NCBI GenBank assembly: GCA_014728115.1
Contig: WJME01000100.1
Coordinates: 1 to 64,000 of the forward strand
Reading direction: 5' to 3'
Length of the DNA stretch: 64,000 bases
Source of the DNA: Candidatus Zhuqueibacterota bacterium
GTDB lineage: Bacteria > Zhuqueibacterota > Zhuqueibacteria > Residuimicrobiales > Oceaniaggregativiventaceae
The notes beneath the pieces are model-generated. The model was not told where the DNA came from. It did no database searches and saw only the letters and a program-made list of their open reading frames with translations. Shown here in pieces: positions 1 to 64,000 of the stretch (its first letter is position 1; every line of letters starts with the position of its first letter). The position numbers were made by a program, and so were the translations under genes.

Positions 1-36
1 GAACGTGGGGACGGGAAAATGAAAAAATTCGGATGG

Positions 37-56
37 AAAAAAGCCGGCCAAGCCGG
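37..56 (-). terminator. Rho-independent terminator of operon B
   Basis: On the minus strand a GC-only stem CCGGC / GCCGG with loop TTG (positions 56-44) is followed by C and six T (43-37). It lies just past the stop of the last minus-strand gene, so it is the likely end of the long operon. The stem is only five base pairs, so termination may be partial. Confidence 0.65.
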
Positions 57-78
57 AACTACAAACAACTATAGGGGG

Positions 79-1323
79 TTAGGATTGTGCGAGTTCTTGG
101 GTTCTCGCGTACAGGTCCATGATTTTATTATAGTGCTCCCGGGGCGCGTATTCGCGTTCAGCTTTTTTGCGGCCGGCTCGGCCCATTTCTATGGCTTTGT
201 CGGGGTGATCGATGAGAAACTGTACTTTTTCGATAAAATCATAGCGATTGCCGGGTTCATAGACAAATCCATCTTTACCGTCCTCGATCAATTCCGGGAT
301 GCCCCCCATACGCGCACCGACGATGGCATTGCCCAGGGAGAGAGATTCGTATATGACCAGCGGCGAATTGTCATGCCATTCCGAGGTAATGACGGTAAAC
401 TTTGCATGGGAGACCAGATTCCGCAACTCCTCACCGGATTTATAGCCGGGCATGATGACATTGTCGATGCCTTCATTCGCGATCCGTTGGCGCAGCTGGC
501 TTTCCAGCGGACCGGTGCCCACCAGCATCAGTTGGGCGCCGCGAATCTCTTTCATGGCATCCAGCAAAAAATGTACGCCTTTTTCATGCGTCAGACGGCC
601 CATAAAGACGATATAATCAGAGGAACCATAATGAGGTTTATACGCATCGACATCCAGGGTATAGGGTTGAACCAGGATGGGGATATCCGCGTATCCGTAA
701 CGGGCGATCTTTTGTCCCAAAAAACGACTGGGCGAGACCATGAGGTCGATATGAGCGAGATAGCTTTTTAAATATTTATGGAAATACGCTTCGAGTGTTA
801 CCAAAAAGCTGGCCGCATATGATTGCCGGAAGCATTTTCGCAATGTGGCATAAAAATAGTTTTTTCCTTTACAGGCCTCACATACGCGATTCTTGCCGTC
901 AAGAAAAATATAGTTGGGGCACACGAGTTTGTAATCATGCAGGGTCAACATCACGGGCAAGCCGTGCTCTTTCAGAATTTTGAATATCGACGGCGTGAGA
1001 TGATGATAGACACTGTGCACATGCGCGATATCCGGCTGTGTCTCTTTGATCAGCCGGCTCAGGTTTTGCTGTGCGTCCTTGTTGTATACTGTGCGGCTGG
1101 CTGTTTTGAGGATGGAAACCGGATTTTTGGCCGACTTTAGCTGCTCCGGATTAAAATAGGGGCTGAAATAGTCTTTATAGGGCGTGTCCTGATTTCGTTC
1201 ATGGTGCATCGCAAACGGTATGACCGTATGTCCCTCCCGTTCCAGCACCTCTGTAAGATTAAAGACATAACGCTCGGCTCCCCCTTCGACATAATAAAAT
1301 TTATGTACCATCAAGATTTTCAT
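79..1323 (-). CDS. GT4 family glycosyltransferase
   Basis: Predicted cytoplasmic GT-B fold retaining glycosyltransferase that adds one sugar to the lipid-linked repeat unit. The N-terminus has the GT4 signature GGAERYV; the C-terminal half has the donor-site stretch SPLVIYESLSLGNAIV followed by GGIPELI. About 414 residues, a normal GT4 length. The open frame allows an ATG at 1332, but AGGA directly abuts that codon; the ATG at 1323 (MKILMVHK) sits 9 nt after AGGA and fits better. Last gene of operon B, 11 nt after the preceding stop. Donor and acceptor cannot be read from sequence. Confidence 0.9.
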   Translation of the reverse strand: MKILMVHKFYYVEGGAERYVFNLTEVLEREGHTVIPFAMHHERNQDTPYKDYFSPYFNPEQLKSAKNPVSILKTASRTVYNKDAQQNLSRLIKETQPDIAHVHSVYHHLTPSIFKILKEHGLPVMLTLHDYKLVCPNYIFLDGKNRVCEACKGKNYFYATLRKCFRQSYAASFLVTLEAYFHKYLKSYLAHIDLMVSPSRFLGQKIARYGYADIPILVQPYTLDVDAYKPHYGSSDYIVFMGRLTHEKGVHFLLDAMKEIRGAQLMLVGTGPLESQLRQRIANEGIDNVIMPGYKSGEELRNLVSHAKFTVITSEWHDNSPLVIYESLSLGNAIVGARMGGIPELIEDGKDGFVYEPGNRYDFIEKVQFLIDHPDKAIEMGRAGRKKAEREYAPREHYNKIMDLYARTQELAQS

Positions 1324-1334
1324 ATCAAACATTC

Positions 1335-2237
1335 CTATTTTTTCAACGCAATGACCAGACTTCCCAAGAGTCCGTTCAACAGAAAAAAGACCAGGCCCAT
1401 GATCAGTCCGGTAAGAACCAATCGTTCCTCACTGACCGACCAGCGTGAAAAGAAATAGATCATCGTGGCTTCTCGGGTGCCGAATCCAGAGATCGAGATG
1501 GGAAGCAACGAGATCAGGTTGATCACAGGCAAATGCAAGGCGACCATGTTCAGCGGTATTTTGATGCCCATGGCCATAAAGACCAGGATACCCCGAAAGA
1601 TGATCAGGGCGGTAATCGCGATGCTGATGAACAGATTGCCACCATATCGTTTATTGAACCTGAAATCGAACCATTTACGCGTAATGGCCAGTATCAGATT
1701 CGGATTATAGCTTACGACCACGGCCAGCATAAAAAGCGGCAGGATCACTGCAACGGGAAACGACAGCACCGGTGAAAACAACAGAGCCGGGAACCCAAAC
1801 AGAGCCAGTCCGGCGAGATCGTAAAAACGGTCATTGACAATCGTGCCAAAGATTTGTGATTTCTTGGCATCGGGATGCAGTTCAGCCACCTTGACAATCT
1901 TGATCAATTCTCCCACCTGGCCGGGGGTCACGGTGCCCAGGCCATAGCCATGTAAATAGATGAGCGTGCTCTGCCACAGTGAAAGCCGGATCTGATGATC
2001 CTGCAGAAACCGTTGCCAGCGCCAGGCTTTGCCCACGACCATGGGAATCACCAAAAGGATCGAAAGCATGAGATAGCCGGCATGTATCCCCAATAAACTC
2101 TGCCAAACCAGAGAATAATCCAGGCCGATCAACAGATAGACCAGGATACTGAGGCCGATGAGGCGATACAAAGACCGAATCCATGGTTTACGGGTCTGCA
2201 ATGCAGTGATCAGTCGGGTGCGCAAGGACACGTTCAT
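1335..2237 (-). CDS. Flippase-like integral membrane protein (LPG synthase TM / UPF0104 family)
   Basis: About 300 residues with roughly eight hydrophobic segments. It carries the family signature GTVTPGQVGELIK near residue 100 and a later PISISGFGTREA. This is the membrane half of lysylphosphatidylglycerol synthase without the catalytic half. Family members in polysaccharide loci are thought to move or handle polyprenyl-linked lipids, but the biochemical role is mostly unproven. Directly abuts the GT2 gene upstream (2238). A second homologue is fused to an acyltransferase at 45636-47393, so the locus has two copies of this membrane domain. Confidence 0.85.
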   Translation of the reverse strand: MNVSLRTRLITALQTRKPWIRSLYRLIGLSILVYLLIGLDYSLVWQSLLGIHAGYLMLSILLVIPMVVGKAWRWQRFLQDHQIRLSLWQSTLIYLHGYGLGTVTPGQVGELIKIVKVAELHPDAKKSQIFGTIVNDRFYDLAGLALFGFPALLFSPVLSFPVAVILPLFMLAVVVSYNPNLILAITRKWFDFRFNKRYGGNLFISIAITALIIFRGILVFMAMGIKIPLNMVALHLPVINLISLLPISISGFGTREATMIYFFSRWSVSEERLVLTGLIMGLVFFLLNGLLGSLVIALKK

Positions 2238-3182
2238 CTAGGTATCATTTTTTTTCAAATAGTAAAGCATCTCTTCCTGATTGATGCGCATGCGCGCAAA
2301 GATGTCGAGAATGAATCCCACCATCAGGCTGAGCACCGCCAAAAGCGCAAAAAATCCGGACACAAATCCGGCCCACTTGTGCGGCGTAAACTCGCCGACT
2401 CTAAAATAGTGAAACATCAGAAACACGCCGCTGACAAAGGCAAGGGCAAAAAAGACCAACCCTACGCCGGCAAAAAGCCGGAAGGGCCGGTAATCGCGCA
2501 GGGTCTTGATAATGATTTTCAGGGTCTGATAGCCATATTTCAGCACATTCGAGGCCACGCGTGATTTGCCGATTTCTCTTTTTCCTCTGACGCGAACAGG
2601 GATTTCGCGAATCTGCACTTTTTTAAAGGCAAAATTCAAAAAGGTTTCCTGGGTATAGGTAAAATCGCCAAAGAGATTGAGTTTGAGCAGGGCGTCACGG
2701 GAATAGGCACGGAACCCGCACGAGACATCATAGAATTTTTGCCCGGTCATCTTGCTGATCATATAGGACATGAATTTATTGCCATAGAATTTCACCTTGC
2801 CCATGACCGGGAAAAAGTCACGATCGCTGAACCTGGAAGCGGTCACAAACTCGGCTTCACCATCGACAATGGGTTCGATCAGGGAGGCGATATCCTCGGG
2901 ATTGAATTGGCCGTCGGCATCGATATTGACCGTCACATCGGCCTTGAGCTTTAACGCCAGAGCGCGTCCGGTTTGAAACGCAGCACCGACGCCGCGGTTC
3001 AGGTGATGAGACCGGACGATGGCACCATGCTCCTTCGCGATCGCGGCGGTCTTGTCTGTAGAACCGTCATCCACGACAATGATATGATCGACAAAATCGG
3101 GGATGCGCTGCAAGACTCTGGCGATATTATCCTGTTCATTCAGGGCAGGAATAATAACGGCAATCGTAGAATCATGAACCAT
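2238..3182 (-). CDS. GT2 polyprenyl-phosphate sugar synthase-like protein
   Basis: Dolichol-phosphate-mannose-synthase type GT2: IIPALNEQDNIARVL, DDGSTDKT, and an intact DxD in VNIDADGQFNPEDI, then two C-terminal membrane helices. Such enzymes charge a polyprenyl phosphate with a sugar for a GT-C transferase. The neighbour upstream (3182-4795) is exactly such a GT-C, so they probably form a donor-maker/user pair. The frame extends 49 codons upstream, but the ATG at 3182 overlaps the upstream stop as TGATG and has AGAGG 7 nt ahead, so it is the true start; protein about 314 residues. Confidence 0.88.
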   Translation of the reverse strand: MVHDSTIAVIIPALNEQDNIARVLQRIPDFVDHIIVVDDGSTDKTAAIAKEHGAIVRSHHLNRGVGAAFQTGRALALKLKADVTVNIDADGQFNPEDIASLIEPIVDGEAEFVTASRFSDRDFFPVMGKVKFYGNKFMSYMISKMTGQKFYDVSCGFRAYSRDALLKLNLFGDFTYTQETFLNFAFKKVQIREIPVRVRGKREIGKSRVASNVLKYGYQTLKIIIKTLRDYRPFRLFAGVGLVFFALAFVSGVFLMFHYFRVGEFTPHKWAGFVSGFFALLAVLSLMVGFILDIFARMRINQEEMLYYLKKNDT

Positions 3183-4795
3183 CAGTTGACCTCTGTATTC
3201 ACCTGTGAATAGAGCAAAAGCTGACACCCCTTGAAATCCATGGTTTGCAGCAACCGGCGCTCTGTCTGTAAAATCGTTTTTAACCGTTTCATCTCTTCTG
3301 TCGGATACAAATGTCCGAATGCAACCCACAACCGGCCCTCGATGTGAGCAAGCTCGCCAAAGTGCCGCTCATAGGCAGCCATGTCATCGGCGAGTTCATG
3401 ACCATAGATCACATAGAGATTGCCTTTGCCATCCAGGTCGATTTGCTTTGGATACCCGGCCGGGTGATCCGTGGCATAGACCCAGAAAGGCAGAATCGCA
3501 CCCCAGTGCAGATAGACTGTATCTCCATCCTGTGCCGAGTCGACCAGGGTGTGCGCGAGTTCGTCGACATGTCTTCCGCCGGCATATTTCAGATGGCAGA
3601 CCTGCATCATATTGTCATAACCTGTCAAGCCAATGGGGATAAACAAAAGCATGGCGACGGCAAGTTTGATCATTTTTCGATCCGGCCGGAGCCGGCCAAA
3701 TACATCACGAATCCCATAAACGCTCAATACAACATAGGCAGGAAGCATATACAACAACAGTCTGTTTGCGGTAAAAGGAAAATTGCCGACAAAAGAGGCG
3801 GCCAATGGAAGCAGCATGGGCAGAAAATAGAATCCCAGGAGAGGCCATTTTTTTTGTTTGATATGAATATAAATCGCCCAGGCGATCAATACATTGACGG
3901 CCATTCCCCAGATCCAGGAATCATTGAAAAAATAGACCGGCAGTTTCACGGCCTGATAAGCCAAACGGGCCAGGTAATAGCCTACATAGGATATTTCGTG
4001 CCAGCGTGACCAATCGAACAGCTGGGTTCCCGAGCGTGAGATATGGGTGAGAAAAGAGTCATTGCTCACGGCTTGTTGAATGCTGGCAAAATAGAGACCG
4101 GCAAGAGAGAGACCAAACACTCCGGCAGAGACAAAAAAGTTACGCCAGGCCCCGGCCAGTTGTGTTCCGGTTTTTTGACGCCAGATCAAGACGAAAAACA
4201 ATACAGCGAACGCAGATGCGGCGGTAAACAGGGTTCCAAAGGCAAGCCAGATGCCGGTGCCGGAGACCAGCGTGAACAACACCCAATCCCGCTTTTGATT
4301 ATATTGCCAGATACGATAGGCAAACAAGAGGATCAGGCTGCAAAAAAAAATGTCCGCAGTATAGTGCTTGAGCGCTTTGGCATTGACCAGCATCTTGTCA
4401 GCGATCATGCCCGAAAGGACGATCGTCAACCAGGCCCAGCCCCGGTTATACACCGACCTGAAAAGAAAAAAGATCGCTGCGGTGCTCAGGATGGCGAACA
4501 AAGAGGGCCAAAACCGCAATGCAAAATGGTTTTCACCAAACATGATCACGGCTGCGCGAGTCAAAAGTCCGAACAGGACCGGCGTATGCATGGGCCAATT
4601 GCTGAAATAGGTGCGCTGTGCATCCTCGGGCCACACAAAATGATGCAAGCTCCAATCCGGGCCGAGCAGGGTTCGTGCGCGGTACAGCTCATCGCTTCCC
4701 AGCACGATTGTGTCCATGCCATAGAACTGCATCCAGGCAGCAAAGACCAGGAGCACAACAACGACGATTTTATACAGATTTTGATTTTTTGCCAT
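3182..4795 (-). CDS. GT-C (GT39/PMT-like) integral membrane glycosyltransferase
   Basis: Very hydrophobic protein of about 537 residues with around ten membrane segments and a soluble C-terminus. The first periplasmic loop carries the acidic pair expected in PMT/ArnT-like enzymes (VLGSDELYRA). Predicted to transfer a sugar from a polyprenyl-phosphate donor on the periplasmic face; the donor is likely made by the GT2 encoded next (2238-3182). Start uncertain: ATG at 4795 (MAKNQN) or 4801, or TTG at 4828 with GGTGGAG upstream; all overlap the end of the upstream GT4 gene. Acceptor unknown. Confidence 0.82.
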   Translation of the reverse strand: MAKNQNLYKIVVVVLLVFAAWMQFYGMDTIVLGSDELYRARTLLGPDWSLHHFVWPEDAQRTYFSNWPMHTPVLFGLLTRAAVIMFGENHFALRFWPSLFAILSTAAIFFLFRSVYNRGWAWLTIVLSGMIADKMLVNAKALKHYTADIFFCSLILLFAYRIWQYNQKRDWVLFTLVSGTGIWLAFGTLFTAASAFAVLFFVLIWRQKTGTQLAGAWRNFFVSAGVFGLSLAGLYFASIQQAVSNDSFLTHISRSGTQLFDWSRWHEISYVGYYLARLAYQAVKLPVYFFNDSWIWGMAVNVLIAWAIYIHIKQKKWPLLGFYFLPMLLPLAASFVGNFPFTANRLLLYMLPAYVVLSVYGIRDVFGRLRPDRKMIKLAVAMLLFIPIGLTGYDNMMQVCHLKYAGGRHVDELAHTLVDSAQDGDTVYLHWGAILPFWVYATDHPAGYPKQIDLDGKGNLYVIYGHELADDMAAYERHFGELAHIEGRLWVAFGHLYPTEEMKRLKTILQTERRLLQTMDFKGCQLLLYSQVNTEVN

Positions 4796-5906
4796 TTCCA
4801 TTCGCGTAAAAAGAGTATAATCGTTCAAACTGCTCCACCTGGAGCTTTAAAGAAAAGTGGTTTTCGACCCTTTGTCGGGCATTTTGTCCCATCCGGATTC
4901 GTTTTTCGTCATTTTGAAGCAGAGATAAAAGCGCTTTGGCGAGCCGGCCGGGATCTTTTTCCGGTACCAGGAGACCGGTTTCCCCGTCGGCTACAGCTTC
5001 TTTGGTACCATCGACAGGGGTGGCCACGACAGGCAGTGCTGTGGCCATGGCCTCAAGAACCACATTGGGCAATCCCTCATAGAGGGACGGCAGTGCAAAA
5101 ATATCGAAAAGCCGCAAGAGTTCGGGTACATCGCGACGAAAGCCCAGCAGAATAAAATGGTCTTGCAGGCCATTCTGTCTGATTTGAGCTTCCAGTTGAT
5201 TGCGCAGTGGCCCGTCACCGGCAAGCACAAATTTCACTCGAGGATGCTGGCGAACCACGAGTTTTGCGGCATCGATCAAATAGGTATGGCCCTTTTGATC
5301 GGTCAGTCTGGACACCTGCCCGATCACCACGTCCCTGTCATCGATGCCCAGGGACGAGCGTTTTATCTCGCTGGTTCCGGGTTTGAATTTATCGAGATTC
5401 ACCCCATACGGGATGATGGTGATCTTTTGCGGGGGGACCTTGCGTTTTTCGACCAGCCACTTTGCGGTTGCTTTGGATACGGAAACGACCTTGTCCACCT
5501 TTCGGATGGCATAACGATAAGCAAACAGACGGTGTGGAACGAGCCACTTGGGTGATGAAATCGTTTCCCACGAAAACACCCCTTTGGCTCCTCCCTTATG
5601 ACCGGCCAATGCGCCGAGCACATCCGCATAAAACAGTGTGGTCATGACGATATCGATTTGTTCTTCGCGAATAAATTCTTGCAGCCGTTTGAGCAGACTG
5701 ACATCAACCCTTTTCTGGCGATAATAAGTTATGACCCTGCAATTGAGTTGTTGAAACTGATCTTCGATTTCATTCCCCAGACCTAGACTCATGACGAGGG
5801 TCTCAAAACGAGAGTTATCCATATGCTGGACGAGTTCAAGCAGCTTTGTTTCGGCTCCCCCAAAATTGAACCCCTCAACTAGTTGCAAAACTTTAATTTT
5901 TCCCAT
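4770..5906 (-). CDS. GT4 family glycosyltransferase
   Basis: 378 residues, GT-B fold. N-terminal GGAETKL loop; donor-binding region with VSRLTDQKGH, VLAGDGPLR and the terminal EGLPNVVLEAMATALPVV holding the paired glutamates of the EX7E motif. Predicted cytoplasmic retaining transferase. Its start overlaps the upstream GT4 by 28 nt and its end overlaps the downstream GT-C, so translation is likely coupled. Sugar specificity unknown. Confidence 0.9.
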   Translation of the reverse strand: MGKIKVLQLVEGFNFGGAETKLLELVQHMDNSRFETLVMSLGLGNEIEDQFQQLNCRVITYYRQKRVDVSLLKRLQEFIREEQIDIVMTTLFYADVLGALAGHKGGAKGVFSWETISSPKWLVPHRLFAYRYAIRKVDKVVSVSKATAKWLVEKRKVPPQKITIIPYGVNLDKFKPGTSEIKRSSLGIDDRDVVIGQVSRLTDQKGHTYLIDAAKLVVRQHPRVKFVLAGDGPLRNQLEAQIRQNGLQDHFILLGFRRDVPELLRLFDIFALPSLYEGLPNVVLEAMATALPVVATPVDGTKEAVADGETGLLVPEKDPGRLAKALLSLLQNDEKRIRMGQNARQRVENHFSLKLQVEQFERLYSFYANGNGKKSKSV

Positions 5907-7093
5907 TGATGGTTATTCCTCAGAGTAGTGATAAAATCCCCCAATTCTTTGGCTTTATCAGACCAGGTAAATGATCTGTAAACCGTTTCTCTAGCTGCAG
6001 CACCGATTTGTCGTGCGAGTTCGGGATCATTGAGCAGAACGAGTATATTCCGTTTAAAGGCGTCCCAATCGCCGGCGGAATAGAGCATGCCATTTTGCGC
6101 ATGATCGATAATATCAGATATCTGTCCGAGATCCGGTGCCACGACCGGTTTTGCAAGAGACATGTATTCGAATATCTTGACCGGTGAAAAATAAAACACA
6201 TCGATTTTCGGATACGGCGCAATCGCGATATCGAACAGCGATATATAATGTTTGACCTGATCGTGTTCGACATGTTCGATGAAATAGATGCGTTTTCTGT
6301 GCCGTGGTTCAAAGTAATCCATAAACTGTTTAGCTTCAGCCCCGCCACTACCGACAAAAAGAAAAACGAGTTGTTCGTCGTACTGCATCAGGGCCAGGAT
6401 GCTTTCTTTCATCGGCACCAGTCCGTGCCAATGGTGCATAGAGCCGACAAATCCGATGACCCGGGCGCGAGAATCGATTCCCAGTTGTGTTCTAGTCTTC
6501 AGGACCGCATGTTGCTCCGGCAAGTCGACCCAATCAGCGCCGTTGGTAATGATCTTGAACTTTTTCGGATCCAGTGCATGCGTGTTTACATAATAATCGA
6601 GGGCGACCTTTGACTGGGTAAAGATGCCATCCGCTTTTTCCAGAACCCATTTTTCACAAGCTTTGACCGTTTTGGGCCAGAGATGCGGACCTTTATGAAA
6701 GGTCAGCCATTCATAAGACATGGCACCGTCGGCCTCGATGAGCAGGGGAATGCGATATTTTTTTGCCAGATAGGCGGATGAGAGTCTGAACAAATCCAGA
6801 CGTACGATAATAATATCAGGGCATTCTTGCCTGATGATGGCCCGCTCTTGAAAGTAATCCCGCAAATTATTAAAGAGTTCTTTTGGAGTAAAAAAGAGTG
6901 CGCGCAGTGCGATCTTGAAAAACGGCGGCTCGGTGGTCTCGCCTTCTTCGCGACCCTTGGCCTCATGACGCCAGACCATTTTCACCTGGAAACCGTTATA
7001 TCTCAACCGCTCGAAAAGTTTTACGATCTTGAGTGTCGAGCCGATCGAACTGCCGTAAAGATCATTCATATAATTAAAATAGAGAATCTTCAT
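5879..7093 (-). CDS. GT4 family glycosyltransferase
   Basis: 404 residues. GT4-like C-terminal half: GFVGSMHHWHGL, FLFVGSGGAEA and KIFEYMSLAKPVVAPDLG, with the donor-site glutamate in FEYMSLAKP. N-terminal half has the loop YGSSIGSTLKIV. Cytoplasmic transferase by family. It starts one base after the stop of the methyltransferase gene and overlaps the next GT4 by 28 nt. Donor and acceptor not predictable. Confidence 0.88.
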   Translation of the reverse strand: MKILYFNYMNDLYGSSIGSTLKIVKLFERLRYNGFQVKMVWRHEAKGREEGETTEPPFFKIALRALFFTPKELFNNLRDYFQERAIIRQECPDIIIVRLDLFRLSSAYLAKKYRIPLLIEADGAMSYEWLTFHKGPHLWPKTVKACEKWVLEKADGIFTQSKVALDYYVNTHALDPKKFKIITNGADWVDLPEQHAVLKTRTQLGIDSRARVIGFVGSMHHWHGLVPMKESILALMQYDEQLVFLFVGSGGAEAKQFMDYFEPRHRKRIYFIEHVEHDQVKHYISLFDIAIAPYPKIDVFYFSPVKIFEYMSLAKPVVAPDLGQISDIIDHAQNGMLYSAGDWDAFKRNILVLLNDPELARQIGAAARETVYRSFTWSDKAKELGDFITTLRNNHQWEKLKFCN

Positions 7094-7999
7094 TCATGGC
7101 CTCTTTTTGCCACTCTGTTTTTCCGCATACACGGCTATCATCTGTCCTTCCATGGGTTGATGAGGGTGCCTCGCATAATGGATGATTTTCTCAAACACCT
7201 GCCAGCTCGCTTTTAGCGATCCTGACAAGGAATTTCGGTAATGGTGTTTCAAGCTTTTCCAGGAAGTAAAGCATCCTTTTAAATAATGCAAATTCCGTTC
7301 AAACAAGGGTGTTGAATAGGTAAAGAGAGTTTTGATTTTAAAGCCATTCATCTCAAAGAGTCTTTCGAGTGACTGGGGAGAAAAGTGATTCAAGTGTCTG
7401 GGTAGATCCAGATGACGCCAATGGTTGTTCCAGATCCGGGCATCAAAAGACTCGATATTGGGAACTGTAATCTCGAGTGTTCCCTCTTTTTTTAGACAGC
7501 GATATAATTCTGCGACAATAGACTGCAGGTCGCTCAGGTGTTCCAGGACCTGGTTGGCCCGGATCTGATCAAAAAATTCATCTTTATAATCCACGCGTTT
7601 CTGCTGGGCATCTTTAACGACAAACCCGAGTTCTCTGGCTCTTTCGACACCCGGACCGGGTATATCGACACCAAAGCACTCCCATCCTTGGTTGTGCATT
7701 TGCACCAAATATTCTCCTGCTCCGCAGCCAAAATCGAGAAAGCGACCTCTCGTCACGGGACCTTTTTTAAGATTTACAGACGGAGAGCGATAAGAATAGT
7801 AATTCTCTCCATAGAATGCGGCTAAACCCTCAAAAGGGGGGCGAGGATTAGTATATTTAAAGCCACACAGGTTGCACCTCACAATATGAAAATATTCCAA
7901 AGAACAAACGATATCACACGCCTTGATGACCTTTTCATGCTGATTTTCACCACAAAGAGGGCAACGAGTAGTTTCTAAATTCACATTTTCCTCAGACAT
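7094..7999 (-). CDS. Class I SAM-dependent methyltransferase with N-terminal zinc-ribbon-like motif
   Basis: 301 residues. The N-terminus has two cysteine pairs (CPLCG at about 13 and CNLCG at about 41) typical of sugar C-methyltransferase-like proteins, then FLDFGCGAGEYL as SAM-binding motif I and a motif-IV-like RANQVLEHLSD. Late histidine-rich stretch WRHLDLPRHLNHFSP is common in this subfamily. It may methylate a sugar residue or nucleotide sugar; I cannot say O- or C-methylation. Lies 5 nt after the secreted golvesin-domain protein. Confidence 0.85.
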   Translation of the reverse strand: MSEENVNLETTRCPLCGENQHEKVIKACDIVCSLEYFHIVRCNLCGFKYTNPRPPFEGLAAFYGENYYSYRSPSVNLKKGPVTRGRFLDFGCGAGEYLVQMHNQGWECFGVDIPGPGVERARELGFVVKDAQQKRVDYKDEFFDQIRANQVLEHLSDLQSIVAELYRCLKKEGTLEITVPNIESFDARIWNNHWRHLDLPRHLNHFSPQSLERLFEMNGFKIKTLFTYSTPLFERNLHYLKGCFTSWKSLKHHYRNSLSGSLKASWQVFEKIIHYARHPHQPMEGQMIAVYAEKQSGKKRP

Positions 8000-8004
8000 T
8001 GGCC

Positions 8005-10098
8005 CTAATTCTGTATGACCTGTACGTTTTCCGGAGGGGCCGGAGGAATGGTATCCGGTTCAAAGTCCTCTCCCATATAGCGAAATCGCATGGCATCCGC
8101 AATAATGACGCCGTCGGCGTTATTGGACAATTGTACATAACACGTCTCACCAACGGTAAGATAGGCATATCCTAAACGGTTCCATTGACCATAATTGATG
8201 TTTTGATTAATCGAACCCCGTATTTTGACCGTATCATTGGTGACAATTTTGAATGGCACATTGGTTCCTTCATTACTGGTCGTGGGATAATCCCCGTGCC
8301 AACCGTGCCATTCGCTGATTTCGTACCAACCGGCAACCCCAATAGTAGGACGATAAGTGGCCGTAGAACTGCCATCGCCGGGTGCGATAGCATGATAGCC
8401 CCATGCTTCGTCAAAATCACCGGCCTGGAGTTTGTCTCCTCTTTGCGACCAGTAGGGATTTTGATTGGCCAGAATGGGATCACCACGACTCACCTGGCGT
8501 GACCACCCGCCGACGAGCTCCACGGGTTTGCTTCCGGGAGACGTATCATTGTTGTAAAAATTATCTACGATAATATCCGAGACCACGGTCGTGGGTTCAT
8601 AGAACATCAGCACCCCGTCTCCACGCAGGTCATTGTTGGTAAACACATTGCCGTTCAGTTCGAGAGAACCGGTAAAGAGCTCGCCGTTATTCATGACCGG
8701 GTCTTGACCGCCTTTGAGGCGATAGAACGTTCCGTTCAAATCCGACGCATTCAGGGTTTGTGAAGCGCCGGTGCCATTGCAGACGGCCACGCCTTTGTCA
8801 AAATAGCGCACCATGAGGCCATTCGGCAGGGTCTGCGGATCACCTGTCGGATAGCCCAGGTCGGTTTCAAATTCATCATACCAGAACATGATATAATACC
8901 AATCTCCGAACACCATACCATAATAGCAGCTGTACATCAATGCGGTGGTCAGGCCGAAACGCATTTTGGTAAAGCGGTCTTTGCCGTTATCCGTCCATTT
9001 TTCCGGGATATAATCTTCGATGAACATGATGTTGGGTTTGCCGTTTTGCTCGAGGATTTTCATCCAGTCCATGCAATCGTCTTTGAGATACTCATAATTG
9101 GCCCAGCGCAAAAACCCCTCGTAACAATGCCCGTTCATCATATCGCGAAAATACTCCAGAGTACCTCCGGCATTGACACTAAAGAGGTTGGGCAAGTTGG
9201 GTTGCGTCTGCTCCATCAGGGTTTGCTCGTTTTCAATAAATTGCCCGAGATATTGCCGATAGTGATTATTGATCCATAATCCCGCAGCATGCCGTGTACT
9301 GCCAAACTCTTCATAATCATCGATCCCATTCAAATTCAAATCCATGGTATGGCGATCGAGATATAGGGTGTGATAAAATGCGTCATGAAAAAAGCCGTCA
9401 AACAACCCGAGCGTCCAGTCCACTTTCCGGTTGATATTTTTCTGAGCCAGATATTCCCAGGGATAAAGCCCATCGACCTGAGCAGACCACTGGCTCATAT
9501 TGGCGAAAATTCCGGGGCCGGATAAGCGCATAGGGCTCAAGATAGAATCTCCTGCGGCATGGCTGGCGCTTACCGAATAAAAGTCATCTTCCCCGGTACG
9601 AGCGACAAAGGTTGTATCGCTGGCGATATATTCGACTTTAATGACATCCCCATTGATGACGGCATAGAGCAATCCCGGTCCATATAGGCCTTTATCCATG
9701 CCAACGGTCGAGGTGACATGAATGAGCCGTTCGTTGGGTTCTATGGATTCCTTGAGATAGCCGCGATAAGAGCGATATAAATAATAGGGTGTCGGATCGC
9801 TGAACCAAAAACCATTCAGACCCATAGCTATCAGAATCTGGTCAGGATTCATATCTCTCAGCTTTTGCGCCAACAGCGGGCCTCCGTCGTCTTCCGATCC
9901 ATAGATACAGGCCATATCGTATTGCGCCAATCGGTGTAGCCTCGAACCCATAGAATAGGTATTGTTTGCATCATATCCCTGATAAGTGCAATAAACAGCA
10001 GTCCGTGGAAAGGGCGGGTTCAGTCGTTCCGGGATCTGAGCCCAAAGGTTGAAAGAGACGGAAAACAGTAAAAGAATCAAAACTCGCCATTTTGCCAT
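8005..10098 (-). CDS. Secreted putative glycoside hydrolase (TIM-barrel-like) with golvesin-like C-terminal domain
   Basis: 697 residues. Signal peptide with cleavage expected after LWA (residue 20). Residues about 30-450 resemble the poorly described GHL-type barrel proteins: GLFDGFFHDAF (D234, D239), a DLNLNGIDD segment and HCYEGF (E327) are candidate active-site positions. Residues about 507-676 match a golvesin/Xly CBD-like domain: YRPTIGVAGWYEI, NQNINYGQWNRLG and IADAMRF. The last 17 residues read like the first strand of a fibronectin III domain (DTIPPAPPENVQVIQ) and then stop. Likely exported and acting on or binding the polysaccharide; no enzyme activity can be claimed. Flanked by two methyltransferase genes in the same operon. 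Confidence 0.75.
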   Translation of the reverse strand: MAKWRVLILLLFSVSFNLWAQIPERLNPPFPRTAVYCTYQGYDANNTYSMGSRLHRLAQYDMACIYGSEDDGGPLLAQKLRDMNPDQILIAMGLNGFWFSDPTPYYLYRSYRGYLKESIEPNERLIHVTSTVGMDKGLYGPGLLYAVINGDVIKVEYIASDTTFVARTGEDDFYSVSASHAAGDSILSPMRLSGPGIFANMSQWSAQVDGLYPWEYLAQKNINRKVDWTLGLFDGFFHDAFYHTLYLDRHTMDLNLNGIDDYEEFGSTRHAAGLWINNHYRQYLGQFIENEQTLMEQTQPNLPNLFSVNAGGTLEYFRDMMNGHCYEGFLRWANYEYLKDDCMDWMKILEQNGKPNIMFIEDYIPEKWTDNGKDRFTKMRFGLTTALMYSCYYGMVFGDWYYIMFWYDEFETDLGYPTGDPQTLPNGLMVRYFDKGVAVCNGTGASQTLNASDLNGTFYRLKGGQDPVMNNGELFTGSLELNGNVFTNNDLRGDGVLMFYEPTTVVSDIIVDNFYNNDTSPGSKPVELVGGWSRQVSRGDPILANQNPYWSQRGDKLQAGDFDEAWGYHAIAPGDGSSTATYRPTIGVAGWYEISEWHGWHGDYPTTSNEGTNVPFKIVTNDTVKIRGSINQNINYGQWNRLGYAYLTVGETCYVQLSNNADGVIIADAMRFRYMGEDFEPDTIPPAPPENVQVIQN

Positions 10099-10103
10099 AA
10101 GAT

Positions 10104-10916
10104 TTACCTCGTGTTATCCAGTTTGGTCAGTTTCCAAAAGGTATGTAAACTCGAATGTGGCCACATCGACACCACAGGACGAGCAAACAGGTTACAACTT
10201 TTGCTGAGAGCAGCAGCCAGTTTGCCCGGCATTCGCGGATGCCATATCCAGGGAAACAATCCGACCACCACTTCTTTGTCAAATCCGATCAGATCGAATC
10301 GCTTGAATCCGGCCCGGGAAAAGATCTCTTTAACGCGTGCCGGTGTTATAAAGTGTTCCAGTTCCTGGGGCTTCCAGAAATCAAAAGGCGCCCAGGAATT
10401 GTCTTCATAGCCTCCATAGCGTTCCGCCCACTTTTTCACCAATCCGGCGACATTGGCATAGGTCGGCACGGAGAGGAATAGACTGGATTGCGGTTTTAAT
10501 ACTCTATAGAGCTCTTTTGCCGCCGTAATCGGATCCGGGAAATGCTCGAAACTATCCATACAGATCGCGAGGTCGAATTGCTCTGCCGCAAAAGGCAGGT
10601 GCAGGGCATTTCCCTGTAAAAAACGGTGTTTATCATCCAGCAGTACCTGATAGCCGGGATGATTATTGAGATCGATACCGCAATAAAAATCCACCGCATC
10701 AAAAAATGTGGACAAGAGGCCGGTGCCACATCCGATATCCAGGACATTGCCTTCGACATCAAAATCCAGCTGTTGCAATACGCCCGACAGCAGTTCTTTA
10801 TTCAGAACCAAATCCTGACTGATAAACGGAGACGTGACCAAAGCTTTTTCGCGCTGATAGAATTCCTGTAATTTCTTTATCTTGGTGTCCAATATTTCCT
10901 CATGTGGTTTTGGCAC
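10104..10916 (-). CDS. Class I SAM-dependent methyltransferase
   Basis: 270 residues. Motif I is VLDIGCGTGLLS, followed by an acidic GIDLNN, then FDLAICMDSFEHFPD as motif IV and LYRVLKPQSSLFLSVP. The Methyltransf_11-type core fills residues about 58-160; the C-terminus has a short hydrophobic stretch (VVVGLFPWIW). Start overlaps the end of the flippase gene by 17 nt. Probably modifies a sugar or a lipid-linked intermediate; substrate unknown. Confidence 0.83.
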   Translation of the reverse strand: MPKPHEEILDTKIKKLQEFYQREKALVTSPFISQDLVLNKELLSGVLQQLDFDVEGNVLDIGCGTGLLSTFFDAVDFYCGIDLNNHPGYQVLLDDKHRFLQGNALHLPFAAEQFDLAICMDSFEHFPDPITAAKELYRVLKPQSSLFLSVPTYANVAGLVKKWAERYGGYEDNSWAPFDFWKPQELEHFITPARVKEIFSRAGFKRFDLIGFDKEVVVGLFPWIWHPRMPGKLAAALSKSCNLFARPVVSMWPHSSLHTFWKLTKLDNTR

Positions 10917-12336
10917 GCCACTTTTTTTCGAGATATTGAAAAAGGAGCATCCAATTCATGGCTCCACTCAGCTGCAGCAAAAGTCCATACGATAACGGAG
11001 CCAATGATATAACAATAATAAAGTCAAACCCTAACATTTGCGTAATAAAAACGACAAAAACCATTCCCGCCGTACTGATCGCCAATCGCCAAACCAAATC
11101 CCATGCCGGAAGCAACTGACGGTGGATATGTTTAAAGGCCCAGACAGAGATCAATATCAGAATGGTCCATTCGGTTGCTACCGTCGCTGTTGCGGCACCC
11201 AAATAAGACCACTGGGGAATAAGAATCAGGTTCATGACAATGTTTAAAATCAATCCGACGATTTGAAAATGAACGATTTTTTGCTGTTTATTAATCGCTG
11301 CATACAGGGGCACAAAGAATGTGTTGATCATTTGTGCAGCAGCGGCAAAGACCAGTATTCGCAATGCAGGGATAGAACCCTCGGAACCTGCGCCATACAG
11401 AATTCCGATAATCGGTTCGGCAAGCAAGAGGATCAGAGGGATCATGGGCAGTATAAAAATCAACAGATATCCTACACCATGAGAAAACAGCTCTGCCAGA
11501 TCCGGATAAGACTTTTTACGGATGGTCAATTGTGGCAAAAATGCCGTTACCAGGACCGTCGGAATAATGGTCGTCAATGTCAGCAAACGGTAGCTGGCGG
11601 AATAAAACGAAATATGCTCAAGAGTGGCCATGGATTGCAGCATGAGAATATCGAGATAATTATAACAGACCGCCAAAAAGATAGAGAGGCCAAAATAGAG
11701 CGATACACGAAGCATGATCACAGCGCGTCTGCGATCAAAGTCGACTCGAAACGAGAGCATGTTGCGATAGAGAACAGAATAAGAGAGCCCTGTTTTTACG
11801 AGGCCTGCCACGACAAAAGAGATCACAAACACGCGAACATCAAAGCCCGCGACCAGCAACGCAATCCCCAGGGCGACAGACAAGAATTTGTCCAGCGATA
11901 CGGCCATGGCTTCATATTGCATTTTCTCCAGTCCGCGAAAAACCGCAAAAGCGGATTGGGAAAAAGTCCCCATAAAGGCCGCGATGCTGAACAGCAGGAT
12001 CGTTTGTTGTGCATAGGCAGAATAATCCGCCCACATCAGATAGAGCCAGAGCACAGCCAGAGAAAACAGGGACAACACGAATTTAATCGCCAGGGCCAAC
12101 CCAAACAGTCGGGAAGCGAGGCCTGGTTTTTTGGATATTTCGCGGGTAATAATCGTGGTCAGTCCCAGGTCGGCTAACAGAGAGATAAAGAACCCGATAG
12201 TGGTTGCCACGGTATAGATTCCAAAGTCCTCAGTTCCCAGATAGCGAAAGGCAAAGGGCACAAGAATGAACGCCAGTGCGGTATAGAAAAACTGGCTGAT
12301 GCCGGCAAATCCGATGTTCTTGTAGAGTTGTTTCAT
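10900..12336 (-). CDS. Wzx-like polysaccharide flippase (MOP superfamily)
   Basis: 478 residues with about 12-14 membrane segments. The opening matches PST-family flippases: GISQFFYTALAFILVPF, YLGTEDFGIYTVA, and LGLTTIITREISK. Predicted to move the undecaprenyl-diphosphate-linked repeat unit across the inner membrane. It overlaps the Wzy-like gene by 4 nt (ATGA), which is a typical Wzx/Wzy pairing. A second, WzxC-type flippase is encoded at 20381-21835. Confidence 0.9.
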   Translation of the reverse strand: MKQLYKNIGFAGISQFFYTALAFILVPFAFRYLGTEDFGIYTVATTIGFFISLLADLGLTTIITREISKKPGLASRLFGLALAIKFVLSLFSLAVLWLYLMWADYSAYAQQTILLFSIAAFMGTFSQSAFAVFRGLEKMQYEAMAVSLDKFLSVALGIALLVAGFDVRVFVISFVVAGLVKTGLSYSVLYRNMLSFRVDFDRRRAVIMLRVSLYFGLSIFLAVCYNYLDILMLQSMATLEHISFYSASYRLLTLTTIIPTVLVTAFLPQLTIRKKSYPDLAELFSHGVGYLLIFILPMIPLILLLAEPIIGILYGAGSEGSIPALRILVFAAAAQMINTFFVPLYAAINKQQKIVHFQIVGLILNIVMNLILIPQWSYLGAATATVATEWTILILISVWAFKHIHRQLLPAWDLVWRLAISTAGMVFVVFITQMLGFDFIIVISLAPLSYGLLLQLSGAMNWMLLFQYLEKKWRAKTT

Positions 12337-13661
12337 TGGGGTTCGAGTCCAGGACTTTGTACAGCCTTTTGTTGCCTCATGTGCATGGCCCAGTACTGTT
12401 TTTGTTTGAGCATCTTTCGTGTTCTGTCATCGACGACCATAATAGCTGGAATCATGCCCAGCAGCCGCCAATGTTGCAGTAAAACAGGGACCAGCCGGTA
12501 ATCGGGAGCAATCATATGGTATATCAGCATGGAAGCCATGCCGGTCAGGCATGCAGAGCCGATATGATACAGGACGGGATCCCGGATCTTGAGAATTCTG
12601 AATCCGGACAAGAACACCACCAGGTGCAAAAGAATAAAAAGCGAGAATCCGGGAATCCCTTGTTGGGCCATGATCAATAAATAGGCATTATGAACGATGC
12701 GGGTTCCCTGAATGTCTTCATCAGAGTGATACCGGTAATTATTCAACCCGACGCCGAACATTTGATGTTCATTAATAATTTCCATGGCGTTCAAGGCCAG
12801 CCCCATGCGGCTGTGTTTCTTGTCACTGACGATCGCCTCTTCAGCGCCTTCCATACGGCCCATAATGACATGGCCATATTTGACGCTCATAAAGATCATA
12901 CCGATGAGAGAAAAGGCGATCAGGATCATCTTTTGCTGACGCCTCAATTTCTTTTTTTTAAAATCGATGGCGATAAAAAAAGCCATGGCAACTGCAAAAG
13001 AGAGCCATGCACCGCGGGTAAAGCTGGCAAATAGTGATCCCATGCACAGCACAGCGATTCCGAGCCACAGCCATTTGTACTTTATTTTGGTAAACATGCC
13101 GACTCTGATCGCCATTGGCGCCATAGCTGCGATATAGCAGCCAAAGGCATTGGCCGGGCCGACTGTTCCGGTCGAACGCCAGGTATTGGTAATATTGATA
13201 TACGGCAGAGAGACAGGACCGATTTGCCATTGCCAGACCCCGATAAGGGCCTGAAATCCCAGCCCGATCATAAGACCGGAGGTCAGTGCCATCACATCTT
13301 TGCGGGTCGTGACACGTGTCATGATAAATACAAAGACCAAAACAGCTCTGAAAAGATGTACCAAACCGAATCTAAAATCTGCCGGCTCTAACGAAACAAA
13401 TTCACCAGATACCGACCAGACCAGAAACAATAGACCCAAAATCTTGGCATACAAGACTGTATTACGATATTTGGATTTTGCGGACCAATCCGATTTGAGA
13501 AAGAACAAGGCATACATAAAGAGATCAGAGGGCATGACGACATCAGCCCCTCTGGCCACTCCATTGCTCAAGGTCCCAAGAACGATGGTAAACCCTTGAT
13601 TTATAGAGAGTGTAAAACCGAATCCAAAAAACAATAATTGTGCCAGGTTCATAAAAACCAC
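12333..13661 (-). CDS. O-antigen ligase / polymerase (Wzy_C-type membrane protein)
   Basis: 442 residues, about 10-12 membrane helices. The central motif FASFTRGAWLSFAVA and the following large periplasmic loop with GVGLNNYRY are hallmark features of the Wzy_C/WaaL family. Predicted to polymerise the flipped repeat units, or less likely to ligate the chain. The frame opens with GTG at 13661 after AGAG; an ATG at 13652 is an alternative. The only Wzy-like gene I see in the window. Confidence 0.85.
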   Translation of the reverse strand: MVFMNLAQLLFFGFGFTLSINQGFTIVLGTLSNGVARGADVVMPSDLFMYALFFLKSDWSAKSKYRNTVLYAKILGLLFLVWSVSGEFVSLEPADFRFGLVHLFRAVLVFVFIMTRVTTRKDVMALTSGLMIGLGFQALIGVWQWQIGPVSLPYINITNTWRSTGTVGPANAFGCYIAAMAPMAIRVGMFTKIKYKWLWLGIAVLCMGSLFASFTRGAWLSFAVAMAFFIAIDFKKKKLRRQQKMILIAFSLIGMIFMSVKYGHVIMGRMEGAEEAIVSDKKHSRMGLALNAMEIINEHQMFGVGLNNYRYHSDEDIQGTRIVHNAYLLIMAQQGIPGFSLFILLHLVVFLSGFRILKIRDPVLYHIGSACLTGMASMLIYHMIAPDYRLVPVLLQHWRLLGMIPAIMVVDDRTRKMLKQKQYWAMHMRQQKAVQSPGLEPQ

Positions 13662-13715
13662 TTTTTCTCTGACACTCTGTTGTCAGGGAGTGATCAAAGA
13701 GAGTTTATATTCGCA

Positions 13716-14765
13716 TCAAAAATCGGACCGCAAAACCATACGCCCGATCAGTTCGGCCATTTTTTGGCCACTGGCTTTCATAGAAAACTGCCTTACATCC
13801 TGCTTTGCACGTTCACCCAGTGCCCGCCGCTTTTCGGCATTATGCATGAGCTCGACCAATATTGTTCTGAGAGCGACCTCATCCCGGGGCGGAACCGTCA
13901 TCGCATTCACTCCGGGATCGATATAATCGAGAATGCCGCGGTTATGGGTAACCACCACCGCTTTGCCATGCGCCATAGCCTGCAAAACCACGAGCTGTCC
14001 GGAGGATTCGTCAGGTCGATCCAGAGGAATCACCACGATCTCGGCACCGGCCACGAGATCATCAAAATCAGAGCCAAAAACACTGTATTGCACGTGTACA
14101 TTGGGAGGTACCGTATCTTTGATATTGAACCGCTGTGCTACGACCTCGACAGAGACATCGAGATCCTGCACCGACCGAAACAAGGTGCCATAATCCCGAT
14201 TACTGCGTCCGCCGCTAAAAATATATCCCCGGGAAGGGCGGACACGACTCTTTTGCGGATCCAGCCCCAGCGGTACAAAACGGAATTCGGTTCTGGAATT
14301 CCCGAATCGTTTTTTATATTCTTCTACCTCGACGCGGGAATAGACTACAACCAGCTCAACCCGCTTTAGGGTAAATCTAACGAATGCAGTACGCAGCCAT
14401 TGCAACACCCCATCAGGGCGATCCGGTTCGATCAGCTGGGCAATGACGATCTTGGGCGTTTTGCGAAACAACATACGACACCAAAAGGCCAGCAAGAGTC
14501 CGAGCACCGCATGCCAGGCAAAGACCACATCAACGTTACGGGACCGTTTAAAGGCATTCCATGACCCGATTATATAGCTACGCCAGAGGGTAACGACCTT
14601 TTCGAAATAGCTATTGTATCCCTGCGGCGACGCAGAGGTCAAAATTTCTACTTTATCGAAATAGGGTTCGAGCGCATTTAAATAGCTCCAATCCCTGGGC
14701 GGCTGCCAATCCATAAGGATGAGCAGCTTTTTATTTGCGTTCATGCTGTAATCGTCTGATTTCAT
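13716..14765 (-). CDS. GT4-like glycosyltransferase
   Basis: 349 residues. C-terminal GT-B donor domain: IFSGGRSNRDYGTL, VVAGAEIVVIPL-like region, then SSGQLVVLQAMAHGKAVV, in which the usual second glutamate of the EX7E motif is Gln, a variant also seen in other cluster-encoded GT-B proteins. N-terminus MDWQPPRDWSYL has no GG loop. Start ATG at 14765 overlaps the DUF2304 gene by 35 nt; ATG at 14744 is also possible. No good ribosome-binding site for either. Cytoplasmic; specificity unknown. Confidence 0.8.
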   Translation of the reverse strand: MKSDDYSMNANKKLLILMDWQPPRDWSYLNALEPYFDKVEILTSASPQGYNSYFEKVVTLWRSYIIGSWNAFKRSRNVDVVFAWHAVLGLLLAFWCRMLFRKTPKIVIAQLIEPDRPDGVLQWLRTAFVRFTLKRVELVVVYSRVEVEEYKKRFGNSRTEFRFVPLGLDPQKSRVRPSRGYIFSGGRSNRDYGTLFRSVQDLDVSVEVVAQRFNIKDTVPPNVHVQYSVFGSDFDDLVAGAEIVVIPLDRPDESSGQLVVLQAMAHGKAVVVTHNRGILDYIDPGVNAMTVPPRDEVALRTILVELMHNAEKRRALGERAKQDVRQFSMKASGQKMAELIGRMVLRSDF

Positions 14766-15135
14766 TCTGCAAGGTATCGATACGTTTTTGCCATTCGATT
14801 TCTTTGAGTGCTGATTGCTGGACCAGGCTCTTGAATTTTCGGGTCAGGGTAGAAATCTTTAACGTAAAATAGAGCAGCAGCGAGGTAATAAAGAGCAATC
14901 CCATCATCGTCAATGCAGAAGCGGGATATTGCGCTCCGATGAGATGGGTGAATCCCATGAGAATCGTACTGCTCGAGATCATGATGATCACGGCGATCGA
15001 TACGGCCAACCAGATGAGGCCCAGGGTTTCACTGATCTTTTGTTTTTTAAGCAACGAAAATATAAACCCGATAAATATGATCACCAGAAAGACGATGACG
15101 AGCTTACCCCGCAGGGAAATCCCAAATTCAAACAT
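14731..15135 (-). CDS. DUF2304 small membrane protein
   Basis: 134 residues: three hydrophobic segments (about 10-28, 38-60, 70-92) and then a charged coiled-coil-like tail of about 40 residues. Pattern KLVIVFLVIIFIGFIFSLL and LGLIWLAVSIAVIIMI fits DUF2304. Genes of this family usually sit beside a polyprenyl-phosphate GT2 and a GT-C gene in polysaccharide loci, as here (18510 and 15128), so a helper role in membrane glycosyl transfer is likely but not shown. Confidence 0.85.
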   Translation of the reverse strand: MFEFGISLRGKLVIVFLVIIFIGFIFSLLKKQKISETLGLIWLAVSIAVIIMISSSTILMGFTHLIGAQYPASALTMMGLLFITSLLLYFTLKISTLTRKFKSLVQQSALKEIEWQKRIDTLQNEIRRLQHERK

Positions 15136-16870
15136 GATCTTTTCCTCTCCATTTACGACAGAGTGAATGAGCGCCGGCGACCGCCAGGATGATCAAAAAG
15201 CCATCTATGGGAATACGATAGCGCACCTCGGTAAAAAACAAGGCATATCCCATAGAAATGGTCAAAAGCGGAATCGCCACCAGCGCCAGTTTATAGCCTT
15301 TTGCCCGCAAGGCCCATATGCCAAACAGGGCCAAAACCAGGATCGGTGTAAAAAAGAGCAATGAAACGAGTTGCATTGCTTTTCCGGGTCTGTTGGCAGT
15401 GGTCGTGATTCGCCCTATCCAGGGCGACCAGAAATTGAGCAATTCCGGAATATAGTGTCGGGTCAGGTATGGAACCGGGTAGGTTTTGATCAGCTGAAAT
15501 AATGAAATGGGTTCCTTGTCCATATACATCTTTTTGACATCGATAGATCTTACAGGCTCACCGCCTTGTATGAGCCAAATATCGGCTTCATAATAGGGAT
15601 GCAGCCACACCATATAGCCATTGGCGCTCAGAGACAAAGAGTCCAACCCGATCAAAAAAGCAGACCTTCGCATGCGGGTCGATGTAACAGGGTCTGCGAA
15701 TGTCATTTTCAATCGGCTGAGGGTATCCTTTTTGGCGAAAACCAATTGATACTCCCATTTGGATTCAGAAGAATCCAAAAGAACCCTCCCCTCAGAAACC
15801 GAAATTTCCTCACTGGCAACAAACGCATGAGGCTCAGAGGTGCTGACAAGGGGAACCAGGGAATCACCGGATTGCGTCCAGGCCTGCATGTGGTCGAGAT
15901 CCAGGGGATCGCCCCCCCGAAAGAGCAATCCCACATGTCCGTCGGGCCGGTAATTCAACTTTTCAAGGGGCAAGAGGGTCAGGAAATGCCGGTCATCGAT
16001 CTCGCAATGAAAATAGAGTGAATCGGAATCCTCGATTCTGACACCAAAGGTCTCATGCGGAAATGGTGCATCCTCGCTGAGGATTTTTTGAGAATAGAAC
16101 ATCAGGTTCAGCCTGTCCAGCACCCGGGTTTCGGCCAGACAGGCGCGACCCGGTGCCAGGGATCCAAAAACCCGGTAATTTCGTATGGTCCAGGGCGTCA
16201 TGACCACAAATACCAGGATGACCATTGTCAGAGTATGAACGATTTTCCTCTTTTGGGGGATACCGGATTTGAATAGCATCCACAGAATAAAGAGCACGAG
16301 TCCGGGCATGAGCACAGGTCGAGTGAGCATAGCCAGGCCGAGACCGGCGCCGGCAAGCGCGGCCCACTTTAGAGTTTGCTGCTCATCATAGATCAAAAAG
16401 ACCAGACAGGCCAGGGACAGTAGCAAGGCAAACAGTTGCGTGACGTACAAGAGTCCGGATATGTAAACATAGAATGGATAGAATGCAGCCACCACGGCAA
16501 CCCAGCGGCTGGCTCGGGCAGACAGGAACTTTTTGGCTATCGCCCAGAGGACGATAATTTGCAATAGAGAGAGTAGAACCTGCACCAGCCTGACCGCCTC
16601 ATATTGCTGGCCCCACACAGAATAGATGGCTGCCAAAAAAAGGGGATAAACCGGTTCGAGGCAATAGTGTTCATAGTCGTTATAATAGTGGAGACTGGGT
16701 CCAAAGGTCTGGTTTTCTACGAGATGCTGAGCCGCTGTATCATAATGAGCTGTATCAAAATAGTAGGGTTTGTCATCGAGAGTAAAGACATAGATCACTC
16801 TTGAAACCAGAACAAAAGCAAACAACCATAAAATAAATCTCTTGCGGGATATTTCATTTATTCGTTTCAT
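15128..16870 (-). CDS. GT-C (GT39/ArnT-like) integral membrane glycosyltransferase
   Basis: 580 residues with an N-terminal membrane domain of about nine helices. First periplasmic loop holds the acidic YYFDTAHYD motif. Unlike its neighbours it has a long soluble insert of about 190 residues (about 245-430), rich in beta-type sequence, before the last helices, so it may bind the acceptor. Predicted to use a polyprenyl-phosphate sugar. Overlaps the next GT-C gene upstream by 4 nt and DUF2304 downstream by 8 nt. Confidence 0.8.
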   Translation of the reverse strand: MKRINEISRKRFILWLFAFVLVSRVIYVFTLDDKPYYFDTAHYDTAAQHLVENQTFGPSLHYYNDYEHYCLEPVYPLFLAAIYSVWGQQYEAVRLVQVLLSLLQIIVLWAIAKKFLSARASRWVAVVAAFYPFYVYISGLLYVTQLFALLLSLACLVFLIYDEQQTLKWAALAGAGLGLAMLTRPVLMPGLVLFILWMLFKSGIPQKRKIVHTLTMVILVFVVMTPWTIRNYRVFGSLAPGRACLAETRVLDRLNLMFYSQKILSEDAPFPHETFGVRIEDSDSLYFHCEIDDRHFLTLLPLEKLNYRPDGHVGLLFRGGDPLDLDHMQAWTQSGDSLVPLVSTSEPHAFVASEEISVSEGRVLLDSSESKWEYQLVFAKKDTLSRLKMTFADPVTSTRMRRSAFLIGLDSLSLSANGYMVWLHPYYEADIWLIQGGEPVRSIDVKKMYMDKEPISLFQLIKTYPVPYLTRHYIPELLNFWSPWIGRITTTANRPGKAMQLVSLLFFTPILVLALFGIWALRAKGYKLALVAIPLLTISMGYALFFTEVRYRIPIDGFLIILAVAGAHSLCRKWRGKDHV

Positions 16871-18513
16871 GGTGTCAATTCGAGCCGATAGATTGTGATT
16901 TTGGGTTGTATTTTTTCCTCACCCGGGACAAACCGTTTAACCACAGTGGAATTCTTTTGCAACCAGTCAAAAAACTGCTGACGATCCTGAACCAATTCGG
17001 GGTATCGCTCTTGTGTTTCCTGCCATTGCAAGGTTTGGCGGGTGAACCCATCAGAAATATAATACTCTGCATTGGATTTATGGATTTGTCCGATCAATTC
17101 ATTCTTGATATGAATCTGTCGCTTTGTCAAATCGACGTCGATCAGCTCAAACGTCTTGTCTTTTGTGGATTCATCTTCTTTTTTCCCGGGCAGAGGCGGC
17201 GGAAAGGACTCGATCGCAAGAACACTGTTATCGGGAATATTTTCCAGGATCCATTCTCTGGCCAGAGTTCTGGGATCTCTTGCAGACAATTCATTAAAAT
17301 ACCACAATGATGATTGTATATTGGACACGGCGATCCAGCCGATAATCAGAACGGTAAAGATGCGTTTCGCATTTTTACCCAGCGGCCGGCTGATAAAATC
17401 CCAGGCCACAGCAGCGGAAATCATGAAAAACGGCACCAAAGGCAACACATGTCGCATGGCTTTGATCGACATGGTTTCGAACATCCAGTAACTCGGAATG
17501 ATGAAAACGAGCAACAAAAGATCGGCTTTGCGGTGTTTCCACCCATGATAGACGATTCCCAACACAGTCAGGAGGGTCAGCACAAGCCCAAAAGTGGTGG
17601 GAATGGCATTGGGATAGAACGCTCCGAATCCCGGGGCATGGTCGCCGGTCCAATAGGAGAGAAATCCGCCCCCGCTGCCGATTTTGCCTACCTGCTCGAA
17701 TCTTTTGGTTCCGAGGATTCCGCCAAAGGTCTCCTGGAAATCGAGCCACAACAGAGGGCAGGCAATGAGAAACGCCACCAATCCGACGAGGACTGTGACC
17801 GCAATCCGTTTGTCAAAAATCTTCCTCACCCATGTGTTAACAGGATACCGGCTGAAATGAGCCACCAGCAAGGGTAAAGGCAGGGTCAGCATGGAGAATT
17901 TGGTTGCCGTGGCCACGGCCATGGTCACGGCAGCGGCTATATAGAGTTTAATCTCATCTCTTGCCAATAATAGACTGATCAAATAGAGACAAAGCACACC
18001 CAAAAAAGTGGCAGGGACGTCAACGGTATTGAAATGAGAATTTCGCACATGTACAAAATTCACTGACAACAAGAATGCGGCGACCCACCCTATTTTGGGG
18101 GAAAAGAGCTGTTTCCCTAGCCTGTAGGTCATATAGACGGTCAAAACGCCGAAAAGGGCCACCAGCAGCCGGCCCAATAAAAAGAATTGGAAAGGATTTT
18201 GTTCATAAATCAAAGGCAACTGGGACAAGGATTCAAAATGGCCGGTCACCAGAGACCCTAAAATGTAAACAGCCATCGCTCCTGCCAGTATATAAGTATA
18301 AAAAGGCGGATAGACATTGATGCCAAAATGGGCTTCGGGATCCATAAATTTCGTTTCCAAGAGTCTACCGGCCTGCGCAACCAGTTTTATCTCATCCGGA
18401 TGATAGAAATACGGGGCACCGAAATCGATCTGATAAACTCTCAAGACTGTTGCGAGCAACAGGATAGCCCAAAGCCAGATACGGGGCGAATGATGTATAT
18501 GGGTTAAATTCAT
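16867..18513 (-). CDS. GT-C (GT39/PMT-like) integral membrane glycosyltransferase
   Basis: 548 residues, about ten helices and a soluble C-terminal domain of about 130 residues. The first loop has FYHPDEIKLVAQA, the DE pair expected of the catalytic loop in PMT-type enzymes. Its start overlaps the stop of the GT2 gene (18510) by 4 nt, which fits a donor-synthase/transferase pair. Acceptor unknown. Confidence 0.84.
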   Translation of the reverse strand: MNLTHIHHSPRIWLWAILLLATVLRVYQIDFGAPYFYHPDEIKLVAQAGRLLETKFMDPEAHFGINVYPPFYTYILAGAMAVYILGSLVTGHFESLSQLPLIYEQNPFQFFLLGRLLVALFGVLTVYMTYRLGKQLFSPKIGWVAAFLLSVNFVHVRNSHFNTVDVPATFLGVLCLYLISLLLARDEIKLYIAAAVTMAVATATKFSMLTLPLPLLVAHFSRYPVNTWVRKIFDKRIAVTVLVGLVAFLIACPLLWLDFQETFGGILGTKRFEQVGKIGSGGGFLSYWTGDHAPGFGAFYPNAIPTTFGLVLTLLTVLGIVYHGWKHRKADLLLLVFIIPSYWMFETMSIKAMRHVLPLVPFFMISAAVAWDFISRPLGKNAKRIFTVLIIGWIAVSNIQSSLWYFNELSARDPRTLAREWILENIPDNSVLAIESFPPPLPGKKEDESTKDKTFELIDVDLTKRQIHIKNELIGQIHKSNAEYYISDGFTRQTLQWQETQERYPELVQDRQQFFDWLQKNSTVVKRFVPGEEKIQPKITIYRLELTP

Positions 18514-19259
18514 ACCGTCTTGATTGCCATATTTTGTTTGACCTGAGGGATTCGAAGCATAATCACAACAATCGCCAACAGATTACGAACAGGATAGAAA
18601 ATGGATTTGAATGAAGAGTGCATCGACTGTCCGTGCAATCGCTGTTTGACGACGACAGGAATCTCTTTGATCCTAAAGCCTGACAATGCCAGCAAAAGCA
18701 GCATCTGTGCATCCGGGTAATCGTGTGGATATTCTGAGGCAAACAGTCTTACGACCGGCCGGGTCAGGAGCTGAAAACCGGTGGTCACATCTGCGATATG
18801 TTTACCGCTGAGCATTTTCAAAACCACACTGAACAATTTGATGCCCAACCGGCGGGACAAATTGGTTTGATAGCCGGTATCCACGACAAAACGCGACCCC
18901 AGGACCACATCATGAGGATCTTTGATGAACGCATCGACGAGTTTGATGATATCCGGGGGCTGATGTTGACCATCGGCATCGATGGAAACGACCAGATCAT
19001 AATCCTTGTCCATTGCATAGAGAAAGCCGCTTTGCAAGGCTGCGCCATAGCCGACATTGACCGGGAGTTGCAAGACGCCGACATTGGCTTTGCGTGCCAC
19101 GCCTGTGGTCTGGTCTTCAGAGCCATCATCGATGACCAGGATATCGGCATCGACTTTTCTTTCACATAGTTGTTGCTTTACCTGCAGCAACTCACCCAGC
19201 ACCTGTGGTAAATTTTTCTCTTCATTAAAAGAAGGAATGAGAATGAGCAATTTATCCAT
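18510..19259 (-). CDS. GT2 polyprenyl-phosphate sugar synthase-like protein (short DPM1 type)
   Basis: 249 residues. ILIPSFNEEKNLPQVL, VIDDGSEDQT, and intact DxD in VVSIDADGQHQPPDI. The C-terminus has one hydrophobic stretch (LLAIVVIMLRI) rather than two full helices, so it is a DPM1-like short form. Likely loads undecaprenyl phosphate with one sugar for the adjacent GT-C proteins. Preceded by the DUF1972-type GT4 gene with a 3-nt gap. Confidence 0.87.
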   Translation of the reverse strand: MDKLLILIPSFNEEKNLPQVLGELLQVKQQLCERKVDADILVIDDGSEDQTTGVARKANVGVLQLPVNVGYGAALQSGFLYAMDKDYDLVVSIDADGQHQPPDIIKLVDAFIKDPHDVVLGSRFVVDTGYQTNLSRRLGIKLFSVVLKMLSGKHIADVTTGFQLLTRPVVRLFASEYPHDYPDAQMLLLLALSGFRIKEIPVVVKQRLHGQSMHSSFKSIFYPVRNLLAIVVIMLRIPQVKQNMAIKTV

Positions 19260-19262
19260 CTC

Positions 19263-20384
19263 TTAATTCCTCTCGAATTTCTTTAAGCGCGATTTTGCTG
19301 CACGCCTGAAGAGTCTTTCGTACTGCTCGGTCACTTTATCCCAGCTATAGCGGTCTTTGACTCGTTGCTTTACATTTACGCGATAGTTTTTCATGGTTTC
19401 CGGTTGATCACACAGGTATTGCATCTTTTCTGCAAGATCCCGGTCATCGAACCGGTCGAAATAAATTCCGGCAGGTCCCAGCACCTCGCGGTGTTCCGGA
19501 ACATCATTGGCAAGCACACAATTGCCATATCCCATCCCTTCCAGCAACGCAGGATGGGTTCCGCCCACCTCGGTGGCCTGCACATAAAAATAGGCGTGGC
19601 TTTGTAATTCTTTATATCCTCGTCCGAACACGTAACCTGTGAATATGATTCGTTGGTCCTGCGTTTTTTTCAATTCGGCGATATAGTCACTGCTATAGGG
19701 GGCATCCCCGACCATCACCAGTTTTTTATCGGTTTTGACTCGTTCAAATGCCTTGACCACCCGATGTGCATTGTTTTCCGGCTCCATCCTGCTGACATAG
19801 AGGATATACTCTTGTGGCTGCAGCTGGTATTGATCGAGGATCTCCTGGGTCGTTACCTTGTTTTCAGGCGCGCCATAGGGGATAAAAATCGATTCTTTGT
19901 TAAATCGTTTTTGATAATAGCGTTCCACTTCCCGGGCGTCTGTAACGATAGCTGATGGAATGACCGTTGCGAGCCACTCTGAGATTTTGTAAAAGAGCTT
20001 GCCAAAGGTATTCCACTTTTGCCGTTGCCATTCAAGACCGTCCACGTTGAGGATGGTGGGCTTGCCCCAGAGCCGGGGAAAGAGACAAAATAATGCATTG
20101 GCACTGTTACAAATAAAGACCACATCAAAAGGAGTAAAAAAACTGGCCATGGTCGATACCCATGTATGGACGACCGTATCGAGATATTTATGGCTGATCG
20201 TCGGCAAAATTTTTATGCGCACACCCTTGTAATAAGGTTCTTTATAGTCAATGATATTAGACCGGCCAAACACCGTAACATCGTGTCCTCTCTCAACCAA
20301 TCTGGGTGCCAGCTCTTCGGCAAAGGTCTCAAATCCTCCATAATTTGCGGGTATTCCTCTGATTCCCATCACTGCAATCTTCAT
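19263..20384 (-). CDS. GT4 glycosyltransferase with DUF1972 (rhamnosyltransferase-like) N-terminus
   Basis: About 373 residues. The N-terminus MGIRGIPANYGGFETFAEEL is the DUF1972 signature found in cluster-encoded rhamnosyl/fucosyl-type transferases; the donor region has YVSRMEPENNAHRVV and GGTHPALLEGMGYGNCVL. The open frame runs 52 codons further upstream, but the ATG at 20384 overlaps the flippase stop as ATGA, and the family start is MKIAVMG. Rhamnose donor is a family-based guess; no dTDP-rhamnose genes are in the window. Confidence 0.9.
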   Translation of the reverse strand: MKIAVMGIRGIPANYGGFETFAEELAPRLVERGHDVTVFGRSNIIDYKEPYYKGVRIKILPTISHKYLDTVVHTWVSTMASFFTPFDVVFICNSANALFCLFPRLWGKPTILNVDGLEWQRQKWNTFGKLFYKISEWLATVIPSAIVTDAREVERYYQKRFNKESIFIPYGAPENKVTTQEILDQYQLQPQEYILYVSRMEPENNAHRVVKAFERVKTDKKLVMVGDAPYSSDYIAELKKTQDQRIIFTGYVFGRGYKELQSHAYFYVQATEVGGTHPALLEGMGYGNCVLANDVPEHREVLGPAGIYFDRFDDRDLAEKMQYLCDQPETMKNYRVNVKQRVKDRYSWDKVTEQYERLFRRAAKSRLKKFERN

Positions 20385-21835
20385 CGCGTCATCCGTTTGA
20401 TACGTATTATAGACATAAATTCCAAAACCAAATTCTTGTGAAAAACCATCAGCATGCCTGTATAACTCGCAACCGCAACAAGGCCGCCCACAATAAATAC
20501 TGTCAAAGCAGGAAAATGCAAACGAGTATTTGCCAGCCATTTAGCTATGAGCGTAAAAAAAGTCATGCCCGATACGGCAAGCAAAGCAGGCAAGAGTGCA
20601 TTGACAAACTCTGATCCGGACACATTGATCTGTCGGTTGGTGATGGTTTGGATGATGGGGAATGTCAGCAGATACAATGTACTAAAGGCAATCGCGACAC
20701 CATTCAATCCCCAGTGCGTACCACTGTAGACAAAAATCAAAAGAGGTAAAAAATAAACGACGTTCCATTTCAACTCGATATCCGGGCGCCCTCTGGCCAT
20801 AAGCACAGACCCTTTGATGGTCCCGACAGATTTGAGCATGCCCATAGGTACAAGGATAACCAGAGGCCATTCCATAGGCAACCACTCGCTCCCTAAAAAA
20901 ACCACAATGAATTCATGGCTAAAAAGTCCCAGGCACACCAGTATAGGAAAAGTGATAAGAGAAATAAAGGTAATCGATCTGAGATAAGCGCGTTTGAATG
21001 ACAGCAGGTCATCCTGAAGCGCGGAAAATGCCGGAAAGGTTACCTTGGACACAATTGCGGACAAGCGGGTGACCGGCAGTTTGATAAGATTGAGAGCCCA
21101 GTTGTAATACCCCAGCATGGCGGCCCCCAATACTCTGCCGATAATCGTCACATCCGTGTTGGTGGTGACATACAATGCCAGATCATTCCCCAGCACATGG
21201 GCACTGAACTTCAACAACAGCCTGAATTCATGCCATGAAAACTGTGCTTTAGGGTGCCAATCGACGGTGAACCAGAGCAAGAAAACGGTGACGAAATCGC
21301 GAACCAGAACCAGGGCCACAAGGCTCCACACACCGCCATCGAGCAATGCGAACATGATAGAGACGATTGCACTGGCCAGAACAGAGACAATTTCAATGAT
21401 GGCGAGTTTTTTAAAAGACATCTCTTTGGTGAGCAAGGCTTTTTGGACAATGCCAAAGGCTCCGATAATAAAGCCCAGTGCCTGAACAGGGATGACCCAG
21501 CGCAACGCGGCCTGATCAAAAAAGTCAGACAAAGGAAAAGCGGCAATCACAAAAAACAAAAAAAGTGCAAAGGCAAAAACCAATCCTCCCCAAAACACGG
21601 AATCGAGTTGAATAGTGCGAAGATCTTTTTGTTGAATCAGAGAGGTTCCCAGCCCTTTATCGTTCACCATACCGATAGCGACAGTCACGAGTGCAGCCAT
21701 TCCGATAATGCCAAACTCTTTGGCCGAAAGCAGGTTAGCCAAAATAATAGAGACCACGAGCAGCAAAACCTGCATACTCATTTTGGCTATACCGGTCCAT
21801 ACAATACCGGATACTGTCTTGTCCCGGAGCGTCAT
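20381..21835 (-). CDS. WzxC-type lipopolysaccharide/exopolysaccharide flippase
   Basis: 484 residues, about 14 helices. N-terminus with SGIVWTGIAKMSMQVL, ILANLLSAKEFGIIGMA and GLGTSLIQQKDL is characteristic of the WzxC branch of MOP flippases. Second flippase of the locus and only distantly like the one at 10900-12336. The two may serve different repeat units, or one may be redundant. Overlaps neighbours on both sides by 4 nt. Confidence 0.9.
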   Translation of the reverse strand: MTLRDKTVSGIVWTGIAKMSMQVLLLVVSIILANLLSAKEFGIIGMAALVTVAIGMVNDKGLGTSLIQQKDLRTIQLDSVFWGGLVFAFALFLFFVIAAFPLSDFFDQAALRWVIPVQALGFIIGAFGIVQKALLTKEMSFKKLAIIEIVSVLASAIVSIMFALLDGGVWSLVALVLVRDFVTVFLLWFTVDWHPKAQFSWHEFRLLLKFSAHVLGNDLALYVTTNTDVTIIGRVLGAAMLGYYNWALNLIKLPVTRLSAIVSKVTFPAFSALQDDLLSFKRAYLRSITFISLITFPILVCLGLFSHEFIVVFLGSEWLPMEWPLVILVPMGMLKSVGTIKGSVLMARGRPDIELKWNVVYFLPLLIFVYSGTHWGLNGVAIAFSTLYLLTFPIIQTITNRQINVSGSEFVNALLPALLAVSGMTFFTLIAKWLANTRLHFPALTVFIVGGLVAVASYTGMLMVFHKNLVLEFMSIIRIKRMTR

Positions 21836-23757
21836 AAAGAGTGAGAGGGGGTTAGCTTTGAAAGTTGAATATCAAACTCCATTGCACGGTCAATACGCTC
21901 ATAAATCTCGATGGGATAAAAAGAGCCCTCAACAGTGGTCAAGAGATTATAATGCTTACGTATTTGATCATCGATAAACGTCCAATAGCGCTGATATTTT
22001 CGATGAGTATATCCGTCCTTGATAATGAATCGGGGCCGGTGCTCGATAAATGAATCCTGAAATTCCTGATCATACGATTTTAAAAACTCTGTGGGATGGG
22101 TGACATTCATATAGGGTTTAAAGCCGGACTCGAACGTCCAGATCATTCCTCCGCTGAGAATGTCGTCGTTCATATCTCCGCTCTTTTTTAACACATGGAC
22201 GGTTTTTTCCAGAGAGTATAAAGACCAGATGGATTCGTATCTCGGTCCGATGAGGTGCCCGGAATAGAGAGCTGTGACAATAAATGCGATCATGACGACA
22301 AAGGCGCCGGCACGAAACGTGGCTTTGGAATTCAAATGTTTTGCAAAAAGATAACGGACCAAAAGATAGACGATCGCCAGAATTCCCAAAAGCGCAACGA
22401 TCTCTAAAAAACCGGCAAAAACCAGCCCGCGATACCCTGCTCCCGAAACAAATCCGGCGATGAGCGTGACAATGAGGAAAACCCTTTTTTTATCCCGTTC
22501 GAATATTCTCCAACTGACCATGCCGGCAAAAAGACACCCGAAAAGCAGATAAACAGCCAGGCCAGGGTATACCTGCCAAAAGACTCTTTGTAAAAGATAC
22601 AGAAAATAAAACAGTCCCATAGAGATCACCGCGACAGCAAGGGTATTGGCTCTGATTTCCCGAAAGCTGGGATATATAAACCTCGCAGCCAAGAGCGCCA
22701 ATGGAGGCAAGAGCTCTGTAAAATACTGTGTATAAAATCCCCTGCTCATGGACTGATAAAAATAGAGCACAAAGGCAAAGCCCACCCAACTCGTCATAAA
22801 CAAAAAAGCGACTTTTTGATGGGGCTCTTTGACCGCTTTAATGGCCTTGTAGGATGCCGCTGCGGCGACAATTATAAACAGACTAAAAATAACCGAATCC
22901 TGCCAGGCTGCGATAGTGACATCCATACTCTGGCCCAGGAAGCGAAACCCGCTGGTATCCGTGATTTGCTGTGCCTCTGGTAAGGCATCAAAGAGATGGA
23001 GCAGGCGGTTCCAAATCAGATTCAAAGGATTGAGCTGAGAGAAAAACAATTCGCTATGGCTGATACGGTTCCAATAGAACGAAACAAAAGAGACACAAAC
23101 CGACAAATATCCCAATATAAACAAAAAGAGCTGATAAAAAGCATTGCTGCGAGAGAGGTCTCTGCGCAGGATAAAAAATATAAAGATCGTTATGGGAAGA
23201 TATAATGTCGGTTGTCTGACATAGAATGCAGCTGCAGCAAAGATTCCCGAAAGAATCAACCAGCCGGGCCGGACCAGAACTGTGGAAAACGTCCGGCTGA
23301 GAAAATAGACACTCGTTAAACAAAAAAAGATAGCGATTGGCTCGGTCTTGACGACAGGAGCCCAAATAAAAACAATCGGCAGATATAGATAGATCAAAGC
23401 GGCCAGCAGACCGATTTTTTCTTTAAAAAATCGTTTCCCCAGCAAATAAATCACCCAGCCGCTGCCCACAGAGGCCAAAATGGGAATGAGGCGGGATGCG
23501 AGGACGTGATGACCGAACAATTTTATCGGAATGGATAAAAGCAAGACATACAACGGCTGTCGCGATCCGAAATCGGCGATAGGCAGATATCCCTCAAGAA
23601 AAAGGCTGGCATCGAGAAGATGAGCACCTTCATCCGGGTTAATCCAGCGAAACGGCAGTAAGAGCAATCTCATGCCGAGAGCACCCGCCAACAGCAGCAT
23701 CATGCACAACCTGGGGCGTGCTTTTAATGTTTCCAGCCAGGACAGCACAGCGCTCAC
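21832..23757 (-). CDS. GT-C (GT39-like) integral membrane glycosyltransferase
   Basis: 641 residues, about 13 hydrophobic segments, the longest of the five GT-C proteins here. First loop motif FRWINPDEGAHLLDA carries the acidic pair. The last about 130 residues form a soluble domain starting near GHLIGPRYESIW. Predicted transfer from polyprenyl-phosphate sugar at the periplasmic face. Starts within the ATGA of the preceding GT-C gene stop. Confidence 0.82.
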   Translation of the reverse strand: MSAVLSWLETLKARPRLCMMLLLAGALGMRLLLLPFRWINPDEGAHLLDASLFLEGYLPIADFGSRQPLYVLLLSIPIKLFGHHVLASRLIPILASVGSGWVIYLLGKRFFKEKIGLLAALIYLYLPIVFIWAPVVKTEPIAIFFCLTSVYFLSRTFSTVLVRPGWLILSGIFAAAAFYVRQPTLYLPITIFIFFILRRDLSRSNAFYQLFLFILGYLSVCVSFVSFYWNRISHSELFFSQLNPLNLIWNRLLHLFDALPEAQQITDTSGFRFLGQSMDVTIAAWQDSVIFSLFIIVAAAASYKAIKAVKEPHQKVAFLFMTSWVGFAFVLYFYQSMSRGFYTQYFTELLPPLALLAARFIYPSFREIRANTLAVAVISMGLFYFLYLLQRVFWQVYPGLAVYLLFGCLFAGMVSWRIFERDKKRVFLIVTLIAGFVSGAGYRGLVFAGFLEIVALLGILAIVYLLVRYLFAKHLNSKATFRAGAFVVMIAFIVTALYSGHLIGPRYESIWSLYSLEKTVHVLKKSGDMNDDILSGGMIWTFESGFKPYMNVTHPTEFLKSYDQEFQDSFIEHRPRFIIKDGYTHRKYQRYWTFIDDQIRKHYNLLTTVEGSFYPIEIYERIDRAMEFDIQLSKLTPSHSL

Positions 23758-25400
23758 TCCTCCTCTTTGAGATCATTGTGAACAAAACGATAAACCGTTG
23801 CTTGACGACGAGCAATATTCAATTCTGTAACATACTCAAATGCCGGATGTTGATTTTCGAGTAATGGATCCAATAGGTAAAGATTCTGTACGGTATAGCG
23901 ATAATCCTGCACGATATTCGGGTCTGTTGACCGTCGTTTGTCAGTACTGACCCAGGCCACGTATGTAATATTGGAATCGATACAGGCATCGATAAACTGT
24001 TCCTTTGTTTTTGCCGGAATAGAAGACATGGCCACGAACCGACTCTTTTCCATATCGGTAAAATAGTGCGCAATAACCGGTTTATTGACCAATAGACGGT
24101 CATTCGGACCTGCATTTTTCTCAAACCACTCGGCCAGTACTCTATATTCCGCTTTGGCGTAACGAACGAGATAAAGTTCGGTACGGGCTTGACCGCCATA
24201 GCCCAGGCTAATGATCGCAAACATGGCAAACATCAGAGGCAGGACACTCGTTCGTCCATTCCACCCTGAAAACAGCAGCAGAGCCCCTGCCGCAAATATC
24301 GCGGACACCAAATTCATGGCCACACCTGCCCCGGGTTCATCGACCGCCCAAAGAAGGACAGCCAGGGCTACCCCTCCCAGAAAGACAGTCAGCCATGTAT
24401 TTTGCCATTGTGTAAACCACGCACGAGGGATCCATGCGATAAGGGTCTGTATAACCAGAATAAAGATCAACCACAAAACCATCACCGTATAGTCATTCAA
24501 ATCTGCCGGCCATAAAATATGCAAAGCGACATATCCGAGCAGATAGATCCAAAGCACAACCGCTGCTTCCTGGTCACGGCGCAAAAGTAAAAGCCCGCCG
24601 GTCAGGGTAGCCAGGGCCAGCAAAATGGCAAGAATGACTTGCCAGTGATCGGTTGCGAAACTGGCAGCATTCAAAAAGGTGACCTCGAGATATTGCAGCC
24701 ATTTGGTGCTCATGTGATTTTCTTCATAGTAAAAAGAATAGGGATTGACAGACCCTGACTGCAATGCATTGAGCAAAAGCCAGCCGCCGACACCGATACT
24801 CGCGGTGACACTGCCGAGAGCGGCCCGGAGCGGTCGTTTTCGCCACAACCAGTCGACAAGAAAAAACCCCGGAATCAACAACGCTCCTTCATACCGGCAA
24901 AGTGCGGCAAAAAAGACCACGAGATAGGACTCTTTACGCCGGTGCACAAAAAGCAATACTGCCAGGATAATCAAAAAGCTGGTCAAAAGATCAGCTTTGG
25001 GTTTGACGAGCATTTTCAGGGTCACCGGATGGATGGCATAACACCATGCCACGAAAAATCCGGCCTTGCCGACGATTTTTCGTGCCAGGAAAAACAAGGC
25101 GATAATGGAACCGACAAACGCGATCAGATTGATCATTTGAGCGGCGAGCAATTCGTCTTCGGCTCCGGGAATGATTGCCGAAATCAGGGCGATGGACGAG
25201 GCATACATGGGAAGCCGCTTGGTATTCTCTGGCCAGGTCAGGTCTTGAAACGCCTGGGCCTTGTGACGGAAATCGAAAAAGTCGCTATCCGGCACATAAT
25301 AATCACCGACCTTTTGCCCGGCATACATTGCCATCAATAGCACAAACAAGAAGAATAGAGAATTCAGGGAAATGATTCCCGGTTTTTTTGCAAGCATCAA
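23754..25400 (-). CDS. GT-C-like integral membrane glycosyltransferase
   Basis: 548 residues, about 11 helices. The first loop has YYVPDSDFFDFRHKAQ, with acidic residues in the place of the catalytic DE pair, and a soluble C-terminal part with NDRLLVNKPVIAHYF. Overlaps the GtrB-like GT2 gene by 4 nt, so the pair likely makes and uses one polyprenyl-phosphate sugar. Family assignment rests on topology and loop motif only. Confidence 0.78.
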   Translation of the reverse strand: MMLAKKPGIISLNSLFFLFVLLMAMYAGQKVGDYYVPDSDFFDFRHKAQAFQDLTWPENTKRLPMYASSIALISAIIPGAEDELLAAQMINLIAFVGSIIALFFLARKIVGKAGFFVAWCYAIHPVTLKMLVKPKADLLTSFLIILAVLLFVHRRKESYLVVFFAALCRYEGALLIPGFFLVDWLWRKRPLRAALGSVTASIGVGGWLLLNALQSGSVNPYSFYYEENHMSTKWLQYLEVTFLNAASFATDHWQVILAILLALATLTGGLLLLRRDQEAAVVLWIYLLGYVALHILWPADLNDYTVMVLWLIFILVIQTLIAWIPRAWFTQWQNTWLTVFLGGVALAVLLWAVDEPGAGVAMNLVSAIFAAGALLLFSGWNGRTSVLPLMFAMFAIISLGYGGQARTELYLVRYAKAEYRVLAEWFEKNAGPNDRLLVNKPVIAHYFTDMEKSRFVAMSSIPAKTKEQFIDACIDSNITYVAWVSTDKRRSTDPNIVQDYRYTVQNLYLLDPLLENQHPAFEYVTELNIARRQATVYRFVHNDLKEEE

Positions 25401-26350
25401 AGGTCCTGTTCTTTAAACCCGATTAATTCACGTTCGATCACCATCGGACGGTCGATGGTCTGTGAATAGATTTTAGCGATATATTCACCAATGATACCCA
25501 GAAAAATCATTTGAATCCCGGAGAAAAAGAGAATCAGGATCGTGATGGTCGTTAACCCGGCCGGTGATGATTGTAAAATGATCTTGAGCAGAGCATAAAG
25601 AATTATCAAAGCAAATGCAATCAGAGCCAAAAATATCCCCGTCATGGTAGACAGGCGAAGCAAAATCGTTGAATGGCTGATAATGCCATTCATACCATAA
25701 TCGAACAGACGGTATAGATTGGTCGAGGTTTTGCCTCTCTCACGACGGTTTCGATGATAGGGGATCCCTGCCTGAGGGAACCCCAGATTGGCAATGACCC
25801 CACGCAGATACGGATTATAATCCTTTATCTTGCGTAATTCCTGAATAATCCGTTTGTCCATGAGACGAAACTCGCCCACATCCGGAATCAGGGTTTCGTT
25901 TGACAGGCTTTCGGCCATGCGATAAAACAGTCTGCGGATATTTTTCATGACCCACCCTTCATCCCGGTCTTTGCGAATGCCATAGACCACCTTGTATCCC
26001 TGCTCCCACTTTTCTATGAAATCAATGATCATTTCAGGCGGATCCTGTAAATCGGCATCCAGTTGTACCACCGCATCCCCCTGGCAGCGATATAACCCGT
26101 TTAATGTGGATTTGGTCACACCAAAATTTCTGGAAAGGGCGATCAATTTTACCCGGGAATCTTGCTGGCTCAATTCCCGCAGCAGCTCTACGGATCGGTC
26201 CGTACTGGCATTATCGGAAAAAACATGCTCGTATTCATAGCGGTCGTTTAGCGCAGTCATTACCCGTTTTACGGTCTCGTAAACATGGGGTATATTGTCC
26301 TCTTCATTAAAGACCGGGGTAAAGATAGAGATCAGCTTTTTGCTCATCAC
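25397..26350 (-). CDS. GT2 GtrB/ArnC-type polyprenyl-phosphate sugar synthase
   Basis: 317 residues. FTPVFNEEDNIPHVY, DNASTDRSVEL, LSRNFGVTKST and intact DxD in VQLDADLQDPPEM; two C-terminal helices and the tail motif GIIGEYIAKIYSQT..RP typical of GtrB/ArnC. It sits directly after the CDP-sugar block, so it could charge undecaprenyl phosphate with the unusual sugar, but this enzyme group normally uses UDP sugars. Confidence 0.9.
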   Translation of the reverse strand: MMSKKLISIFTPVFNEEDNIPHVYETVKRVMTALNDRYEYEHVFSDNASTDRSVELLRELSQQDSRVKLIALSRNFGVTKSTLNGLYRCQGDAVVQLDADLQDPPEMIIDFIEKWEQGYKVVYGIRKDRDEGWVMKNIRRLFYRMAESLSNETLIPDVGEFRLMDKRIIQELRKIKDYNPYLRGVIANLGFPQAGIPYHRNRRERGKTSTNLYRLFDYGMNGIISHSTILLRLSTMTGIFLALIAFALIILYALLKIILQSSPAGLTTITILILFFSGIQMIFLGIIGEYIAKIYSQTIDRPMVIERELIGFKEQDL

Positions 26351-26365
26351 GAAAAATTCCTATGA

Positions 26366-27082
26366 TTATTCCCACTCGTCGATATGTATTTTTTCGGTTT
26401 GCACACCTTTTTGCACCAACTGAGCAGAAAGTGTATCGATCATTGCCGGAGGGCCGGACAAATAAAACTCGGGAGCTGGGTTTGTTTGCACCCGTGGCCA
26501 GATGGCAGACACATCGAGGCGGCCTCTATGGACCCCGGAAAGTCCTTCCGGTTCCTGCTCGACAAAATAAAACACAGACAGATTGGGCAACAGATCCTGC
26601 CAATTATCGAGTCGATCTTTGAACAACAGATCTTGAGGTGTTTTGACGCCATAGCAAAGCCATATGAGCCGGTCCACCTTTTTATCCGCAGCCCATTGTA
26701 AATAGGATAGAAAAGGGGTGATCCCCGTCCCCCCGCCAATAAAGACTGCGGGATGGCCAGAATCAAATGTAAATTCGCCATAAGGCAGTTTGAGCCAGAC
26801 GGTATCCCCGACCTGTATCTCTTGCATCATTCTTTGGGTAAACGGGCCTTTGACCACAAAGGTCAGTTCGAGTTGATCGCGTCGGGTCGGTGAACTCGCG
26901 ATTGAAAAGACTCTGGATTCAGGCCAGGCAAAACTCGGATCATATTCGTCAAGAGCCAGATGCAAAAACTGACCGGGCTTGAACCGTGGACATCTTTGGG
27001 GTTCCAGCACCAGAGAGCAGTGCGTTTGGCTATGCCGGTGCACCTGGCTTATCCGGGCAGGAATCTTTGTGACAATTGCCAT
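26366..27082 (-). CDS. Short FAD/NAD(P)H reductase, likely partner of RfbH
   Basis: 238 residues of the ferredoxin-NADP reductase fold: FAD motif RVFSIASSP (R57, S60) and nucleotide motif GGGTGITPFLS (from 116), ending HIDEWE. In CDP-3,6-dideoxyhexose synthesis the E3 reductase (AscD/DdhD) passes electrons to RfbH and normally has an extra plant-type [2Fe-2S] domain of about 90 residues. That domain and its cysteine cluster are absent here. Gene lies 43 nt downstream of rfbH, so the role as its electron donor is the best guess. Confidence 0.75.
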   Translation of the reverse strand: MAIVTKIPARISQVHRHSQTHCSLVLEPQRCPRFKPGQFLHLALDEYDPSFAWPESRVFSIASSPTRRDQLELTFVVKGPFTQRMMQEIQVGDTVWLKLPYGEFTFDSGHPAVFIGGGTGITPFLSYLQWAADKKVDRLIWLCYGVKTPQDLLFKDRLDNWQDLLPNLSVFYFVEQEPEGLSGVHRGRLDVSAIWPRVQTNPAPEFYLSGPPAMIDTLSAQLVQKGVQTEKIHIDEWE

Positions 27083-27125
27083 AGCGCTATTCCAAATGGT
27101 TTTTTTTGTGCTGTCGCAGGGTCAT

Positions 27126-28445
27126 CTATTCTTTGCGCTTTTGATCGAAAAATGAAGAAAAAACATTCAAAATATAATCGATATGAGCCGGGGTCATACC
27201 GGGATAGAGACCTACAAAAAAAGTGTTTTCCGTGATATAGTCGGTATTTGTAAGCTCCCCGACCACCCGATGTTCGATATCCATAAATGCCGGATGACGC
27301 AACAGATTGCCACTGAACAGGTTACGGGTTTCGATTTGATGGGTTTCGAGAAATTCCGTGAGTTCATTCCGGGTAAAATCAGCGTCAGGTCTTACAGAAA
27401 TGATCAAGCTGAACCATGCCGGATCGCTTTTTGGTGTAGGTTGGGCCACTGATATTTGATCTGCAAAAGGCTCCAATCCCTTGGAGAGCAGGGCATAATT
27501 CTCTTTGCGTTTTTCAACAAAAGAATCGACTTTGGCCATTTGGGCTGTGCCGATAGCGGCTTGCATATCCGTCATTTTCAGATTATAGCCGATATGTGAA
27601 TAGACATATTTATGGTCATACCCTTTGGGTAAGGTGCCGAACTGTTGCGTAAATCTTTTTCCGCAGGTATTGTTTTCTCCGCCTTCGCAATAACAATCAC
27701 GGCCCCAGTCCCGAAAAGAACGCACCAACCTGCCCAGCTCATCATCTGCAGTCAGGACAGCTCCTCCCTCACCGGTCGTGATATGATGCGCGGGATAAAA
27801 GGAAAGCGTGGCCAGATGGCCAAATGTACCGGTGAGTTGGCCGTTATAACGACTTGCCAGCGCATCACAATTGTCTTCGATCAGCCACAGGTCGTGTTCG
27901 CGGGCCAGCCGGGTGGCAGTATCGAGATCAAAGGGATTGCCCAGAGTATGAGCGATAAAAATGGCTCTTGTTTTAGGACCGACAGCCTCTTGCAAACGGT
28001 CCGGCATGATATTATAGGTTTCGGGATCCACATCCACAAAAACGGGAATCAGACGATTCTGTACCAGGGGAGCCACAGTGGCCGGAAAGCCCGCAGCGAC
28101 GGTCACGACCTCATCGCCGGGTTTGAGACGACGATCCCCCAGTTTGGGAGATGTCAATGCGCTGATCGCCAAGAGATTGGCTGACGAACCGCTGTTGGCA
28201 AGAATGACATTATCGAGATCGAAAAAATCGGCCAGTTGCGTGCTAAAGGTCTCTGCATATCGTCCTGCCGTAAGCCAAAAATCGAGCGAGGCATCCACCA
28301 GGCTGACCAACTCATGTTCATCAAACACGCGTCCGGCATAATGTACCCGGGATTCGCCGGGAATAAAGGATGTATGAGAAAACTTTGCATCATGATATTG
28401 TTTCACCAGATCGAGAATCTGCTGGCGTATGTGCTGAGCATCCAC
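27126..28445 (-). CDS. rfbH: CDP-4-keto-6-deoxy-D-glucose 3-dehydrase (E1)
   Basis: PMP-dependent, [2Fe-2S] enzyme that removes the C3 hydroxyl of CDP-4-keto-6-deoxyglucose. Length 439, as in the family. SFYPAHHITTGEGG has His220 where ordinary DegT aminotransferases have the PLP lysine. Cysteines at 193, 251, 253 and 261 (in DNCDA and GRDCYC...NTCGKRF) give exactly the C-X57-C-X-C-X7-C cluster spacing known for the Yersinia enzyme. Followed by a flavin reductase and preceded by the split transketolase. Function is secure; the fate of its product is the open question. Confidence 0.95.
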   Translation of the reverse strand: MDAQHIRQQILDLVKQYHDAKFSHTSFIPGESRVHYAGRVFDEHELVSLVDASLDFWLTAGRYAETFSTQLADFFDLDNVILANSGSSANLLAISALTSPKLGDRRLKPGDEVVTVAAGFPATVAPLVQNRLIPVFVDVDPETYNIMPDRLQEAVGPKTRAIFIAHTLGNPFDLDTATRLAREHDLWLIEDNCDALASRYNGQLTGTFGHLATLSFYPAHHITTGEGGAVLTADDELGRLVRSFRDWGRDCYCEGGENNTCGKRFTQQFGTLPKGYDHKYVYSHIGYNLKMTDMQAAIGTAQMAKVDSFVEKRKENYALLSKGLEPFADQISVAQPTPKSDPAWFSLIISVRPDADFTRNELTEFLETHQIETRNLFSGNLLRHPAFMDIEHRVVGELTNTDYITENTFFVGLYPGMTPAHIDYILNVFSSFFDQKRKE

Positions 28446-28454
28446 AAAAGACTC

Positions 28455-29363
28455 CTATTGTTCAATAATTTTCAGGAGAGTCGAGGTCAAATCATCGACA
28501 CCGAGACCCGCTTTTTTTCTCAAAAAGGATTGTGAGCCTACAAGTTTGCAGAAATTTTTATCCAGGCCGATATTGACCACCTGTGTTTCATTCAAAATAT
28601 TGACGATTTGACTTCCCAGACCGTTTATTTTTACATGTTCTTCAATAGTAAACACCTGTTTATAGGCTGAAAAGGACTCACGAACCATCTTGGTAAAAGA
28701 CTCGTTAACCACCGGAATCGAAAAGAGATCCACCGGAATTTGTTTTTTAATAATACGGTCATAGACCGCTTTTGCGGTAGGAAGAATATTGCTGATGCCG
28801 ATCAAGGCTATTTTTGCATCAGCTTGTTTTTCAATCGCAGAGATGGGGGCATAGGTCGCATGCTCATTATGCACCATGGGTTCACCGGCTTTACCCAATC
28901 GAAGATATTTGGGTTCATTGGTAGAGATGGCATAATCCACGCACCAGCGGGTTTCCAGCGGATCGCCGGGCAAAAGCAGCGATATGGAAGGCAGTGTCGA
29001 TAGAATGGCGATATCCTGCACGGCAAAGTGTGAATACCCCAGATTGCCATAACTCAGCCCCCCTCCCACGCTGACGACAGTGACATCCAGATGGTGGTAG
29101 CAGATGTCGTTACGAATTTGCTCCAAACAGCGTAAAGTATTAAAATTGGCAATAGAATATGTAAATACTTTATATCCTTCCCGCGCCAGACCTGCAGCCA
29201 TACCGGTCATATTCTGTTCAGCGACACCTACATTGAGAAATCTATCGGGAAATGTTTCGGCAAACGGTTCTACAACCGAATAGCCCAAATCCCCGACGAG
29301 TAAAAAGATCGATGCATCTTTTTCTGCTTGAACCAACAGGCGCTTGATGAATGCGTTTCTCAT
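28455..29363 (-). CDS. Transketolase C-terminal subunit (split, sugar-branching candidate)
   Basis: 302 residues covering the pyrimidine-binding and C-terminal domains of transketolase. NVGVAEQNMTGMAAGLA holds the conserved catalytic glutamate that activates ThDP. Start overlaps the N-terminal subunit gene by 4 nt (ATGA), and rfbH follows after 9 nt. Two-subunit transketolases are known both in pentose metabolism and in nucleotide-sugar loci. Its place between rfbF/rfbG and rfbH argues for transfer of a two-carbon unit to the 4-keto sugar rather than for a housekeeping role. Confidence 0.9.
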   Translation of the reverse strand: MRNAFIKRLLVQAEKDASIFLLVGDLGYSVVEPFAETFPDRFLNVGVAEQNMTGMAAGLAREGYKVFTYSIANFNTLRCLEQIRNDICYHHLDVTVVSVGGGLSYGNLGYSHFAVQDIAILSTLPSISLLLPGDPLETRWCVDYAISTNEPKYLRLGKAGEPMVHNEHATYAPISAIEKQADAKIALIGISNILPTAKAVYDRIIKKQIPVDLFSIPVVNESFTKMVRESFSAYKQVFTIEEHVKINGLGSQIVNILNETQVVNIGLDKNFCKLVGSQSFLRKKAGLGVDDLTSTLLKIIEQ

Positions 29364-30190
29364 AGTGAATTCTCTAGTTCATGGATGGCTTGTTCGAGCT
29401 GTTCTTTGGAGGGAGAGCGGTAGTGCCAGGCCAGTTGATTTTCCATATAACTCACGCCCTTTCCCTTTATGGTATCAGCAAGCAGCAATTTCGGTACAGC
29501 GTTGTCGAGATCCAGCGAAAAGAGTTGGGTTTGAATGGCTTGCACATCATGACCATCAACGCGGTTGGTCTGCCAGCCAAAGCGTTCGAATTTTTCCTGC
29601 AACGGCTCCAGGTCAATGACCTCCCTGACGCTGCCAAGAGACTGGATTTTGTTATAATCGACCAGCACGATCAGGCGTCCCAACTGCAATTGTGGGGCGA
29701 GCAAGAGTGCTTCCCAGTTCGATCCTTCATCCAATTCCCCGTCGCTCAGCATCACCACGGTTTTGTACGATCGTTTCTGACGCTTTCCGGCGAGCGCGAT
29801 TCCTGTGGCGACAGGCAGAGCGTGACCCAAAGAACCGGTCGACCACTCTACACCGGGCACGGCAGTACTGGCATGCGCCATGAGGGGTGTATTGTCCTGC
29901 CCATAGGTGGTCAAGAGTGTACGGTCAAAATAGCCACAAAGGGCCAGAGTGGCATAGAGCGTCGTACAAGCATGGCCCTTTGAAAGCAAAAAACGATCTC
30001 GCTCCGGATCAAATGGATTGCCCGGATTATGATAGAGATAGTTTCCATAGAGCACGGCCAGCATATCGGCCATAGAGAGTGCACCGCCGATATGCGAGGC
30101 ACGAGCCTGATAGACCATACCCAGTGCCAGTTTGCGAATATCGCGGGCCAATGATTTCAATTCTATGACTGTTTTGGTCTCTTTTGCCAT
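29360..30190 (-). CDS. Transketolase N-terminal subunit (ThDP-binding)
   Basis: 276 residues. SHIGGALSMADMLAVLY and LLSKGHACTTLYATLA are the transketolase N-terminal signatures; LSDGELDEGSNWEA followed by DYNK is the ThDP/metal GDG-N motif with Ser in the first position. Start overlaps the aminotransferase stop by one base (TGATG). Works with the C-terminal subunit encoded next. See the findings for the branched-sugar proposal. Confidence 0.9.
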   Translation of the reverse strand: MAKETKTVIELKSLARDIRKLALGMVYQARASHIGGALSMADMLAVLYGNYLYHNPGNPFDPERDRFLLSKGHACTTLYATLALCGYFDRTLLTTYGQDNTPLMAHASTAVPGVEWSTGSLGHALPVATGIALAGKRQKRSYKTVVMLSDGELDEGSNWEALLLAPQLQLGRLIVLVDYNKIQSLGSVREVIDLEPLQEKFERFGWQTNRVDGHDVQAIQTQLFSLDLDNAVPKLLLADTIKGKGVSYMENQLAWHYRSPSKEQLEQAIHELENSL

Positions 30191-31305
30191 CAGGACACCT
30201 TGAGCAAGCGTTTGATCTGTTGACAGACATAGTCGATTTCCTCCTCGGTGCGGGCATGGCCGCTGGGCAGGTTAATCCCCTTTTCTGCGAGATGATGCGC
30301 CACGGGCGTATCTGCATCGCTAAACATGGGAAAACTGCTCATGGCCGGAAAAAACGGCCGGGTATCGACATTGACGGCTTTTAATTCTGCCTGCAGTTGA
30401 TCACGGCTGATGCCAAAATTGCGATCCAATACAATTGAGCTCATCCAATAGATAGATTTTGTTTCATCATCGTTCGGTTTGTTCAAAGACAACCCTTCGA
30501 CATCACCGAGTCTTTGCAGATACCAGTTAAAGATAGTCTCTTTTTTAGCGATCAGCTCATCGACGCGCTCAAGTTGGCCCAATCCCAGGGCGGCCTGGAT
30601 GTTGGACATTTTATACTTGAACCCGATATCACTAATATCAAAGCCTTTAGCCACACGTCCGTGTTCGGCAAAGTGGCGGGCCTGGGCAAACAAATCATCA
30701 TCGTTCGTGACCAACATTCCACCTTCACCGGTGACCAGCAATTTGGCCCCTTGAAAACTAAATCCGGCCAGGTTCCCCCATTTACCGGCTTTAATGCCTT
30801 TATGCAGGGCTCCGATGGCAGGTGCAGCATCCTCGATGACCAAAAGTCCGTGTTCATCGGCTATGTCTTTAATGGCTGACAAATTGGCCGGCCGGCCATA
30901 GAGATGAACCGGGATGATGGCACGGGTTCTGGCAGTGATGGCCTTTTTCACTTTATCAGGATCGATAGTCCAGGTATCGGGTTCCACATCGACAAAAACA
31001 GGGGTCGCATCGACGTATCGCACCACACTGGCTGAAGCGACCCAGGTTTGATCGGGCACTATGACCTCATCTCCTTTTCCGATTCCACAGGCTGACATGG
31101 CCAAATGAAGTGCACCTGTACAGGATGAAGTCGACATGGCATGTTTGACACCGATATAGTCTGCAAAGGCTTTTTCGAATTTCACGATATATTCGCTCCA
31201 GCGCTCATTCCAGCCATGCGTCACGGCATCATTGACATAGTTAATCTCTTTTTCCGTAATCGACGGGCCTGCCGTCAAAATCATGTGGGGCCACATATTA
31301 GACAC
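30190..31305 (-). CDS. DegT/DnrJ/EryC1/StrS PLP-dependent sugar aminotransferase
   Basis: 371 residues. SFQGAKLLVTGEGG carries the PLP lysine (K188), so unlike RfbH it should be a real transaminase, of the perosamine-synthase-like group. VIEDAAPAIGALHKG and FKYKMSNIQAALGLGQLERV are family marks. Expected to aminate a keto group of a nucleotide sugar, with glutamate as usual donor. An alternative start at MWPHMIL removes the 8-nt overlap with the GNAT gene. Substrate may be the CDP-4-keto-3,6-dideoxy sugar or the ketone of a transketolase-added branch. Confidence 0.9.
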   Translation of the reverse strand: MSNMWPHMILTAGPSITEKEINYVNDAVTHGWNERWSEYIVKFEKAFADYIGVKHAMSTSSCTGALHLAMSACGIGKGDEVIVPDQTWVASASVVRYVDATPVFVDVEPDTWTIDPDKVKKAITARTRAIIPVHLYGRPANLSAIKDIADEHGLLVIEDAAPAIGALHKGIKAGKWGNLAGFSFQGAKLLVTGEGGMLVTNDDDLFAQARHFAEHGRVAKGFDISDIGFKYKMSNIQAALGLGQLERVDELIAKKETIFNWYLQRLGDVEGLSLNKPNDDETKSIYWMSSIVLDRNFGISRDQLQAELKAVNVDTRPFFPAMSSFPMFSDADTPVAHHLAEKGINLPSGHARTEEEIDYVCQQIKRLLKVS

Positions 31306-31999
31306 TCCAGTGATTATAGTGATCTTGCAACACCTGTGGATTTAATTTCATGACCACATAATAGCGATCAATGCTTGCATCAGGAAAGGGCTCATGGTCG
31401 ATCCATTTGAGTTCATCTTTGGTTTCGACTTTATAGAGAGGTATCCGGCCGGTTTCGTCAAATCCGCATCGTTCATAAAAGCGGATCGCATGATCATTAT
31501 CCGACAATACCCGTAAAGAAATCGTATCGAGCTCCAGCCTTTTAAGAGCCCAGGCAGAGAGCGACCAGGTTGCAAATTGCATAAGGCCGGGGATAAGCGA
31601 CTTTCGACCACGCACCACATTATCGATTTCAGCGTTGCGCTGTTCATAATCAAAAGAGGATAAACCCAGATGGCCAATGGCCTGTCCCTTTAAATCTTCT
31701 ATCACAAAAAGTATACGGTCATCTCGTCGCAGCACCAGATTTTCCAGCCAATAGGTGGTTCTTTCTGGGGTGATCTTGAAGATATTTGCAAAGCCAATAG
31801 GATTTTCTTCCCGCCACCGGCTGAACAATTGTGCAAATTCGGGATTGGTTTCCTGCCAGTGAAAGGTTACAGGTTTGAGCCAGGCAATCAAATGGCTTTT
31901 AGCGTCATAAACAGGAACACAGCACAATTCGTGCTGGGATTTCAGGCACTTGTACTGTTCAAAGGTTGTGCGTATTTGCTCTGCAAAAGCAGTTTCCAT
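31298..31999 (-). CDS. GNAT family N-acetyltransferase
   Basis: 233 residues. The GNAT core lies in about 95-190: LFVIEDLKGQAIGHLGL, a pyrophosphate-binding-like region, ISLRVLSDNDHAIRFYERCGF with the classic NxxAIxFYExxGF acetyl-CoA motif. The N-terminal about 80 residues are not recognised. Being next to a sugar aminotransferase it probably N-acylates the amino sugar. Acyl group unknown. Confidence 0.85.
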   Translation of the reverse strand: METAFAEQIRTTFEQYKCLKSQHELCCVPVYDAKSHLIAWLKPVTFHWQETNPEFAQLFSRWREENPIGFANIFKITPERTTYWLENLVLRRDDRILFVIEDLKGQAIGHLGLSSFDYEQRNAEIDNVVRGRKSLIPGLMQFATWSLSAWALKRLELDTISLRVLSDNDHAIRFYERCGFDETGRIPLYKVETKDELKWIDHEPFPDASIDRYYVVMKLNPQVLQDHYNHWSV

Positions 32000-32008
32000 A
32001 AAGACTCC

Positions 32009-32812
32009 TTATTTCAATGCCGGCATCCAGGCCCTGGCCCAGGGAACGTTTTTTCTTGACCAAAGCTCGTTAAGCAGCAAATAATCGCGATACGTATCCA
32101 TGCATTGCCAAAACCCAGGGTGTTGATAAACCATGAGTTCACCTGCGTCAGCCAGCTTTTCGAGGGGAGATTTTTCCAGGATGCAGGCCGGATCATTATC
32201 GAGATAATTGAAAAACTCGCGTTTAAAGATAAAAAAGCCGCCATTGATATAGCCGGGCCGGCCCACGACAGCACCTTTTTCCTGGAATTTCCTCACTGCC
32301 TGTTGTTCAATGACCAACTCTCCCCAACGGCTGGGAGGATTGACGCCGGTCAGGGTGCCGATCTTACCGTGTTGTTTGTGAAAGGCAAGCAGGTCGACAA
32401 GACTGATATCGGCCACGCCGTCGCCATAGGTAACCATGAATAAATCATCCTGATCGATATATTTTTCCAGCAGCTTTATACGAAATCCTGTCATAGAATT
32501 CAAACCGGTCTCGGCCAGGGTAATGGTCCAGTGGGCTTCATCGGAATTCCCGTGAATTTGGCAATTGCGATGATCTCCCAGCTTGAGTGTAAAGTCATTA
32601 TTGTAAAACTCGTAATTTAAAAAATAATCCCGGATGACATTGCCTTGAAAACCGAGTGCCAAAATAAAATCCTTAAAGCCATAATGGCTATAGGTTTTCA
32701 TAATATGCCACAATATAGGTTTTCCTCCGATTTCCACCATGGGTTTTGGTTTAAATTCGGTTTCTTCTTTTAATCTCGTTCCCTGTCCCCCACAAAGAAT
32801 AATGGTTTTCAT
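32009..32812 (-). CDS. rfbF: Glucose-1-phosphate cytidylyltransferase
   Basis: 267 residues, the family length. Makes CDP-glucose from glucose 1-phosphate and CTP. LCGGQGTRLKEETEFKPKPM is the nucleotidyltransferase signature loop; GDGVADI holds the metal aspartates; the tail FWQCMDTYRDYLLLNELW is specific to this family. First committed enzyme of CDP-3,6-dideoxyhexose synthesis. One base separates it from rfbG upstream. Confidence 0.95.
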   Translation of the reverse strand: MKTIILCGGQGTRLKEETEFKPKPMVEIGGKPILWHIMKTYSHYGFKDFILALGFQGNVIRDYFLNYEFYNNDFTLKLGDHRNCQIHGNSDEAHWTITLAETGLNSMTGFRIKLLEKYIDQDDLFMVTYGDGVADISLVDLLAFHKQHGKIGTLTGVNPPSRWGELVIEQQAVRKFQEKGAVVGRPGYINGGFFIFKREFFNYLDNDPACILEKSPLEKLADAGELMVYQHPGFWQCMDTYRDYLLLNELWSRKNVPWARAWMPALK

Positions 32813-32813
32813 G

Positions 32814-33896
32814 TCAAATCCTCATCTGCTTGGCTTGTAACTCTTGATACATTCGAATTTGTGTCTGGCACAGATTGAACATATCTCGATGGTTCAAAAA
32901 AGCATGTTGCCATTCAACAATCAAATCGATAGCCTGATCGATATTCATCGCCGGTTGCCATCCGAGTATATGTCTGGCCTTGCTGATATCCAGGGCAAGC
33001 AGCTTGGCCTCATGCGGCTGAGTGGCATTATGTACATTCAGCCATTCGGCTCCCTCGAATCGCTCAGTCAGTTTTGACACGATCTCGCGAACCGTTACGA
33101 TCGATTCCGCAAGAGGGCCGAAATTCCATGCCCCGCTGAATGTTTCCGGATCTTTCCACAGTTTTTCCGCCAGCAACAAATACCCTGACAAAGGTTCCAG
33201 CACGTGTTGCCAGGGCCGTATTGCCAGAGGGTTTCGAACCGGGATGGGTTCATTTGCGATGATGGCTCTCAGGCAATCGGGAATGATCCGGTCTTTTTGC
33301 CAATCCCCGCCACCGATGACGTTACCGGCTCTGGCTGTGGCCAAGGCTTTATGCGAAAACGCCTGATCAAAAAATGAACTTCTGAAAGCGTCTGACACCA
33401 GCTCGCTGCAACCTTTACTGGCGCTATAAGGATCATACCCGCCCATGCGATCGCTTTCCCGATATCCCCACACCCACTCGCGGTTTTCATAACATTTATC
33501 ACTGGTAATGTTGACGATCGAACGAACCGACTCTGTATTCCGGCAGCATTCCAGAACATTGACGGTGCCGCCAATATTCGTATCCAACGTTGTCTTGGGA
33601 TCCTTGTAAGACTCGCGCACCAGCGGTTGTGCAGCTAAATGAAAAACGATTTCAGGTCGAATACGATCAAACAAGGCTTTGAGTTTTTCATAGTCGCGAA
33701 TATCCAGGATATGGTGATCCAGCTCGGATTCGATTCCGGTAACCACAAAATTATCAGACTCGCTAAAGGGTGGCAGGGCCACTCCTGAAACGTCGGCGTT
33801 GAGATCCAAAAGCCATAATGCCAGCCACGATCCCTTGAATCCGGTATGCCCTGTAACAAGGACTCGTTTGTTTTTATAGAACTGATTTAATTGCAT
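32814..33896 (-). CDS. rfbG: CDP-glucose 4,6-dehydratase
   Basis: 360 residues, extended SDR fold. VTGHTGFKGSWLALWL is the diagnostic NAD-binding start; NITSDKCYENREW and YSASK (Tyr/Lys pair) complete the active site. Converts CDP-glucose to CDP-4-keto-6-deoxy-D-glucose, the substrate of RfbH. First gene of the CDP-sugar block after a 32-nt gap from the deacetylase gene. Confidence 0.95.
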   Translation of the reverse strand: MQLNQFYKNKRVLVTGHTGFKGSWLALWLLDLNADVSGVALPPFSESDNFVVTGIESELDHHILDIRDYEKLKALFDRIRPEIVFHLAAQPLVRESYKDPKTTLDTNIGGTVNVLECCRNTESVRSIVNITSDKCYENREWVWGYRESDRMGGYDPYSASKGCSELVSDAFRSSFFDQAFSHKALATARAGNVIGGGDWQKDRIIPDCLRAIIANEPIPVRNPLAIRPWQHVLEPLSGYLLLAEKLWKDPETFSGAWNFGPLAESIVTVREIVSKLTERFEGAEWLNVHNATQPHEAKLLALDISKARHILGWQPAMNIDQAIDLIVEWQHAFLNHRDMFNLCQTQIRMYQELQAKQMRI

Positions 33897-33928
33897 GAAG
33901 ACTCGATATAAAGTATATCCGGTTAATA

Positions 33929-34735
33929 TTAATGGCGCGGATGAGCAGATACATTTGCGATCAGAGCCAGAATTTCAGGATCTTTCAACACATTCACCTC
34001 TGCGATCCGCTCTGTCAGGTAATGAGTGATTCCGGGCATTTCGTTGTCGATATACAGAGCCGGATGGCACATCCACTCTCCCTTGCCCTGACACGATCGC
34101 AGGATGTTGCGGGCCGTCTTTTTTTTATCTTTTGCCATGGCGAATTCAAACCCATAAAACGGGTGGTTCAACGCACGATCTTTGCCGGCCATCAGGGCCA
34201 TGGACGTTTGTTGTAAGTATGCCTTGTGTGAATCATTTCCAGACCGAACCCATTGTGGCCAGGAGAGTTGACGAATTCTATTCACTGAAAACGTTTTGGC
34301 CAGCTGTTTTACCATTTTTCTCAACGGGGCCAATACATGAATATGATGATGGCTGTCCAGATGATTGATATGCAAACCGACTTGCACGGCTTTTTCCATC
34401 TGCGCGTTCATTTCCCGCCATACATGGCCGAGGTTTATCTGGCCGATATAAAGCCTTTGTGTCAGCTTCCATGGACCCATGAACTGACCATTGCGATTTA
34501 ACAAAGAGCCGACCGTTTCGGGCATCGATACAGGTCTGCCAACCGTTAGGTTGAGATGGAGTCCCGTAAGCAGATCCTGATTTTGTAATAAATACAAACA
34601 AGCGGACTGGAATGCGCACAAATTGACAACAATTGATGTAGAAAAGAGGGCACCCTGCTCAAAGGCACTGATAATCCCCTGATTAATGCCCTGGCTGGCC
34701 CCCATATCGTCAGCATTTATGATCAGGGATCTCAT
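33929..34735 (-). CDS. YdjC/ChbG-HpnK family carbohydrate deacetylase
   Basis: 268 residues. IINADDMGASQGIN has the metal-binding Asp pair, HLNLTVGRPV and HLDSHHHIHV give the histidine ligands, all as in ChbG/HpnK deacetylases. Removes an N-acetyl group from an amino sugar, either on a lipid intermediate or on an oligosaccharide. No signal peptide, so cytoplasmic. Its neighbours are a GT4 and rfbG; together with the GNAT it suggests that amino sugars are handled. Confidence 0.88.
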   Translation of the reverse strand: MRSLIINADDMGASQGINQGIISAFEQGALFSTSIVVNLCAFQSACLYLLQNQDLLTGLHLNLTVGRPVSMPETVGSLLNRNGQFMGPWKLTQRLYIGQINLGHVWREMNAQMEKAVQVGLHINHLDSHHHIHVLAPLRKMVKQLAKTFSVNRIRQLSWPQWVRSGNDSHKAYLQQTSMALMAGKDRALNHPFYGFEFAMAKDKKKTARNILRSCQGKGEWMCHPALYIDNEMPGITHYLTERIAEVNVLKDPEILALIANVSAHPRH

Positions 34736-34744
34736 GAAACTCCT

Positions 34745-36070
34745 TTATCTCACCTGGTCACGAAACCAGTCTGCCAATTCATCCAAATGGCTCTTTGAGT
34801 CGAATATGGTTTCTACCCGATGACGACCCTGTTGCCCCATTTCACGGCGTTTCCGGGGAGAGTCGAGCAAATCGGCCATACACTCTGCCAATTCGGGCAC
34901 AGAGCCGGGTTCGAGGAGAACGCCTTGCTTGCCATTTTCGATCAGTTCCGGGATACCAGAGATAGAGCTGGAAATGACAGGTAAAGTCATGGCCATAGCT
35001 TCTGCAAGGACATTGGGGATGCCGTCGCGATTACCATTTTCCTCTTCCACACAAGGCAAAACGAACAGGGTACTGTTTTGGTATTCCTGAACCATCTGAT
35101 CAGGAGCCACTGCGCCGATCAGCGTCACATGGTTCACCAGATTATTGAGTTTTATGTACATTTCCAATCGTGGGCGTTCCGGGCCTTCGCCGATAATTCT
35201 GCATACAAAATCGATCCCGCGTTCTGCCAAAATTTTGCACGCCCTGAGCAACACCGGAAATCCTTTCTTAGGTACCAATCTTCCGACAGAAAGAATCACC
35301 GGAGGGCCAGAGAGTGCACGACGTTTGGCAGGATTGAATTTATTCAGATTAATGCCGTGATAAATGACCCGAATCTTGTCGAGATCGACTTTTTGATAGT
35401 GATCGGCGATGTACTGTTTATTAAAATGAGTGCAGGTCACCACGGCACTGGCTGATTGCAGCTTTGTGTGGGCGTTTTCCTGAGGTACAAAAATATCAAA
35501 AGCATGAGCGCTAATAGTCAACGGAATGTCGAGCAACCGGCTTGCGAGCATGGCAAAGCTGGTGGCTGCATCCATAAAATGAGCATGTATCAGGGCAAAA
35601 GAATGGGGCTGCATGACCCGGGCCAGCGGTACGGCGAGGATAAAATGAAGCAAAAGATCCTGACGGTCACTTTTTGGTAACTCTTTGTTTATCAATAACC
35701 GGAAAAAAGCTCTCAGGAGGGAATGTCCTTTTTCCCGATGTTTCAAAGCCCAACCCAGAGTCTTCCAATATCGTACAGGGCATTGTATGCTAAAGAGAAT
35801 ATGAGAAAAAAGCAAACCCAAGGGCTTGAGCGAGGGGATCAGATAAAAGACATCCTTTTTATATTCTTCCACCTGCCGGTTCTCTTGATCCTGACGAGGT
35901 TCAAACAATGAATAGGTATGGATACAAAGTCCGCGCGATTTGAGTTGGATAATCTCTTTGACGATAAACGTCTCTGAAAGAATGGGAAAATAGTTCAAGA
36001 CAAAGGCAATAGCCTTTGATGAGTCGTCTTTCGAACAAATCTCTTCCTGGATATCTGTTTCCTGGTTCAT
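34745..36070 (-). CDS. GT4 family glycosyltransferase
   Basis: 441 residues. Start region FVLNYFPILSETFIVKEI is the pattern of WcaL/AmsK-like GT4 transferases. Donor site: LSVGRLVPKKGFPVLL, IIGEGPERPRLE, and DGIPNVLAEAMAMTLPVIS with both EX7E glutamates. The WcaL-like N-terminus hints at galactosyl transfer, but that is weak. Separated by 9 nt from genes on each side. Confidence 0.9.
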   Translation of the reverse strand: MNQETDIQEEICSKDDSSKAIAFVLNYFPILSETFIVKEIIQLKSRGLCIHTYSLFEPRQDQENRQVEEYKKDVFYLIPSLKPLGLLFSHILFSIQCPVRYWKTLGWALKHREKGHSLLRAFFRLLINKELPKSDRQDLLLHFILAVPLARVMQPHSFALIHAHFMDAATSFAMLASRLLDIPLTISAHAFDIFVPQENAHTKLQSASAVVTCTHFNKQYIADHYQKVDLDKIRVIYHGINLNKFNPAKRRALSGPPVILSVGRLVPKKGFPVLLRACKILAERGIDFVCRIIGEGPERPRLEMYIKLNNLVNHVTLIGAVAPDQMVQEYQNSTLFVLPCVEEENGNRDGIPNVLAEAMAMTLPVISSSISGIPELIENGKQGVLLEPGSVPELAECMADLLDSPRKRREMGQQGRHRVETIFDSKSHLDELADWFRDQVR

Positions 36071-36079
36071 TCCCTATCC

Positions 36080-37072
36080 TTAATCCCGAATATAATCCGG
36101 ATAAAATTGGCGATAAAACTCTACTGTTTTTTCAATACCTGATTCCAGATCGACTCTAGGCAACCACCCGGTATGTTGATGAAATTTTTCGATCGTTACC
36201 ACGAATTTTCGAATATCGATACTTTCCCGTTGCGGGGGAAAAGGTACGTGGACGATTTCTCCCTTTCCCACCGATTTGATGACCTGTTTTACCATATCCA
36301 AAAATTTCGTTTCGGTTCCAGAGCCGATAAAATAGACGTGCTGATCGGTGCGGCGGTCGATGCCTGCAAGATAAAAGGCCTGAACGATATCATCGATATA
36401 AACATAATCTCGGGTTTGCAGTCCATCGCCGTAGACGGTGATGGGTTTTTCCTGCATTGCGTTTTTGATGAACCAGTTGAGAATCCCATAAAAGCCGTGT
36501 TGCATCTGGCATCGGGGGCCATACGCGTTGTTCAGGCGCAATGAAACCGCAGGAAAGCCATAGACATGACCATAAAGAAGGATATATTTTTCCGCTGCCA
36601 GCTTGTTGATGCCATAGACATCTGTGGGCAGGGTAGGATGATCTTCATCAACGGGCAAATAGACCGGTTCACCGATCTGTCCTCGACTGCCCGCATACAC
36701 CACCCGGGGAGGACATTGCATCTCTGCACAAATTTGCACCAGATTCAAAGTGCCCGTACAATTGATTTCAGTGTCGAGATAGGGATTTTCCATGGAAATC
36801 TCGCGTCCCACCTGCGCAGCGAGATGGTAAACCACATCTTTATTTTCCATAGCCTTTTTCAATGCAGTGCGGTCTCTGACATCTCCCTTGATAATATTGA
36901 TCCGATCTTCGACGCCCTTGACATTGGCCCTATTCCAGCCATACGGATCCAGCATTGCATCAAAAATCGTGACCTGGGCTTTTTCATGAACCAGCCGGTG
37001 CGCTAAATTGCTGCCAATAAAGCCCAATCCTCCGGTAATGAGAATCTCTTTACCTTCCAGTGACTCGATCAT
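36080..37072 (-). CDS. Extended SDR NAD-dependent sugar epimerase/dehydratase
   Basis: 330 residues. ITGGLGFIGSNLAHRLV binds NAD; the catalytic triad region is AGSRGQIGEP with YGINKLAAEK (Tyr and Lys). The segment AAQVGREISMENPYLDTEIN resembles the same region of CDP-paratose 2-epimerase (Tyv), which would make sense beside CDP-3,6-dideoxyhexose genes. UDP-glucose 4-epimerase-like function is the alternative. I cannot decide between them. Confidence 0.82.
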   Translation of the reverse strand: MIESLEGKEILITGGLGFIGSNLAHRLVHEKAQVTIFDAMLDPYGWNRANVKGVEDRINIIKGDVRDRTALKKAMENKDVVYHLAAQVGREISMENPYLDTEINCTGTLNLVQICAEMQCPPRVVYAGSRGQIGEPVYLPVDEDHPTLPTDVYGINKLAAEKYILLYGHVYGFPAVSLRLNNAYGPRCQMQHGFYGILNWFIKNAMQEKPITVYGDGLQTRDYVYIDDIVQAFYLAGIDRRTDQHVYFIGSGTETKFLDMVKQVIKSVGKGEIVHVPFPPQRESIDIRKFVVTIEKFHQHTGWLPRVDLESGIEKTVEFYRQFYPDYIRD

Positions 37073-37087
37073 ATTGCAATTCCTGAT

Positions 37088-38152
37088 TTATCTATTGCTC
37101 TTGTCTGTTATTTCGTTCAATACCTTTGCAAAGGAACGGCCCAGTTGATCGAGAGTGCAATGTTGCTGTGCCACCTTGTAACCATTTTGGGCCATACGGT
37201 TTCGCCATTCCGGATTTTGTTTCAATGTAACAATCGCATCTGCCAGGGCCTGAGGATTGCCCCGTTCCACCAGAAAAGCACTCACCCCATGCGTCAACAG
37301 TTCTTGTACGGGTTGATTTCGTCCGGTGACAAGAGGTTTGGCCATGGCAATAGATTCGATCACTTTGTTGGTCGTGACCCTGAGCATGCGGTCGTTATTA
37401 CCAAAGATTCCCAGACAGAGGTCAGCACTGGCGATCAAATCAGCGAGTTGTTCATAGGGCACAGGATCGATAAAACGGATATTTTGGCAACCGAGGGTAC
37501 GGGCGAGATTGCGATCTCTTTCATAGGTGATTCCTCTTCCCACAATCTGGAACTCTATTTTTTCATGTTCGAGCAATTGAGCAGCGCGGATAATGGTATC
37601 GACTCCGTGAAAAGGGGCATACTCGCCATGAAAGTGGACCAAAAACGAATCCGATTTTCCGGATCGTTTCCGGGGATAGATCACCCGGTCGTCCACAGCT
37701 AAAAAAATCCTGTGAAACTTTTGTTTATCGATCCTGAACTTTTGTGCAAAATCCTCGATATGATCATGGGTTTCGAGAATAATCAGTCGGGAGAGGGCGC
37801 AAGCCAGTCGGTCGCTAAATTTATAAATCCGGGCTTTGAGGGAATCGGGTTTGGCTTTAGCACGATCTGAGACCATTGTATCCAGAGTCGCGATATACAT
37901 ATCGAACAAGATAGGTTTTCTTGTGAACAGCTTTATGCAGGGAAGCAAGAGTTGGCCATAGAATCCCACAATCACGACATCGCATGAACGGGCCATCCAA
38001 ATAGCTCGAAGGATCAGCCAGGGATAATGCTTGAATGATCTGTCCGCCGGAAAGCAGCCCTTGATATCAAAATTTTGATTTTTCAATGCATGGTAGACAT
38101 TTCGGGTGCGGGAATAGTTTAATTCTCTACCGGCAACATATAAAATTTTCAT
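37088..38152 (-). CDS. GT4 family glycosyltransferase
   Basis: 354 residues. MKILYVAGRELNYSRTRNVY at the start; donor domain with FLVHFHGEYAPFHGVDTI, FQIVGRGITYERD and NKVIESIAMAKPLVTG. Also a buried hydrophobic stretch VVIVGFYGQLLLPCIKLF in the N-terminal domain, perhaps for membrane contact. Specificity unknown. Starts 15 nt after the epimerase gene's neighbour boundary and ends one base from the GT2 gene upstream. Confidence 0.87.
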   Translation of the reverse strand: MKILYVAGRELNYSRTRNVYHALKNQNFDIKGCFPADRSFKHYPWLILRAIWMARSCDVVIVGFYGQLLLPCIKLFTRKPILFDMYIATLDTMVSDRAKAKPDSLKARIYKFSDRLACALSRLIILETHDHIEDFAQKFRIDKQKFHRIFLAVDDRVIYPRKRSGKSDSFLVHFHGEYAPFHGVDTIIRAAQLLEHEKIEFQIVGRGITYERDRNLARTLGCQNIRFIDPVPYEQLADLIASADLCLGIFGNNDRMLRVTTNKVIESIAMAKPLVTGRNQPVQELLTHGVSAFLVERGNPQALADAIVTLKQNPEWRNRMAQNGYKVAQQHCTLDQLGRSFAKVLNEITDKSNR

Positions 38153-38153
38153 A

Positions 38154-39095
38154 TCAGCGTTTCGATTCTATTTTACGAATGCGGTATAAAACGTTTTCTA
38201 CCAGCCGGCGATTAAAGCCAATCAAATCCGCCAGCAAGCCCATGACAACGACCTGAAAACCGACAATAATGAGTACAGCAGCGAGGATAAGAGACTGAAT
38301 GTGTCCGGCTCCGCCAGTCGTAAAATAAAAATATAAAAAGCGCGTGCCAATCAGAACGCCAATGCCCAATAAAATCGATCCGAGAATAGAAAAGGTTCTC
38401 AAAGGCTCATAAAGCGCATAAATACGAGCCATGGTACCTACTGACCGTTTGATATAACTCCAATTACTCCTGAACAATCTCGATTCCCGGGTCTTGGAGT
38501 TGGTTCGAACCGGTACGTCGGTTAAGGCCAGATTTTTCTTGCCTGCCTGGATGATGGTTTCCAGCGTATACGTAAATTCGGACATGACATTCATTTTCAG
38601 AGCAGCCTCGCGTGAAAGGGCTCTGAACCCGCTGGTAGCGTCATTGATGGTGGTACCGGAGAGTTGCCGGACGACCCAGCTTCCCAATGCTTGCAATTTC
38701 TTTTTGGTCCAGGAAAAGTGTTCGATCCCGCGGGTATTGCGGTCGCCTACCACCAAATCGGCATCTCCCGCTATGATAGGTTGCACGAGTTTGGGAATAT
38801 CTTTTGCGCAATACTGATTATCGGCATCTGTATTGACAATGATATCGGCATTCAGTCGAAGACAAGCATCCAGACCTGCGGTAAATGCTTTGGCCAGGCC
38901 CTGATTCTTGGTCATTCGCACGACATGGTCGACACCGTTCTCCTTTGCTACCCGTGCTGTATCATCAATGCTCCCGTCATCGATAATCAAAATTTCCATC
39001 TCGTCGACACCATCGATCGATTTTGGCAATTCTTGCAGAGTAAGGGGAAGGGTTTTGGCTTCATTAAAGCAAGGTATTTGGATAATGAGTTTCAT
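38154..39095 (-). CDS. GT2 polyprenyl-phosphate sugar synthase-like protein
   Basis: 313 residues. IQIPCFNEAKTLPLTL, IIDDGSIDDTARVA, and intact DxD in VNTDADNQYCAKDI; two C-terminal helices around residues 245-300. First of three tandem GT2 genes in reading order of the window (38154, 39092, 40114). The insert TNSKTRESRLFRSNWSYI before the helices matches DPM-like membrane GT2 enzymes. Overlaps the next gene by 4 nt. Confidence 0.88.
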   Translation of the reverse strand: MKLIIQIPCFNEAKTLPLTLQELPKSIDGVDEMEILIIDDGSIDDTARVAKENGVDHVVRMTKNQGLAKAFTAGLDACLRLNADIIVNTDADNQYCAKDIPKLVQPIIAGDADLVVGDRNTRGIEHFSWTKKKLQALGSWVVRQLSGTTINDATSGFRALSREAALKMNVMSEFTYTLETIIQAGKKNLALTDVPVRTNSKTRESRLFRSNWSYIKRSVGTMARIYALYEPLRTFSILGSILLGIGVLIGTRFLYFYFTTGGAGHIQSLILAAVLIIVGFQVVVMGLLADLIGFNRRLVENVLYRIRKIESKR

Positions 39096-40081
39096 TCTAT
39101 TATTTCTTCAATATTATAATCTTTGATATTTTTTGCATGAGTAAAAATGATCATTTCACCCAGGAGACCGATAGAAATCATTTGTATACCGACGATAAAC
39201 AAAATAGCGCCGAGTAGCAACAAAGGTTTTCCGGCAATTCCGCCGATCCCCAACAGCCGGTATACAAAAAGATAAAGGTTAATGATCGCACCGGCGAGTG
39301 TAAACAGTGCGCCCAGAAATCCCAAAAAATGCAGCGGTTTTTTTGTATAGTTTCGTAAAAAGAGAACACTGATCAGGTCCAGCAAACGTCTGATATAGTC
39401 TCTGGGATAGAGAGAGGGATTATACCGGCCGGGCATTTGTTCGACTTTGGTTTCGGTAATTTTAAATCCCAGTCGTTGAGCAAAGACCGGAAGAAAGGCA
39501 TTGAGACTGCCATAAAAGGGCACACTTGCCAAAACCACACGCCGCATCGCCATGACACCACTATTGATATCGTGCAGTTTCAGGCCGGTGAACCGATTGG
39601 TAATGACATTAAAGAATTTTGACACAAAGCGATTGAGACGCGAATCCCGGCGCGGTGATCTCTGACCGACGACGAGATCATAGCCTTGTTCCAATTTTTG
39701 GATGAGCTTGAACAAATCAGCCGGGTTTACACCTACCCGACAGGTAAAAAAGACAATGACATCCCCATCGGTGACATTCATTGCCGCATCCATCACAGAT
39801 GCTTCGCCGAATGTGGTACGCATCTTGATCACTTTGATGTCATGGTCATCCCGGGCGTATGTTTTGAGCAAAGACCAGGACGTATCGGTACTGCCATCAT
39901 CGATATAGACCAATTGAAACGGATAACGAAATCTCTGCAGAACGGTCCGCAACGTCTGGTGCAGCTCTGGTAACGCTTTGGCCTGATTATGAACCGATAC
40001 CCATACGGTCAATTTTTGCCAAGAATTTGCGAAAATCGCTTCCTGTTCTTTTTCGGGTGTTTTGGATAGGGTTATACTCAT
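39092..40081 (-). CDS. GT2-like membrane protein with degenerate DxD motif
   Basis: 329 residues from the ATG at 40081 (AGGA just upstream; GTG at 40093 is also open). GtrB/ArnC-like fold: YIDDGSTDTSWSLL, two C-terminal helices and a GEMIIFTHAKN tail. Where active homologues have the metal-binding DADLQ segment, this protein reads VIVFFTCRVGVNPADL (plus-strand positions about 39731-39751), so both aspartates are gone. It may be a non-catalytic partner of the neighbouring GT2s or use another mechanism. The surrounding frame is intact, so it is not a plain pseudogene. Confidence 0.8.
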   Translation of the reverse strand: MSITLSKTPEKEQEAIFANSWQKLTVWVSVHNQAKALPELHQTLRTVLQRFRYPFQLVYIDDGSTDTSWSLLKTYARDDHDIKVIKMRTTFGEASVMDAAMNVTDGDVIVFFTCRVGVNPADLFKLIQKLEQGYDLVVGQRSPRRDSRLNRFVSKFFNVITNRFTGLKLHDINSGVMAMRRVVLASVPFYGSLNAFLPVFAQRLGFKITETKVEQMPGRYNPSLYPRDYIRRLLDLISVLFLRNYTKKPLHFLGFLGALFTLAGAIINLYLFVYRLLGIGGIAGKPLLLLGAILFIVGIQMISIGLLGEMIIFTHAKNIKDYNIEEIIE

Positions 40082-40113
40082 GGTTCCTAACACATTAGAA
40101 TATTGAATTGCAA

Positions 40114-41073
40114 TTATTGATCTCTGGTGAGATCGACCAGTGATTTACGTGAACCGCTTTCGACGATCAGACGACCGATCAGGCCGAGAAACATAAATTG
40201 TACGAACGTTGCCAAAAAGAGGGCTGCCAATATCATCAGAATATTGAGCTGGGCCCATGAATTTTGCATAACCAGCAATTTGTATAAAATGGCAAACAGG
40301 GAAACAGATCCGGCAACCATAAAGAGTCCGCCAAAGCCAATAAAGAATTCCAGCGGATTTTTCAAATGACGCATGAGCATGCGGATGGTTGTCAAATCCA
40401 TAATGACCCTGAACGTGCGGGAGATGTTGTATTTCGATTGACCATATTTTCTGGCGTGATGTTTAACAGGCAATTCGGCGATACGCGCCCCTTCCATTCG
40501 CATCAGCGCGGGGATAAATCTGTGAAACTCTCCATATAGAGTGATACGTCTCAGCATATCGCCACGAAAGGCTTTGAGCGAGCATCCGGTATCGTGCAGT
40601 TTTACATCCGTTACAGAACAGATCAATCGATTGGCGATTTTGGAAGGAATTTTTCTCATCAACACCTTGTCCTGACGATTTTTTCGCCATCCGCTAACCA
40701 CATCATATCCTTCCTCCAGTTTCGCCAGCAAGAGAGGAATATCAGCGGGATCATTTTGAAGATCGCCGTCCATGGCCACGACGATACGACCTCTGGTGGC
40801 CTCGAATCCGGCTCCCATGGCTGCAGACTGACCGAAATTGGAACGAAACAAAATCACCCGTACATTTTCATCTTCCTGTGCCAGTTGTTTTAAAATGTCG
40901 CGGGTTCCGTCAGTGCTTCCGTCATCAACATAGATGGCTTCGAAAACGATATCTGTTGTGATCAATGACTTGATCAAAGCATCATGCAATCGCAGCACAG
41001 ACTCTTTTTCATTAAAAAACGGTACGACAATAGAAAGATCTATTTCTTTATTTGTTTTCTGCGGAATATCCAT
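40114..41073 (-). CDS. GT2 GtrB/ArnC-type polyprenyl-phosphate sugar synthase
   Basis: 319 residues. VPFFNEKESVLRLHDAL, VDDGSTDGTRDIL, FRSNFGQSAAMGAGF and intact DxD in VAMDGDLQNDPADIP, two C-terminal helices and GLIGRLIVESGSRKSLVD. Paralogous to the degenerate gene downstream (39092). Start overlaps the DUF457 gene by 34 nt. No GT-C gene is immediately adjacent, unlike for three of the other GT2 genes. Confidence 0.9.
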   Translation of the reverse strand: MDIPQKTNKEIDLSIVVPFFNEKESVLRLHDALIKSLITTDIVFEAIYVDDGSTDGTRDILKQLAQEDENVRVILFRSNFGQSAAMGAGFEATRGRIVVAMDGDLQNDPADIPLLLAKLEEGYDVVSGWRKNRQDKVLMRKIPSKIANRLICSVTDVKLHDTGCSLKAFRGDMLRRITLYGEFHRFIPALMRMEGARIAELPVKHHARKYGQSKYNISRTFRVIMDLTTIRMLMRHLKNPLEFFIGFGGLFMVAGSVSLFAILYKLLVMQNSWAQLNILMILAALFLATFVQFMFLGLIGRLIVESGSRKSLVDLTRDQ

Positions 41074-41582
41074 AACGAACCTAACCAGAGGGGTACCAAA
41101 ATGATTATTTCTCTGACAACCGTATTGAGATTATGTGTATTGAACAGACTGATAAAAAATGTGCCGGTATTGGAATCGCGATGCACATCGGCAAACGGTT
41201 GAACGCTTGCGATGAAATATGTGCTACTGAAGGGCCAAAACACAGGTGCTCCATACGGGGCGCTGGTATCGACAGCTAGCAGGTCCATACCAAGATGGGC
41301 GAATCCGGCAAAGCAAGAGTATACAAAAATGTTTTTAAATTTTAAAGAACTTTTATGACTCACGATCAACGCCGCGATCAATGCACAAAATACAATAAAC
41401 AAAAAACTGTGCGTAAAATGGTGATGATAACGGTTAGGGTCACCCACAGCAAAACCGATCAAAAAATCAAAGTCGGGTAATAAGGAAAACAGCAATACAA
41501 TACCCAATAAACCTTTATGGATATGAATCCCGCCCTTTGCCACAATCATTCCTGCGACTGTATGTCCCACGGGTGTAGGCAT
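41040..41582 (-). CDS. DUF457 (YdjM-like) membrane-bound putative metal-dependent hydrolase
   Basis: About 180 residues, four to five hydrophobic segments. Conserved metal-site pattern: MPTPVGHTVAG at the start, LLPDFDFLIG, YHHHFTHSFLF and FAGFAHLGMDLLAVDT. Family biochemistry is unknown in most bacteria. First gene of operon B. ATG at 41582 (MPTPVGH) follows GGGACGGGACGGA and matches the family start; ATG at 41597 has no good site. Confidence 0.85.
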   Translation of the reverse strand: MPTPVGHTVAGMIVAKGGIHIHKGLLGIVLLFSLLPDFDFLIGFAVGDPNRYHHHFTHSFLFIVFCALIAALIVSHKSSLKFKNIFVYSCFAGFAHLGMDLLAVDTSAPYGAPVFWPFSSTYFIASVQPFADVHRDSNTGTFFISLFNTHNLNTVVREIIILVPLWLGSLWIFRRKQIKK

Positions 41583-41597
41583 TCCGTCCCGTCCCAT

Positions 41598-42048
41598 CTG
41601 TTCGTCTTGTTCAAGCTGGCACTATAATCTAGCGGCAAAAACAGACGATTGCTGAAAAAATAATGAAAATGAGACATCTCTGACTCATCATGACGAGTTT
41701 AAGCCACAAAACAGAAATTCCCCTATTACAATTTTTGCAAACAAAAGCACGCATACACAACATGTGTTTGCCAATTATTTGAAAAAAAATTCATTAAATA
41801 GGCACTTATTGAAATTACTTTATTTAGAGGCACATTTGAATGATATGAACCCATTTGAAATCAATTACAGGGATAAAAAGAAAAAAATACGACAATATTA
41901 ATTTGGCATCAGATTTGCAAAAGGCGTCTTGAATGATATACTTGAAAAAAAGAGCATTATTGATTGCTGGGACGGGTAAAATGTTTGTACCGTGTGCAGG
42001 CATGTTCGGGGCGTCTTCCCAGAAACAACCTTAACCGATGGAGGAAGG
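41598..42048. other. Divergent intergenic region between operon B and the plus-strand secreted protein
   Basis: About 450 bp, strongly AT-rich from 41700 to 41900, with no credible gene. On the plus strand it holds a sigma-54-type promoter (41902-41918), three ATTTGAA copies upstream of it (41777, 41834, 41853) and a leader with possible stems. On the minus strand I see no convincing sigma-70 or sigma-54 promoter for operon B, although one must exist here or further in. Confidence 0.7.
41902..41918 (+). promoter_or_regulatory. Sigma-54-type -24/-12 promoter
   Basis: TTGGCATCAGATTTGCA: GG at 41904-41905 and GC at 41916-41917 with exactly 10 bases between them, as required for RpoN. Transcription would start near 41930, about 120 nt before the ATG at 42049. 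The core TGGCATCAnnTTTGC is also found ahead of operon A on the minus strand. Needs an enhancer-binding activator; none is encoded in this window. Confidence 0.72.
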
Positions 42049-45000
42049 ATGCGATCTATATCCTCACGTAAAAAGATTTTGTCGTGGTTTATGGGTACGG
42101 TCATTTTATTGTTTAATACTCATCAATTGACGTTTGCACAGGACAGTCTGGTTGTTATTGATGATCCCCTGACCAACCAATCCACACTCGGAGAGACGCT
42201 GGGCGGCACCTTTACTGCTGAAGGGTGGAAAACAACCGGATTTAATGACCGGATTGCCTATCAGGTCGGTGAACCGATTACATCCGGGAGAGCGACATTT
42301 GAAGCCAAGGGCTGGGATCGCTCTACAGACCCCTGGGATCCGAATCAAACTCACTTTTGGCATACTGTGTTTGGAATGTGGGATAATTCTTTCGAAAAAT
42401 ATGGCCTAAAGGCCAAATTCAACCCCTATAAATGCCAGTTATGGGTTGCCAGTCATGTGGATGGTGAGAGATGGAAAAGCGGCCATGTGGTCTTGCGTCT
42501 GAATGTCCATGCCGTGACAACCGGTTCTGATGATGATCCCAATGCCTGGGAAATCATGTCCGAACACGAATATCAGTGGGACAAGGATGAATGGAACACA
42601 AACGAACTGGTCTGGGGCAATGGTCGTATGACCTGGACGATCAATGGTATTAAAGCTGTGGATATCGATTACAGCTCCTCAGGTCATGAATATGTTCCCA
42701 ATGATCATGTGATCTGGCTGGGACGAGCATCGGATCATTACCGCCATTTTTCCTGGTTACAAACGCCGATCAACTGTACCTATCGAAATTTAAAGGTCGT
42801 GCGATATGTTGACCAGAGCGCACCGGAAGTTATTGCGCATTCACCCAATAATGGCGAGACAGAGGTTCCCTTAAACCAGGAAGTCGTGATCGAATTCAGC
42901 GAGCCCATGGATCAAAGTCTCATTCCCTCAGCACTGAATATTACTCCTGCCATCAGTGGCACGATGACCTGGAGCGGAAATTCACTCTATTACGTGCCTT
43001 CGGGTCCCCTGAATGCAAACACGACTTATACCGTCTCCCTCGATACTTCTGCAAGGGATATGAACGGCAATGCTCTGGCTAGTCCGTTGGAATTTTCATT
43101 TACCACGACATCCACCACCATTGCATCACAGGTGGAACGCTATGGAATCTTTGAAATCGACCTCTATAGCTCGACAGCGTCCGGCAATCGATACAAAGAT
43201 GTTTGGGTCAAGGGGGTATTTCAGGGTCCAACAAAAACGATAGAAATTGCCGGTTTCTGGAATGGAGAGGACCAATGGATCGTTCGAATGGCCCCTACAG
43301 AAATCGGTACCTGGACGTACACGATTACCTCCTCTAATTCCCAATTAACGGCATCAGGATCCTTTGAATGTATTCCTTCCGACCACAAGGGATTTCTCAG
43401 GGTAAATCCGGATTATCCCTACACGTTCATGTACGAGGATGGAACGCCCTGGATGTGGAAAGGAGAAACCTCATGGCGAGCGGTGACCAACTCGATCTCT
43501 TTCGAATCCCGTTTCAAGCCTTATATCGATTTAAGGGCATCTCAAGGTTATAATGCGGTTCAATGGATCAATTTTTCTTATATTAACGGAGATGCTTTTT
43601 GGCAAAATGAAGGTGGACCCGCATTCGAGCTCCATAACACCGGAAAAAATTATGACAAACTGAATCCTGATTATTATAAATGGGTGGATAAACGCGTCGA
43701 ATATGCCCTGTCCAAAGGGATGGTACCGGTTATGTTATTTACCTGGGCTCAGGAATATTTAAAATTAACCCAGGATCAATTCGATCATTATATCAGATAT
43801 ATGGTCTCGCGTTATGCCGCGTATAATATCATCTGGATCATCTGTGGTGAATATAATGAAATCTATGCAGAGAGCAACCTGACATGGGATGTATGGAAAC
43901 GTCATGGCCGGACGGTCAAAGAAGCTGATCCTTACGATCATTTGACCAGTCTGCATCCCACCGGAAGGACCAGCTCTTCGGAATTCAAGTATGATAGCTG
44001 GATGGATTTTATTATGCAGCAATCCCCCTATTATTACGACCACATTCAACGGGATCGCAAATACAACATGCCTGTGGTCAATGGTGAATATGCGTATGCC
44101 GGCTATCACCCGGATGAAAATGTGAGATACGGAGCCTGGCAAATCATTACAGCGGGCGGATTTTTCACTGCAGGCTTTTTCTCCACCTTTGCCCCGGATA
44201 AAGGTGGATGGGATATGAGTGCAAACATGCAACAACAACTTGAATTGCAATTTCTGTTTGATTTCATGGAAAATACACGCTGGTGGGAGATGAATCCACA
44301 TGACGAATTGGTCTCCACCGGTCATTGTCTTGCACTGCCCGGCGAAGAGTATATCATCTATAGCAGAGAAGGCGGGAGTGTAGATCTGGATTTATCGCAC
44401 GTTACCGGCTCGATTCCCATGGAATGGCTCAATCCTCGAGAATTCACCTATTCAGAGCGTACAGACCTGCAGGGTGGCTCGACTGTCACCTTGACACCGC
44501 CATTTTCAGGTGACTGGGTTCTGCATGTCGGCAATGGTGTAGCCCAGGATACGATTCCGCCCAATGCGCCGGGGAATCTCACGCAGACCAATCAAACGAT
44601 GAATACCATCTCCATGACCTGGGATGAGCCACTGCCGGCAGAGGACGGAGATACGGCTTCTGAATATCGCATCTATCGGGACGGACAAGCCATAGGCAAG
44701 GTCGCCCAGAATCAGTTTACGGATTATGGATTACAAGCAGATAAATCGTATACCTATGAGGTCTTTGCCATCGATGATCGTCGCAATGAAAGCCTGACAG
44801 GGGTATCTGCGACATTCAATACCATTGCAGATACGGAAGCTCCGGTGATTACCGGCTTGCAGACGCTATCGCGGACAGATCTGCAGATCACCTTTAGCGA
44901 ACCTGTAGAGCAAACGTCGGCGACAACCCTATCCAATTATCAGATTAGCCCTTCTATTTCCATTTCGGCAATCGAACTGCAAAATGATCTGAGAACGGTA

Positions 45001-45594
45001 AACCTGATAACAGGCTCTCATACCGAAGATGTAATCTATACCTTGACGGTGAACAATATCAAAGACCGGGCGACCAGTCCGAACACCATTGCAGCAAACA
45101 CACAAAAGACGTACAAATTCGAGTCGGTTCTAAAGATATCGCAAATCAACCGGACAGGATATCAGGTTGACACCCTCAAGGTTGGGGAAAAGATGTATCT
45201 CGACAGAGAATTCGTCTTTACCAATGTTCCGCCGGATATCCTGGATGCTCTGATGATACGCACCGCCAATGATGACAAATTATCGACAGCCTTTCCGTTT
45301 CTCACCTTTCAGATCAATCGTCAGTCAGAGGTCTTTATCGGATATCAGAGCAATCTTCCCATTCCTTCCTGGATGCAGGAACAGGGATGGACTGACACCG
45401 GACTGATGATTCAATCCGATGATGATTCCGGTCAAAAAGTGTATGTAAAAGAATTTCAGACAGGTACGGTAGAGTTGGGCGGAAACTTTGGAGCGACCAG
45501 TAGTAGCATGTATACTGTATTCGTAAAGCCCGTAGATGCGGGAGACGTCGATGCGCCTTTGGCTCCCACCGGACTTGTCATTCGACCCTTGTAA
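42049..45594 (+). CDS. Large secreted multidomain DUF5060-DUF4038 glycosidase-like protein
   Basis: 1181 residues from the ATG at 42049, which follows GGAGGAAGG. Signal peptide with cleavage near TFA-Q (30). Domains: concanavalin/LamG-like (about 32-253), Big_5 Ig-like (about 257-353), DUF5060 (about 361-440), DUF4038-type TIM barrel (about 445-790) with E601 in WIICGEYNE and E680 in VVNGEYAY as likely acid/base and nucleophile, fibronectin III (about 835-925), a second Ig-like domain and a C-terminal beta domain. Ends in DAPLAPTGLVIRPL, like the first strand of another FN3. DUF4038 proteins are glycoside hydrolases or relatives; the substrate here may be the polymer made by the flanking operons. 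Only plus-strand gene in the window. Confidence 0.88.
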   Translation: MRSISSRKKILSWFMGTVILLFNTHQLTFAQDSLVVIDDPLTNQSTLGETLGGTFTAEGWKTTGFNDRIAYQVGEPITSGRATFEAKGWDRSTDPWDPNQTHFWHTVFGMWDNSFEKYGLKAKFNPYKCQLWVASHVDGERWKSGHVVLRLNVHAVTTGSDDDPNAWEIMSEHEYQWDKDEWNTNELVWGNGRMTWTINGIKAVDIDYSSSGHEYVPNDHVIWLGRASDHYRHFSWLQTPINCTYRNLKVVRYVDQSAPEVIAHSPNNGETEVPLNQEVVIEFSEPMDQSLIPSALNITPAISGTMTWSGNSLYYVPSGPLNANTTYTVSLDTSARDMNGNALASPLEFSFTTTSTTIASQVERYGIFEIDLYSSTASGNRYKDVWVKGVFQGPTKTIEIAGFWNGEDQWIVRMAPTEIGTWTYTITSSNSQLTASGSFECIPSDHKGFLRVNPDYPYTFMYEDGTPWMWKGETSWRAVTNSISFESRFKPYIDLRASQGYNAVQWINFSYINGDAFWQNEGGPAFELHNTGKNYDKLNPDYYKWVDKRVEYALSKGMVPVMLFTWAQEYLKLTQDQFDHYIRYMVSRYAAYNIIWIICGEYNEIYAESNLTWDVWKRHGRTVKEADPYDHLTSLHPTGRTSSSEFKYDSWMDFIMQQSPYYYDHIQRDRKYNMPVVNGEYAYAGYHPDENVRYGAWQIITAGGFFTAGFFSTFAPDKGGWDMSANMQQQLELQFLFDFMENTRWWEMNPHDELVSTGHCLALPGEEYIIYSREGGSVDLDLSHVTGSIPMEWLNPREFTYSERTDLQGGSTVTLTPPFSGDWVLHVGNGVAQDTIPPNAPGNLTQTNQTMNTISMTWDEPLPAEDGDTASEYRIYRDGQAIGKVAQNQFTDYGLQADKSYTYEVFAIDDRRNESLTGVSATFNTIADTEAPVITGLQTLSRTDLQITFSEPVEQTSATTLSNYQISPSISISAIELQNDLRTVNLITGSHTEDVIYTLTVNNIKDRATSPNTIAANTQKTYKFESVLKISQINRTGYQVDTLKVGEKMYLDREFVFTNVPPDILDALMIRTANDDKLSTAFPFLTFQINRQSEVFIGYQSNLPIPSWMQEQGWTDTGLMIQSDDDSGQKVYVKEFQTGTVELGGNFGATSSSMYTVFVKPVDAGDVDAPLAPTGLVIRPL

Positions 45595-45600
45595 AACAAA

Positions 45601-45630
45601 GGGGCCATTATTTTAATGGCCCCTTTTTTT
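45601..45630. terminator. Bidirectional Rho-independent terminator
   Basis: Perfect 10-bp stem GGGGCCATTA (45601-45610) / TAATGGCCCC (45614-45623) with loop TTT, followed by seven T (45624-45630). On the other side AAAACAAA (45593-45600) gives a T-rich tract for minus-strand transcripts. It sits between the convergent stops at 45594 and 45636, so it serves both the secreted-protein gene and operon A. Confidence 0.93.
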
Positions 45631-45635
45631 ATGTC

Positions 45636-47393
45636 CTATTGGTTTAATTCTCGCCGATCGGCAACCACTTTGGCAGGTATCCCGCGGGCAATCGAATAAG
45701 GAGGCAAATCTTTGGTAACAATAGAACCGGCCCCGATTACGCATCCGGTCCCGATTTTCACGCCATCGAGAATAGTCACTCCGGCTCCGAGCCAGACATC
45801 GTCCTCGATCACCACTCCGCCTTTGCTGTCATACCCTTGCCGCATAATAGGAATGTCGCAACGGTCAAATTTGTGTTGTGCCCCTCCGACATAACAATTG
45901 GCAGCCAGGAGAACATACTTGCCCAGAACGAGCCGGCTTGTCGTTCCCAGTCTGCAGTTGGCTCCGATATTTGAAAAATCACCGATCTCTATTTGTCCGT
46001 TCCGCGTACTCAGCACTGTGGAACGGCCCAGGAGCACCTGATTTCCCAGCGCAATGGCGCTGTTCTCATCTCCCTGTGCACTGAGCGAGCAATATTCATC
46101 GATGACGCATCGGCTACCGATTTCGATCTTGTGGGCGTGGCGGAGGGTTACACTTTTGCCAAATGCCACTCCTTTGCCGGTGTGTTTGAATAAAAACGGA
46201 TAAAACAGTTGACGCAAAATATAACCGACCATACCTGGCCAGAATGCAAACAGGGATGTCAACAGATCGAACTTTATAAACGTGAACCAGGAGACAGGGC
46301 CACATACGATTTCCCGGTATTTATGAAGAGGGGTTTGTTTGCGGCGCATCACATCTTCAAAACCTGAATAATAATTAACAGTGCCTTTGATATCCTTTTG
46401 CTTTTCCTGTGACTGACGCAATTCAGACCGTACATCGAGTCCCAATCCGGAATAGGCCAATCCTCCGATCACACCGGCAACAAGAGCTTTGAGTCTCATC
46501 AGCAGAGCAACCAAGAGTCCGGTTGCGCCCAACATTCCCAGTCGTTCAAACGTAAAGACATAGGCGCCTTCTGCCAGGCCAATGCCGCCGATAGATATAG
46601 GGATCATAGTGATAATCAGCACAATGGGTGTGATCACCAGGGCGTGTAAAAAAGTGATATCCGCACGGAAGGCGAGTGCGCTGACATACACATTGAGCAC
46701 AGCCACCAGATAAAAAAGAAAAGAATTCGCCATGGCAAACCACAATGTTCCAGGACGCTTTTGCAGTTCGAGCAATGCGGCCTGAAATTTTTCCAGTTTG
46801 AGAAATACCTTGGACACAGGCTTGAAAGAAATTCGCGATTTCAAAGTTTGCAGAATGGCGGGTTTGAGCACCAGAATCAACAAGATAAAATAGCCGATCA
46901 CACTCAGAATCAAGGCGAAAAACAGGCGGAGATCCCAGAATTGGCGTAAAGCCAGTACAAACGCCACCAGCGCCATAAAAAGCAAAGCGGTCAGGCCGGT
47001 GAACCTTTCTGCAAAAACAGAGGAAAAGGCCTGGGCAGGTTTGCCGGTCGATTTACCCAGTGCAAAAGCCCTTACCACATCCCCTCCCACATTGGTCGGC
47101 AATACGGTATTAAAAAAGTATCCGACGATATAAAGCCAGAACAGTTTTGTCAGAGGCACTCTGATCTGATAAGCGCGCAGAATCACCTGCCATTTCCAGG
47201 AACTCACCATAACCAGAACAGGGGTCATGAGAAAAGAAAGCAAGAGGTAAACCCATTGCGCGCGCATTAGCGTATGCCATAAATCGGCGAGGCCGACTTG
47301 CGAAAAAACAATCGCGAGCAAAACCAGGCTGATGATCGCTCTCAGATAAAATGTTTTGCCTCGTTTCCGAGTTGTAGAGATTTCCCGATTCAT
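45636..47393 (-). CDS. Fusion: flippase-like LPG-synthase TM domain plus hexapeptide acyltransferase
   Basis: 585 residues in one intact frame. Residues about 14-315 are an UPF0104/LPG synthase TM domain (NTVLPTNVGGDVVRAF, MIPISIGGIGLAEGA). After a linker, residues about 355-585 are a left-handed beta-helix acyltransferase: a hydrophobic lead-in (about 365-400), hexapeptide repeats from about 405, the catalytic-type His in GGAQHKFDRCDIPI, and the end IARGIPAKVVADR. Members of the second family O-acetylate sugars. The fusion suggests acylation at the membrane of a lipid-linked sugar. Last gene of operon A; start overlaps the upstream stop as ATGA. Confidence 0.88.
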   Translation of the reverse strand: MNREISTTRKRGKTFYLRAIISLVLLAIVFSQVGLADLWHTLMRAQWVYLLLSFLMTPVLVMVSSWKWQVILRAYQIRVPLTKLFWLYIVGYFFNTVLPTNVGGDVVRAFALGKSTGKPAQAFSSVFAERFTGLTALLFMALVAFVLALRQFWDLRLFFALILSVIGYFILLILVLKPAILQTLKSRISFKPVSKVFLKLEKFQAALLELQKRPGTLWFAMANSFLFYLVAVLNVYVSALAFRADITFLHALVITPIVLIITMIPISIGGIGLAEGAYVFTFERLGMLGATGLLVALLMRLKALVAGVIGGLAYSGLGLDVRSELRQSQEKQKDIKGTVNYYSGFEDVMRRKQTPLHKYREIVCGPVSWFTFIKFDLLTSLFAFWPGMVGYILRQLFYPFLFKHTGKGVAFGKSVTLRHAHKIEIGSRCVIDEYCSLSAQGDENSAIALGNQVLLGRSTVLSTRNGQIEIGDFSNIGANCRLGTTSRLVLGKYVLLAANCYVGGAQHKFDRCDIPIMRQGYDSKGGVVIEDDVWLGAGVTILDGVKIGTGCVIGAGSIVTKDLPPYSIARGIPAKVVADRRELNQ

Positions 47394-48571
47394 TCTTCAG
47401 TCAAAAAGGGGTTCAAGTGCTTTGCGCTGTTTTTAGCTTTATCTTTCTCGCGTGCGATCGCCGGGGCGAGCTTTTCTTTTACCTGACCCCGATTTTCAAA
47501 TACCGTGCGAATTTTATGATAAAAACTATCGAGCGATAGATCTCTGAATGCCACCAGATTGTCTTCCATGTCTATTGTCCGCATATAGCCCCGGTTCTTT
47601 GGATAGGTAATAATGCCGACCGGCGGAACTCCCATGGTCGATGACAAGATCAGCGAATGCGTGCGCATTCCGACAAACGTTGCCATTCGTTTCAGCACTG
47701 CGCATATTTCGCCATAGCTGTATTTTTTGTTCGAAACCATGCGCACTCTGTCCATATTTTGTATCTTTGCCAGCACACTGTTTGCAATCCCCATATCCAT
47801 GTGTTGAGTCTCGACAAAAACAACCTCGACATCCAGATCGCGGATCACGCGATCCACGGTTTGCGCGTATAATTCAATCAAATTTTCACGACCAAAAGTA
47901 GAGCCATCCTCACGCACAAATGCATCGACATAATTATTGATATTAAAGCCGATCACCGGGCGGCCAGTTTGAAACAGCCCTTCTTCAGCACACATTTGTT
48001 CGAATACGTTGTCATTTGCAGGAACAGCATTTAATGCACAATCGGCACCTTCGACAATATGATCGTGTTTCAAGTTCTGGTCTTGAAGCAATTCCTGTGA
48101 TTCGCGATCGCGCAAAACAAGCAAGTCAGCACTATCGAGAATGCGCTTGAGGGCATTTCTGCCGGCATCTGTGCGTATCGGACCCAGGCTTGTATTATAG
48201 AGCACCACCGGGATACCTTTGGATTTCGCCCGCGGCAGCACCATTGACAGAGTCCACAAATAGTTGAACAAAGGATTATAGAGTTTGCGGTCAAAGAGGA
48301 TAGCATCAGTCACCAGCACCAGATCGGATCGCATCACCGAAGTCCAGGTCGGAACACCCAAGATTTTCAAACTCATATTCCACGGCATCAGCGGAATAGG
48401 GGTAACCGGATACTCGGCAAATGCTTTGCGAACGAATTGCGAGTTGATCGTGGGCACGGTAAAGGAGACATTATCATACAGATCTGTGATATCCGCCAAC
48501 AGGCCTCCGAGAATAGCGGCATCACCGGCATTACGGCCGGAATTGTTCCCCAAGACATTGATTGTTTTCAT
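47390..48571 (-). CDS. Polysaccharide pyruvyl transferase family protein
   Basis: 393 residues of the WcaK/CsaB-type family. NVLGNNSGRNAGDAAILGGL is the characteristic N-terminal G-rich loop, and ATFVGMRTHSLILSSTMGVPP is the C-terminal signature with the conserved R-x-H. These enzymes add a pyruvate ketal to a sugar from phosphoenolpyruvate, giving a negatively charged polymer. Acceptor sugar unknown. Confidence 0.88.
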   Translation of the reverse strand: MKTINVLGNNSGRNAGDAAILGGLLADITDLYDNVSFTVPTINSQFVRKAFAEYPVTPIPLMPWNMSLKILGVPTWTSVMRSDLVLVTDAILFDRKLYNPLFNYLWTLSMVLPRAKSKGIPVVLYNTSLGPIRTDAGRNALKRILDSADLLVLRDRESQELLQDQNLKHDHIVEGADCALNAVPANDNVFEQMCAEEGLFQTGRPVIGFNINNYVDAFVREDGSTFGRENLIELYAQTVDRVIRDLDVEVVFVETQHMDMGIANSVLAKIQNMDRVRMVSNKKYSYGEICAVLKRMATFVGMRTHSLILSSTMGVPPVGIITYPKNRGYMRTIDMEDNLVAFRDLSLDSFYHKIRTVFENRGQVKEKLAPAIAREKDKAKNSAKHLNPFLTEE

Positions 48572-48604
48572 TTTTAACCGTATAATTTATGATAAGATTG
48601 GCAA

Positions 48605-49594
48605 TTAAAGCAAGTCTTTTTGGCGATACCACTCTGCGGTTCGCCGGATTCCCTCTTTCATCGAGATGTGAGGATTAAAGCCGAGTTCTGTTTGGGCCTT
48701 GGAAATATCGAATGCCCGGTCTTTGACAAAAATATCGACGCGTCGACGAAAAATCGGTGGCTGGATACGCAATGGGATGCACACCTTTTCGCACATCCAG
48801 CCGACACCATACAGCGGCCAAACAGGCAATCGAAGTTTAGGTCTGGGGACAGACAGAACCTCGGCAATGGTTGCCGCAAATTCGGAAAGGGTGGTATATT
48901 CCCTGCCTCCGATGATATAGATTTCTCCGTTGCTTTTTTCGGATTCGGCAGCCAGCCTAAATCCTTCGACGACATCGGTGACAAAAGTCAAATGATAATA
49001 AACGCGACCTGACCCGAACATGATAAATTTTCTATTTTTGACGAGTTTGTACATTTTGAGCATCCTGGTGTCACCGGGGCCATAAATACCGATTGGCCGC
49101 ACAATGGTCACCGGCAGGCCTGTTTCTTTATGAAAGGCCAAGGCTGTTTGTTCACCCTTTAATTTGGTCTGTTGATAAATATCACCGGGATTGAAAGGCG
49201 AGTTCTCATGACCAGGAGGATGTTCCACATGTCCGTGTACGCCTGCTGTGCTGCAGTGCAAAACTTTGGCATTATTCTTCAGGGCAGCTTTTAAGATATT
49301 TTCTGTCCCTTTGACATTCACCTCATAATAGGCCCAATCAGGACGATTTGCTTCGCGATAAAGAGCGGCGATATGATAGATGATATCCACTCCTTCAGCG
49401 GCTTTATACACGCTTTCCGGTGATTCCAGAAAGCCCATGACAATGTCGACATTTTTTTTCTTGAGATCATCTATATTGCTGGTAGGCCGTACAAAAGCCC
49501 GCACAGAATAACCGTGTTCCAAGAGATGATCCACCATGTATCCACCCGTAAACCCAGAAGCTCCGGTCACGAGCGCCGTTTTCTTGTCATTCAT
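48605..49594 (-). CDS. Extended SDR NAD(P)-dependent epimerase/reductase
   Basis: 329 residues. LVTGASGFTGGYMVDHLL is the nucleotide-binding motif, CSTAGVHGH then YQQTKLKGEQ supplies Ser, Tyr and Lys. Similar in layout to the dihydroflavonol-reductase/hopanoid-associated epimerase group, with LRPIGIYGPGD-like text VRPIGIYGPGDTRML. A reductase or epimerase role in nucleotide-sugar synthesis is likely. It could in principle supply the missing ketoreductase of the CDP-sugar block, but it is in the other operon. Confidence 0.82.
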   Translation of the reverse strand: MNDKKTALVTGASGFTGGYMVDHLLEHGYSVRAFVRPTSNIDDLKKKNVDIVMGFLESPESVYKAAEGVDIIYHIAALYREANRPDWAYYEVNVKGTENILKAALKNNAKVLHCSTAGVHGHVEHPPGHENSPFNPGDIYQQTKLKGEQTALAFHKETGLPVTIVRPIGIYGPGDTRMLKMYKLVKNRKFIMFGSGRVYYHLTFVTDVVEGFRLAAESEKSNGEIYIIGGREYTTLSEFAATIAEVLSVPRPKLRLPVWPLYGVGWMCEKVCIPLRIQPPIFRRRVDIFVKDRAFDISKAQTELGFNPHISMKEGIRRTAEWYRQKDLL

Positions 49595-49613
49595 CCTGAC
49601 AATCCCCTGTTTA

Positions 49614-50435
49614 CTATTTTACAGCAATGACAACAGCAGCGTGCCCGAATTGGCGCCTGATTGCTGATGGCAAAATATTATAGACCGGTACAAAGACATG
49701 ATTAAAAAGTCCTGACAAAAATCCTTTTCGCGGAGATTTTGTCGCACGAATATAATCCAAATACACGGTGACATTATTAAAATCTGCAAATAAATTTTTG
49801 AGATCTTTTTTGCTATAAAGTCTTGTTATCGGAGCGTCCTGGTGCGAAAACTCGAAATTGGTTTTACTGAATTTAGAAAGCAAAATTTTCCAGGAATATT
49901 TATAATAGAGCGTGATAGCCGCTTCTCCCCCGGGTTTAAGGACACGAAGCACTTCTGAAATGGCTTTTTGCGTGCTTTCTGTCTGATGTAAAACGCCAAA
50001 GGATGCAACAATGTCAAATGTATTGTCTTCAAAGGGCAAGTGTTCTGCATTGCCGACACGAATATCGGCGGAGACATTATTGTGATGTAAATTCTTTTTT
50101 GCCAGTTCGATGGCCTCTGAAGAGAGATCAACCGCTGAAACATTCATGCCTGCTTTGGCCCAGGCAACGGTTTCCCACCCTGCACCACAGCCTACCTCCA
50201 GGAGATGGCCTTGCGGGTATTTAGCGGCTTGATTTTCGATAAGCCGGTAGCGATGTTCATAATTCGTTCGAATGAAATCGCCTACCTCATCAAAAAACTT
50301 GGAAGACCCAATTTCACGGGGATCACCCTTCCAAAATTGAGTGGTATTGACATTTTCAGTCCAATATTTACGCACCTGATCCAAAGTTTTTTGGTCACTC
50401 CCCTCCCACAGATAAGTTCCAATGCTATCGGGCAT
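49614..50435 (-). CDS. Class I SAM-dependent methyltransferase
   Basis: About 273 residues. LLEVGCGAGWETVAWAKAG is motif I, SAVDLSSEAI motif II, FDIVASFGVLHQTESTQ motif IV, and EVLRVLKPGGEAAITLYY follows. The frame opens as far as 50564, inside the upstream gene, but GAGGA lies 5 nt before the ATG at 50435 (MPDSIGTY), which also removes the overlap. An intermediate ATG at 50486 is possible. Substrate unknown; probably a sugar of the repeat unit. Confidence 0.82.
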   Translation of the reverse strand: MPDSIGTYLWEGSDQKTLDQVRKYWTENVNTTQFWKGDPREIGSSKFFDEVGDFIRTNYEHRYRLIENQAAKYPQGHLLEVGCGAGWETVAWAKAGMNVSAVDLSSEAIELAKKNLHHNNVSADIRVGNAEHLPFEDNTFDIVASFGVLHQTESTQKAISEVLRVLKPGGEAAITLYYKYSWKILLSKFSKTNFEFSHQDAPITRLYSKKDLKNLFADFNNVTVYLDYIRATKSPRKGFLSGLFNHVFVPVYNILPSAIRRQFGHAAVVIAVK

Positions 50436-50472
50436 TTGCTTCCTCATATATTGGTTAATAGCCAAATAATTT

Positions 50473-52140
50473 TCAAGATGTGACATAAATTCGTTCAACT
50501 GATTCGATTTCTTTGTTCCGGCGTTCCTCTGACCAGTTGAGTTTATTTGCCATGAGACCGGCACATTCGTTCAGACACTCTTTGGTCGGGCACCCTCTGG
50601 CCCCCAGTTCGGTCCGCCGCATAATGACATCCGCAAGTGTTTGGGCCATTTCATTCTGTACGGCATAGGTGATCTGGGCTTTTATTGTCGTGGTTCCTGG
50701 AAATGGCAATGCCAAATCAGGATCATTTTCACAATAATGCAAAACGTCCTTATAATGAGTACCATACAGATCGATCAAATGGCGAAGGATATTTTCATCC
50801 ATTTGTTTATAAAATTGAGCTTGTTGAACAAAGTATTCATGGTAATCCGGCAATTCACCGCCCCACACCGGTTGGCTGGATGATCGGCTTTGGGACTCAT
50901 GATTCAGGTATCGAGTGACCAGTGACACAGCCTTTTCAGAAACCCCTCGTGCAGTCGTGTATTTGACAGAAACGATAGAAACCATCCCAGGGATATTGTG
51001 TCGTTCTTTATGATCGATCAGATCAAAGTGCTTTTCCAGTCTTACATCCCCGGTCTGTTCATTGACGCCGGCCATGGGTAAGAGACCTCCATAAGCATGG
51101 ACGACTTGTTTGCGCTGAATATTTGCTTTTGGCATGGCCTGATTGATTTCATTCAGAAACCGCAGCACATCCTGTTCGGTTATTCTGTATTCATCAGGAT
51201 TTTTATCAAACGGTTGATGATCTGTACCGATCAAAGTCATGCCCCGCCAGGGAACCGCAAAAAGCAAACGAGATCCTTTGCTGATCAATGCATCAGAATC
51301 CTTGAATTCATTTTTGCTATAAAACCCAAAAGCCATGTCTTTTCCAAGCGGTTTGTCGATGACCAAGTTCAGGGCTGTGGAAAAGTCCACAGGTTTCCAA
51401 TGACCGTTTAATTTCATAGACGATATAATTTGATTGACCCAGGGACCTGCTGCATTCAGGGTCATTTTGGCATTGATCTCGAATTCTTTTTCCTCCAACA
51501 CATCGCGAACAAGCATTCCTCTGACCCGGCCATCAGACATGACGGGTTTTACGGCCTGAACATAATTGGCCACATCTGCACCTTCTTGAACAGCGGAATG
51601 GATAAAAGAGAGCAACAAGCGTTCAGAATTGACCATTTGGGCATCATACCAAATCGCTCCGCCGTTGAGATCTGATGGATCCAGATAGGGCAAGATGTCG
51701 AGTAAAGATTTTTTTGAAATCACACGGCCGGCAGGGAGTTGTTTGGCGGGGTCTACGCCTTTATTGCGATCCATGCTCATCACATCGTTGATCAATAGAG
51801 CAATCCGCATGACTTCCGGTCCCTTGAGTGTGTGCCCCTTGGTCGGCATCACACATGGCAGAGGTTGCACCAGATGGGGTGCAATGCGAGATAGGGTTCT
51901 CCGTTCACGTATAGACTCTCTCATGCGTACGATATCAGCATGCTGTAAATAGCGCAATCCACCATGGATAATTTTCAGACTATTGAACGAGGTGCCGGAA
52001 GCAAAGTCGTTCTTATCGATGAGGGCGACGCGCAATCCTCGTTGTGCTGCATCCCAGGCAGCTGTGGCTCCATAGATTCCTCCTCCAACAACCAGGAGGT
52101 CATATTCAGTTTCTTTCAGATGATTTGTTTGTCGGCGCAT
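50473..52140 (-). CDS. FAD-dependent glycerol-3-phosphate dehydrogenase/oxidase-like protein
   Basis: 555 residues, the GlpD/GlpO length. VVGGGIYGATAAWDAAQRG is the FAD Rossmann motif; DFASGTSFNSLKIIHGGLRYL is the GlpD signature; the C-terminal helical domain ends with GCPTKECLNECAGLMA. Expected reaction is oxidation of glycerol 3-phosphate to dihydroxyacetone phosphate at the membrane. Its place inside a polysaccharide operon, between AsnB and a methyltransferase, is odd, so it may have another substrate or serve a glycerol-phosphate decoration. Confidence 0.88.
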   Translation of the reverse strand: MRRQTNHLKETEYDLLVVGGGIYGATAAWDAAQRGLRVALIDKNDFASGTSFNSLKIIHGGLRYLQHADIVRMRESIRERRTLSRIAPHLVQPLPCVMPTKGHTLKGPEVMRIALLINDVMSMDRNKGVDPAKQLPAGRVISKKSLLDILPYLDPSDLNGGAIWYDAQMVNSERLLLSFIHSAVQEGADVANYVQAVKPVMSDGRVRGMLVRDVLEEKEFEINAKMTLNAAGPWVNQIISSMKLNGHWKPVDFSTALNLVIDKPLGKDMAFGFYSKNEFKDSDALISKGSRLLFAVPWRGMTLIGTDHQPFDKNPDEYRITEQDVLRFLNEINQAMPKANIQRKQVVHAYGGLLPMAGVNEQTGDVRLEKHFDLIDHKERHNIPGMVSIVSVKYTTARGVSEKAVSLVTRYLNHESQSRSSSQPVWGGELPDYHEYFVQQAQFYKQMDENILRHLIDLYGTHYKDVLHYCENDPDLALPFPGTTTIKAQITYAVQNEMAQTLADVIMRRTELGARGCPTKECLNECAGLMANKLNWSEERRNKEIESVERIYVTS

Positions 52141-52149
52141 TTTGGTTTC

Positions 52150-54033
52150 CTACTGCTTGACATATTGACGATACCATCGTTGAAAAACAATCAAAGCCCA
52201 CAATTTATGGCTATGATTTTCCTGACCGGCCATGTGTTCATTCATCATACGATGGACGGAATTTATGGCAAAGAGCCCGGTCTCTTTGAGACGGTCCGTG
52301 GAAAGGGCATCATTCATCAGGGGATTCAACTCTTCCTTGATCCAGTTTTTGATGGGGATACTGAATCCTTCCTTTCCCCGGGACAATATTTGCTCCGGGA
52401 GTATTCCTTGCATCGCTCTTTTCAGGATATATTTTGTCTTTCCTTTTTGCAGTCGAAGCGAGCTGGGAAGAGAAGCTGCAAACTCTACAAACCGATGATC
52501 CAAGAAAGGAACGCGTGCTTCGAGTGAAGTCGCCATGCTCATCCTGTCCACCTTGACCAGGATATCATCAACCAAATATGTCGTGAGATCAACATATTGT
52601 TGCTGATCCAGGGGATCTGTTGAAGAGACGCGTGCAAATTTTTTCTCGATAAATTCATAGGGACGATAGCCATCGAGTTGCTGCCGGACATGGGATTCAT
52701 ACAGGAAATCTTTTTCAGCCTCTTGTAAAAAAATCATCCAGCGCACATGCTGCAGGTGATCGGGCAATCGCATTCCTTCTACGAACCGCCGGGATCTGTT
52801 GATCAACCCCTTTTTCTTATCCATAGGGGGCAAAGCATTGATTGTTGGCTCGATAAGGGCTTTTCTCATCCATCGAGGTAGCTTTTGATACTTTTTGGCC
52901 ATGGTCTGGGCCACATAAGTATCATAGCCTGCCAGGAGCTCGTCTCCTCCGTCGCCAGAGAGTACGACAGTGACATATTTACGCGCCATTTCTGAAACCA
53001 GAAATGTCGGAAAGATCGAAAAATCACCAAAAGGCTCATCGATAAGAACGAATAATTTTTCTGCCAAATCGTGGATATCGGGTTTTAAAAATTCTTCATA
53101 ATGTTCGGTATTAAAATGCGATGCAATGGCTCTGGCAAAGGGCAACTCATTATAGGTGCGATCATCAAATCCAATAGAAAATGTCTTTACCCGAAAATTG
53201 CTTACCTGACTCATCATGGCAACGATGGAACTCGAATCGAGGCCACCGCTTAAAAAAGCGCCGAGCGGAACTTCACTCATCAGGCGAATCTTGACCGCAT
53301 CGAACAAAAGCTCCCGGAGTTTCTCAACACAGGCTGTTTCGTTCCAATCATTTGCAGCATATTGCACATCCCAATAGCGTTCTACAGTGGTACGGCCGTC
53401 TTTGTATTCCAGGGTGTGGGCAGCCGGCAATTTGTGAATATCTTCCAGTATCGACAAAGAATCAGGAATGTACTCAAATGTTAAAAAAGTATCAAGAGCT
53501 TTGAGATTTATATGCCGAGGGATGTCTCGGATTTGCAAAAGCGATTTCAATTCAGACGCAAAAGCGAGTCGATCTTTGTCCACATAGTAATAAAGCGGTT
53601 TTATTCCGAGCCGATCCCTGGCCAGAAAGAGTGCTTTATTTCGTTCATCCCAGATGGCAAAGGCAAACATACCGTTCAAATGGGTCACGCAATTTTTACC
53701 CCACTCTTCGAATGCATGCAATATGGTTTCAGTATCACTTGAGGTCTTGAAGCGATGACCCTTTTTCTCCAATTCCTCGCGAACGGAGCGATAATTATAA
53801 ATTTCACCGTTGAATACGATCAGACAGTCATTTGTTTCATTGAATATGGGTTGGGCACCGGACTTTAGATCGATAATAGACAGCCGCCGCATACCCAGCG
53901 CGATATTATTACGAACAAATGTTCCCTGATCGTCAGGGCCTCTGTGTACAATAGCTGCGCACATTCGATCCAGATCTGCAGGGTCTGTTCGTCGCTCTGG
54001 ATCCTGATAGACAAAACCGCAAATTCCGCACAT
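52150..54033 (-). CDS. Glutamine-dependent asparagine synthetase-like amidotransferase
   Basis: 627 residues. Begins MCGICGF, so Cys2 is the glutaminase nucleophile after Met removal; RGPDDQG and FNGEIYNY complete the glutaminase site. The synthetase domain has AFLSGGLDSSSIVAMM as PP-loop. In polysaccharide loci such AsnB homologues are thought to amidate uronic acids; the UDP-glucuronate 4-epimerase gene at 56766 makes a uronamide plausible. Plain asparagine synthesis cannot be excluded. Confidence 0.9.
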   Translation of the reverse strand: MCGICGFVYQDPERRTDPADLDRMCAAIVHRGPDDQGTFVRNNIALGMRRLSIIDLKSGAQPIFNETNDCLIVFNGEIYNYRSVREELEKKGHRFKTSSDTETILHAFEEWGKNCVTHLNGMFAFAIWDERNKALFLARDRLGIKPLYYYVDKDRLAFASELKSLLQIRDIPRHINLKALDTFLTFEYIPDSLSILEDIHKLPAAHTLEYKDGRTTVERYWDVQYAANDWNETACVEKLRELLFDAVKIRLMSEVPLGAFLSGGLDSSSIVAMMSQVSNFRVKTFSIGFDDRTYNELPFARAIASHFNTEHYEEFLKPDIHDLAEKLFVLIDEPFGDFSIFPTFLVSEMARKYVTVVLSGDGGDELLAGYDTYVAQTMAKKYQKLPRWMRKALIEPTINALPPMDKKKGLINRSRRFVEGMRLPDHLQHVRWMIFLQEAEKDFLYESHVRQQLDGYRPYEFIEKKFARVSSTDPLDQQQYVDLTTYLVDDILVKVDRMSMATSLEARVPFLDHRFVEFAASLPSSLRLQKGKTKYILKRAMQGILPEQILSRGKEGFSIPIKNWIKEELNPLMNDALSTDRLKETGLFAINSVHRMMNEHMAGQENHSHKLWALIVFQRWYRQYVKQ

Positions 54034-54035
54034 AC

Positions 54036-55274
54036 TCAGTTATTCCTCACGGCTTGCTGTACAACCCATTTTGTCTTGTTCAGATAATCCTCATAACTGT
54101 ATTGCTTTTCTGCCAACCGGGCAGCTTTTCTGGCCAGCTCCTGTGCATATTCAGGTTCTTCGAGAACTCTTAAAATACCTCTGGCAAAAGCCTGGGGAGT
54201 GATTGCCGTGAGTTCTGAAACACTGGGATTCAAAATCTGTGTATGAGTCACATGATCAGTTGCAACAATGGGCTTTTGTGAACGCAGATAAGAATATATC
54301 TTCAAAGGGGAATTATTACCTTTGAGCCGTGGCGACACCAGAACATCGGCCAGATCGATCAGAGAGGGAATTTCCTGGGGTTGAACAAATCCAGTAAAGA
54401 TAAATTGATTGGACACGTTCAAGTCTTTTGCCTTTTTCTGGTATGATTTTACCTGTTCTTCACTCCCCCCGGCAATGAGAAAGCGCAACGTTTGCTTTCT
54501 AGAGTCCGGGAGATGGGTCGCTGCCTCGAGGAGCAGTTCTATACCCTGGTAGGTTTCCAACGTGCCATAATAGAGAACAATCTGTTTATGTTCTATATCG
54601 AATCTCTTGACGAGTGCCTTTTGATTGGCTTGTTGCGGTGGGAAGACCAGGCTATTGTCAGCCACATTTTCAATCAGAATACTCTTTGTATCCGGAAACC
54701 GCTTTTCGACAAACGCTTGTAACTCGGGGCAGATGGTAATGACCGCGCTGGCAGACAGGATAGAACGTTCTTCCAATCGGTCAAAAATCCCGGTGATAAA
54801 CCGGGATTTGGTGTATTTGAAATTACTCAGTTGTTGAGGAAGGGAAGAATGCATATCATAGAGATGGGGGACATAAAATTTTTCAGACAGATTCACTCCC
54901 CAAAAAGCCGCTTCCTCATGAGTGTGCAGCAAATCATACTTGTTCTGTTCAAGCAATTGGATGCTCTTTCTCCATAACCCGAGATCGAGCCATATTTTCG
55001 TTTTCGAGGGGCCGATTTTGACTTTCTTCACCCCCGGGATACCCGCAGAGCGATGAATTTTCAAGCCCGGGATTTCGATATCCTGACCAATGGGATAGGT
55101 AGCCAGGTCGATTCTATGCCCCAAGAGGCTGAGAGCTTTGATACGATGCAGCACGCTAAACGGGGTCCCTCGCGGGGAGAACCATGGCTGTGGAGCAATC
55201 ATAAGAATGCGTAATGGGCGTTCCATTTGCAAATCACTCGAAATATTTTTCAGTTTTCCATTATTCTGCGCCAT
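54036..55274 (-). CDS. GT4 family glycosyltransferase
   Basis: About 412 residues from the ATG at 55274 (MAQNN, GGTGG upstream); ATG at 55226 (MERPLRI) is an alternative nearer the fold. PQPWFSPRGTPFSVLHRI is the typical opening of this GT4 branch. Donor domain: VLYYGTLETYQGIELLL and SPLKIYSYLRSQKPIVAT, where Ser replaces the usual first glutamate. Overlaps the sugar transferase gene by 14 nt, so it may add the second sugar of the repeat. Confidence 0.86.
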   Translation of the reverse strand: MAQNNGKLKNISSDLQMERPLRILMIAPQPWFSPRGTPFSVLHRIKALSLLGHRIDLATYPIGQDIEIPGLKIHRSAGIPGVKKVKIGPSKTKIWLDLGLWRKSIQLLEQNKYDLLHTHEEAAFWGVNLSEKFYVPHLYDMHSSLPQQLSNFKYTKSRFITGIFDRLEERSILSASAVITICPELQAFVEKRFPDTKSILIENVADNSLVFPPQQANQKALVKRFDIEHKQIVLYYGTLETYQGIELLLEAATHLPDSRKQTLRFLIAGGSEEQVKSYQKKAKDLNVSNQFIFTGFVQPQEIPSLIDLADVLVSPRLKGNNSPLKIYSYLRSQKPIVATDHVTHTQILNPSVSELTAITPQAFARGILRVLEEPEYAQELARKAARLAEKQYSYEDYLNKTKWVVQQAVRNN

Positions 55275-56718
55275 AACCCACCAAGACAACAATAAATGTT
55301 TTAAAAAAGATACGAACATCTAAAAGCAATGACCATCTATCGATATAATCCAAATCCATCTTCATCCATTCATCGAACCCGATCTTATTACGGCCGCTGA
55401 CCTGCCATATACAGGTGATTCCCGGTTTCAGGCTTAATCTCCGGCGTTGCCAAATCTGATAATTTTCCACTTCTGAAGGCAGCGGAGGTCTTGGGCCGAC
55501 AATACTCATATCGCCCTTTAGTACATTGATAAACTGAGGGAGCTCATCTATACTCGTTTTGCGCAAAAAGTATCCGATCGGCGTAATACGCGGATCGGCT
55601 TTCATTTTAAATACCGGCCCGTCCATTTCATTTTTGGTCAGCAATTCGGTTTTACGCGCTTCGGCATCAACCACCATAGAACGGAATTTAAACAAAGTAA
55701 ACTTGCGTCCTTTTAAACCCGCGCGGGTTTGTTTGAAAAAAATGGGTCCCTTTGAGGTGACCTTGACCAAAATAGCGACAATAAGCATCAAGGGAGAGAA
55801 AAAAATCAATGCAGTCAGTGATACGACGATATCCATCAAGCGTTTGAGAAAAAGCTGCCACTCTTTGGCATGAAACGTTTCGAATTCCAAAAGCGGAAAC
55901 CCATTAAAATCGGTTTGCCGGGCCCGTGCGATATGTAAATTATACAAATCGAGAGACAGAGAAGTACTGATCCCGACTTCTTCACATGCCAGTATAGCAT
56001 CTTCAATACGGTGCAACCACATTCTCGGAACCACGAAAATAACCCGGTCCACAACCAGATGGTTGATCAGGAATGGGATGTCCTGAATCCTGCCGATGAC
56101 GCGATGGCCATCCACCTGTTTACCATACATATCATGATCATCATCCACCAACCCAACAATTGCGAGCCCCCAATCCTTATGCAGGGTAACCGCTCGAATA
56201 AATTCCCTGGCTCGCTTTCCTGTACCCACGATGAGCAAATTTTCCTGATTATATCCCTTAGAGTGGACCACATTGAGCATATAGAGCAATACCCGTTTTT
56301 CCAGCAAGAGCATCAAATAGGCGGTAATGGTATATACCGAAAAGAAGAGACGGCTGGCAAGCTCGAACTTGAATAAAAAGATAAAGCTACCACATGCAAT
56401 AGATGCCCAAATGCTGGAGACGAATATAATCCAGGCCTGCTTTCTAAATGACCGAAGCCGAAATCCGCGATAAACATTGTTTACGGAAAGCACCGAAATC
56501 CAGATAATGGGAAAACCAATAAACATCATCCAGTATTTTGAAGCAAAATAGATAAAGCCGGACAGGGTCGGGCCAATGGCATAAGCTTTAACGCTCAGCG
56601 AAGTCATGGCACGAATAAATTCATCAAAAAAGTAGGCAACTGGAAAGGCCAAGGCTAGAGCGATAAAATCAAAGCCCTTCATGATTTTGCCCAAAAAGCG
56701 TTCTCTGTCAGATAACAT
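55261..56718 (-). CDS. Polyprenyl glycosylphosphotransferase (initiating sugar-1-phosphate transferase)
   Basis: 485 residues, WbaP/WcaJ type. Five N-terminal helices, a CoA-binding-like domain (LLIVGTGKRAREFI, about 165), then the catalytic C-terminus with KRLMDIVVSLTALIFF, GPIFFKQTRAGLKGRKF, LFKFRSMV, DELPQFINVLKGDMS and VGPRPPLPSE. Transfers sugar 1-phosphate to undecaprenyl phosphate and so starts the repeat unit. Only initiating transferase in the window. Confidence 0.95.
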   Translation of the reverse strand: MLSDRERFLGKIMKGFDFIALALAFPVAYFFDEFIRAMTSLSVKAYAIGPTLSGFIYFASKYWMMFIGFPIIWISVLSVNNVYRGFRLRSFRKQAWIIFVSSIWASIACGSFIFLFKFELASRLFFSVYTITAYLMLLLEKRVLLYMLNVVHSKGYNQENLLIVGTGKRAREFIRAVTLHKDWGLAIVGLVDDDHDMYGKQVDGHRVIGRIQDIPFLINHLVVDRVIFVVPRMWLHRIEDAILACEEVGISTSLSLDLYNLHIARARQTDFNGFPLLEFETFHAKEWQLFLKRLMDIVVSLTALIFFSPLMLIVAILVKVTSKGPIFFKQTRAGLKGRKFTLFKFRSMVVDAEARKTELLTKNEMDGPVFKMKADPRITPIGYFLRKTSIDELPQFINVLKGDMSIVGPRPPLPSEVENYQIWQRRRLSLKPGITCIWQVSGRNKIGFDEWMKMDLDYIDRWSLLLDVRIFFKTFIVVLVGYGAE

Positions 56719-56765
56719 ATCACATCCGTTGAAATTGAACCATCCTGGTGCTAATCGAGCCGAAT

Positions 56766-57737
56766 CTATTTTTTATCTGGTACTAGATGGTGCACATTTG
56801 CGTAAAACCACTCTACAAACTTTTCAATACCAGCTTTGACAAGAGTTTGCGGATCATAATTTAAATCTTTTCGTGCCAATGTTATATCTGCATATGTAAT
56901 GGGGACATCACCGGGTTGCTCTGGTTGAAAATCGAGTTTTGCCTTTTTGCCCATGGCTTTTTGCAACAATTCGATCAGGTCCAACAGCTCGATGGTTGAT
57001 GATTCACCTAAATTATAAATGTGATATCCATTGCAGCATTCAACGGAAGCCAGGATGCCCTGAATGATATCGTCGATATAGGTATAATCTCGTCGACTGT
57101 TTCCTTTGCCAAACACCGGGATAGGTTGATTTCGATAAATCATTTGTGCAAACTTGTGAATCGCCATATCCGGTCTTTGCCGCGGCCCATAGACGGTAAA
57201 AAAGCGAAGTCCGGTCGCTTGAATGCCATATAGATGATGATAGGTATGGGTGATCAATTCAGTCGCTTTTTTCGTCGCAGCATAGGGAGATATGGGATGA
57301 TCCACAAAATCATTTTCGGAAAACGGTACTTTTTTATTGGCCCCATAGACCGATGATGAGGAGGCATAGATAAATTTTCCCACCTGATATTTACGACAGC
57401 ACTCGAGCAGGTTCATGGTTCCCTGAATATTCACTTGAGCGTATAGCCCGGGTTGTTGAATAGAGGGTCGAACACCAGCCCTGGCAGCAAGATGGATCAC
57501 GGCATCATAGCTGTTTTGCTGAAACAAGGTTTCCAACAGCGTGGTATCCAGTATATCCCCTTTATAGAGTGTAAAGCCAGTATGACCTTCAGATTCTTTG
57601 ATATTGTTATATTTAATCGCTGGTGAATAGTAATCGTTAAAATCATCTAAACAGTGCACCACATTACCACGGGCTAATAAATGTTCTACAAGGTGGGAAC
57701 CAATAAAGCCAGCGCCCCCTGTAACCAGCAATTTCAT
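56766..57737 (-). CDS. UDP-glucuronate 4-epimerase-like SDR
   Basis: 323 residues. VTGGAGFIGSHLVEHLL binds NAD; LAARAGVRPSI is the segment typical of UDP-glucuronate epimerases; SSSSVYGANKKVPF and YAATKKATE hold Ser, Tyr and Lys; FTVYGPRQRPDMA is also typical. Expected to interconvert UDP-GlcA and UDP-GalA for an acidic repeat unit. Lies 11 nt after the kinase gene. Confidence 0.88.
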   Translation of the reverse strand: MKLLVTGGAGFIGSHLVEHLLARGNVVHCLDDFNDYYSPAIKYNNIKESEGHTGFTLYKGDILDTTLLETLFQQNSYDAVIHLAARAGVRPSIQQPGLYAQVNIQGTMNLLECCRKYQVGKFIYASSSSVYGANKKVPFSENDFVDHPISPYAATKKATELITHTYHHLYGIQATGLRFFTVYGPRQRPDMAIHKFAQMIYRNQPIPVFGKGNSRRDYTYIDDIIQGILASVECCNGYHIYNLGESSTIELLDLIELLQKAMGKKAKLDFQPEQPGDVPITYADITLARKDLNYDPQTLVKAGIEKFVEWFYANVHHLVPDKK

Positions 57738-57748
57738 TCTTGTTCTCC

Positions 57749-60088
57749 TTAATATTGATAGTAACTGTATTGATCTTGAACCAGAGTTGAATCCGTGCCA
57801 TTGACAACGACACCCACCAGATTTACAGGCACCTGCCGAAAGACTTTAATTTTTTCTTCGGCCTGATGTTTGTTGGTCATTCCAGATCTGGCGACGATGG
57901 CGACTGCATCGACCTGAGTGCCGAGGACCACAGCATCAGTTGCTGCTTCTAACGGCGGAGTGTCAAAGATGATAAAATCGAATTTGCGGCGTGCCTCTTC
58001 TAAAAACCGTTTCATCTGAAAAGAGCCCAAAAGCTCCGATGGATTGGGCAGCATTTGACCGCAACTGATCACCGAAAGATTTGGAATATGGGTAGTCTGT
58101 ACCACCGATGAAAGAGTTGCATTGCCGCTGAGGTAATTGGTAAAACCGGGACTCTTTTTGATGCCAAAGGTATTGTGAAGCACTCCCCTGCGAAGATCAG
58201 CATCCACAAGCAGAGTATTCGAGCGTTGTTGTCCCATGATGATCGCCAAATTACTTGCCGTAAACGATTTGCCTTCTTCCGGTCCGACGCTGGTCAATAC
58301 CAGTGTTTGAATGGCTTTGCTTTTCTTAGAAAACAACAATTGCGTCCGCAACGCCCGATAAGACTCTCCTATGGGTGTGGGAGAATAATCATGTGTGACC
58401 AACTGCCGGTCGATCTGCTTTACTTTTTCATAATCGTGATACTCGGGAATATCTTTAAAGTCCACAATAGGAATCGTGCCGATAATATCTAATTCGAATA
58501 TTTTTTGCATTTCGTCCAGGGTACGGATTTTTCGATCTGTGATATCGATTAACACGGATATTGCGACTCCCAAAAAGAATCCCAGTGCCGCCCCCATGAT
58601 GATTTTGCCGCTCTTATCCGCATTGATGGCGGCACGTGGTGGCAGAGCCGGATCCTGAATCACAATATTACCGCTGGCCACCGATTCTTCTACAGAGCGG
58701 GTATCGATTTCAGCCAAAACCTGATTATAGATCTGTTCGGCAATATCCAGACGTTTTTGGAGCTCGTTGAGTTTTGATTCTTCGCTGGGAAAGGTTCGTA
58801 ATTTTGATTCCAGGCGTTGTTTTTCATCTTTGAGATCGCTCTCCTGGCGGGTCAATGTATTGAGGTGTTTTGAAGAGAACGAGACGATCTCATCCTGAGT
58901 ATCTTCGATTTTGGTGGCCAACTCCGCGACGGGTTCATAATCTTCGGAATAGCGATCCAAAAGATCGTCATATTGGTTGAGTTGATCTTTTAGAGTTTCG
59001 CGCAGAATCGCAAGGTTGGGCTCATTGGCCATATCTTCAAAGTTGGCTAATTGCGTTACGATATATCTGCGGAATTGAACGGGATTTGTCCCCTCTGGTT
59101 TTTCATCCAGTTTTTCCAACAAAGTTTTAAGATTTGTGCGTTTTCTGGGCAACAACTCTAGCTGGCGTTCTACAGCCAAAAGTCGTTCCGTGACCGATTC
59201 TTTTTCAAATTCCAGTGAGAGCGGGTACCGGGTATTGAATAGCCTCATCTCTTCCTCTGCGCGCTCCAGGTTGCTCTTTGCCGATGCAAGGCGTCGTTGC
59301 AAATTTTTCATATGACTGGACTGATCGCGAGACTTTAGTTGCAACGCCTCTTCGACATAGGCTCTGGCGATCCGATTCAGTTCATCTGCCAGAGTTGTCG
59401 GATCTGTTCCCTGCAGCGTCAAACGCATGGTCGAGCCGGTACTGCTGATATCGACCTGGACTTTGGATATTTGCCACAGCGCTTTGGAAAAATCGCGAAT
59501 ACGAAATAAAATTTCAGCATCTTTGGCCACGAACTGTGGATTGAGCTGAAAGGAAAAGCCATTTACGGTGCGATAATCTTCGATCACATCCCAGACCAGC
59601 GCACTATCCAACAGCGTTGTTTGCCCGTCGCCGCGGGTCGTGTACAATCGATAGGCCCCGTCTTCACTCGTGGTCAACCTGTATTCGCCAACGACAGGAT
59701 CCTTGTCCGTAGAAAAATCCTGAAAAATATCTTCGTGATGCGTCCCCACCGTGCTTTGATCGATCTTGAGTGCCAGTCCCAGGCGAGCTGCGACCTGTTC
59801 CTTGAAATTTCGGGTACGCATTTCGACCTGGCGCTCGCGGCTCAAAATTTGCCCCTCGGAATCATCAAATTCGACGGTCTTTAAAAACGCCTGGGTTTGA
59901 TAAATAGGGATCTCTTGTTTCGTGCGATAATAAAAAAACAACGCAAATACAACAGTTAAAATTCCCACGAGCCAAATACGTTTTAACAAGCCACGAAGGT
60001 ACTTGCCAAAATCGAACTGAGACTCTGGCTCTTCATCAAAAGCCGGAGGAGGGGGAGGTGCCTGTGTATAGTTGAGTTCTTCCATCAT
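57749..60088 (-). CDS. Wzc-like polysaccharide co-polymerase / tyrosine autokinase
   Basis: 779 residues. Proline run at 11-15, first helix about 38-53, a long periplasmic Wzz-type domain with coiled coils (about 250-460), second helix about 496-515, then a BY-kinase: Walker A GPEEGKSFT (K607), A' LLVDADLRR (626-634), B FIIFDTPP (705-712). The tail ends in a tyrosine cluster (Y774, Y776, Y777, Y779). Controls chain length and export together with the Wza-like protein encoded one base upstream. Confidence 0.95.
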   Translation of the reverse strand: MMEELNYTQAPPPPPAFDEEPESQFDFGKYLRGLLKRIWLVGILTVVFALFFYYRTKQEIPIYQTQAFLKTVEFDDSEGQILSRERQVEMRTRNFKEQVAARLGLALKIDQSTVGTHHEDIFQDFSTDKDPVVGEYRLTTSEDGAYRLYTTRGDGQTTLLDSALVWDVIEDYRTVNGFSFQLNPQFVAKDAEILFRIRDFSKALWQISKVQVDISSTGSTMRLTLQGTDPTTLADELNRIARAYVEEALQLKSRDQSSHMKNLQRRLASAKSNLERAEEEMRLFNTRYPLSLEFEKESVTERLLAVERQLELLPRKRTNLKTLLEKLDEKPEGTNPVQFRRYIVTQLANFEDMANEPNLAILRETLKDQLNQYDDLLDRYSEDYEPVAELATKIEDTQDEIVSFSSKHLNTLTRQESDLKDEKQRLESKLRTFPSEESKLNELQKRLDIAEQIYNQVLAEIDTRSVEESVASGNIVIQDPALPPRAAINADKSGKIIMGAALGFFLGVAISVLIDITDRKIRTLDEMQKIFELDIIGTIPIVDFKDIPEYHDYEKVKQIDRQLVTHDYSPTPIGESYRALRTQLLFSKKSKAIQTLVLTSVGPEEGKSFTASNLAIIMGQQRSNTLLVDADLRRGVLHNTFGIKKSPGFTNYLSGNATLSSVVQTTHIPNLSVISCGQMLPNPSELLGSFQMKRFLEEARRKFDFIIFDTPPLEAATDAVVLGTQVDAVAIVARSGMTNKHQAEEKIKVFRQVPVNLVGVVVNGTDSTLVQDQYSYYQY

Positions 60089-60748
60089 TTAGTTTCTACG
60101 ATAATTTAGCATGGTAAAATAGAAAATGAGCATCGACATCCCAAACTGGACATATCGCATCACCGTATCAAACGTCAGGCGATTTACTCGCGGAGCGAGG
60201 ACTTCATCACCGGATTGCAAGCCCAATTCATAGAGAGAACTGGCATCATAAAACGCCTCATAAAAATCGCTGTAAATAATTTCTTCCTGTCGCATAATAT
60301 ATATTTCTTCCAGGCGTGAAAGACCGGTTACACCGCCGACTTGTTCCAGCATTTCCCACGCAGACATATTGAGATCAAAGCGGTACAGGCCCGGTTTTCC
60401 AAAGCCCCCGCGAAACGACAGACGAATCAGCGGTACGACAATGACGCGCGGATCTTTGGCAAAGGGTTTGAATTTTTCCTGCAGCAATTTAGAGATCTCT
60501 TCTGCATTCAGATTATTGATCATCACGCGTCCGATCGAGGTCAGATGGATCTGTCCGAAACCGTCAACGATAAATTCCTGGTCATGAAACGTAGAGATAA
60601 AGCGGTCATTTTCGACCTGGTACAATCCATCATATACATACAGTCGGACAGCGTCTCCGGGGCCGACACGAATACCTTGTTGAGCTGGTATTTGTGCAAA
60701 TGTACTCGTTAGCAGTAAACAAACAAGAGCAATCCAGCGTAGCATCAT
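60089..60748 (-). CDS. Short Wza-like polysaccharide export protein (SLBB)
   Basis: 219 residues from the ATG at 60748, with AGGAG 7 nt ahead; the longer frame from 60802 is unlikely. Signal peptide ending near TFA-QIPA. Poly_export motif VGPGDAVRLYVYDG, then INVDGFGQIHLTSIGRV-like VDGFGQIHL, an SLBB-type segment with GGFGKPGLYRFD, and a late hydrophobic stretch (FGMSMLIFYFTML). No lipobox cysteine. Much shorter than E. coli Wza (about 380), so another outer-membrane part may be needed. Confidence 0.88.
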   Translation of the reverse strand: MMLRWIALVCLLLTSTFAQIPAQQGIRVGPGDAVRLYVYDGLYQVENDRFISTFHDQEFIVDGFGQIHLTSIGRVMINNLNAEEISKLLQEKFKPFAKDPRVIVVPLIRLSFRGGFGKPGLYRFDLNMSAWEMLEQVGGVTGLSRLEEIYIMRQEEIIYSDFYEAFYDASSLYELGLQSGDEVLAPRVNRLTFDTVMRYVQFGMSMLIFYFTMLNYRRN

Positions 60749-60758
60749 CACATTTCTC

Positions 60759-61454
60759 CTATCGGGATCTATAATAGCGAAATCGTTTACCTCTGGTCTC
60801 AAGGCCTAGCCGGCGCAATATCGAACGTAAACGGAAAAAACCAACTTTGACAAATCCAAATCGCGGTGAATAGAGATACCGTTTAATAGACAGGGTACCA
60901 AAACTCGGATTCTCGACAACGATTTTTTTTATTTTTTCGTTCAAAGGCAGTTCTGAATCGGTTAAGGGTGTCGCAGAGGCAGGAGGTGGTTTGGGGGATT
61001 CCTTTATCGTGGGTTCAACCCGAGTCAGGGTTGGAGCAACAGAGTGTGCGGCTTGGCTGCCGGGTGAATACATTGGCTCTTGTACATCAATAGCACGGCA
61101 GAAATCAAAATCATCGATGGCTTCTTCCAGGGAATCATAGTTTGTTAAAATTCGGTTGAATTCCAACATTTCGAAAACCTCTTTAACCTCATCGGTCATT
61201 TCAATGATTTTAAGATCCCCCCCCTTTTCCCGTAACCCACGAATTTCTCCGACAAAAACGCCCCAACCAGCACTACTGACATATTGCACAGCCTGAAGAT
61301 CAATAATGAAATTGATTTTTCCTTCTTGAATAAGCTGATAGAGTGTTTGTTGCAATTCGGCAAATGTCGTTGTATCGATATATCCGCTGATTTGCAATAG
61401 CGAGATATCGTTCAGTGCGCCGACTTGGTCAATTTGTATAGAAATGCCTTCCAT
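60759..61454 (-). CDS. STAS domain protein fused to a transposase-type helix-turn-helix domain
   Basis: 231 residues from the ATG at 61454 (TTG at 61463 is also open). Residues about 2-117 form a STAS (anti-sigma-factor antagonist) domain; in YVSSAGWGVF, Ser61 aligns with the phosphorylated serine of SpoIIAA/RsbV. After a proline-rich linker (about 145-165), residues 168-231 read IKKIVVENPSFGTLSIKRYL ... VRxIL-like RLRSILRRLGLETRGKR, which matches the HTH found in IS3/IS481 transposases. First gene of operon A, 10 nt before the exporter gene. Likely a phosphorylation-switched regulator of the locus; DNA binding is inferred. Confidence 0.78.
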   Translation of the reverse strand: MEGISIQIDQVGALNDISLLQISGYIDTTTFAELQQTLYQLIQEGKINFIIDLQAVQYVSSAGWGVFVGEIRGLREKGGDLKIIEMTDEVKEVFEMLEFNRILTNYDSLEEAIDDFDFCRAIDVQEPMYSPGSQAAHSVAPTLTRVEPTIKESPKPPPASATPLTDSELPLNEKIKKIVVENPSFGTLSIKRYLYSPRFGFVKVGFFRLRSILRRLGLETRGKRFRYYRSR

Positions 61455-61512
61455 GTCTTCCAATCAATCGAGTACAATATGGATTTCACCGCGATTCATA
61501 CATACGATCCAG

Positions 61513-61550
61513 ACCTTGCATTAAAAACCATTGCCTCTCACTTGCAAGGT
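61513..61550 (-). promoter_or_regulatory. Inverted repeat in the 5' leader of operon A
   Basis: Perfect 8-bp arms ACCTTGCA (61513-61520) and TGCAAGGT (61543-61550), 22 nt apart, lie between the predicted start of transcription (about 61570) and the first gene. The transcript can form a stem-loop with a U-rich patch in the loop. Could be a control hairpin; no known riboswitch class was recognised. Confidence 0.5.
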
Positions 61551-61581
61551 GATCAATAGGGGAGACCAGACGAAATCAAGA

Positions 61582-61596
61582 GCAAAGTTGATGCCA
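61582..61596 (-). promoter_or_regulatory. Sigma-54-type -24/-12 promoter of operon A
   Basis: On the minus strand TGGCATCAACTTTGC: GG at 61595-61594 and GC at 61583-61582 with exactly 10 bases between. Transcription should start near 61570, about 115 nt before the STAS gene. Core identical to the promoter at 41902-41918 in 13 of 15 positions. The -24 box overlaps a 12-bp palindrome. Confidence 0.75.
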
Positions 61597-61605
61597 CTCG
61601 AGTGG
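61594..61605. repeat. 12-bp perfect palindrome overlapping the -24 box
   Basis: CCACTCGAGTGG, fully symmetric, shares its left end with the -24 GG of the operon A promoter. A dimeric regulator bound here would block RNA polymerase. It may be an operator. Confidence 0.5.
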
Positions 61606-61641
61606 AAATCAGGAAAGCAATCAAGAGTTGCGGGAGCAAAA

Positions 61642-61669
61642 TGTTGTTATAAAACAGCCACTTACAACA
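61642..61669. repeat. Inverted repeat upstream of the operon A promoter
   Basis: TGTTGT (61642-61647) and ACAACA (61664-61669), centres 22 bp apart, at about -72 to -99 from the predicted start. Position and two-turn spacing fit an enhancer site for a sigma-54 activator, but six-base arms are short. Confidence 0.3.
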
Positions 61670-61720
61670 GCAATATTTTTAAGTTCATAAACACATTCAA
61701 CAAACACAATGACGATAACG

Positions 61721-61746
61721 AAAAAACCGTCCATCGATGAACGGTT
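61721..61746 (-). terminator. Rho-independent terminator of glgA
   Basis: On the minus strand AACCGTTCAT / ATGGACGGTT (one G-T pair) form a 10-bp stem with a tiny CG centre (61746-61725), followed directly by a T tract (to 61721). It lies about 70 nt after the glgA stop. Confidence 0.8.
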
Positions 61747-61814
61747 GTTAAACCTTGAAACAGATCACGCAAAAAGACAGAACATCAGTTCATCGGTGAA
61801 CGGCAAAAAAATGT

Positions 61815-63302
61815 TTATTTTCGTTTACCTGAAACGATTTTTTGGTACATTTTGACATAGTCTTCAGCTGCGGAATCCCATGAGAAATTTTGTTTCATCG
61901 CCCTTTTGACAATCTTTAACCAGGATTTATCATCGCCAAAAAGAGCCAGGGCGCGATCGATGGTCGCCAACAGGGCGGTTTCATCATAGTTATCAAACGT
62001 AAAGCCAGTACCCTTGCTGGAATCTTTATCTATATCAATAACAGTATCTTTGAGTCCCCCGATATTGTGCACAACAGGCAGTGTCCCATATCTCAGACTA
62101 TACATCTGATTCAGACCGCACGGTTCAAAGCGAGAGGGCATTAAAAACATATCCGTTCCGGCCTCGATAAGATGCGCCAGTTCCTCATCGAACTTTACAA
62201 AGAGAGCCAATTTGTCGGAATTTTCCTTGCTGAGGGTCTCCAGCATATTTTGATAGTGTGGATCACCGGTTCCCAGGATCACCAGTTGTACATTTCTTTC
62301 AAAAAGCTTGTCTTTGATTTTTTCGATCAGATCAAACCCTTTTTGCTCGGTAAGTCGGGAAATCATTCCGATCACGGGCACTGATTCATCAAAAGGTAAC
62401 TTGGCTTGTTTTAAAAGAGCTCGTTTGTTTTCGAGTTTATCCTGCAGATTATTTACGGTATAATTAACAGGGATCATGGCATCTTTTTCAGGATCCCAGA
62501 TCGTATAGTCGACTCCATTGAGAATACCGGTTAAATCTTTTGAGCGTGCTTTGAGCAATTTATCAAAGCCGGATCCAAACTCTGGGGTTTGAATTTCTTT
62601 GGCATAGCTAGGACTAACCGTTGTGATGGCATCGGCACTACCGACTCCCAGTTTGAGGAAGCTGGCCTGACCATAAAACTCCATTTCGCCCCCTTCTTTT
62701 ACCAGGGCTTGAGGCAGTCCAATGTCCTTGATCGACTCGGGAGCAAAATTTCCTTGAAAAGCGAGGTTATGAATAGAGAGCAAAGTTGCTGTATCGGAAA
62801 AAAACTTTTCATCTCGATATTCGTTTTTTAAAAGCCATGGGATCAGCGCGGTCTGCCAGTCATTACAATGGATAATATCCGGTTCCCAGTGCAAGAGTTT
62901 TGCAGTTTCTAAAGCTGCCCGGCAGAAAAAGGCAAATCGTTCGGCATTATTGGAAAAGTCTCTACCTGTCTTTTGATCGACATAAAGATCTTTTTTATCA
63001 AAAAAAGGCTTGTAATCGAGAAAATAGACTTGAACTTTGGTATCGGGGATAAATGCTGATTTTGCCGAGGCAATGTGCTCTTTGGCTCCCATTTTCACAG
63101 AGAGCTTGCGCAGGCGGATCACATCCCGCAAAACATATTTTCGTTCGCTGATAGAGCCATATTTGGGCATCATCACTCGGACGTCGTGGCCCTTTTCGAA
63201 AAGGGATTTAGGCAAGGCACTTGCCACATCCGCCAGACCACCGGTTTTAGCAAAGGGATCCACTTCGGAAGCCAGAAAAAGTATTCTGAGCCGATTCTTC
63301 AT
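61815..63302 (-). CDS. glgA: Glycogen synthase (ADP-glucose type), GT5
   Basis: 495 residues, the usual GlgA length. KTGGLADVASALPKSL (K19) is the ADP-glucose binding loop; IHCNDWQTALIPW, SIHNLAFQGNF, ITTVSPSYAKEI, GILNGVDYTIWDP and SRFEPCGLNQMYSLRYGTLPVV are all canonical GT5 motifs. Extends alpha-1,4-glucan from ADP-glucose in the cytoplasm. Separate transcription unit with its own terminator, so it is metabolically near but not part of the polysaccharide operon. Confidence 0.96.
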   Translation of the reverse strand: MKNRLRILFLASEVDPFAKTGGLADVASALPKSLFEKGHDVRVMMPKYGSISERKYVLRDVIRLRKLSVKMGAKEHIASAKSAFIPDTKVQVYFLDYKPFFDKKDLYVDQKTGRDFSNNAERFAFFCRAALETAKLLHWEPDIIHCNDWQTALIPWLLKNEYRDEKFFSDTATLLSIHNLAFQGNFAPESIKDIGLPQALVKEGGEMEFYGQASFLKLGVGSADAITTVSPSYAKEIQTPEFGSGFDKLLKARSKDLTGILNGVDYTIWDPEKDAMIPVNYTVNNLQDKLENKRALLKQAKLPFDESVPVIGMISRLTEQKGFDLIEKIKDKLFERNVQLVILGTGDPHYQNMLETLSKENSDKLALFVKFDEELAHLIEAGTDMFLMPSRFEPCGLNQMYSLRYGTLPVVHNIGGLKDTVIDIDKDSSKGTGFTFDNYDETALLATIDRALALFGDDKSWLKIVKRAMKQNFSWDSAAEDYVKMYQKIVSGKRK

Positions 63303-63362
63303 ATATCTACCTACAGATTTTGTGGGGCGGGAACAAAAGGCTAAAAAATTGATTAAGATTTA

Positions 63363-63391
63363 AAAATACTGAATTTGGCAGAGAATTGCAA
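63363..63391 (-). promoter_or_regulatory. Possible sigma-70 promoter of glgA
   Basis: Minus-strand TTGCAA (63391-63386), 17-nt spacer, TATTTT (63368-63363), each box matching 4 of 6 consensus bases. It sits between the upstream terminator and the glgA start. Weak match only. Confidence 0.35.
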
Positions 63392-63392
63392 C

Positions 63393-63416
63393 AAAAAAAG
63401 GGTGACCTTGTCACCC
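63393..63416 (-). terminator. Rho-independent terminator of the ybgF-like gene
   Basis: Perfect stem GGGTGAC / GTCACCC with a 3-nt loop (63400-63416), followed on the minus strand by seven T (63399-63393). Only 8 nt after the stop at 63425. Confidence 0.93.
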
Positions 63417-63424
63417 TCTCGCAC

Positions 63425-64000
63425 TTACAATCCGGCCAGATATTGGTTGGCCTTGGGAACATATTCGCTATCTGGATAATTATCCAATAATTTTTGAAAT
63501 TCTACGCGAGCTTTTTCTCTGTTTCCAAGCTTTAAATAGCACAAACCCAGTTTCAATTGAGAATCATCATATTTATTTGAATTGCCATAGACAAATACTT
63601 TTTCGAATTCAATTATCGCCTGATGAAACTCATTCAGGCCGTAATAGCATTCACCTTTCCAGTATTGACAATTATCTTTGAGGTTTTGATTACCCGACAT
63701 TTCCAGCAAGGCATCAAATTCTCTCAAAGCCTGGCGATATTGGCGATTGTAATAGAGATCCAGTGCAGTGTTATATCGGTCTTTGAAACTCCCCGAAGCG
63801 ACAGTGGACGTAGCGGGTGTACTGCCATAGGTCGTTACCGTCGTAGACTTTTCCGATTTCAGATCTTGAATACGGCGATCGCGTTCTGCAAGCTCGGCTT
63901 TGAGGTTAGCGACCTGGAGATTTTTCTCATTGATATTTCTCTCAAGCGTCTCGATACGAGCTTCTAAATCTTCCACATCATGTGCGCCTGTACCCGATTC
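63425..64000 (-). CDS. Tol-pal system protein YbgF/CpoB-like, partial at the window edge
   Basis: The frame is open to the edge (the last visible codons read ESGTGAHDV before the GTG at 63976), so the true start and signal peptide are outside. The visible N-terminus is a heptad coiled coil (LEARIETLERNINEKN...), then a Ser/Thr linker, then about three TPR units (YNTALDLYYNRQYRQALREF, YWKGECYYGLNEFHQAIIEF, LKLGLCYLKLGNREKARVEF) and the ending YPDSEYVPKANQYL. Coiled coil plus TPR in this order is the YbgF/CpoB layout, a periplasmic partner of Tol-Pal. A generic TPR lipoprotein is the alternative. Confidence 0.82.
   Translation of the reverse strand, partial: ESGTGAHDVEDLEARIETLERNINEKNLQVANLKAELAERDRRIQDLKSEKSTTVTTYGSTPATSTVASGSFKDRYNTALDLYYNRQYRQALREFDALLEMSGNQNLKDNCQYWKGECYYGLNEFHQAIIEFEKVFVYGNSNKYDDSQLKLGLCYLKLGNREKARVEFQKLLDNYPDSEYVPKANQYLAGL

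Follow-up and report, generated by a model that had tools for sequence, protein, structure and literature searches.

A predicted sigma-54 promoter of a secreted apiosidase-like enzyme gene, next to a polysaccharide operon that probably has a different activator

The -24/-12 box in front of a secreted apiosidase-like glycoside hydrolase gene was analyzed in a 64,000-nucleotide stretch of DNA (the window) from a Candidatus Zhuqueibacterota bacterium. On comparative sequence grounds, the box is a genuine sigma-54 promoter of a single-gene unit. The assignment was based on the -24/-12 box itself, its intergenic site, the presence of rpoN and sigma-54 activators in the genome, its retention in relatives, and its linkage to a conserved polysaccharide locus. 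The best explanation of the whole, which is probably correct, is that the enzyme gene and the polysaccharide operon (operon A) share the sigma factor and have different activators. The features are listed in Table 1.

Table 1. Positions of the features discussed (window coordinates unless a genome or contig is given).
Feature	Position	Strand	Remarks
Secreted apiosidase-like protein (PF13204), 1181 aa	42049..45594	+	Signal peptide, Big_5, DUF5060, fn3 domains
Sigma-54 -24/-12 promoter of enzyme gene	41903..41919	+	GG 41905-41906, GC 41917-41918
YdjM-like membrane protein, heads divergent glycosyltransferase run	41040..41597	-	
Sigma-54 -24/-12 promoter of operon A	61581..61596	-	TGGCAYNRACTTTGCW upstream of same operon in relatives
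STAS-domain protein, first operon A gene	60759..61463	-	Likely ATG 61454
Rest of operon A	45636..60802	-	Profile matches
Operon A content, part 1			Poly_export, Wzc-like kinase, epimerases, EPS_sugtrans, glycosyltransferase
Operon A content, part 2			XrtA-type amidotransferase homolog, glycerol-3-phosphate dehydrogenase homolog, methyltransferase
Operon A content, part 3			Pyruvyl transferase, flippase-like/hexapeptide protein
Candidate activator-binding site (TGT-N11-ACA), TGTTTCAAGGTTTAACA	61746..61762	-	166 bases upstream of operon A -24 box
L056, L061, L065	C124:57011, C146:32189, C161:12637	-	
Activator and adjoining long gene (histidine-kinase-like by context)	G001:C46:156800-160332; G010:C80:116332-119954		

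The enzyme matched PF13204 (Apiosidase), which we take to be the family formerly named DUF4038, with a profile score of 135.8 bits against a curated cut-off of 26.5. Solved structures (4n0r and 8t9w) were found among its relatives. E601 and E680 were invariant in 11 aligned relatives and may form the catalytic pair. A signal peptide was found at the start of the product. The labels of close relatives by enzyme protein included candidate division KSB1 and Calditrichota, and one record was Actinomycetota. The enzyme gene is convergent with operon A, which runs from 61.5 kb down to 45636. For the YdjM-like gene on its other side, no match to TGGC[AC]N..TTGC[AT] was found. Within the glycosyltransferase run, a Golvesin C-terminal domain with a GHL15 hydrolase match was observed at 8005-10098 of the window (- strand).

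The sequence TTGGCATCAGATTTGCA is located at 41902-41918 on the + strand. The box agrees with the sigma-54 pattern TGGCAY-N5-TTGCW / GG-N10-GC, having 10 bases between GG and GC, the canonical -24/-12 spacing. It is intergenic, directly 5' of the gene, with 145 bases from its TGG to the ATG at 42049, and it is kept in orthologs. When all window positions on both strands were ranked by consensus score, the enzyme and operon A boxes came 1st and 2nd. The 15-mers at 41904-41918 (+), TGGCATCAGATTTGC, and 61582-61596 (-), TGGCATCAACTTTGC, shared TGGCATCANNTTTGC with 0 mismatches; the first-pass annotation had claimed that the sequence is shared with the operon A promoter on the opposite strand, and the match is exact. 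An RNA element was sought in the leader and none was found (fold z -0.24). A chance occurrence of the box, with a sigma-70 promoter (for example TTTGCA-N17-TATACT, 41914-41942) serving the gene instead, is very improbable. A sigma-70-like 9/12 match does overlap the box, but such matches were at chance level (2 found vs 1.7 in shuffles), and the element kept in relatives is the -24/-12 box.

Conservation of the box was investigated at 15 of 39 enzyme loci; the locus without the N-terminal region (L110) and the remote relatives of at most 31% identity (L116-L138) were left out. The strict pattern TGGCN7TTGC occurred within 280 bases upstream at 6 of the 15 other loci in addition to the window's own. 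With the last base relaxed, the box was present at 11 of 15, or 12/16 with the window's own, and at 0/15 loci with the control patterns (reversed pattern, opposite strand). It was missing at L103, L105, L106, and L112. The start of L114 is uncertain because its alignment begins only at residue 361. Shuffled upstream sequences gave a graded picture: the box score beat all 300 shuffles at L010, L011, L012, L013, and L015, had p values of 0.003 to 0.03 at L018-L021, and had no support at L014, L016, and L017 (p 0.2 to 0.6). The p value was 0.09 at L023 and 0.04-0.05 at the partial-match loci L024 and L025, and no convincing box was found at L022, also a partial match. Upstream of the L012 enzyme gene, an inverted repeat (ACAAGAACA...TGTTCTTGT) abuts the -24 element and is possibly an operator.

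The gene order of operon A was kept in G001, G002, G011, and G008, and parts of it lay on two contigs in G004. The enzyme gene was placed as in the window in G002, was turned to the strand of the operon with its own box retained in G011 and G008, and in G004 shared the strand of the operon or of adjoining genes, with the box kept. In G001 it was on a separate contig, again with the box, and the 20 kb examined there held no other homolog of window genes. The pattern TGGC[AC]NNNNNNTTGC[AT] had exactly 2 matches in a 37 kb stretch of G002, at the operon and enzyme genes. Second enzyme copies outside the locus in G011 (C338) and G008 (C59) had no box directly upstream; these copies adjoin another set of weak polysaccharide-gene homologs. 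The earlier proposal of a sigma-54 promoter for the secreted DUF4038 gene was thus borne out by a box that is conserved in relatives, several of which have the gene within the polysaccharide locus.

The operon A core was also conserved. TGGCAYNRACTTTGCW was present in 18 of 40 genomes. Of the 22 genomes in the taxonomic order to which the window belongs, 16 had a copy immediately 5' of the STAS gene, and one of these, G003, had a second copy elsewhere. The box was found at 26 of 30 STAS loci examined, including L079, L086, and L091, the last with A in place of the first T. The loci without it were L090 and L093, from one family, and the more distant homologs L098 and L099. Conservation of the core upstream of the same operon in relatives upholds the sigma-54 promoter previously claimed for operon A.

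A second element was found upstream of the operon promoters. It first surfaced in cross-genome alignments and was then confirmed against shuffles and by an unbiased scan for dyads. TGT-N11-ACA was present within 260 bases upstream in 23/23 operon promoters, with a dyad z of 18.8 against a shuffled-set maximum of 6.2. The motif counts covered 23 of the 30 STAS loci at first, and L079, L086, and L091 were added later. Tandem copies at both L086 and L091 bring the total to 25/25 operon promoters with enough upstream DNA; the upstream DNA of L079 ends at the contig end, and this locus stands outside the count. The motif spans several families of the class. Its inner consensus was TGTTTCAnnnTGAAACA, and it lay about 100 to 223 bases from the box. 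Two copies were found in 20/23 promoters, the listed copies being 18, 20, or 21 bases apart, and a single copy in L070, L078, and L094. A linked dyad, ACA-N4-TGT, mirrors the tandem copies 21 bases apart. Operon A in the window genome has one clear copy only, and the motif is tandem in most relatives. Word counts and strict inverted-repeat counts in the upstream regions gave nothing clearly above shuffles; they missed the site because it is gapped.

A position-weight matrix was built from 42 sites, the operon A site included. With this matrix, no other position of the window scored as high as the operon A site, and among the genome sigma-54 sites scanned only operon A scored strongly (15.4; next 10.8). 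Three other sigma-54 sites of the genome, L056, L061, and L065, had weaker TGT-N11-ACA-like sites in pairs with a spacing of 19-21 bases. By names assigned by eye, L056 precedes a lytic transglycosylase-like protein and L061 a polysaccharide-export-like protein. These sites may mark genuine further members of the regulon of operon A or may be chance.

The enzyme promoters gave a different result. TGT[TA]TC.{8}ACA matched 22/23 operon promoters vs 0/12 enzyme promoters. The summed motif score of the enzyme promoters equalled the shuffled mean, and nothing above shuffles emerged when 11 of them were scanned for dyads. For the enzyme gene, no upstream activator-binding site was detectable by motif match or dyad scan. 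The matrix gave single weak matches of 11-12 bits at the L012 and L013 enzyme promoters, scores that overlap those of the weakest operon sites, yet near the 99% quantile of random window stretches (11.6). Since the enzyme gene is without the TGT-N11-ACA site, it most likely has another activator. An absent motif is weaker evidence than a present one, and the same activator could act through a degenerate or distant site at the enzyme promoters.

The first-pass annotation had taken the extra bases shared by the two promoters as the mark of a common regulon. By that account, one small regulon with one activator would make the polymer and a polymer-acting enzyme together. This account agrees with the conservation of both sigma-54 promoters and with their joint placement in a single syntenic locus of G000, G002, G008, and G011; in G011 and G008, moreover, the boxed enzyme copy is the one in the polysaccharide locus. 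The extra core bases, however, were not conserved in the enzyme orthologs: position 7 was C in 1/11 enzyme promoters and position 8 was A in 5/11, whereas the operon promoters had C or T at position 7 in 21/23, A at position 8 in 18/23, and T at position 11 in 21/23. Such agreement is also common among unrelated sigma-54 sites: of the 990 pairs formed by the 45 intergenic sites of the genome, 14 agreed at positions 6, 7, 8, and 11 as the two promoters do. Nor was a common upstream element apparent, as operon and enzyme upstream regions from 9 genomes were no more alike within a genome (mean 9.5) than across genomes (9.5). With the operon motif missing from the enzyme promoters as well, a common regulon did not hold up either from the extra bases or at the activator level, and the single-activator account is unlikely.

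The shared 15-mer was also scanned across the source genome, a 6.96 Mb draft in 338 contigs in which the window belongs to contig C27. The exact 15-mer had only two matches, the two promoters. With at most one mismatch there were 21 matches; 3 of the 19 inexact ones fitted the sigma-54 consensus, and 13 of the 16 that did not were inside genes. Within the window, 22 matches with at most three mismatches were found vs 30.6 expected. Because the 15-mer is not over-represented in the window and its off-consensus matches in the genome are mostly intragenic, it is no regulon signature in itself. The real signal within the 15-mer is the sigma-54 consensus.

The genome contains rpoN once. The sigma-54 activator domain has 43 matches in it, of which about 31 approach full length. 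TGGCAYNNNNNTTGCW occurred 57 times, and the reversed control pattern 6 times. Judged by codon usage, 45 of the 57 sites were outside coding ORFs, and 37 of these 45 had a coding ORF start within about 450 bases downstream. Exported-looking products were encoded by 24/37 genes downstream of sigma-54 sites vs 33/205 other genes in the stretches examined (Fisher p 4e-9); signal peptides were called with a simple, crude home-made rule, the same for both groups. The best picture is that many genes for envelope and secreted proteins of this bacterium have sigma-54 as a common platform.

In the mechanism proposed, RNA polymerase with sigma-54 would be held at the closed enzyme promoter, awaiting an NtrC-family enhancer-binding ATPase. 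The ATPase would open the promoter, and transcription of the enzyme gene would start near 41930. Operon A would use the same sigma factor with its own activator at the conserved TGT-N11-ACA site, mostly in tandem pairs. The link between the polymer and the enzyme that possibly trims or releases it would then be their location and a common sigma factor rather than a dedicated regulon of both, and the extra base match between the promoters would be a coincidence.

The arrangement was compared with published systems. PMC1569441 describes PEP-CTERM genes of Proteobacteria near exopolysaccharide loci, under sigma-54 control and with a 17-base upstream motif. That system, with PrsK-PrsR, resembles the present one in having sigma-54 boxes at single-gene secreted-protein units, exopolysaccharide loci, and a 17-base upstream motif that is sometimes repeated. 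A difference is that the motif here lies on the polysaccharide operon and is absent from the secreted enzyme gene. A regulon of the PEP-CTERM/PrsK-PrsR type is nonetheless extremely improbable here. The box and the sometimes repeated motif do adjoin exopolysaccharide genes, and operon proteins match XrtA-system models, all below the model cut-offs. However, exosortase EpsH had 0 matches in the genome, the best PrsK (TIGR02916) score was 110 bits against a cut-off of 300, no PEP-CTERM tail was evident by eye at the enzyme C-terminus, and the motif is farther from the box than in the PEP-CTERM system (about 149 bases vs an average of 62.8 in PMC1569441). Since there is no exosortase match and no PrsK above the cut-off, the genome is taken not to have that system.

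PMC9850573 reports an experimentally RpoN-dependent pepA in Aquincola tertiaricarbonis with a mapped box TGGCAC / CTGCTT. This gene too has sigma-54 control and an exported product with a link to exopolysaccharide; the product is a PEP-CTERM protein, not a glycoside hydrolase, PrsK-PrsR is implicated, and the host is a Rubrivivax/Leptothrix relative, not KSB1. The survey PMC3162934 proposes sigma-54 as a controller of the bacterial exterior. Sigma-54 sites before envelope, polysaccharide, and secreted-protein genes are common to that survey and this genome; the present analysis adds a KSB1-type genome, the signal-peptide count, and a candidate activator motif.

Among open-licence papers, no literature was found on KSB1 with sigma-54, or joining sigma-54, the STAS domain, polysaccharide, and enhancer. 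Of 8 such papers listed, all contained the N10 string TGT-N10-ACA and none an N11 string. The upstream site of NifA is TGT-N10-ACA. Both sites are inverted TGT...ACA elements upstream of a -24/-12 promoter; the present one differs by its N11 spacing, an inner TTC/GAA preference, and a usually tandem arrangement, and it precedes polysaccharide rather than nitrogenase genes.

A candidate gene for the activator was sought by linkage in G001, G002, G010, G011, and G016, with nothing firm. G001 and G010 have an activator gene at a distance of 31 kb upstream of the operon, in a block whose gene content is otherwise conserved. The activator and its adjoining long gene have the same insertion point in this 30 kb block in both genomes. 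In the window genome, the activator is absent at that place, and the closest relative of it elsewhere shows 45% identity.

To our knowledge, KSB1-type lineages have few or no cultures, so their regulatory wiring is readable only by comparison. The analysis yields a promoter of a secreted enzyme, tested by comparison, and a catalogue of 57 sigma-54 sites for one genome. For the conserved polysaccharide operon it yields a precise candidate activator motif with 25 examples. It extends the published theme of sigma-54 before secreted-protein genes to an uncultured phylum. It also gives a caution: a longer-than-consensus match of two sigma-54 boxes does not alone mean shared control. There is an even chance that the findings reflect a sigma-54 switch that governs surface polysaccharide throughout the class, in uncultured KSB1/Calditrichota-like bacteria. 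In such a switch, a dedicated activator would bind TGT-N11-ACA, usually as tandem 17-base pairs 18-21 bases apart, and would fire the STAS-led operon from an almost invariant core, TGGCAYYAACTTTGCW, and the enzyme would be gated through a separate activator. With a separate activator for the enzyme, synthesis of the polymer and its trimming or release could be timed apart.

Follow-up and report, generated by a model that had tools for sequence, protein, structure and literature searches.

A phylum-wide STAS protein with a transposase-type C-terminal domain at the likely head of a sigma-54 polysaccharide operon in Candidatus Zhuqueibacterota

The window, that is, the whole stretch of 64,000 nucleotides analysed (contig WJME01000100.1 of assembly GCA_014728115.1), encodes a STAS-domain protein of 231 residues, here called STASx1, between a glycogen synthase gene and a set of polysaccharide genes on the same strand. 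The features of this region, in the order of transcription, are the following.

61815..63302, minus strand: glgA (starch/glycogen synthase, PF08323), the upstream neighbour
61725..61746, minus strand: intrinsic terminator-like site behind glgA, which separates it from the STASx1 operon
61594..61605, no strand assigned: perfect palindrome CCACTCGAGTGG, overlapping the -24 element
61581..61596, minus strand: sigma-54 -24/-12 box TGGCATCAACTTTGCT (exact pattern match), 126 nt before the STASx1 start codon
60762..61454, minus strand: STASx1, a protein of STAS domain, linker and transposase-type wHTH-like domain, 231 aa (open reading frame with translation)
61119..61412, minus strand: STAS domain, residues 15-112 (PF01740, E 2.8e-18; TIGR00377, 2.4e-17)
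61272..61274, minus strand: codon of Ser61, the serine expected from the sequence to be phosphorylated, in the context YVSSAGWG (VSSAGW)
60954..61100, minus strand: variable linker, residues 119-167 (in 62 orthologues, no column reaches 90% conservation)
60762..60953, minus strand: HTH_21/IS3-type wHTH-like domain, residues 168-231 (Pfam in relatives, hhalign, AlphaFold2, conservation)
60089..60748, minus strand: Wza-like polysaccharide export protein (PF02563, 1e-10), the first downstream gene
57749..60088, minus strand: Wzc-like chain-length/tyrosine-kinase protein (domain search and neighbour survey)
56766..57737, minus strand: NAD-dependent sugar epimerase/dehydratase (domain search)
55261..56718, minus strand: initiating sugar transferase (Bac_transf, WbaP-like; PF02397, 5e-71)

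The STASx1 gene starts with the ATG at 61454 (MEGISIQI) and ends with the stop codon at 60759-60761 of the minus strand. The MEG[IL] start is kept family-wide in the orthologues, which agrees with this call. Its N-terminal domain scores 66 bits with PF01740 against a cut-off of 22.6, is also above the cut-off of TIGR00377 (anti-sigma antagonist), and has RsbV and SpoIIAA as the closest PDB sequences. In the SpoIIAA family, the phosphorylated residue is at the position of Ser58, which we take to be that of Ser61 in STASx1 after aligning it by hand with the known SpoIIAA sequence. All 75 STASx1 loci have the SSAGW motif, and so do all 16 loci of the paralogue STASx2. The STAS domain with a phosphoacceptor serine, which a sequence-only reading of this DNA had described, is thus borne out.

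The surroundings of the gene are conserved along with it. Of the 75 STASx1 loci, 69 have glgA upstream and 71 have an export gene of the Wza type downstream; the loci without these usual neighbours are mostly contig ends or have weak-scoring neighbours, and three genomes without glgA retain STASx1-Wza-Wzc. A kinase homology noticed upstream of STASx1 in these three genomes came merely from a TPR protein, and no sigma or anti-sigma gene was identified among the conserved STASx neighbours. Because the terminator-like site stands between glgA and STASx1, the latter is likely the operon head. The sigma-54 box in front of it is one of two exact pattern matches in the window, against 0.23 expected. 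Boxes scoring at least 16.8 are found upstream of STASx1 in 36 of 73 loci (2.3% of dinucleotide shuffles) and upstream of STASx2 in 0 of 16; the consensus upstream of STASx1 in the window's own order is TGGCAYYAACTTTGCW. The earlier reading, which placed the gene first in a polysaccharide operon driven by sigma-54, is supported. The other exact match in the window (41904-41919, plus strand) is 72 nt before the start of 41992-45594, which encodes a 1200-aa protein with apiosidase-like, DUF5060, Big_5 and fn3 domains.

No conserved operator in the promoter region could be assigned to STASx1. The sequence-only reading had suggested the palindrome at the gene's own promoter as the binding site of STASx1; CCACTCGAGTGG does occur in the window, but the orthologues are without it, and its role as an operator is not supported for that reason. 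A second candidate operator, ACAATGTTTC, was also set aside, as in the window's order it adjoins an NtrC-type activator gene, before a sigma-54 box. The STASx1 sigma-54 box of other families in the class and the phylum is preceded by a tandem palindrome (type TGTTTCA-N3-TGAAACA, spacing 18 bp), for example in L177, L181, L220, L223 and L227. When the 82 genomes are searched with the tandem pattern, nearly all perfect matches fall at this place upstream of STASx1, and the reversed-pattern control has a single match. The tandem palindrome is absent from the window's STASx1 promoter. The same tandem palindrome is found in the window's order directly 3' of a response-regulator gene for a sigma-54 activator (NtrC-type; PF00158, E 2.5e-72; HTH_8) and before another sigma-54 box. 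Because of this position, it is most simply read as a candidate UAS of the NtrC-type activator. The tandem palindrome is likewise at the locus centre in L279, L282-L285 and L288, and in L279 a gene for 360-370 aa without Pfam match (175-1278) lies behind it and a sigma-54 box. In two genomes of one family (L192 and L193, about 1490-1710), the UAS and a sigma-54 box (TGGCATTGAATTTGC / TGGCATTGTATTTGC) precede a putative secreted protein.

The C-terminal domain was examined at the level of the single protein and of the family. In 62 orthologues, conservation reaches 90% or more in 14 of its 64 columns, and R224, R226 and R229-S230-R231 are invariant in STASx1, giving a terminal R-x-R-x-x-R-S-R. 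The C-terminus of the window protein alone has no useful Pfam match, HTH_21 included, and returns only a meaningless match to SAP. HTH_21 (PF13276) is above its curated cut-off of 28.1 in two relatives (G009, 29.7 bits; G012, 29.2 bits), with weaker matches in the STAS-HTH proteins of others. Similarly, hhalign aligns the STASx C-terminus over 59 columns with an IS3-type profile, built from 13 transposases of the same phylum (probability 93.6, P 2e-7); the best P among 30 column-shuffled control profiles was 0.089. The AlphaFold2 model of the domain has four helices (pLDDT 86). Its Foldseek search against the PDB gave no significant match, the weak ones including the winged helices of FapR and PadR/LmrR and the ISCth4 transposase, and searching the PDB sequences with the profile of the C-terminus gave none at all. 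The mean net charge of the C-terminus, over 62 residues, is +11 in STASx1 and +8 in STASx2, against -9 for the STAS domain; such strongly basic C-termini would fit nucleic-acid binding.

Since the relatives' Pfam matches, the hhalign result and a homologue with two HTHs agree, the C-terminus is assigned to the HTH_21/IS3 type at family level, and by profile comparison that of STASx1 is related to the HTH_21 of IS3-type transposases. The search of residues 168-231 for a transposase HTH hence fails for the window protein taken alone and succeeds through its relatives' HTH_21 and hhalign. Likewise, of the phrase 'domesticated transposase HTH', the IS3/IS481 type stands at family level, and domestication may reasonably be presumed, in an event older than the diversification of the phylum.

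The fusion is not peculiar to this genome. Of the phylum's 82 genomes, 81 have matches to the C-terminal profile. The named members of the STASx family are MAGs of candidate division KSB1/Calditrichaeota, and a contig profile scan was limited to close relatives, with KSB1-type MAGs and one STAS-only match; no description of the family was found in the literature searched, which was one paper collection. The paralogues STASx1 and STASx2 each form one side of a 100/100 branch, and their split is ancient. STASx2 lies directly 3' of a gene for a kinase/phosphatase of about 1200 aa in 15 of 16 loci, and obgE follows within 2.5 kb downstream in 11 of 16, often then dprA. In B. subtilis, Obg has a link to the sigma-B partner switch, so this neighbourhood of kinase/phosphatase, STASx2, obgE and dprA may be functional. 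The locus of kinase/phosphatase (HATPase-SpoIIE-doubleHTH-TPR), STASx2, obgE and dprA can be seen at L045:805-6214, L058:594-6813, L063:715-8245 and L049:3963-9731, and the window genome's own kinase-STASx2 locus is L002:1-3624. In G042, STASx2 (L051:4992-5631) is split into two overlapping reading frames by a frameshift or an assembly error, and the kinase gene beside it is also split.

The protein encoded before STASx2 combines an RsbW-type HATPase_c_2 domain, a SpoIIE phosphatase, a double HTH and TPRs; HAMP is weak in some members, and sensor/membrane segments were predicted by eye. In the kinase at L045:805-4443, the HATPase domain corresponds to about the first 140 residues. In its two best-scoring members, the double HTH is above the curated cut-offs of HTH_23, HTH_28, HTH_29, HTH_32 and HTH_Tnp_1, and in one of them also of LZ_Tnp_IS481. 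The second half of this double HTH aligns with the STASx C-terminus (hhalign of the kinase HTH against STASx2, P 1.6e-13), and the third match of the C-terminal profile falls inside the kinase/phosphatase in 10 of 10 genomes examined. In the window genome, the kinase gene is cut by the contig end and its match to the profile is weak. By these alignments, the kinase/phosphatase, STASx1 and STASx2 have one transposase-type domain in common. Its occurrence in both kinase and substrate suggests that it was recruited from a transposase ahead of the diversification of the phylum. In the kinase, the net charge of the domain is close to neutral (-1 to +4), and because this copy is non-basic the common domain could serve for docking. 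The kinase/phosphatase is a probable partner of STASx1 given the common HTH domain and its link to STASx2; the pairing is uncertain because several RsbW-like kinases are encoded per genome. The picture thereby goes beyond the earlier reading on three points: the fusion occurs throughout the phylum, a paralogue of it exists, and its probable partner kinase/phosphatase carries the same domain.

STAS partner switches usually work through sigma factors. We consider it only slightly better than an even chance that STASx1 is a CapS-type regulator that binds DNA and is switched by phosphorylation, composed of a STAS domain and an HTH_21 winged-helix-like domain; its DNA binding, its kinase pairing and its target are inferred. 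Ser61 would be phosphorylated by the RsbW-type ATPase domain of the kinase/phosphatase or by another RsbW-like kinase, and the phosphate would be removed by the SpoIIE domain of the former or another PP2C. Phosphorylation would alter the dimerisation of the STAS domain, and this in turn would change how the basic wHTH-like domain binds DNA, most likely at polysaccharide or related promoters. Transcription of the operon would be set by sigma-54 and its enhancer-binding activator, so that STASx1 would add a second control, via phosphorylation. More tentatively, the kinase/phosphatase and both STAS proteins may form a phylum-wide partner switch with one ancient transposase-derived HTH in common. 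STAS phosphorylation would then directly control the occupancy of DNA at exopolysaccharide loci and others, or else the pairing of these domains, without an intervening sigma factor.

The most serious competitor, though we give it clearly less weight than the CapS-type regulator, is a SypA-like post-transcriptional switch, in which STASx1 contacts the export machinery or another partner and its C-terminal domain serves for docking, for example by pairing with the same domain of the kinase, rather than for binding DNA. STASx1 occupies the place that sypA has, first in a sigma-54 polysaccharide cluster, and SypA acts in its unphosphorylated form at a level other than that of syp transcription (PMC4517449). 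The tie of STASx1 to Wza-Wzc in 71 of 75 loci, kept even without glgA, is consistent with such a role, as are the non-basic HTH of the kinase, a predicted membrane protein, and the example of VapS, a CapS-like protein that acts via protein contact. The C-terminal domain is nevertheless of a DNA-binding class and strongly basic in both STASx1 and STASx2, and CapS, with the same domain order, does bind DNA.

It is unlikely that STASx1 is an ordinary anti-sigma-factor antagonist acting on an RsbW-like anti-sigma factor and a sigma-70-type factor, with a C-terminal domain that gives only stability or localisation. The best sequence matches of the STAS domain, RsbV and SpoIIAA, and the several RsbW-like kinases per genome would suit this role; the retention throughout the phylum of a separate, conserved and basic HTH-family domain would not, nor would conserved neighbours among which no sigma or anti-sigma gene was identified. 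That the protein is a recent or decaying transposase fusion without function is highly improbable. In its favour, the window C-terminus has by itself no family match, but this explanation is already contradicted by the conservation data, namely the occurrence in 81 of 82 genomes with sequence and context conserved and frames open, and the two ancient paralogues.

A STAS protein with a DNA-binding-type domain, present phylum-wide at the head of the polysaccharide operon, makes direct DNA contact a testable answer to how SypA-like STAS proteins control polysaccharide. If the CapS-type regulation of STASx1 is true, the principle of CapS arose with a different DNA-binding domain too, and it serves housekeeping surface biology beyond immunity.

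CapS is a homodimeric STAS-wHTH repressor whose Ser54, the counterpart of the conserved STASx1 serine, is phosphorylated by a GHKL kinase, which breaks the dimer and releases the DNA (EMBO J 2026, PMC13373217). Like STASx1, it has an N-terminal STAS domain with a conserved serine followed by a C-terminal wHTH, and its kinase CapK is of the GHKL (RsbW) type with an HTH of its own, as in the predicted kinase partner of STASx. The wHTH of CapS is MarR/ArsR-like, whereas that of STASx is HTH_21/IS3-like. CapKS adjoins immune operons and responds to DNA damage, while STASx1 is vertically conserved throughout the phylum in a sigma-54 polysaccharide operon. Moreover, capK is directly upstream of capS, whereas STASx1 lies between glgA and Wza-Wzc, and the kinase upstream of STASx2 differs from CapK in having TM segments, a SpoIIE phosphatase and TPRs. 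STASx1 is hence best read as closest to the CapS-like STAS-wHTH proteins, with another HTH type, kinase architecture and setting.

In Vibrio fischeri, sypA is the first syp gene; its STAS-domain product is under the control of SypE, a kinase/phosphatase (PMC4517449, PMC10120452). The parallel with sypA drawn from the sequence holds, as STASx1 is likewise the first gene of a sigma-54-driven polysaccharide cluster, and control by a combined serine kinase/phosphatase is predicted for it. SypA, however, is a single STAS domain without the HTH_21-type domain added in STASx1, and SypE is a response regulator, whereas the predicted STASx kinase/phosphatase is encoded elsewhere, beside STASx2. RsbV and SpoIIAA share with STASx1 the STAS fold and the position of the phosphoacceptor serine, but they have no C-terminal HTH and work via an anti-sigma factor. 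Finally, the DNA-binding domain of IS3/IS481 transposases (HTH_21, HTH_32, HTH_23/28/29) is homologous to the STASx C-terminus and to the double HTH of the kinase; unlike these transposases, both STASx and the kinase are without the transposase catalytic domain.
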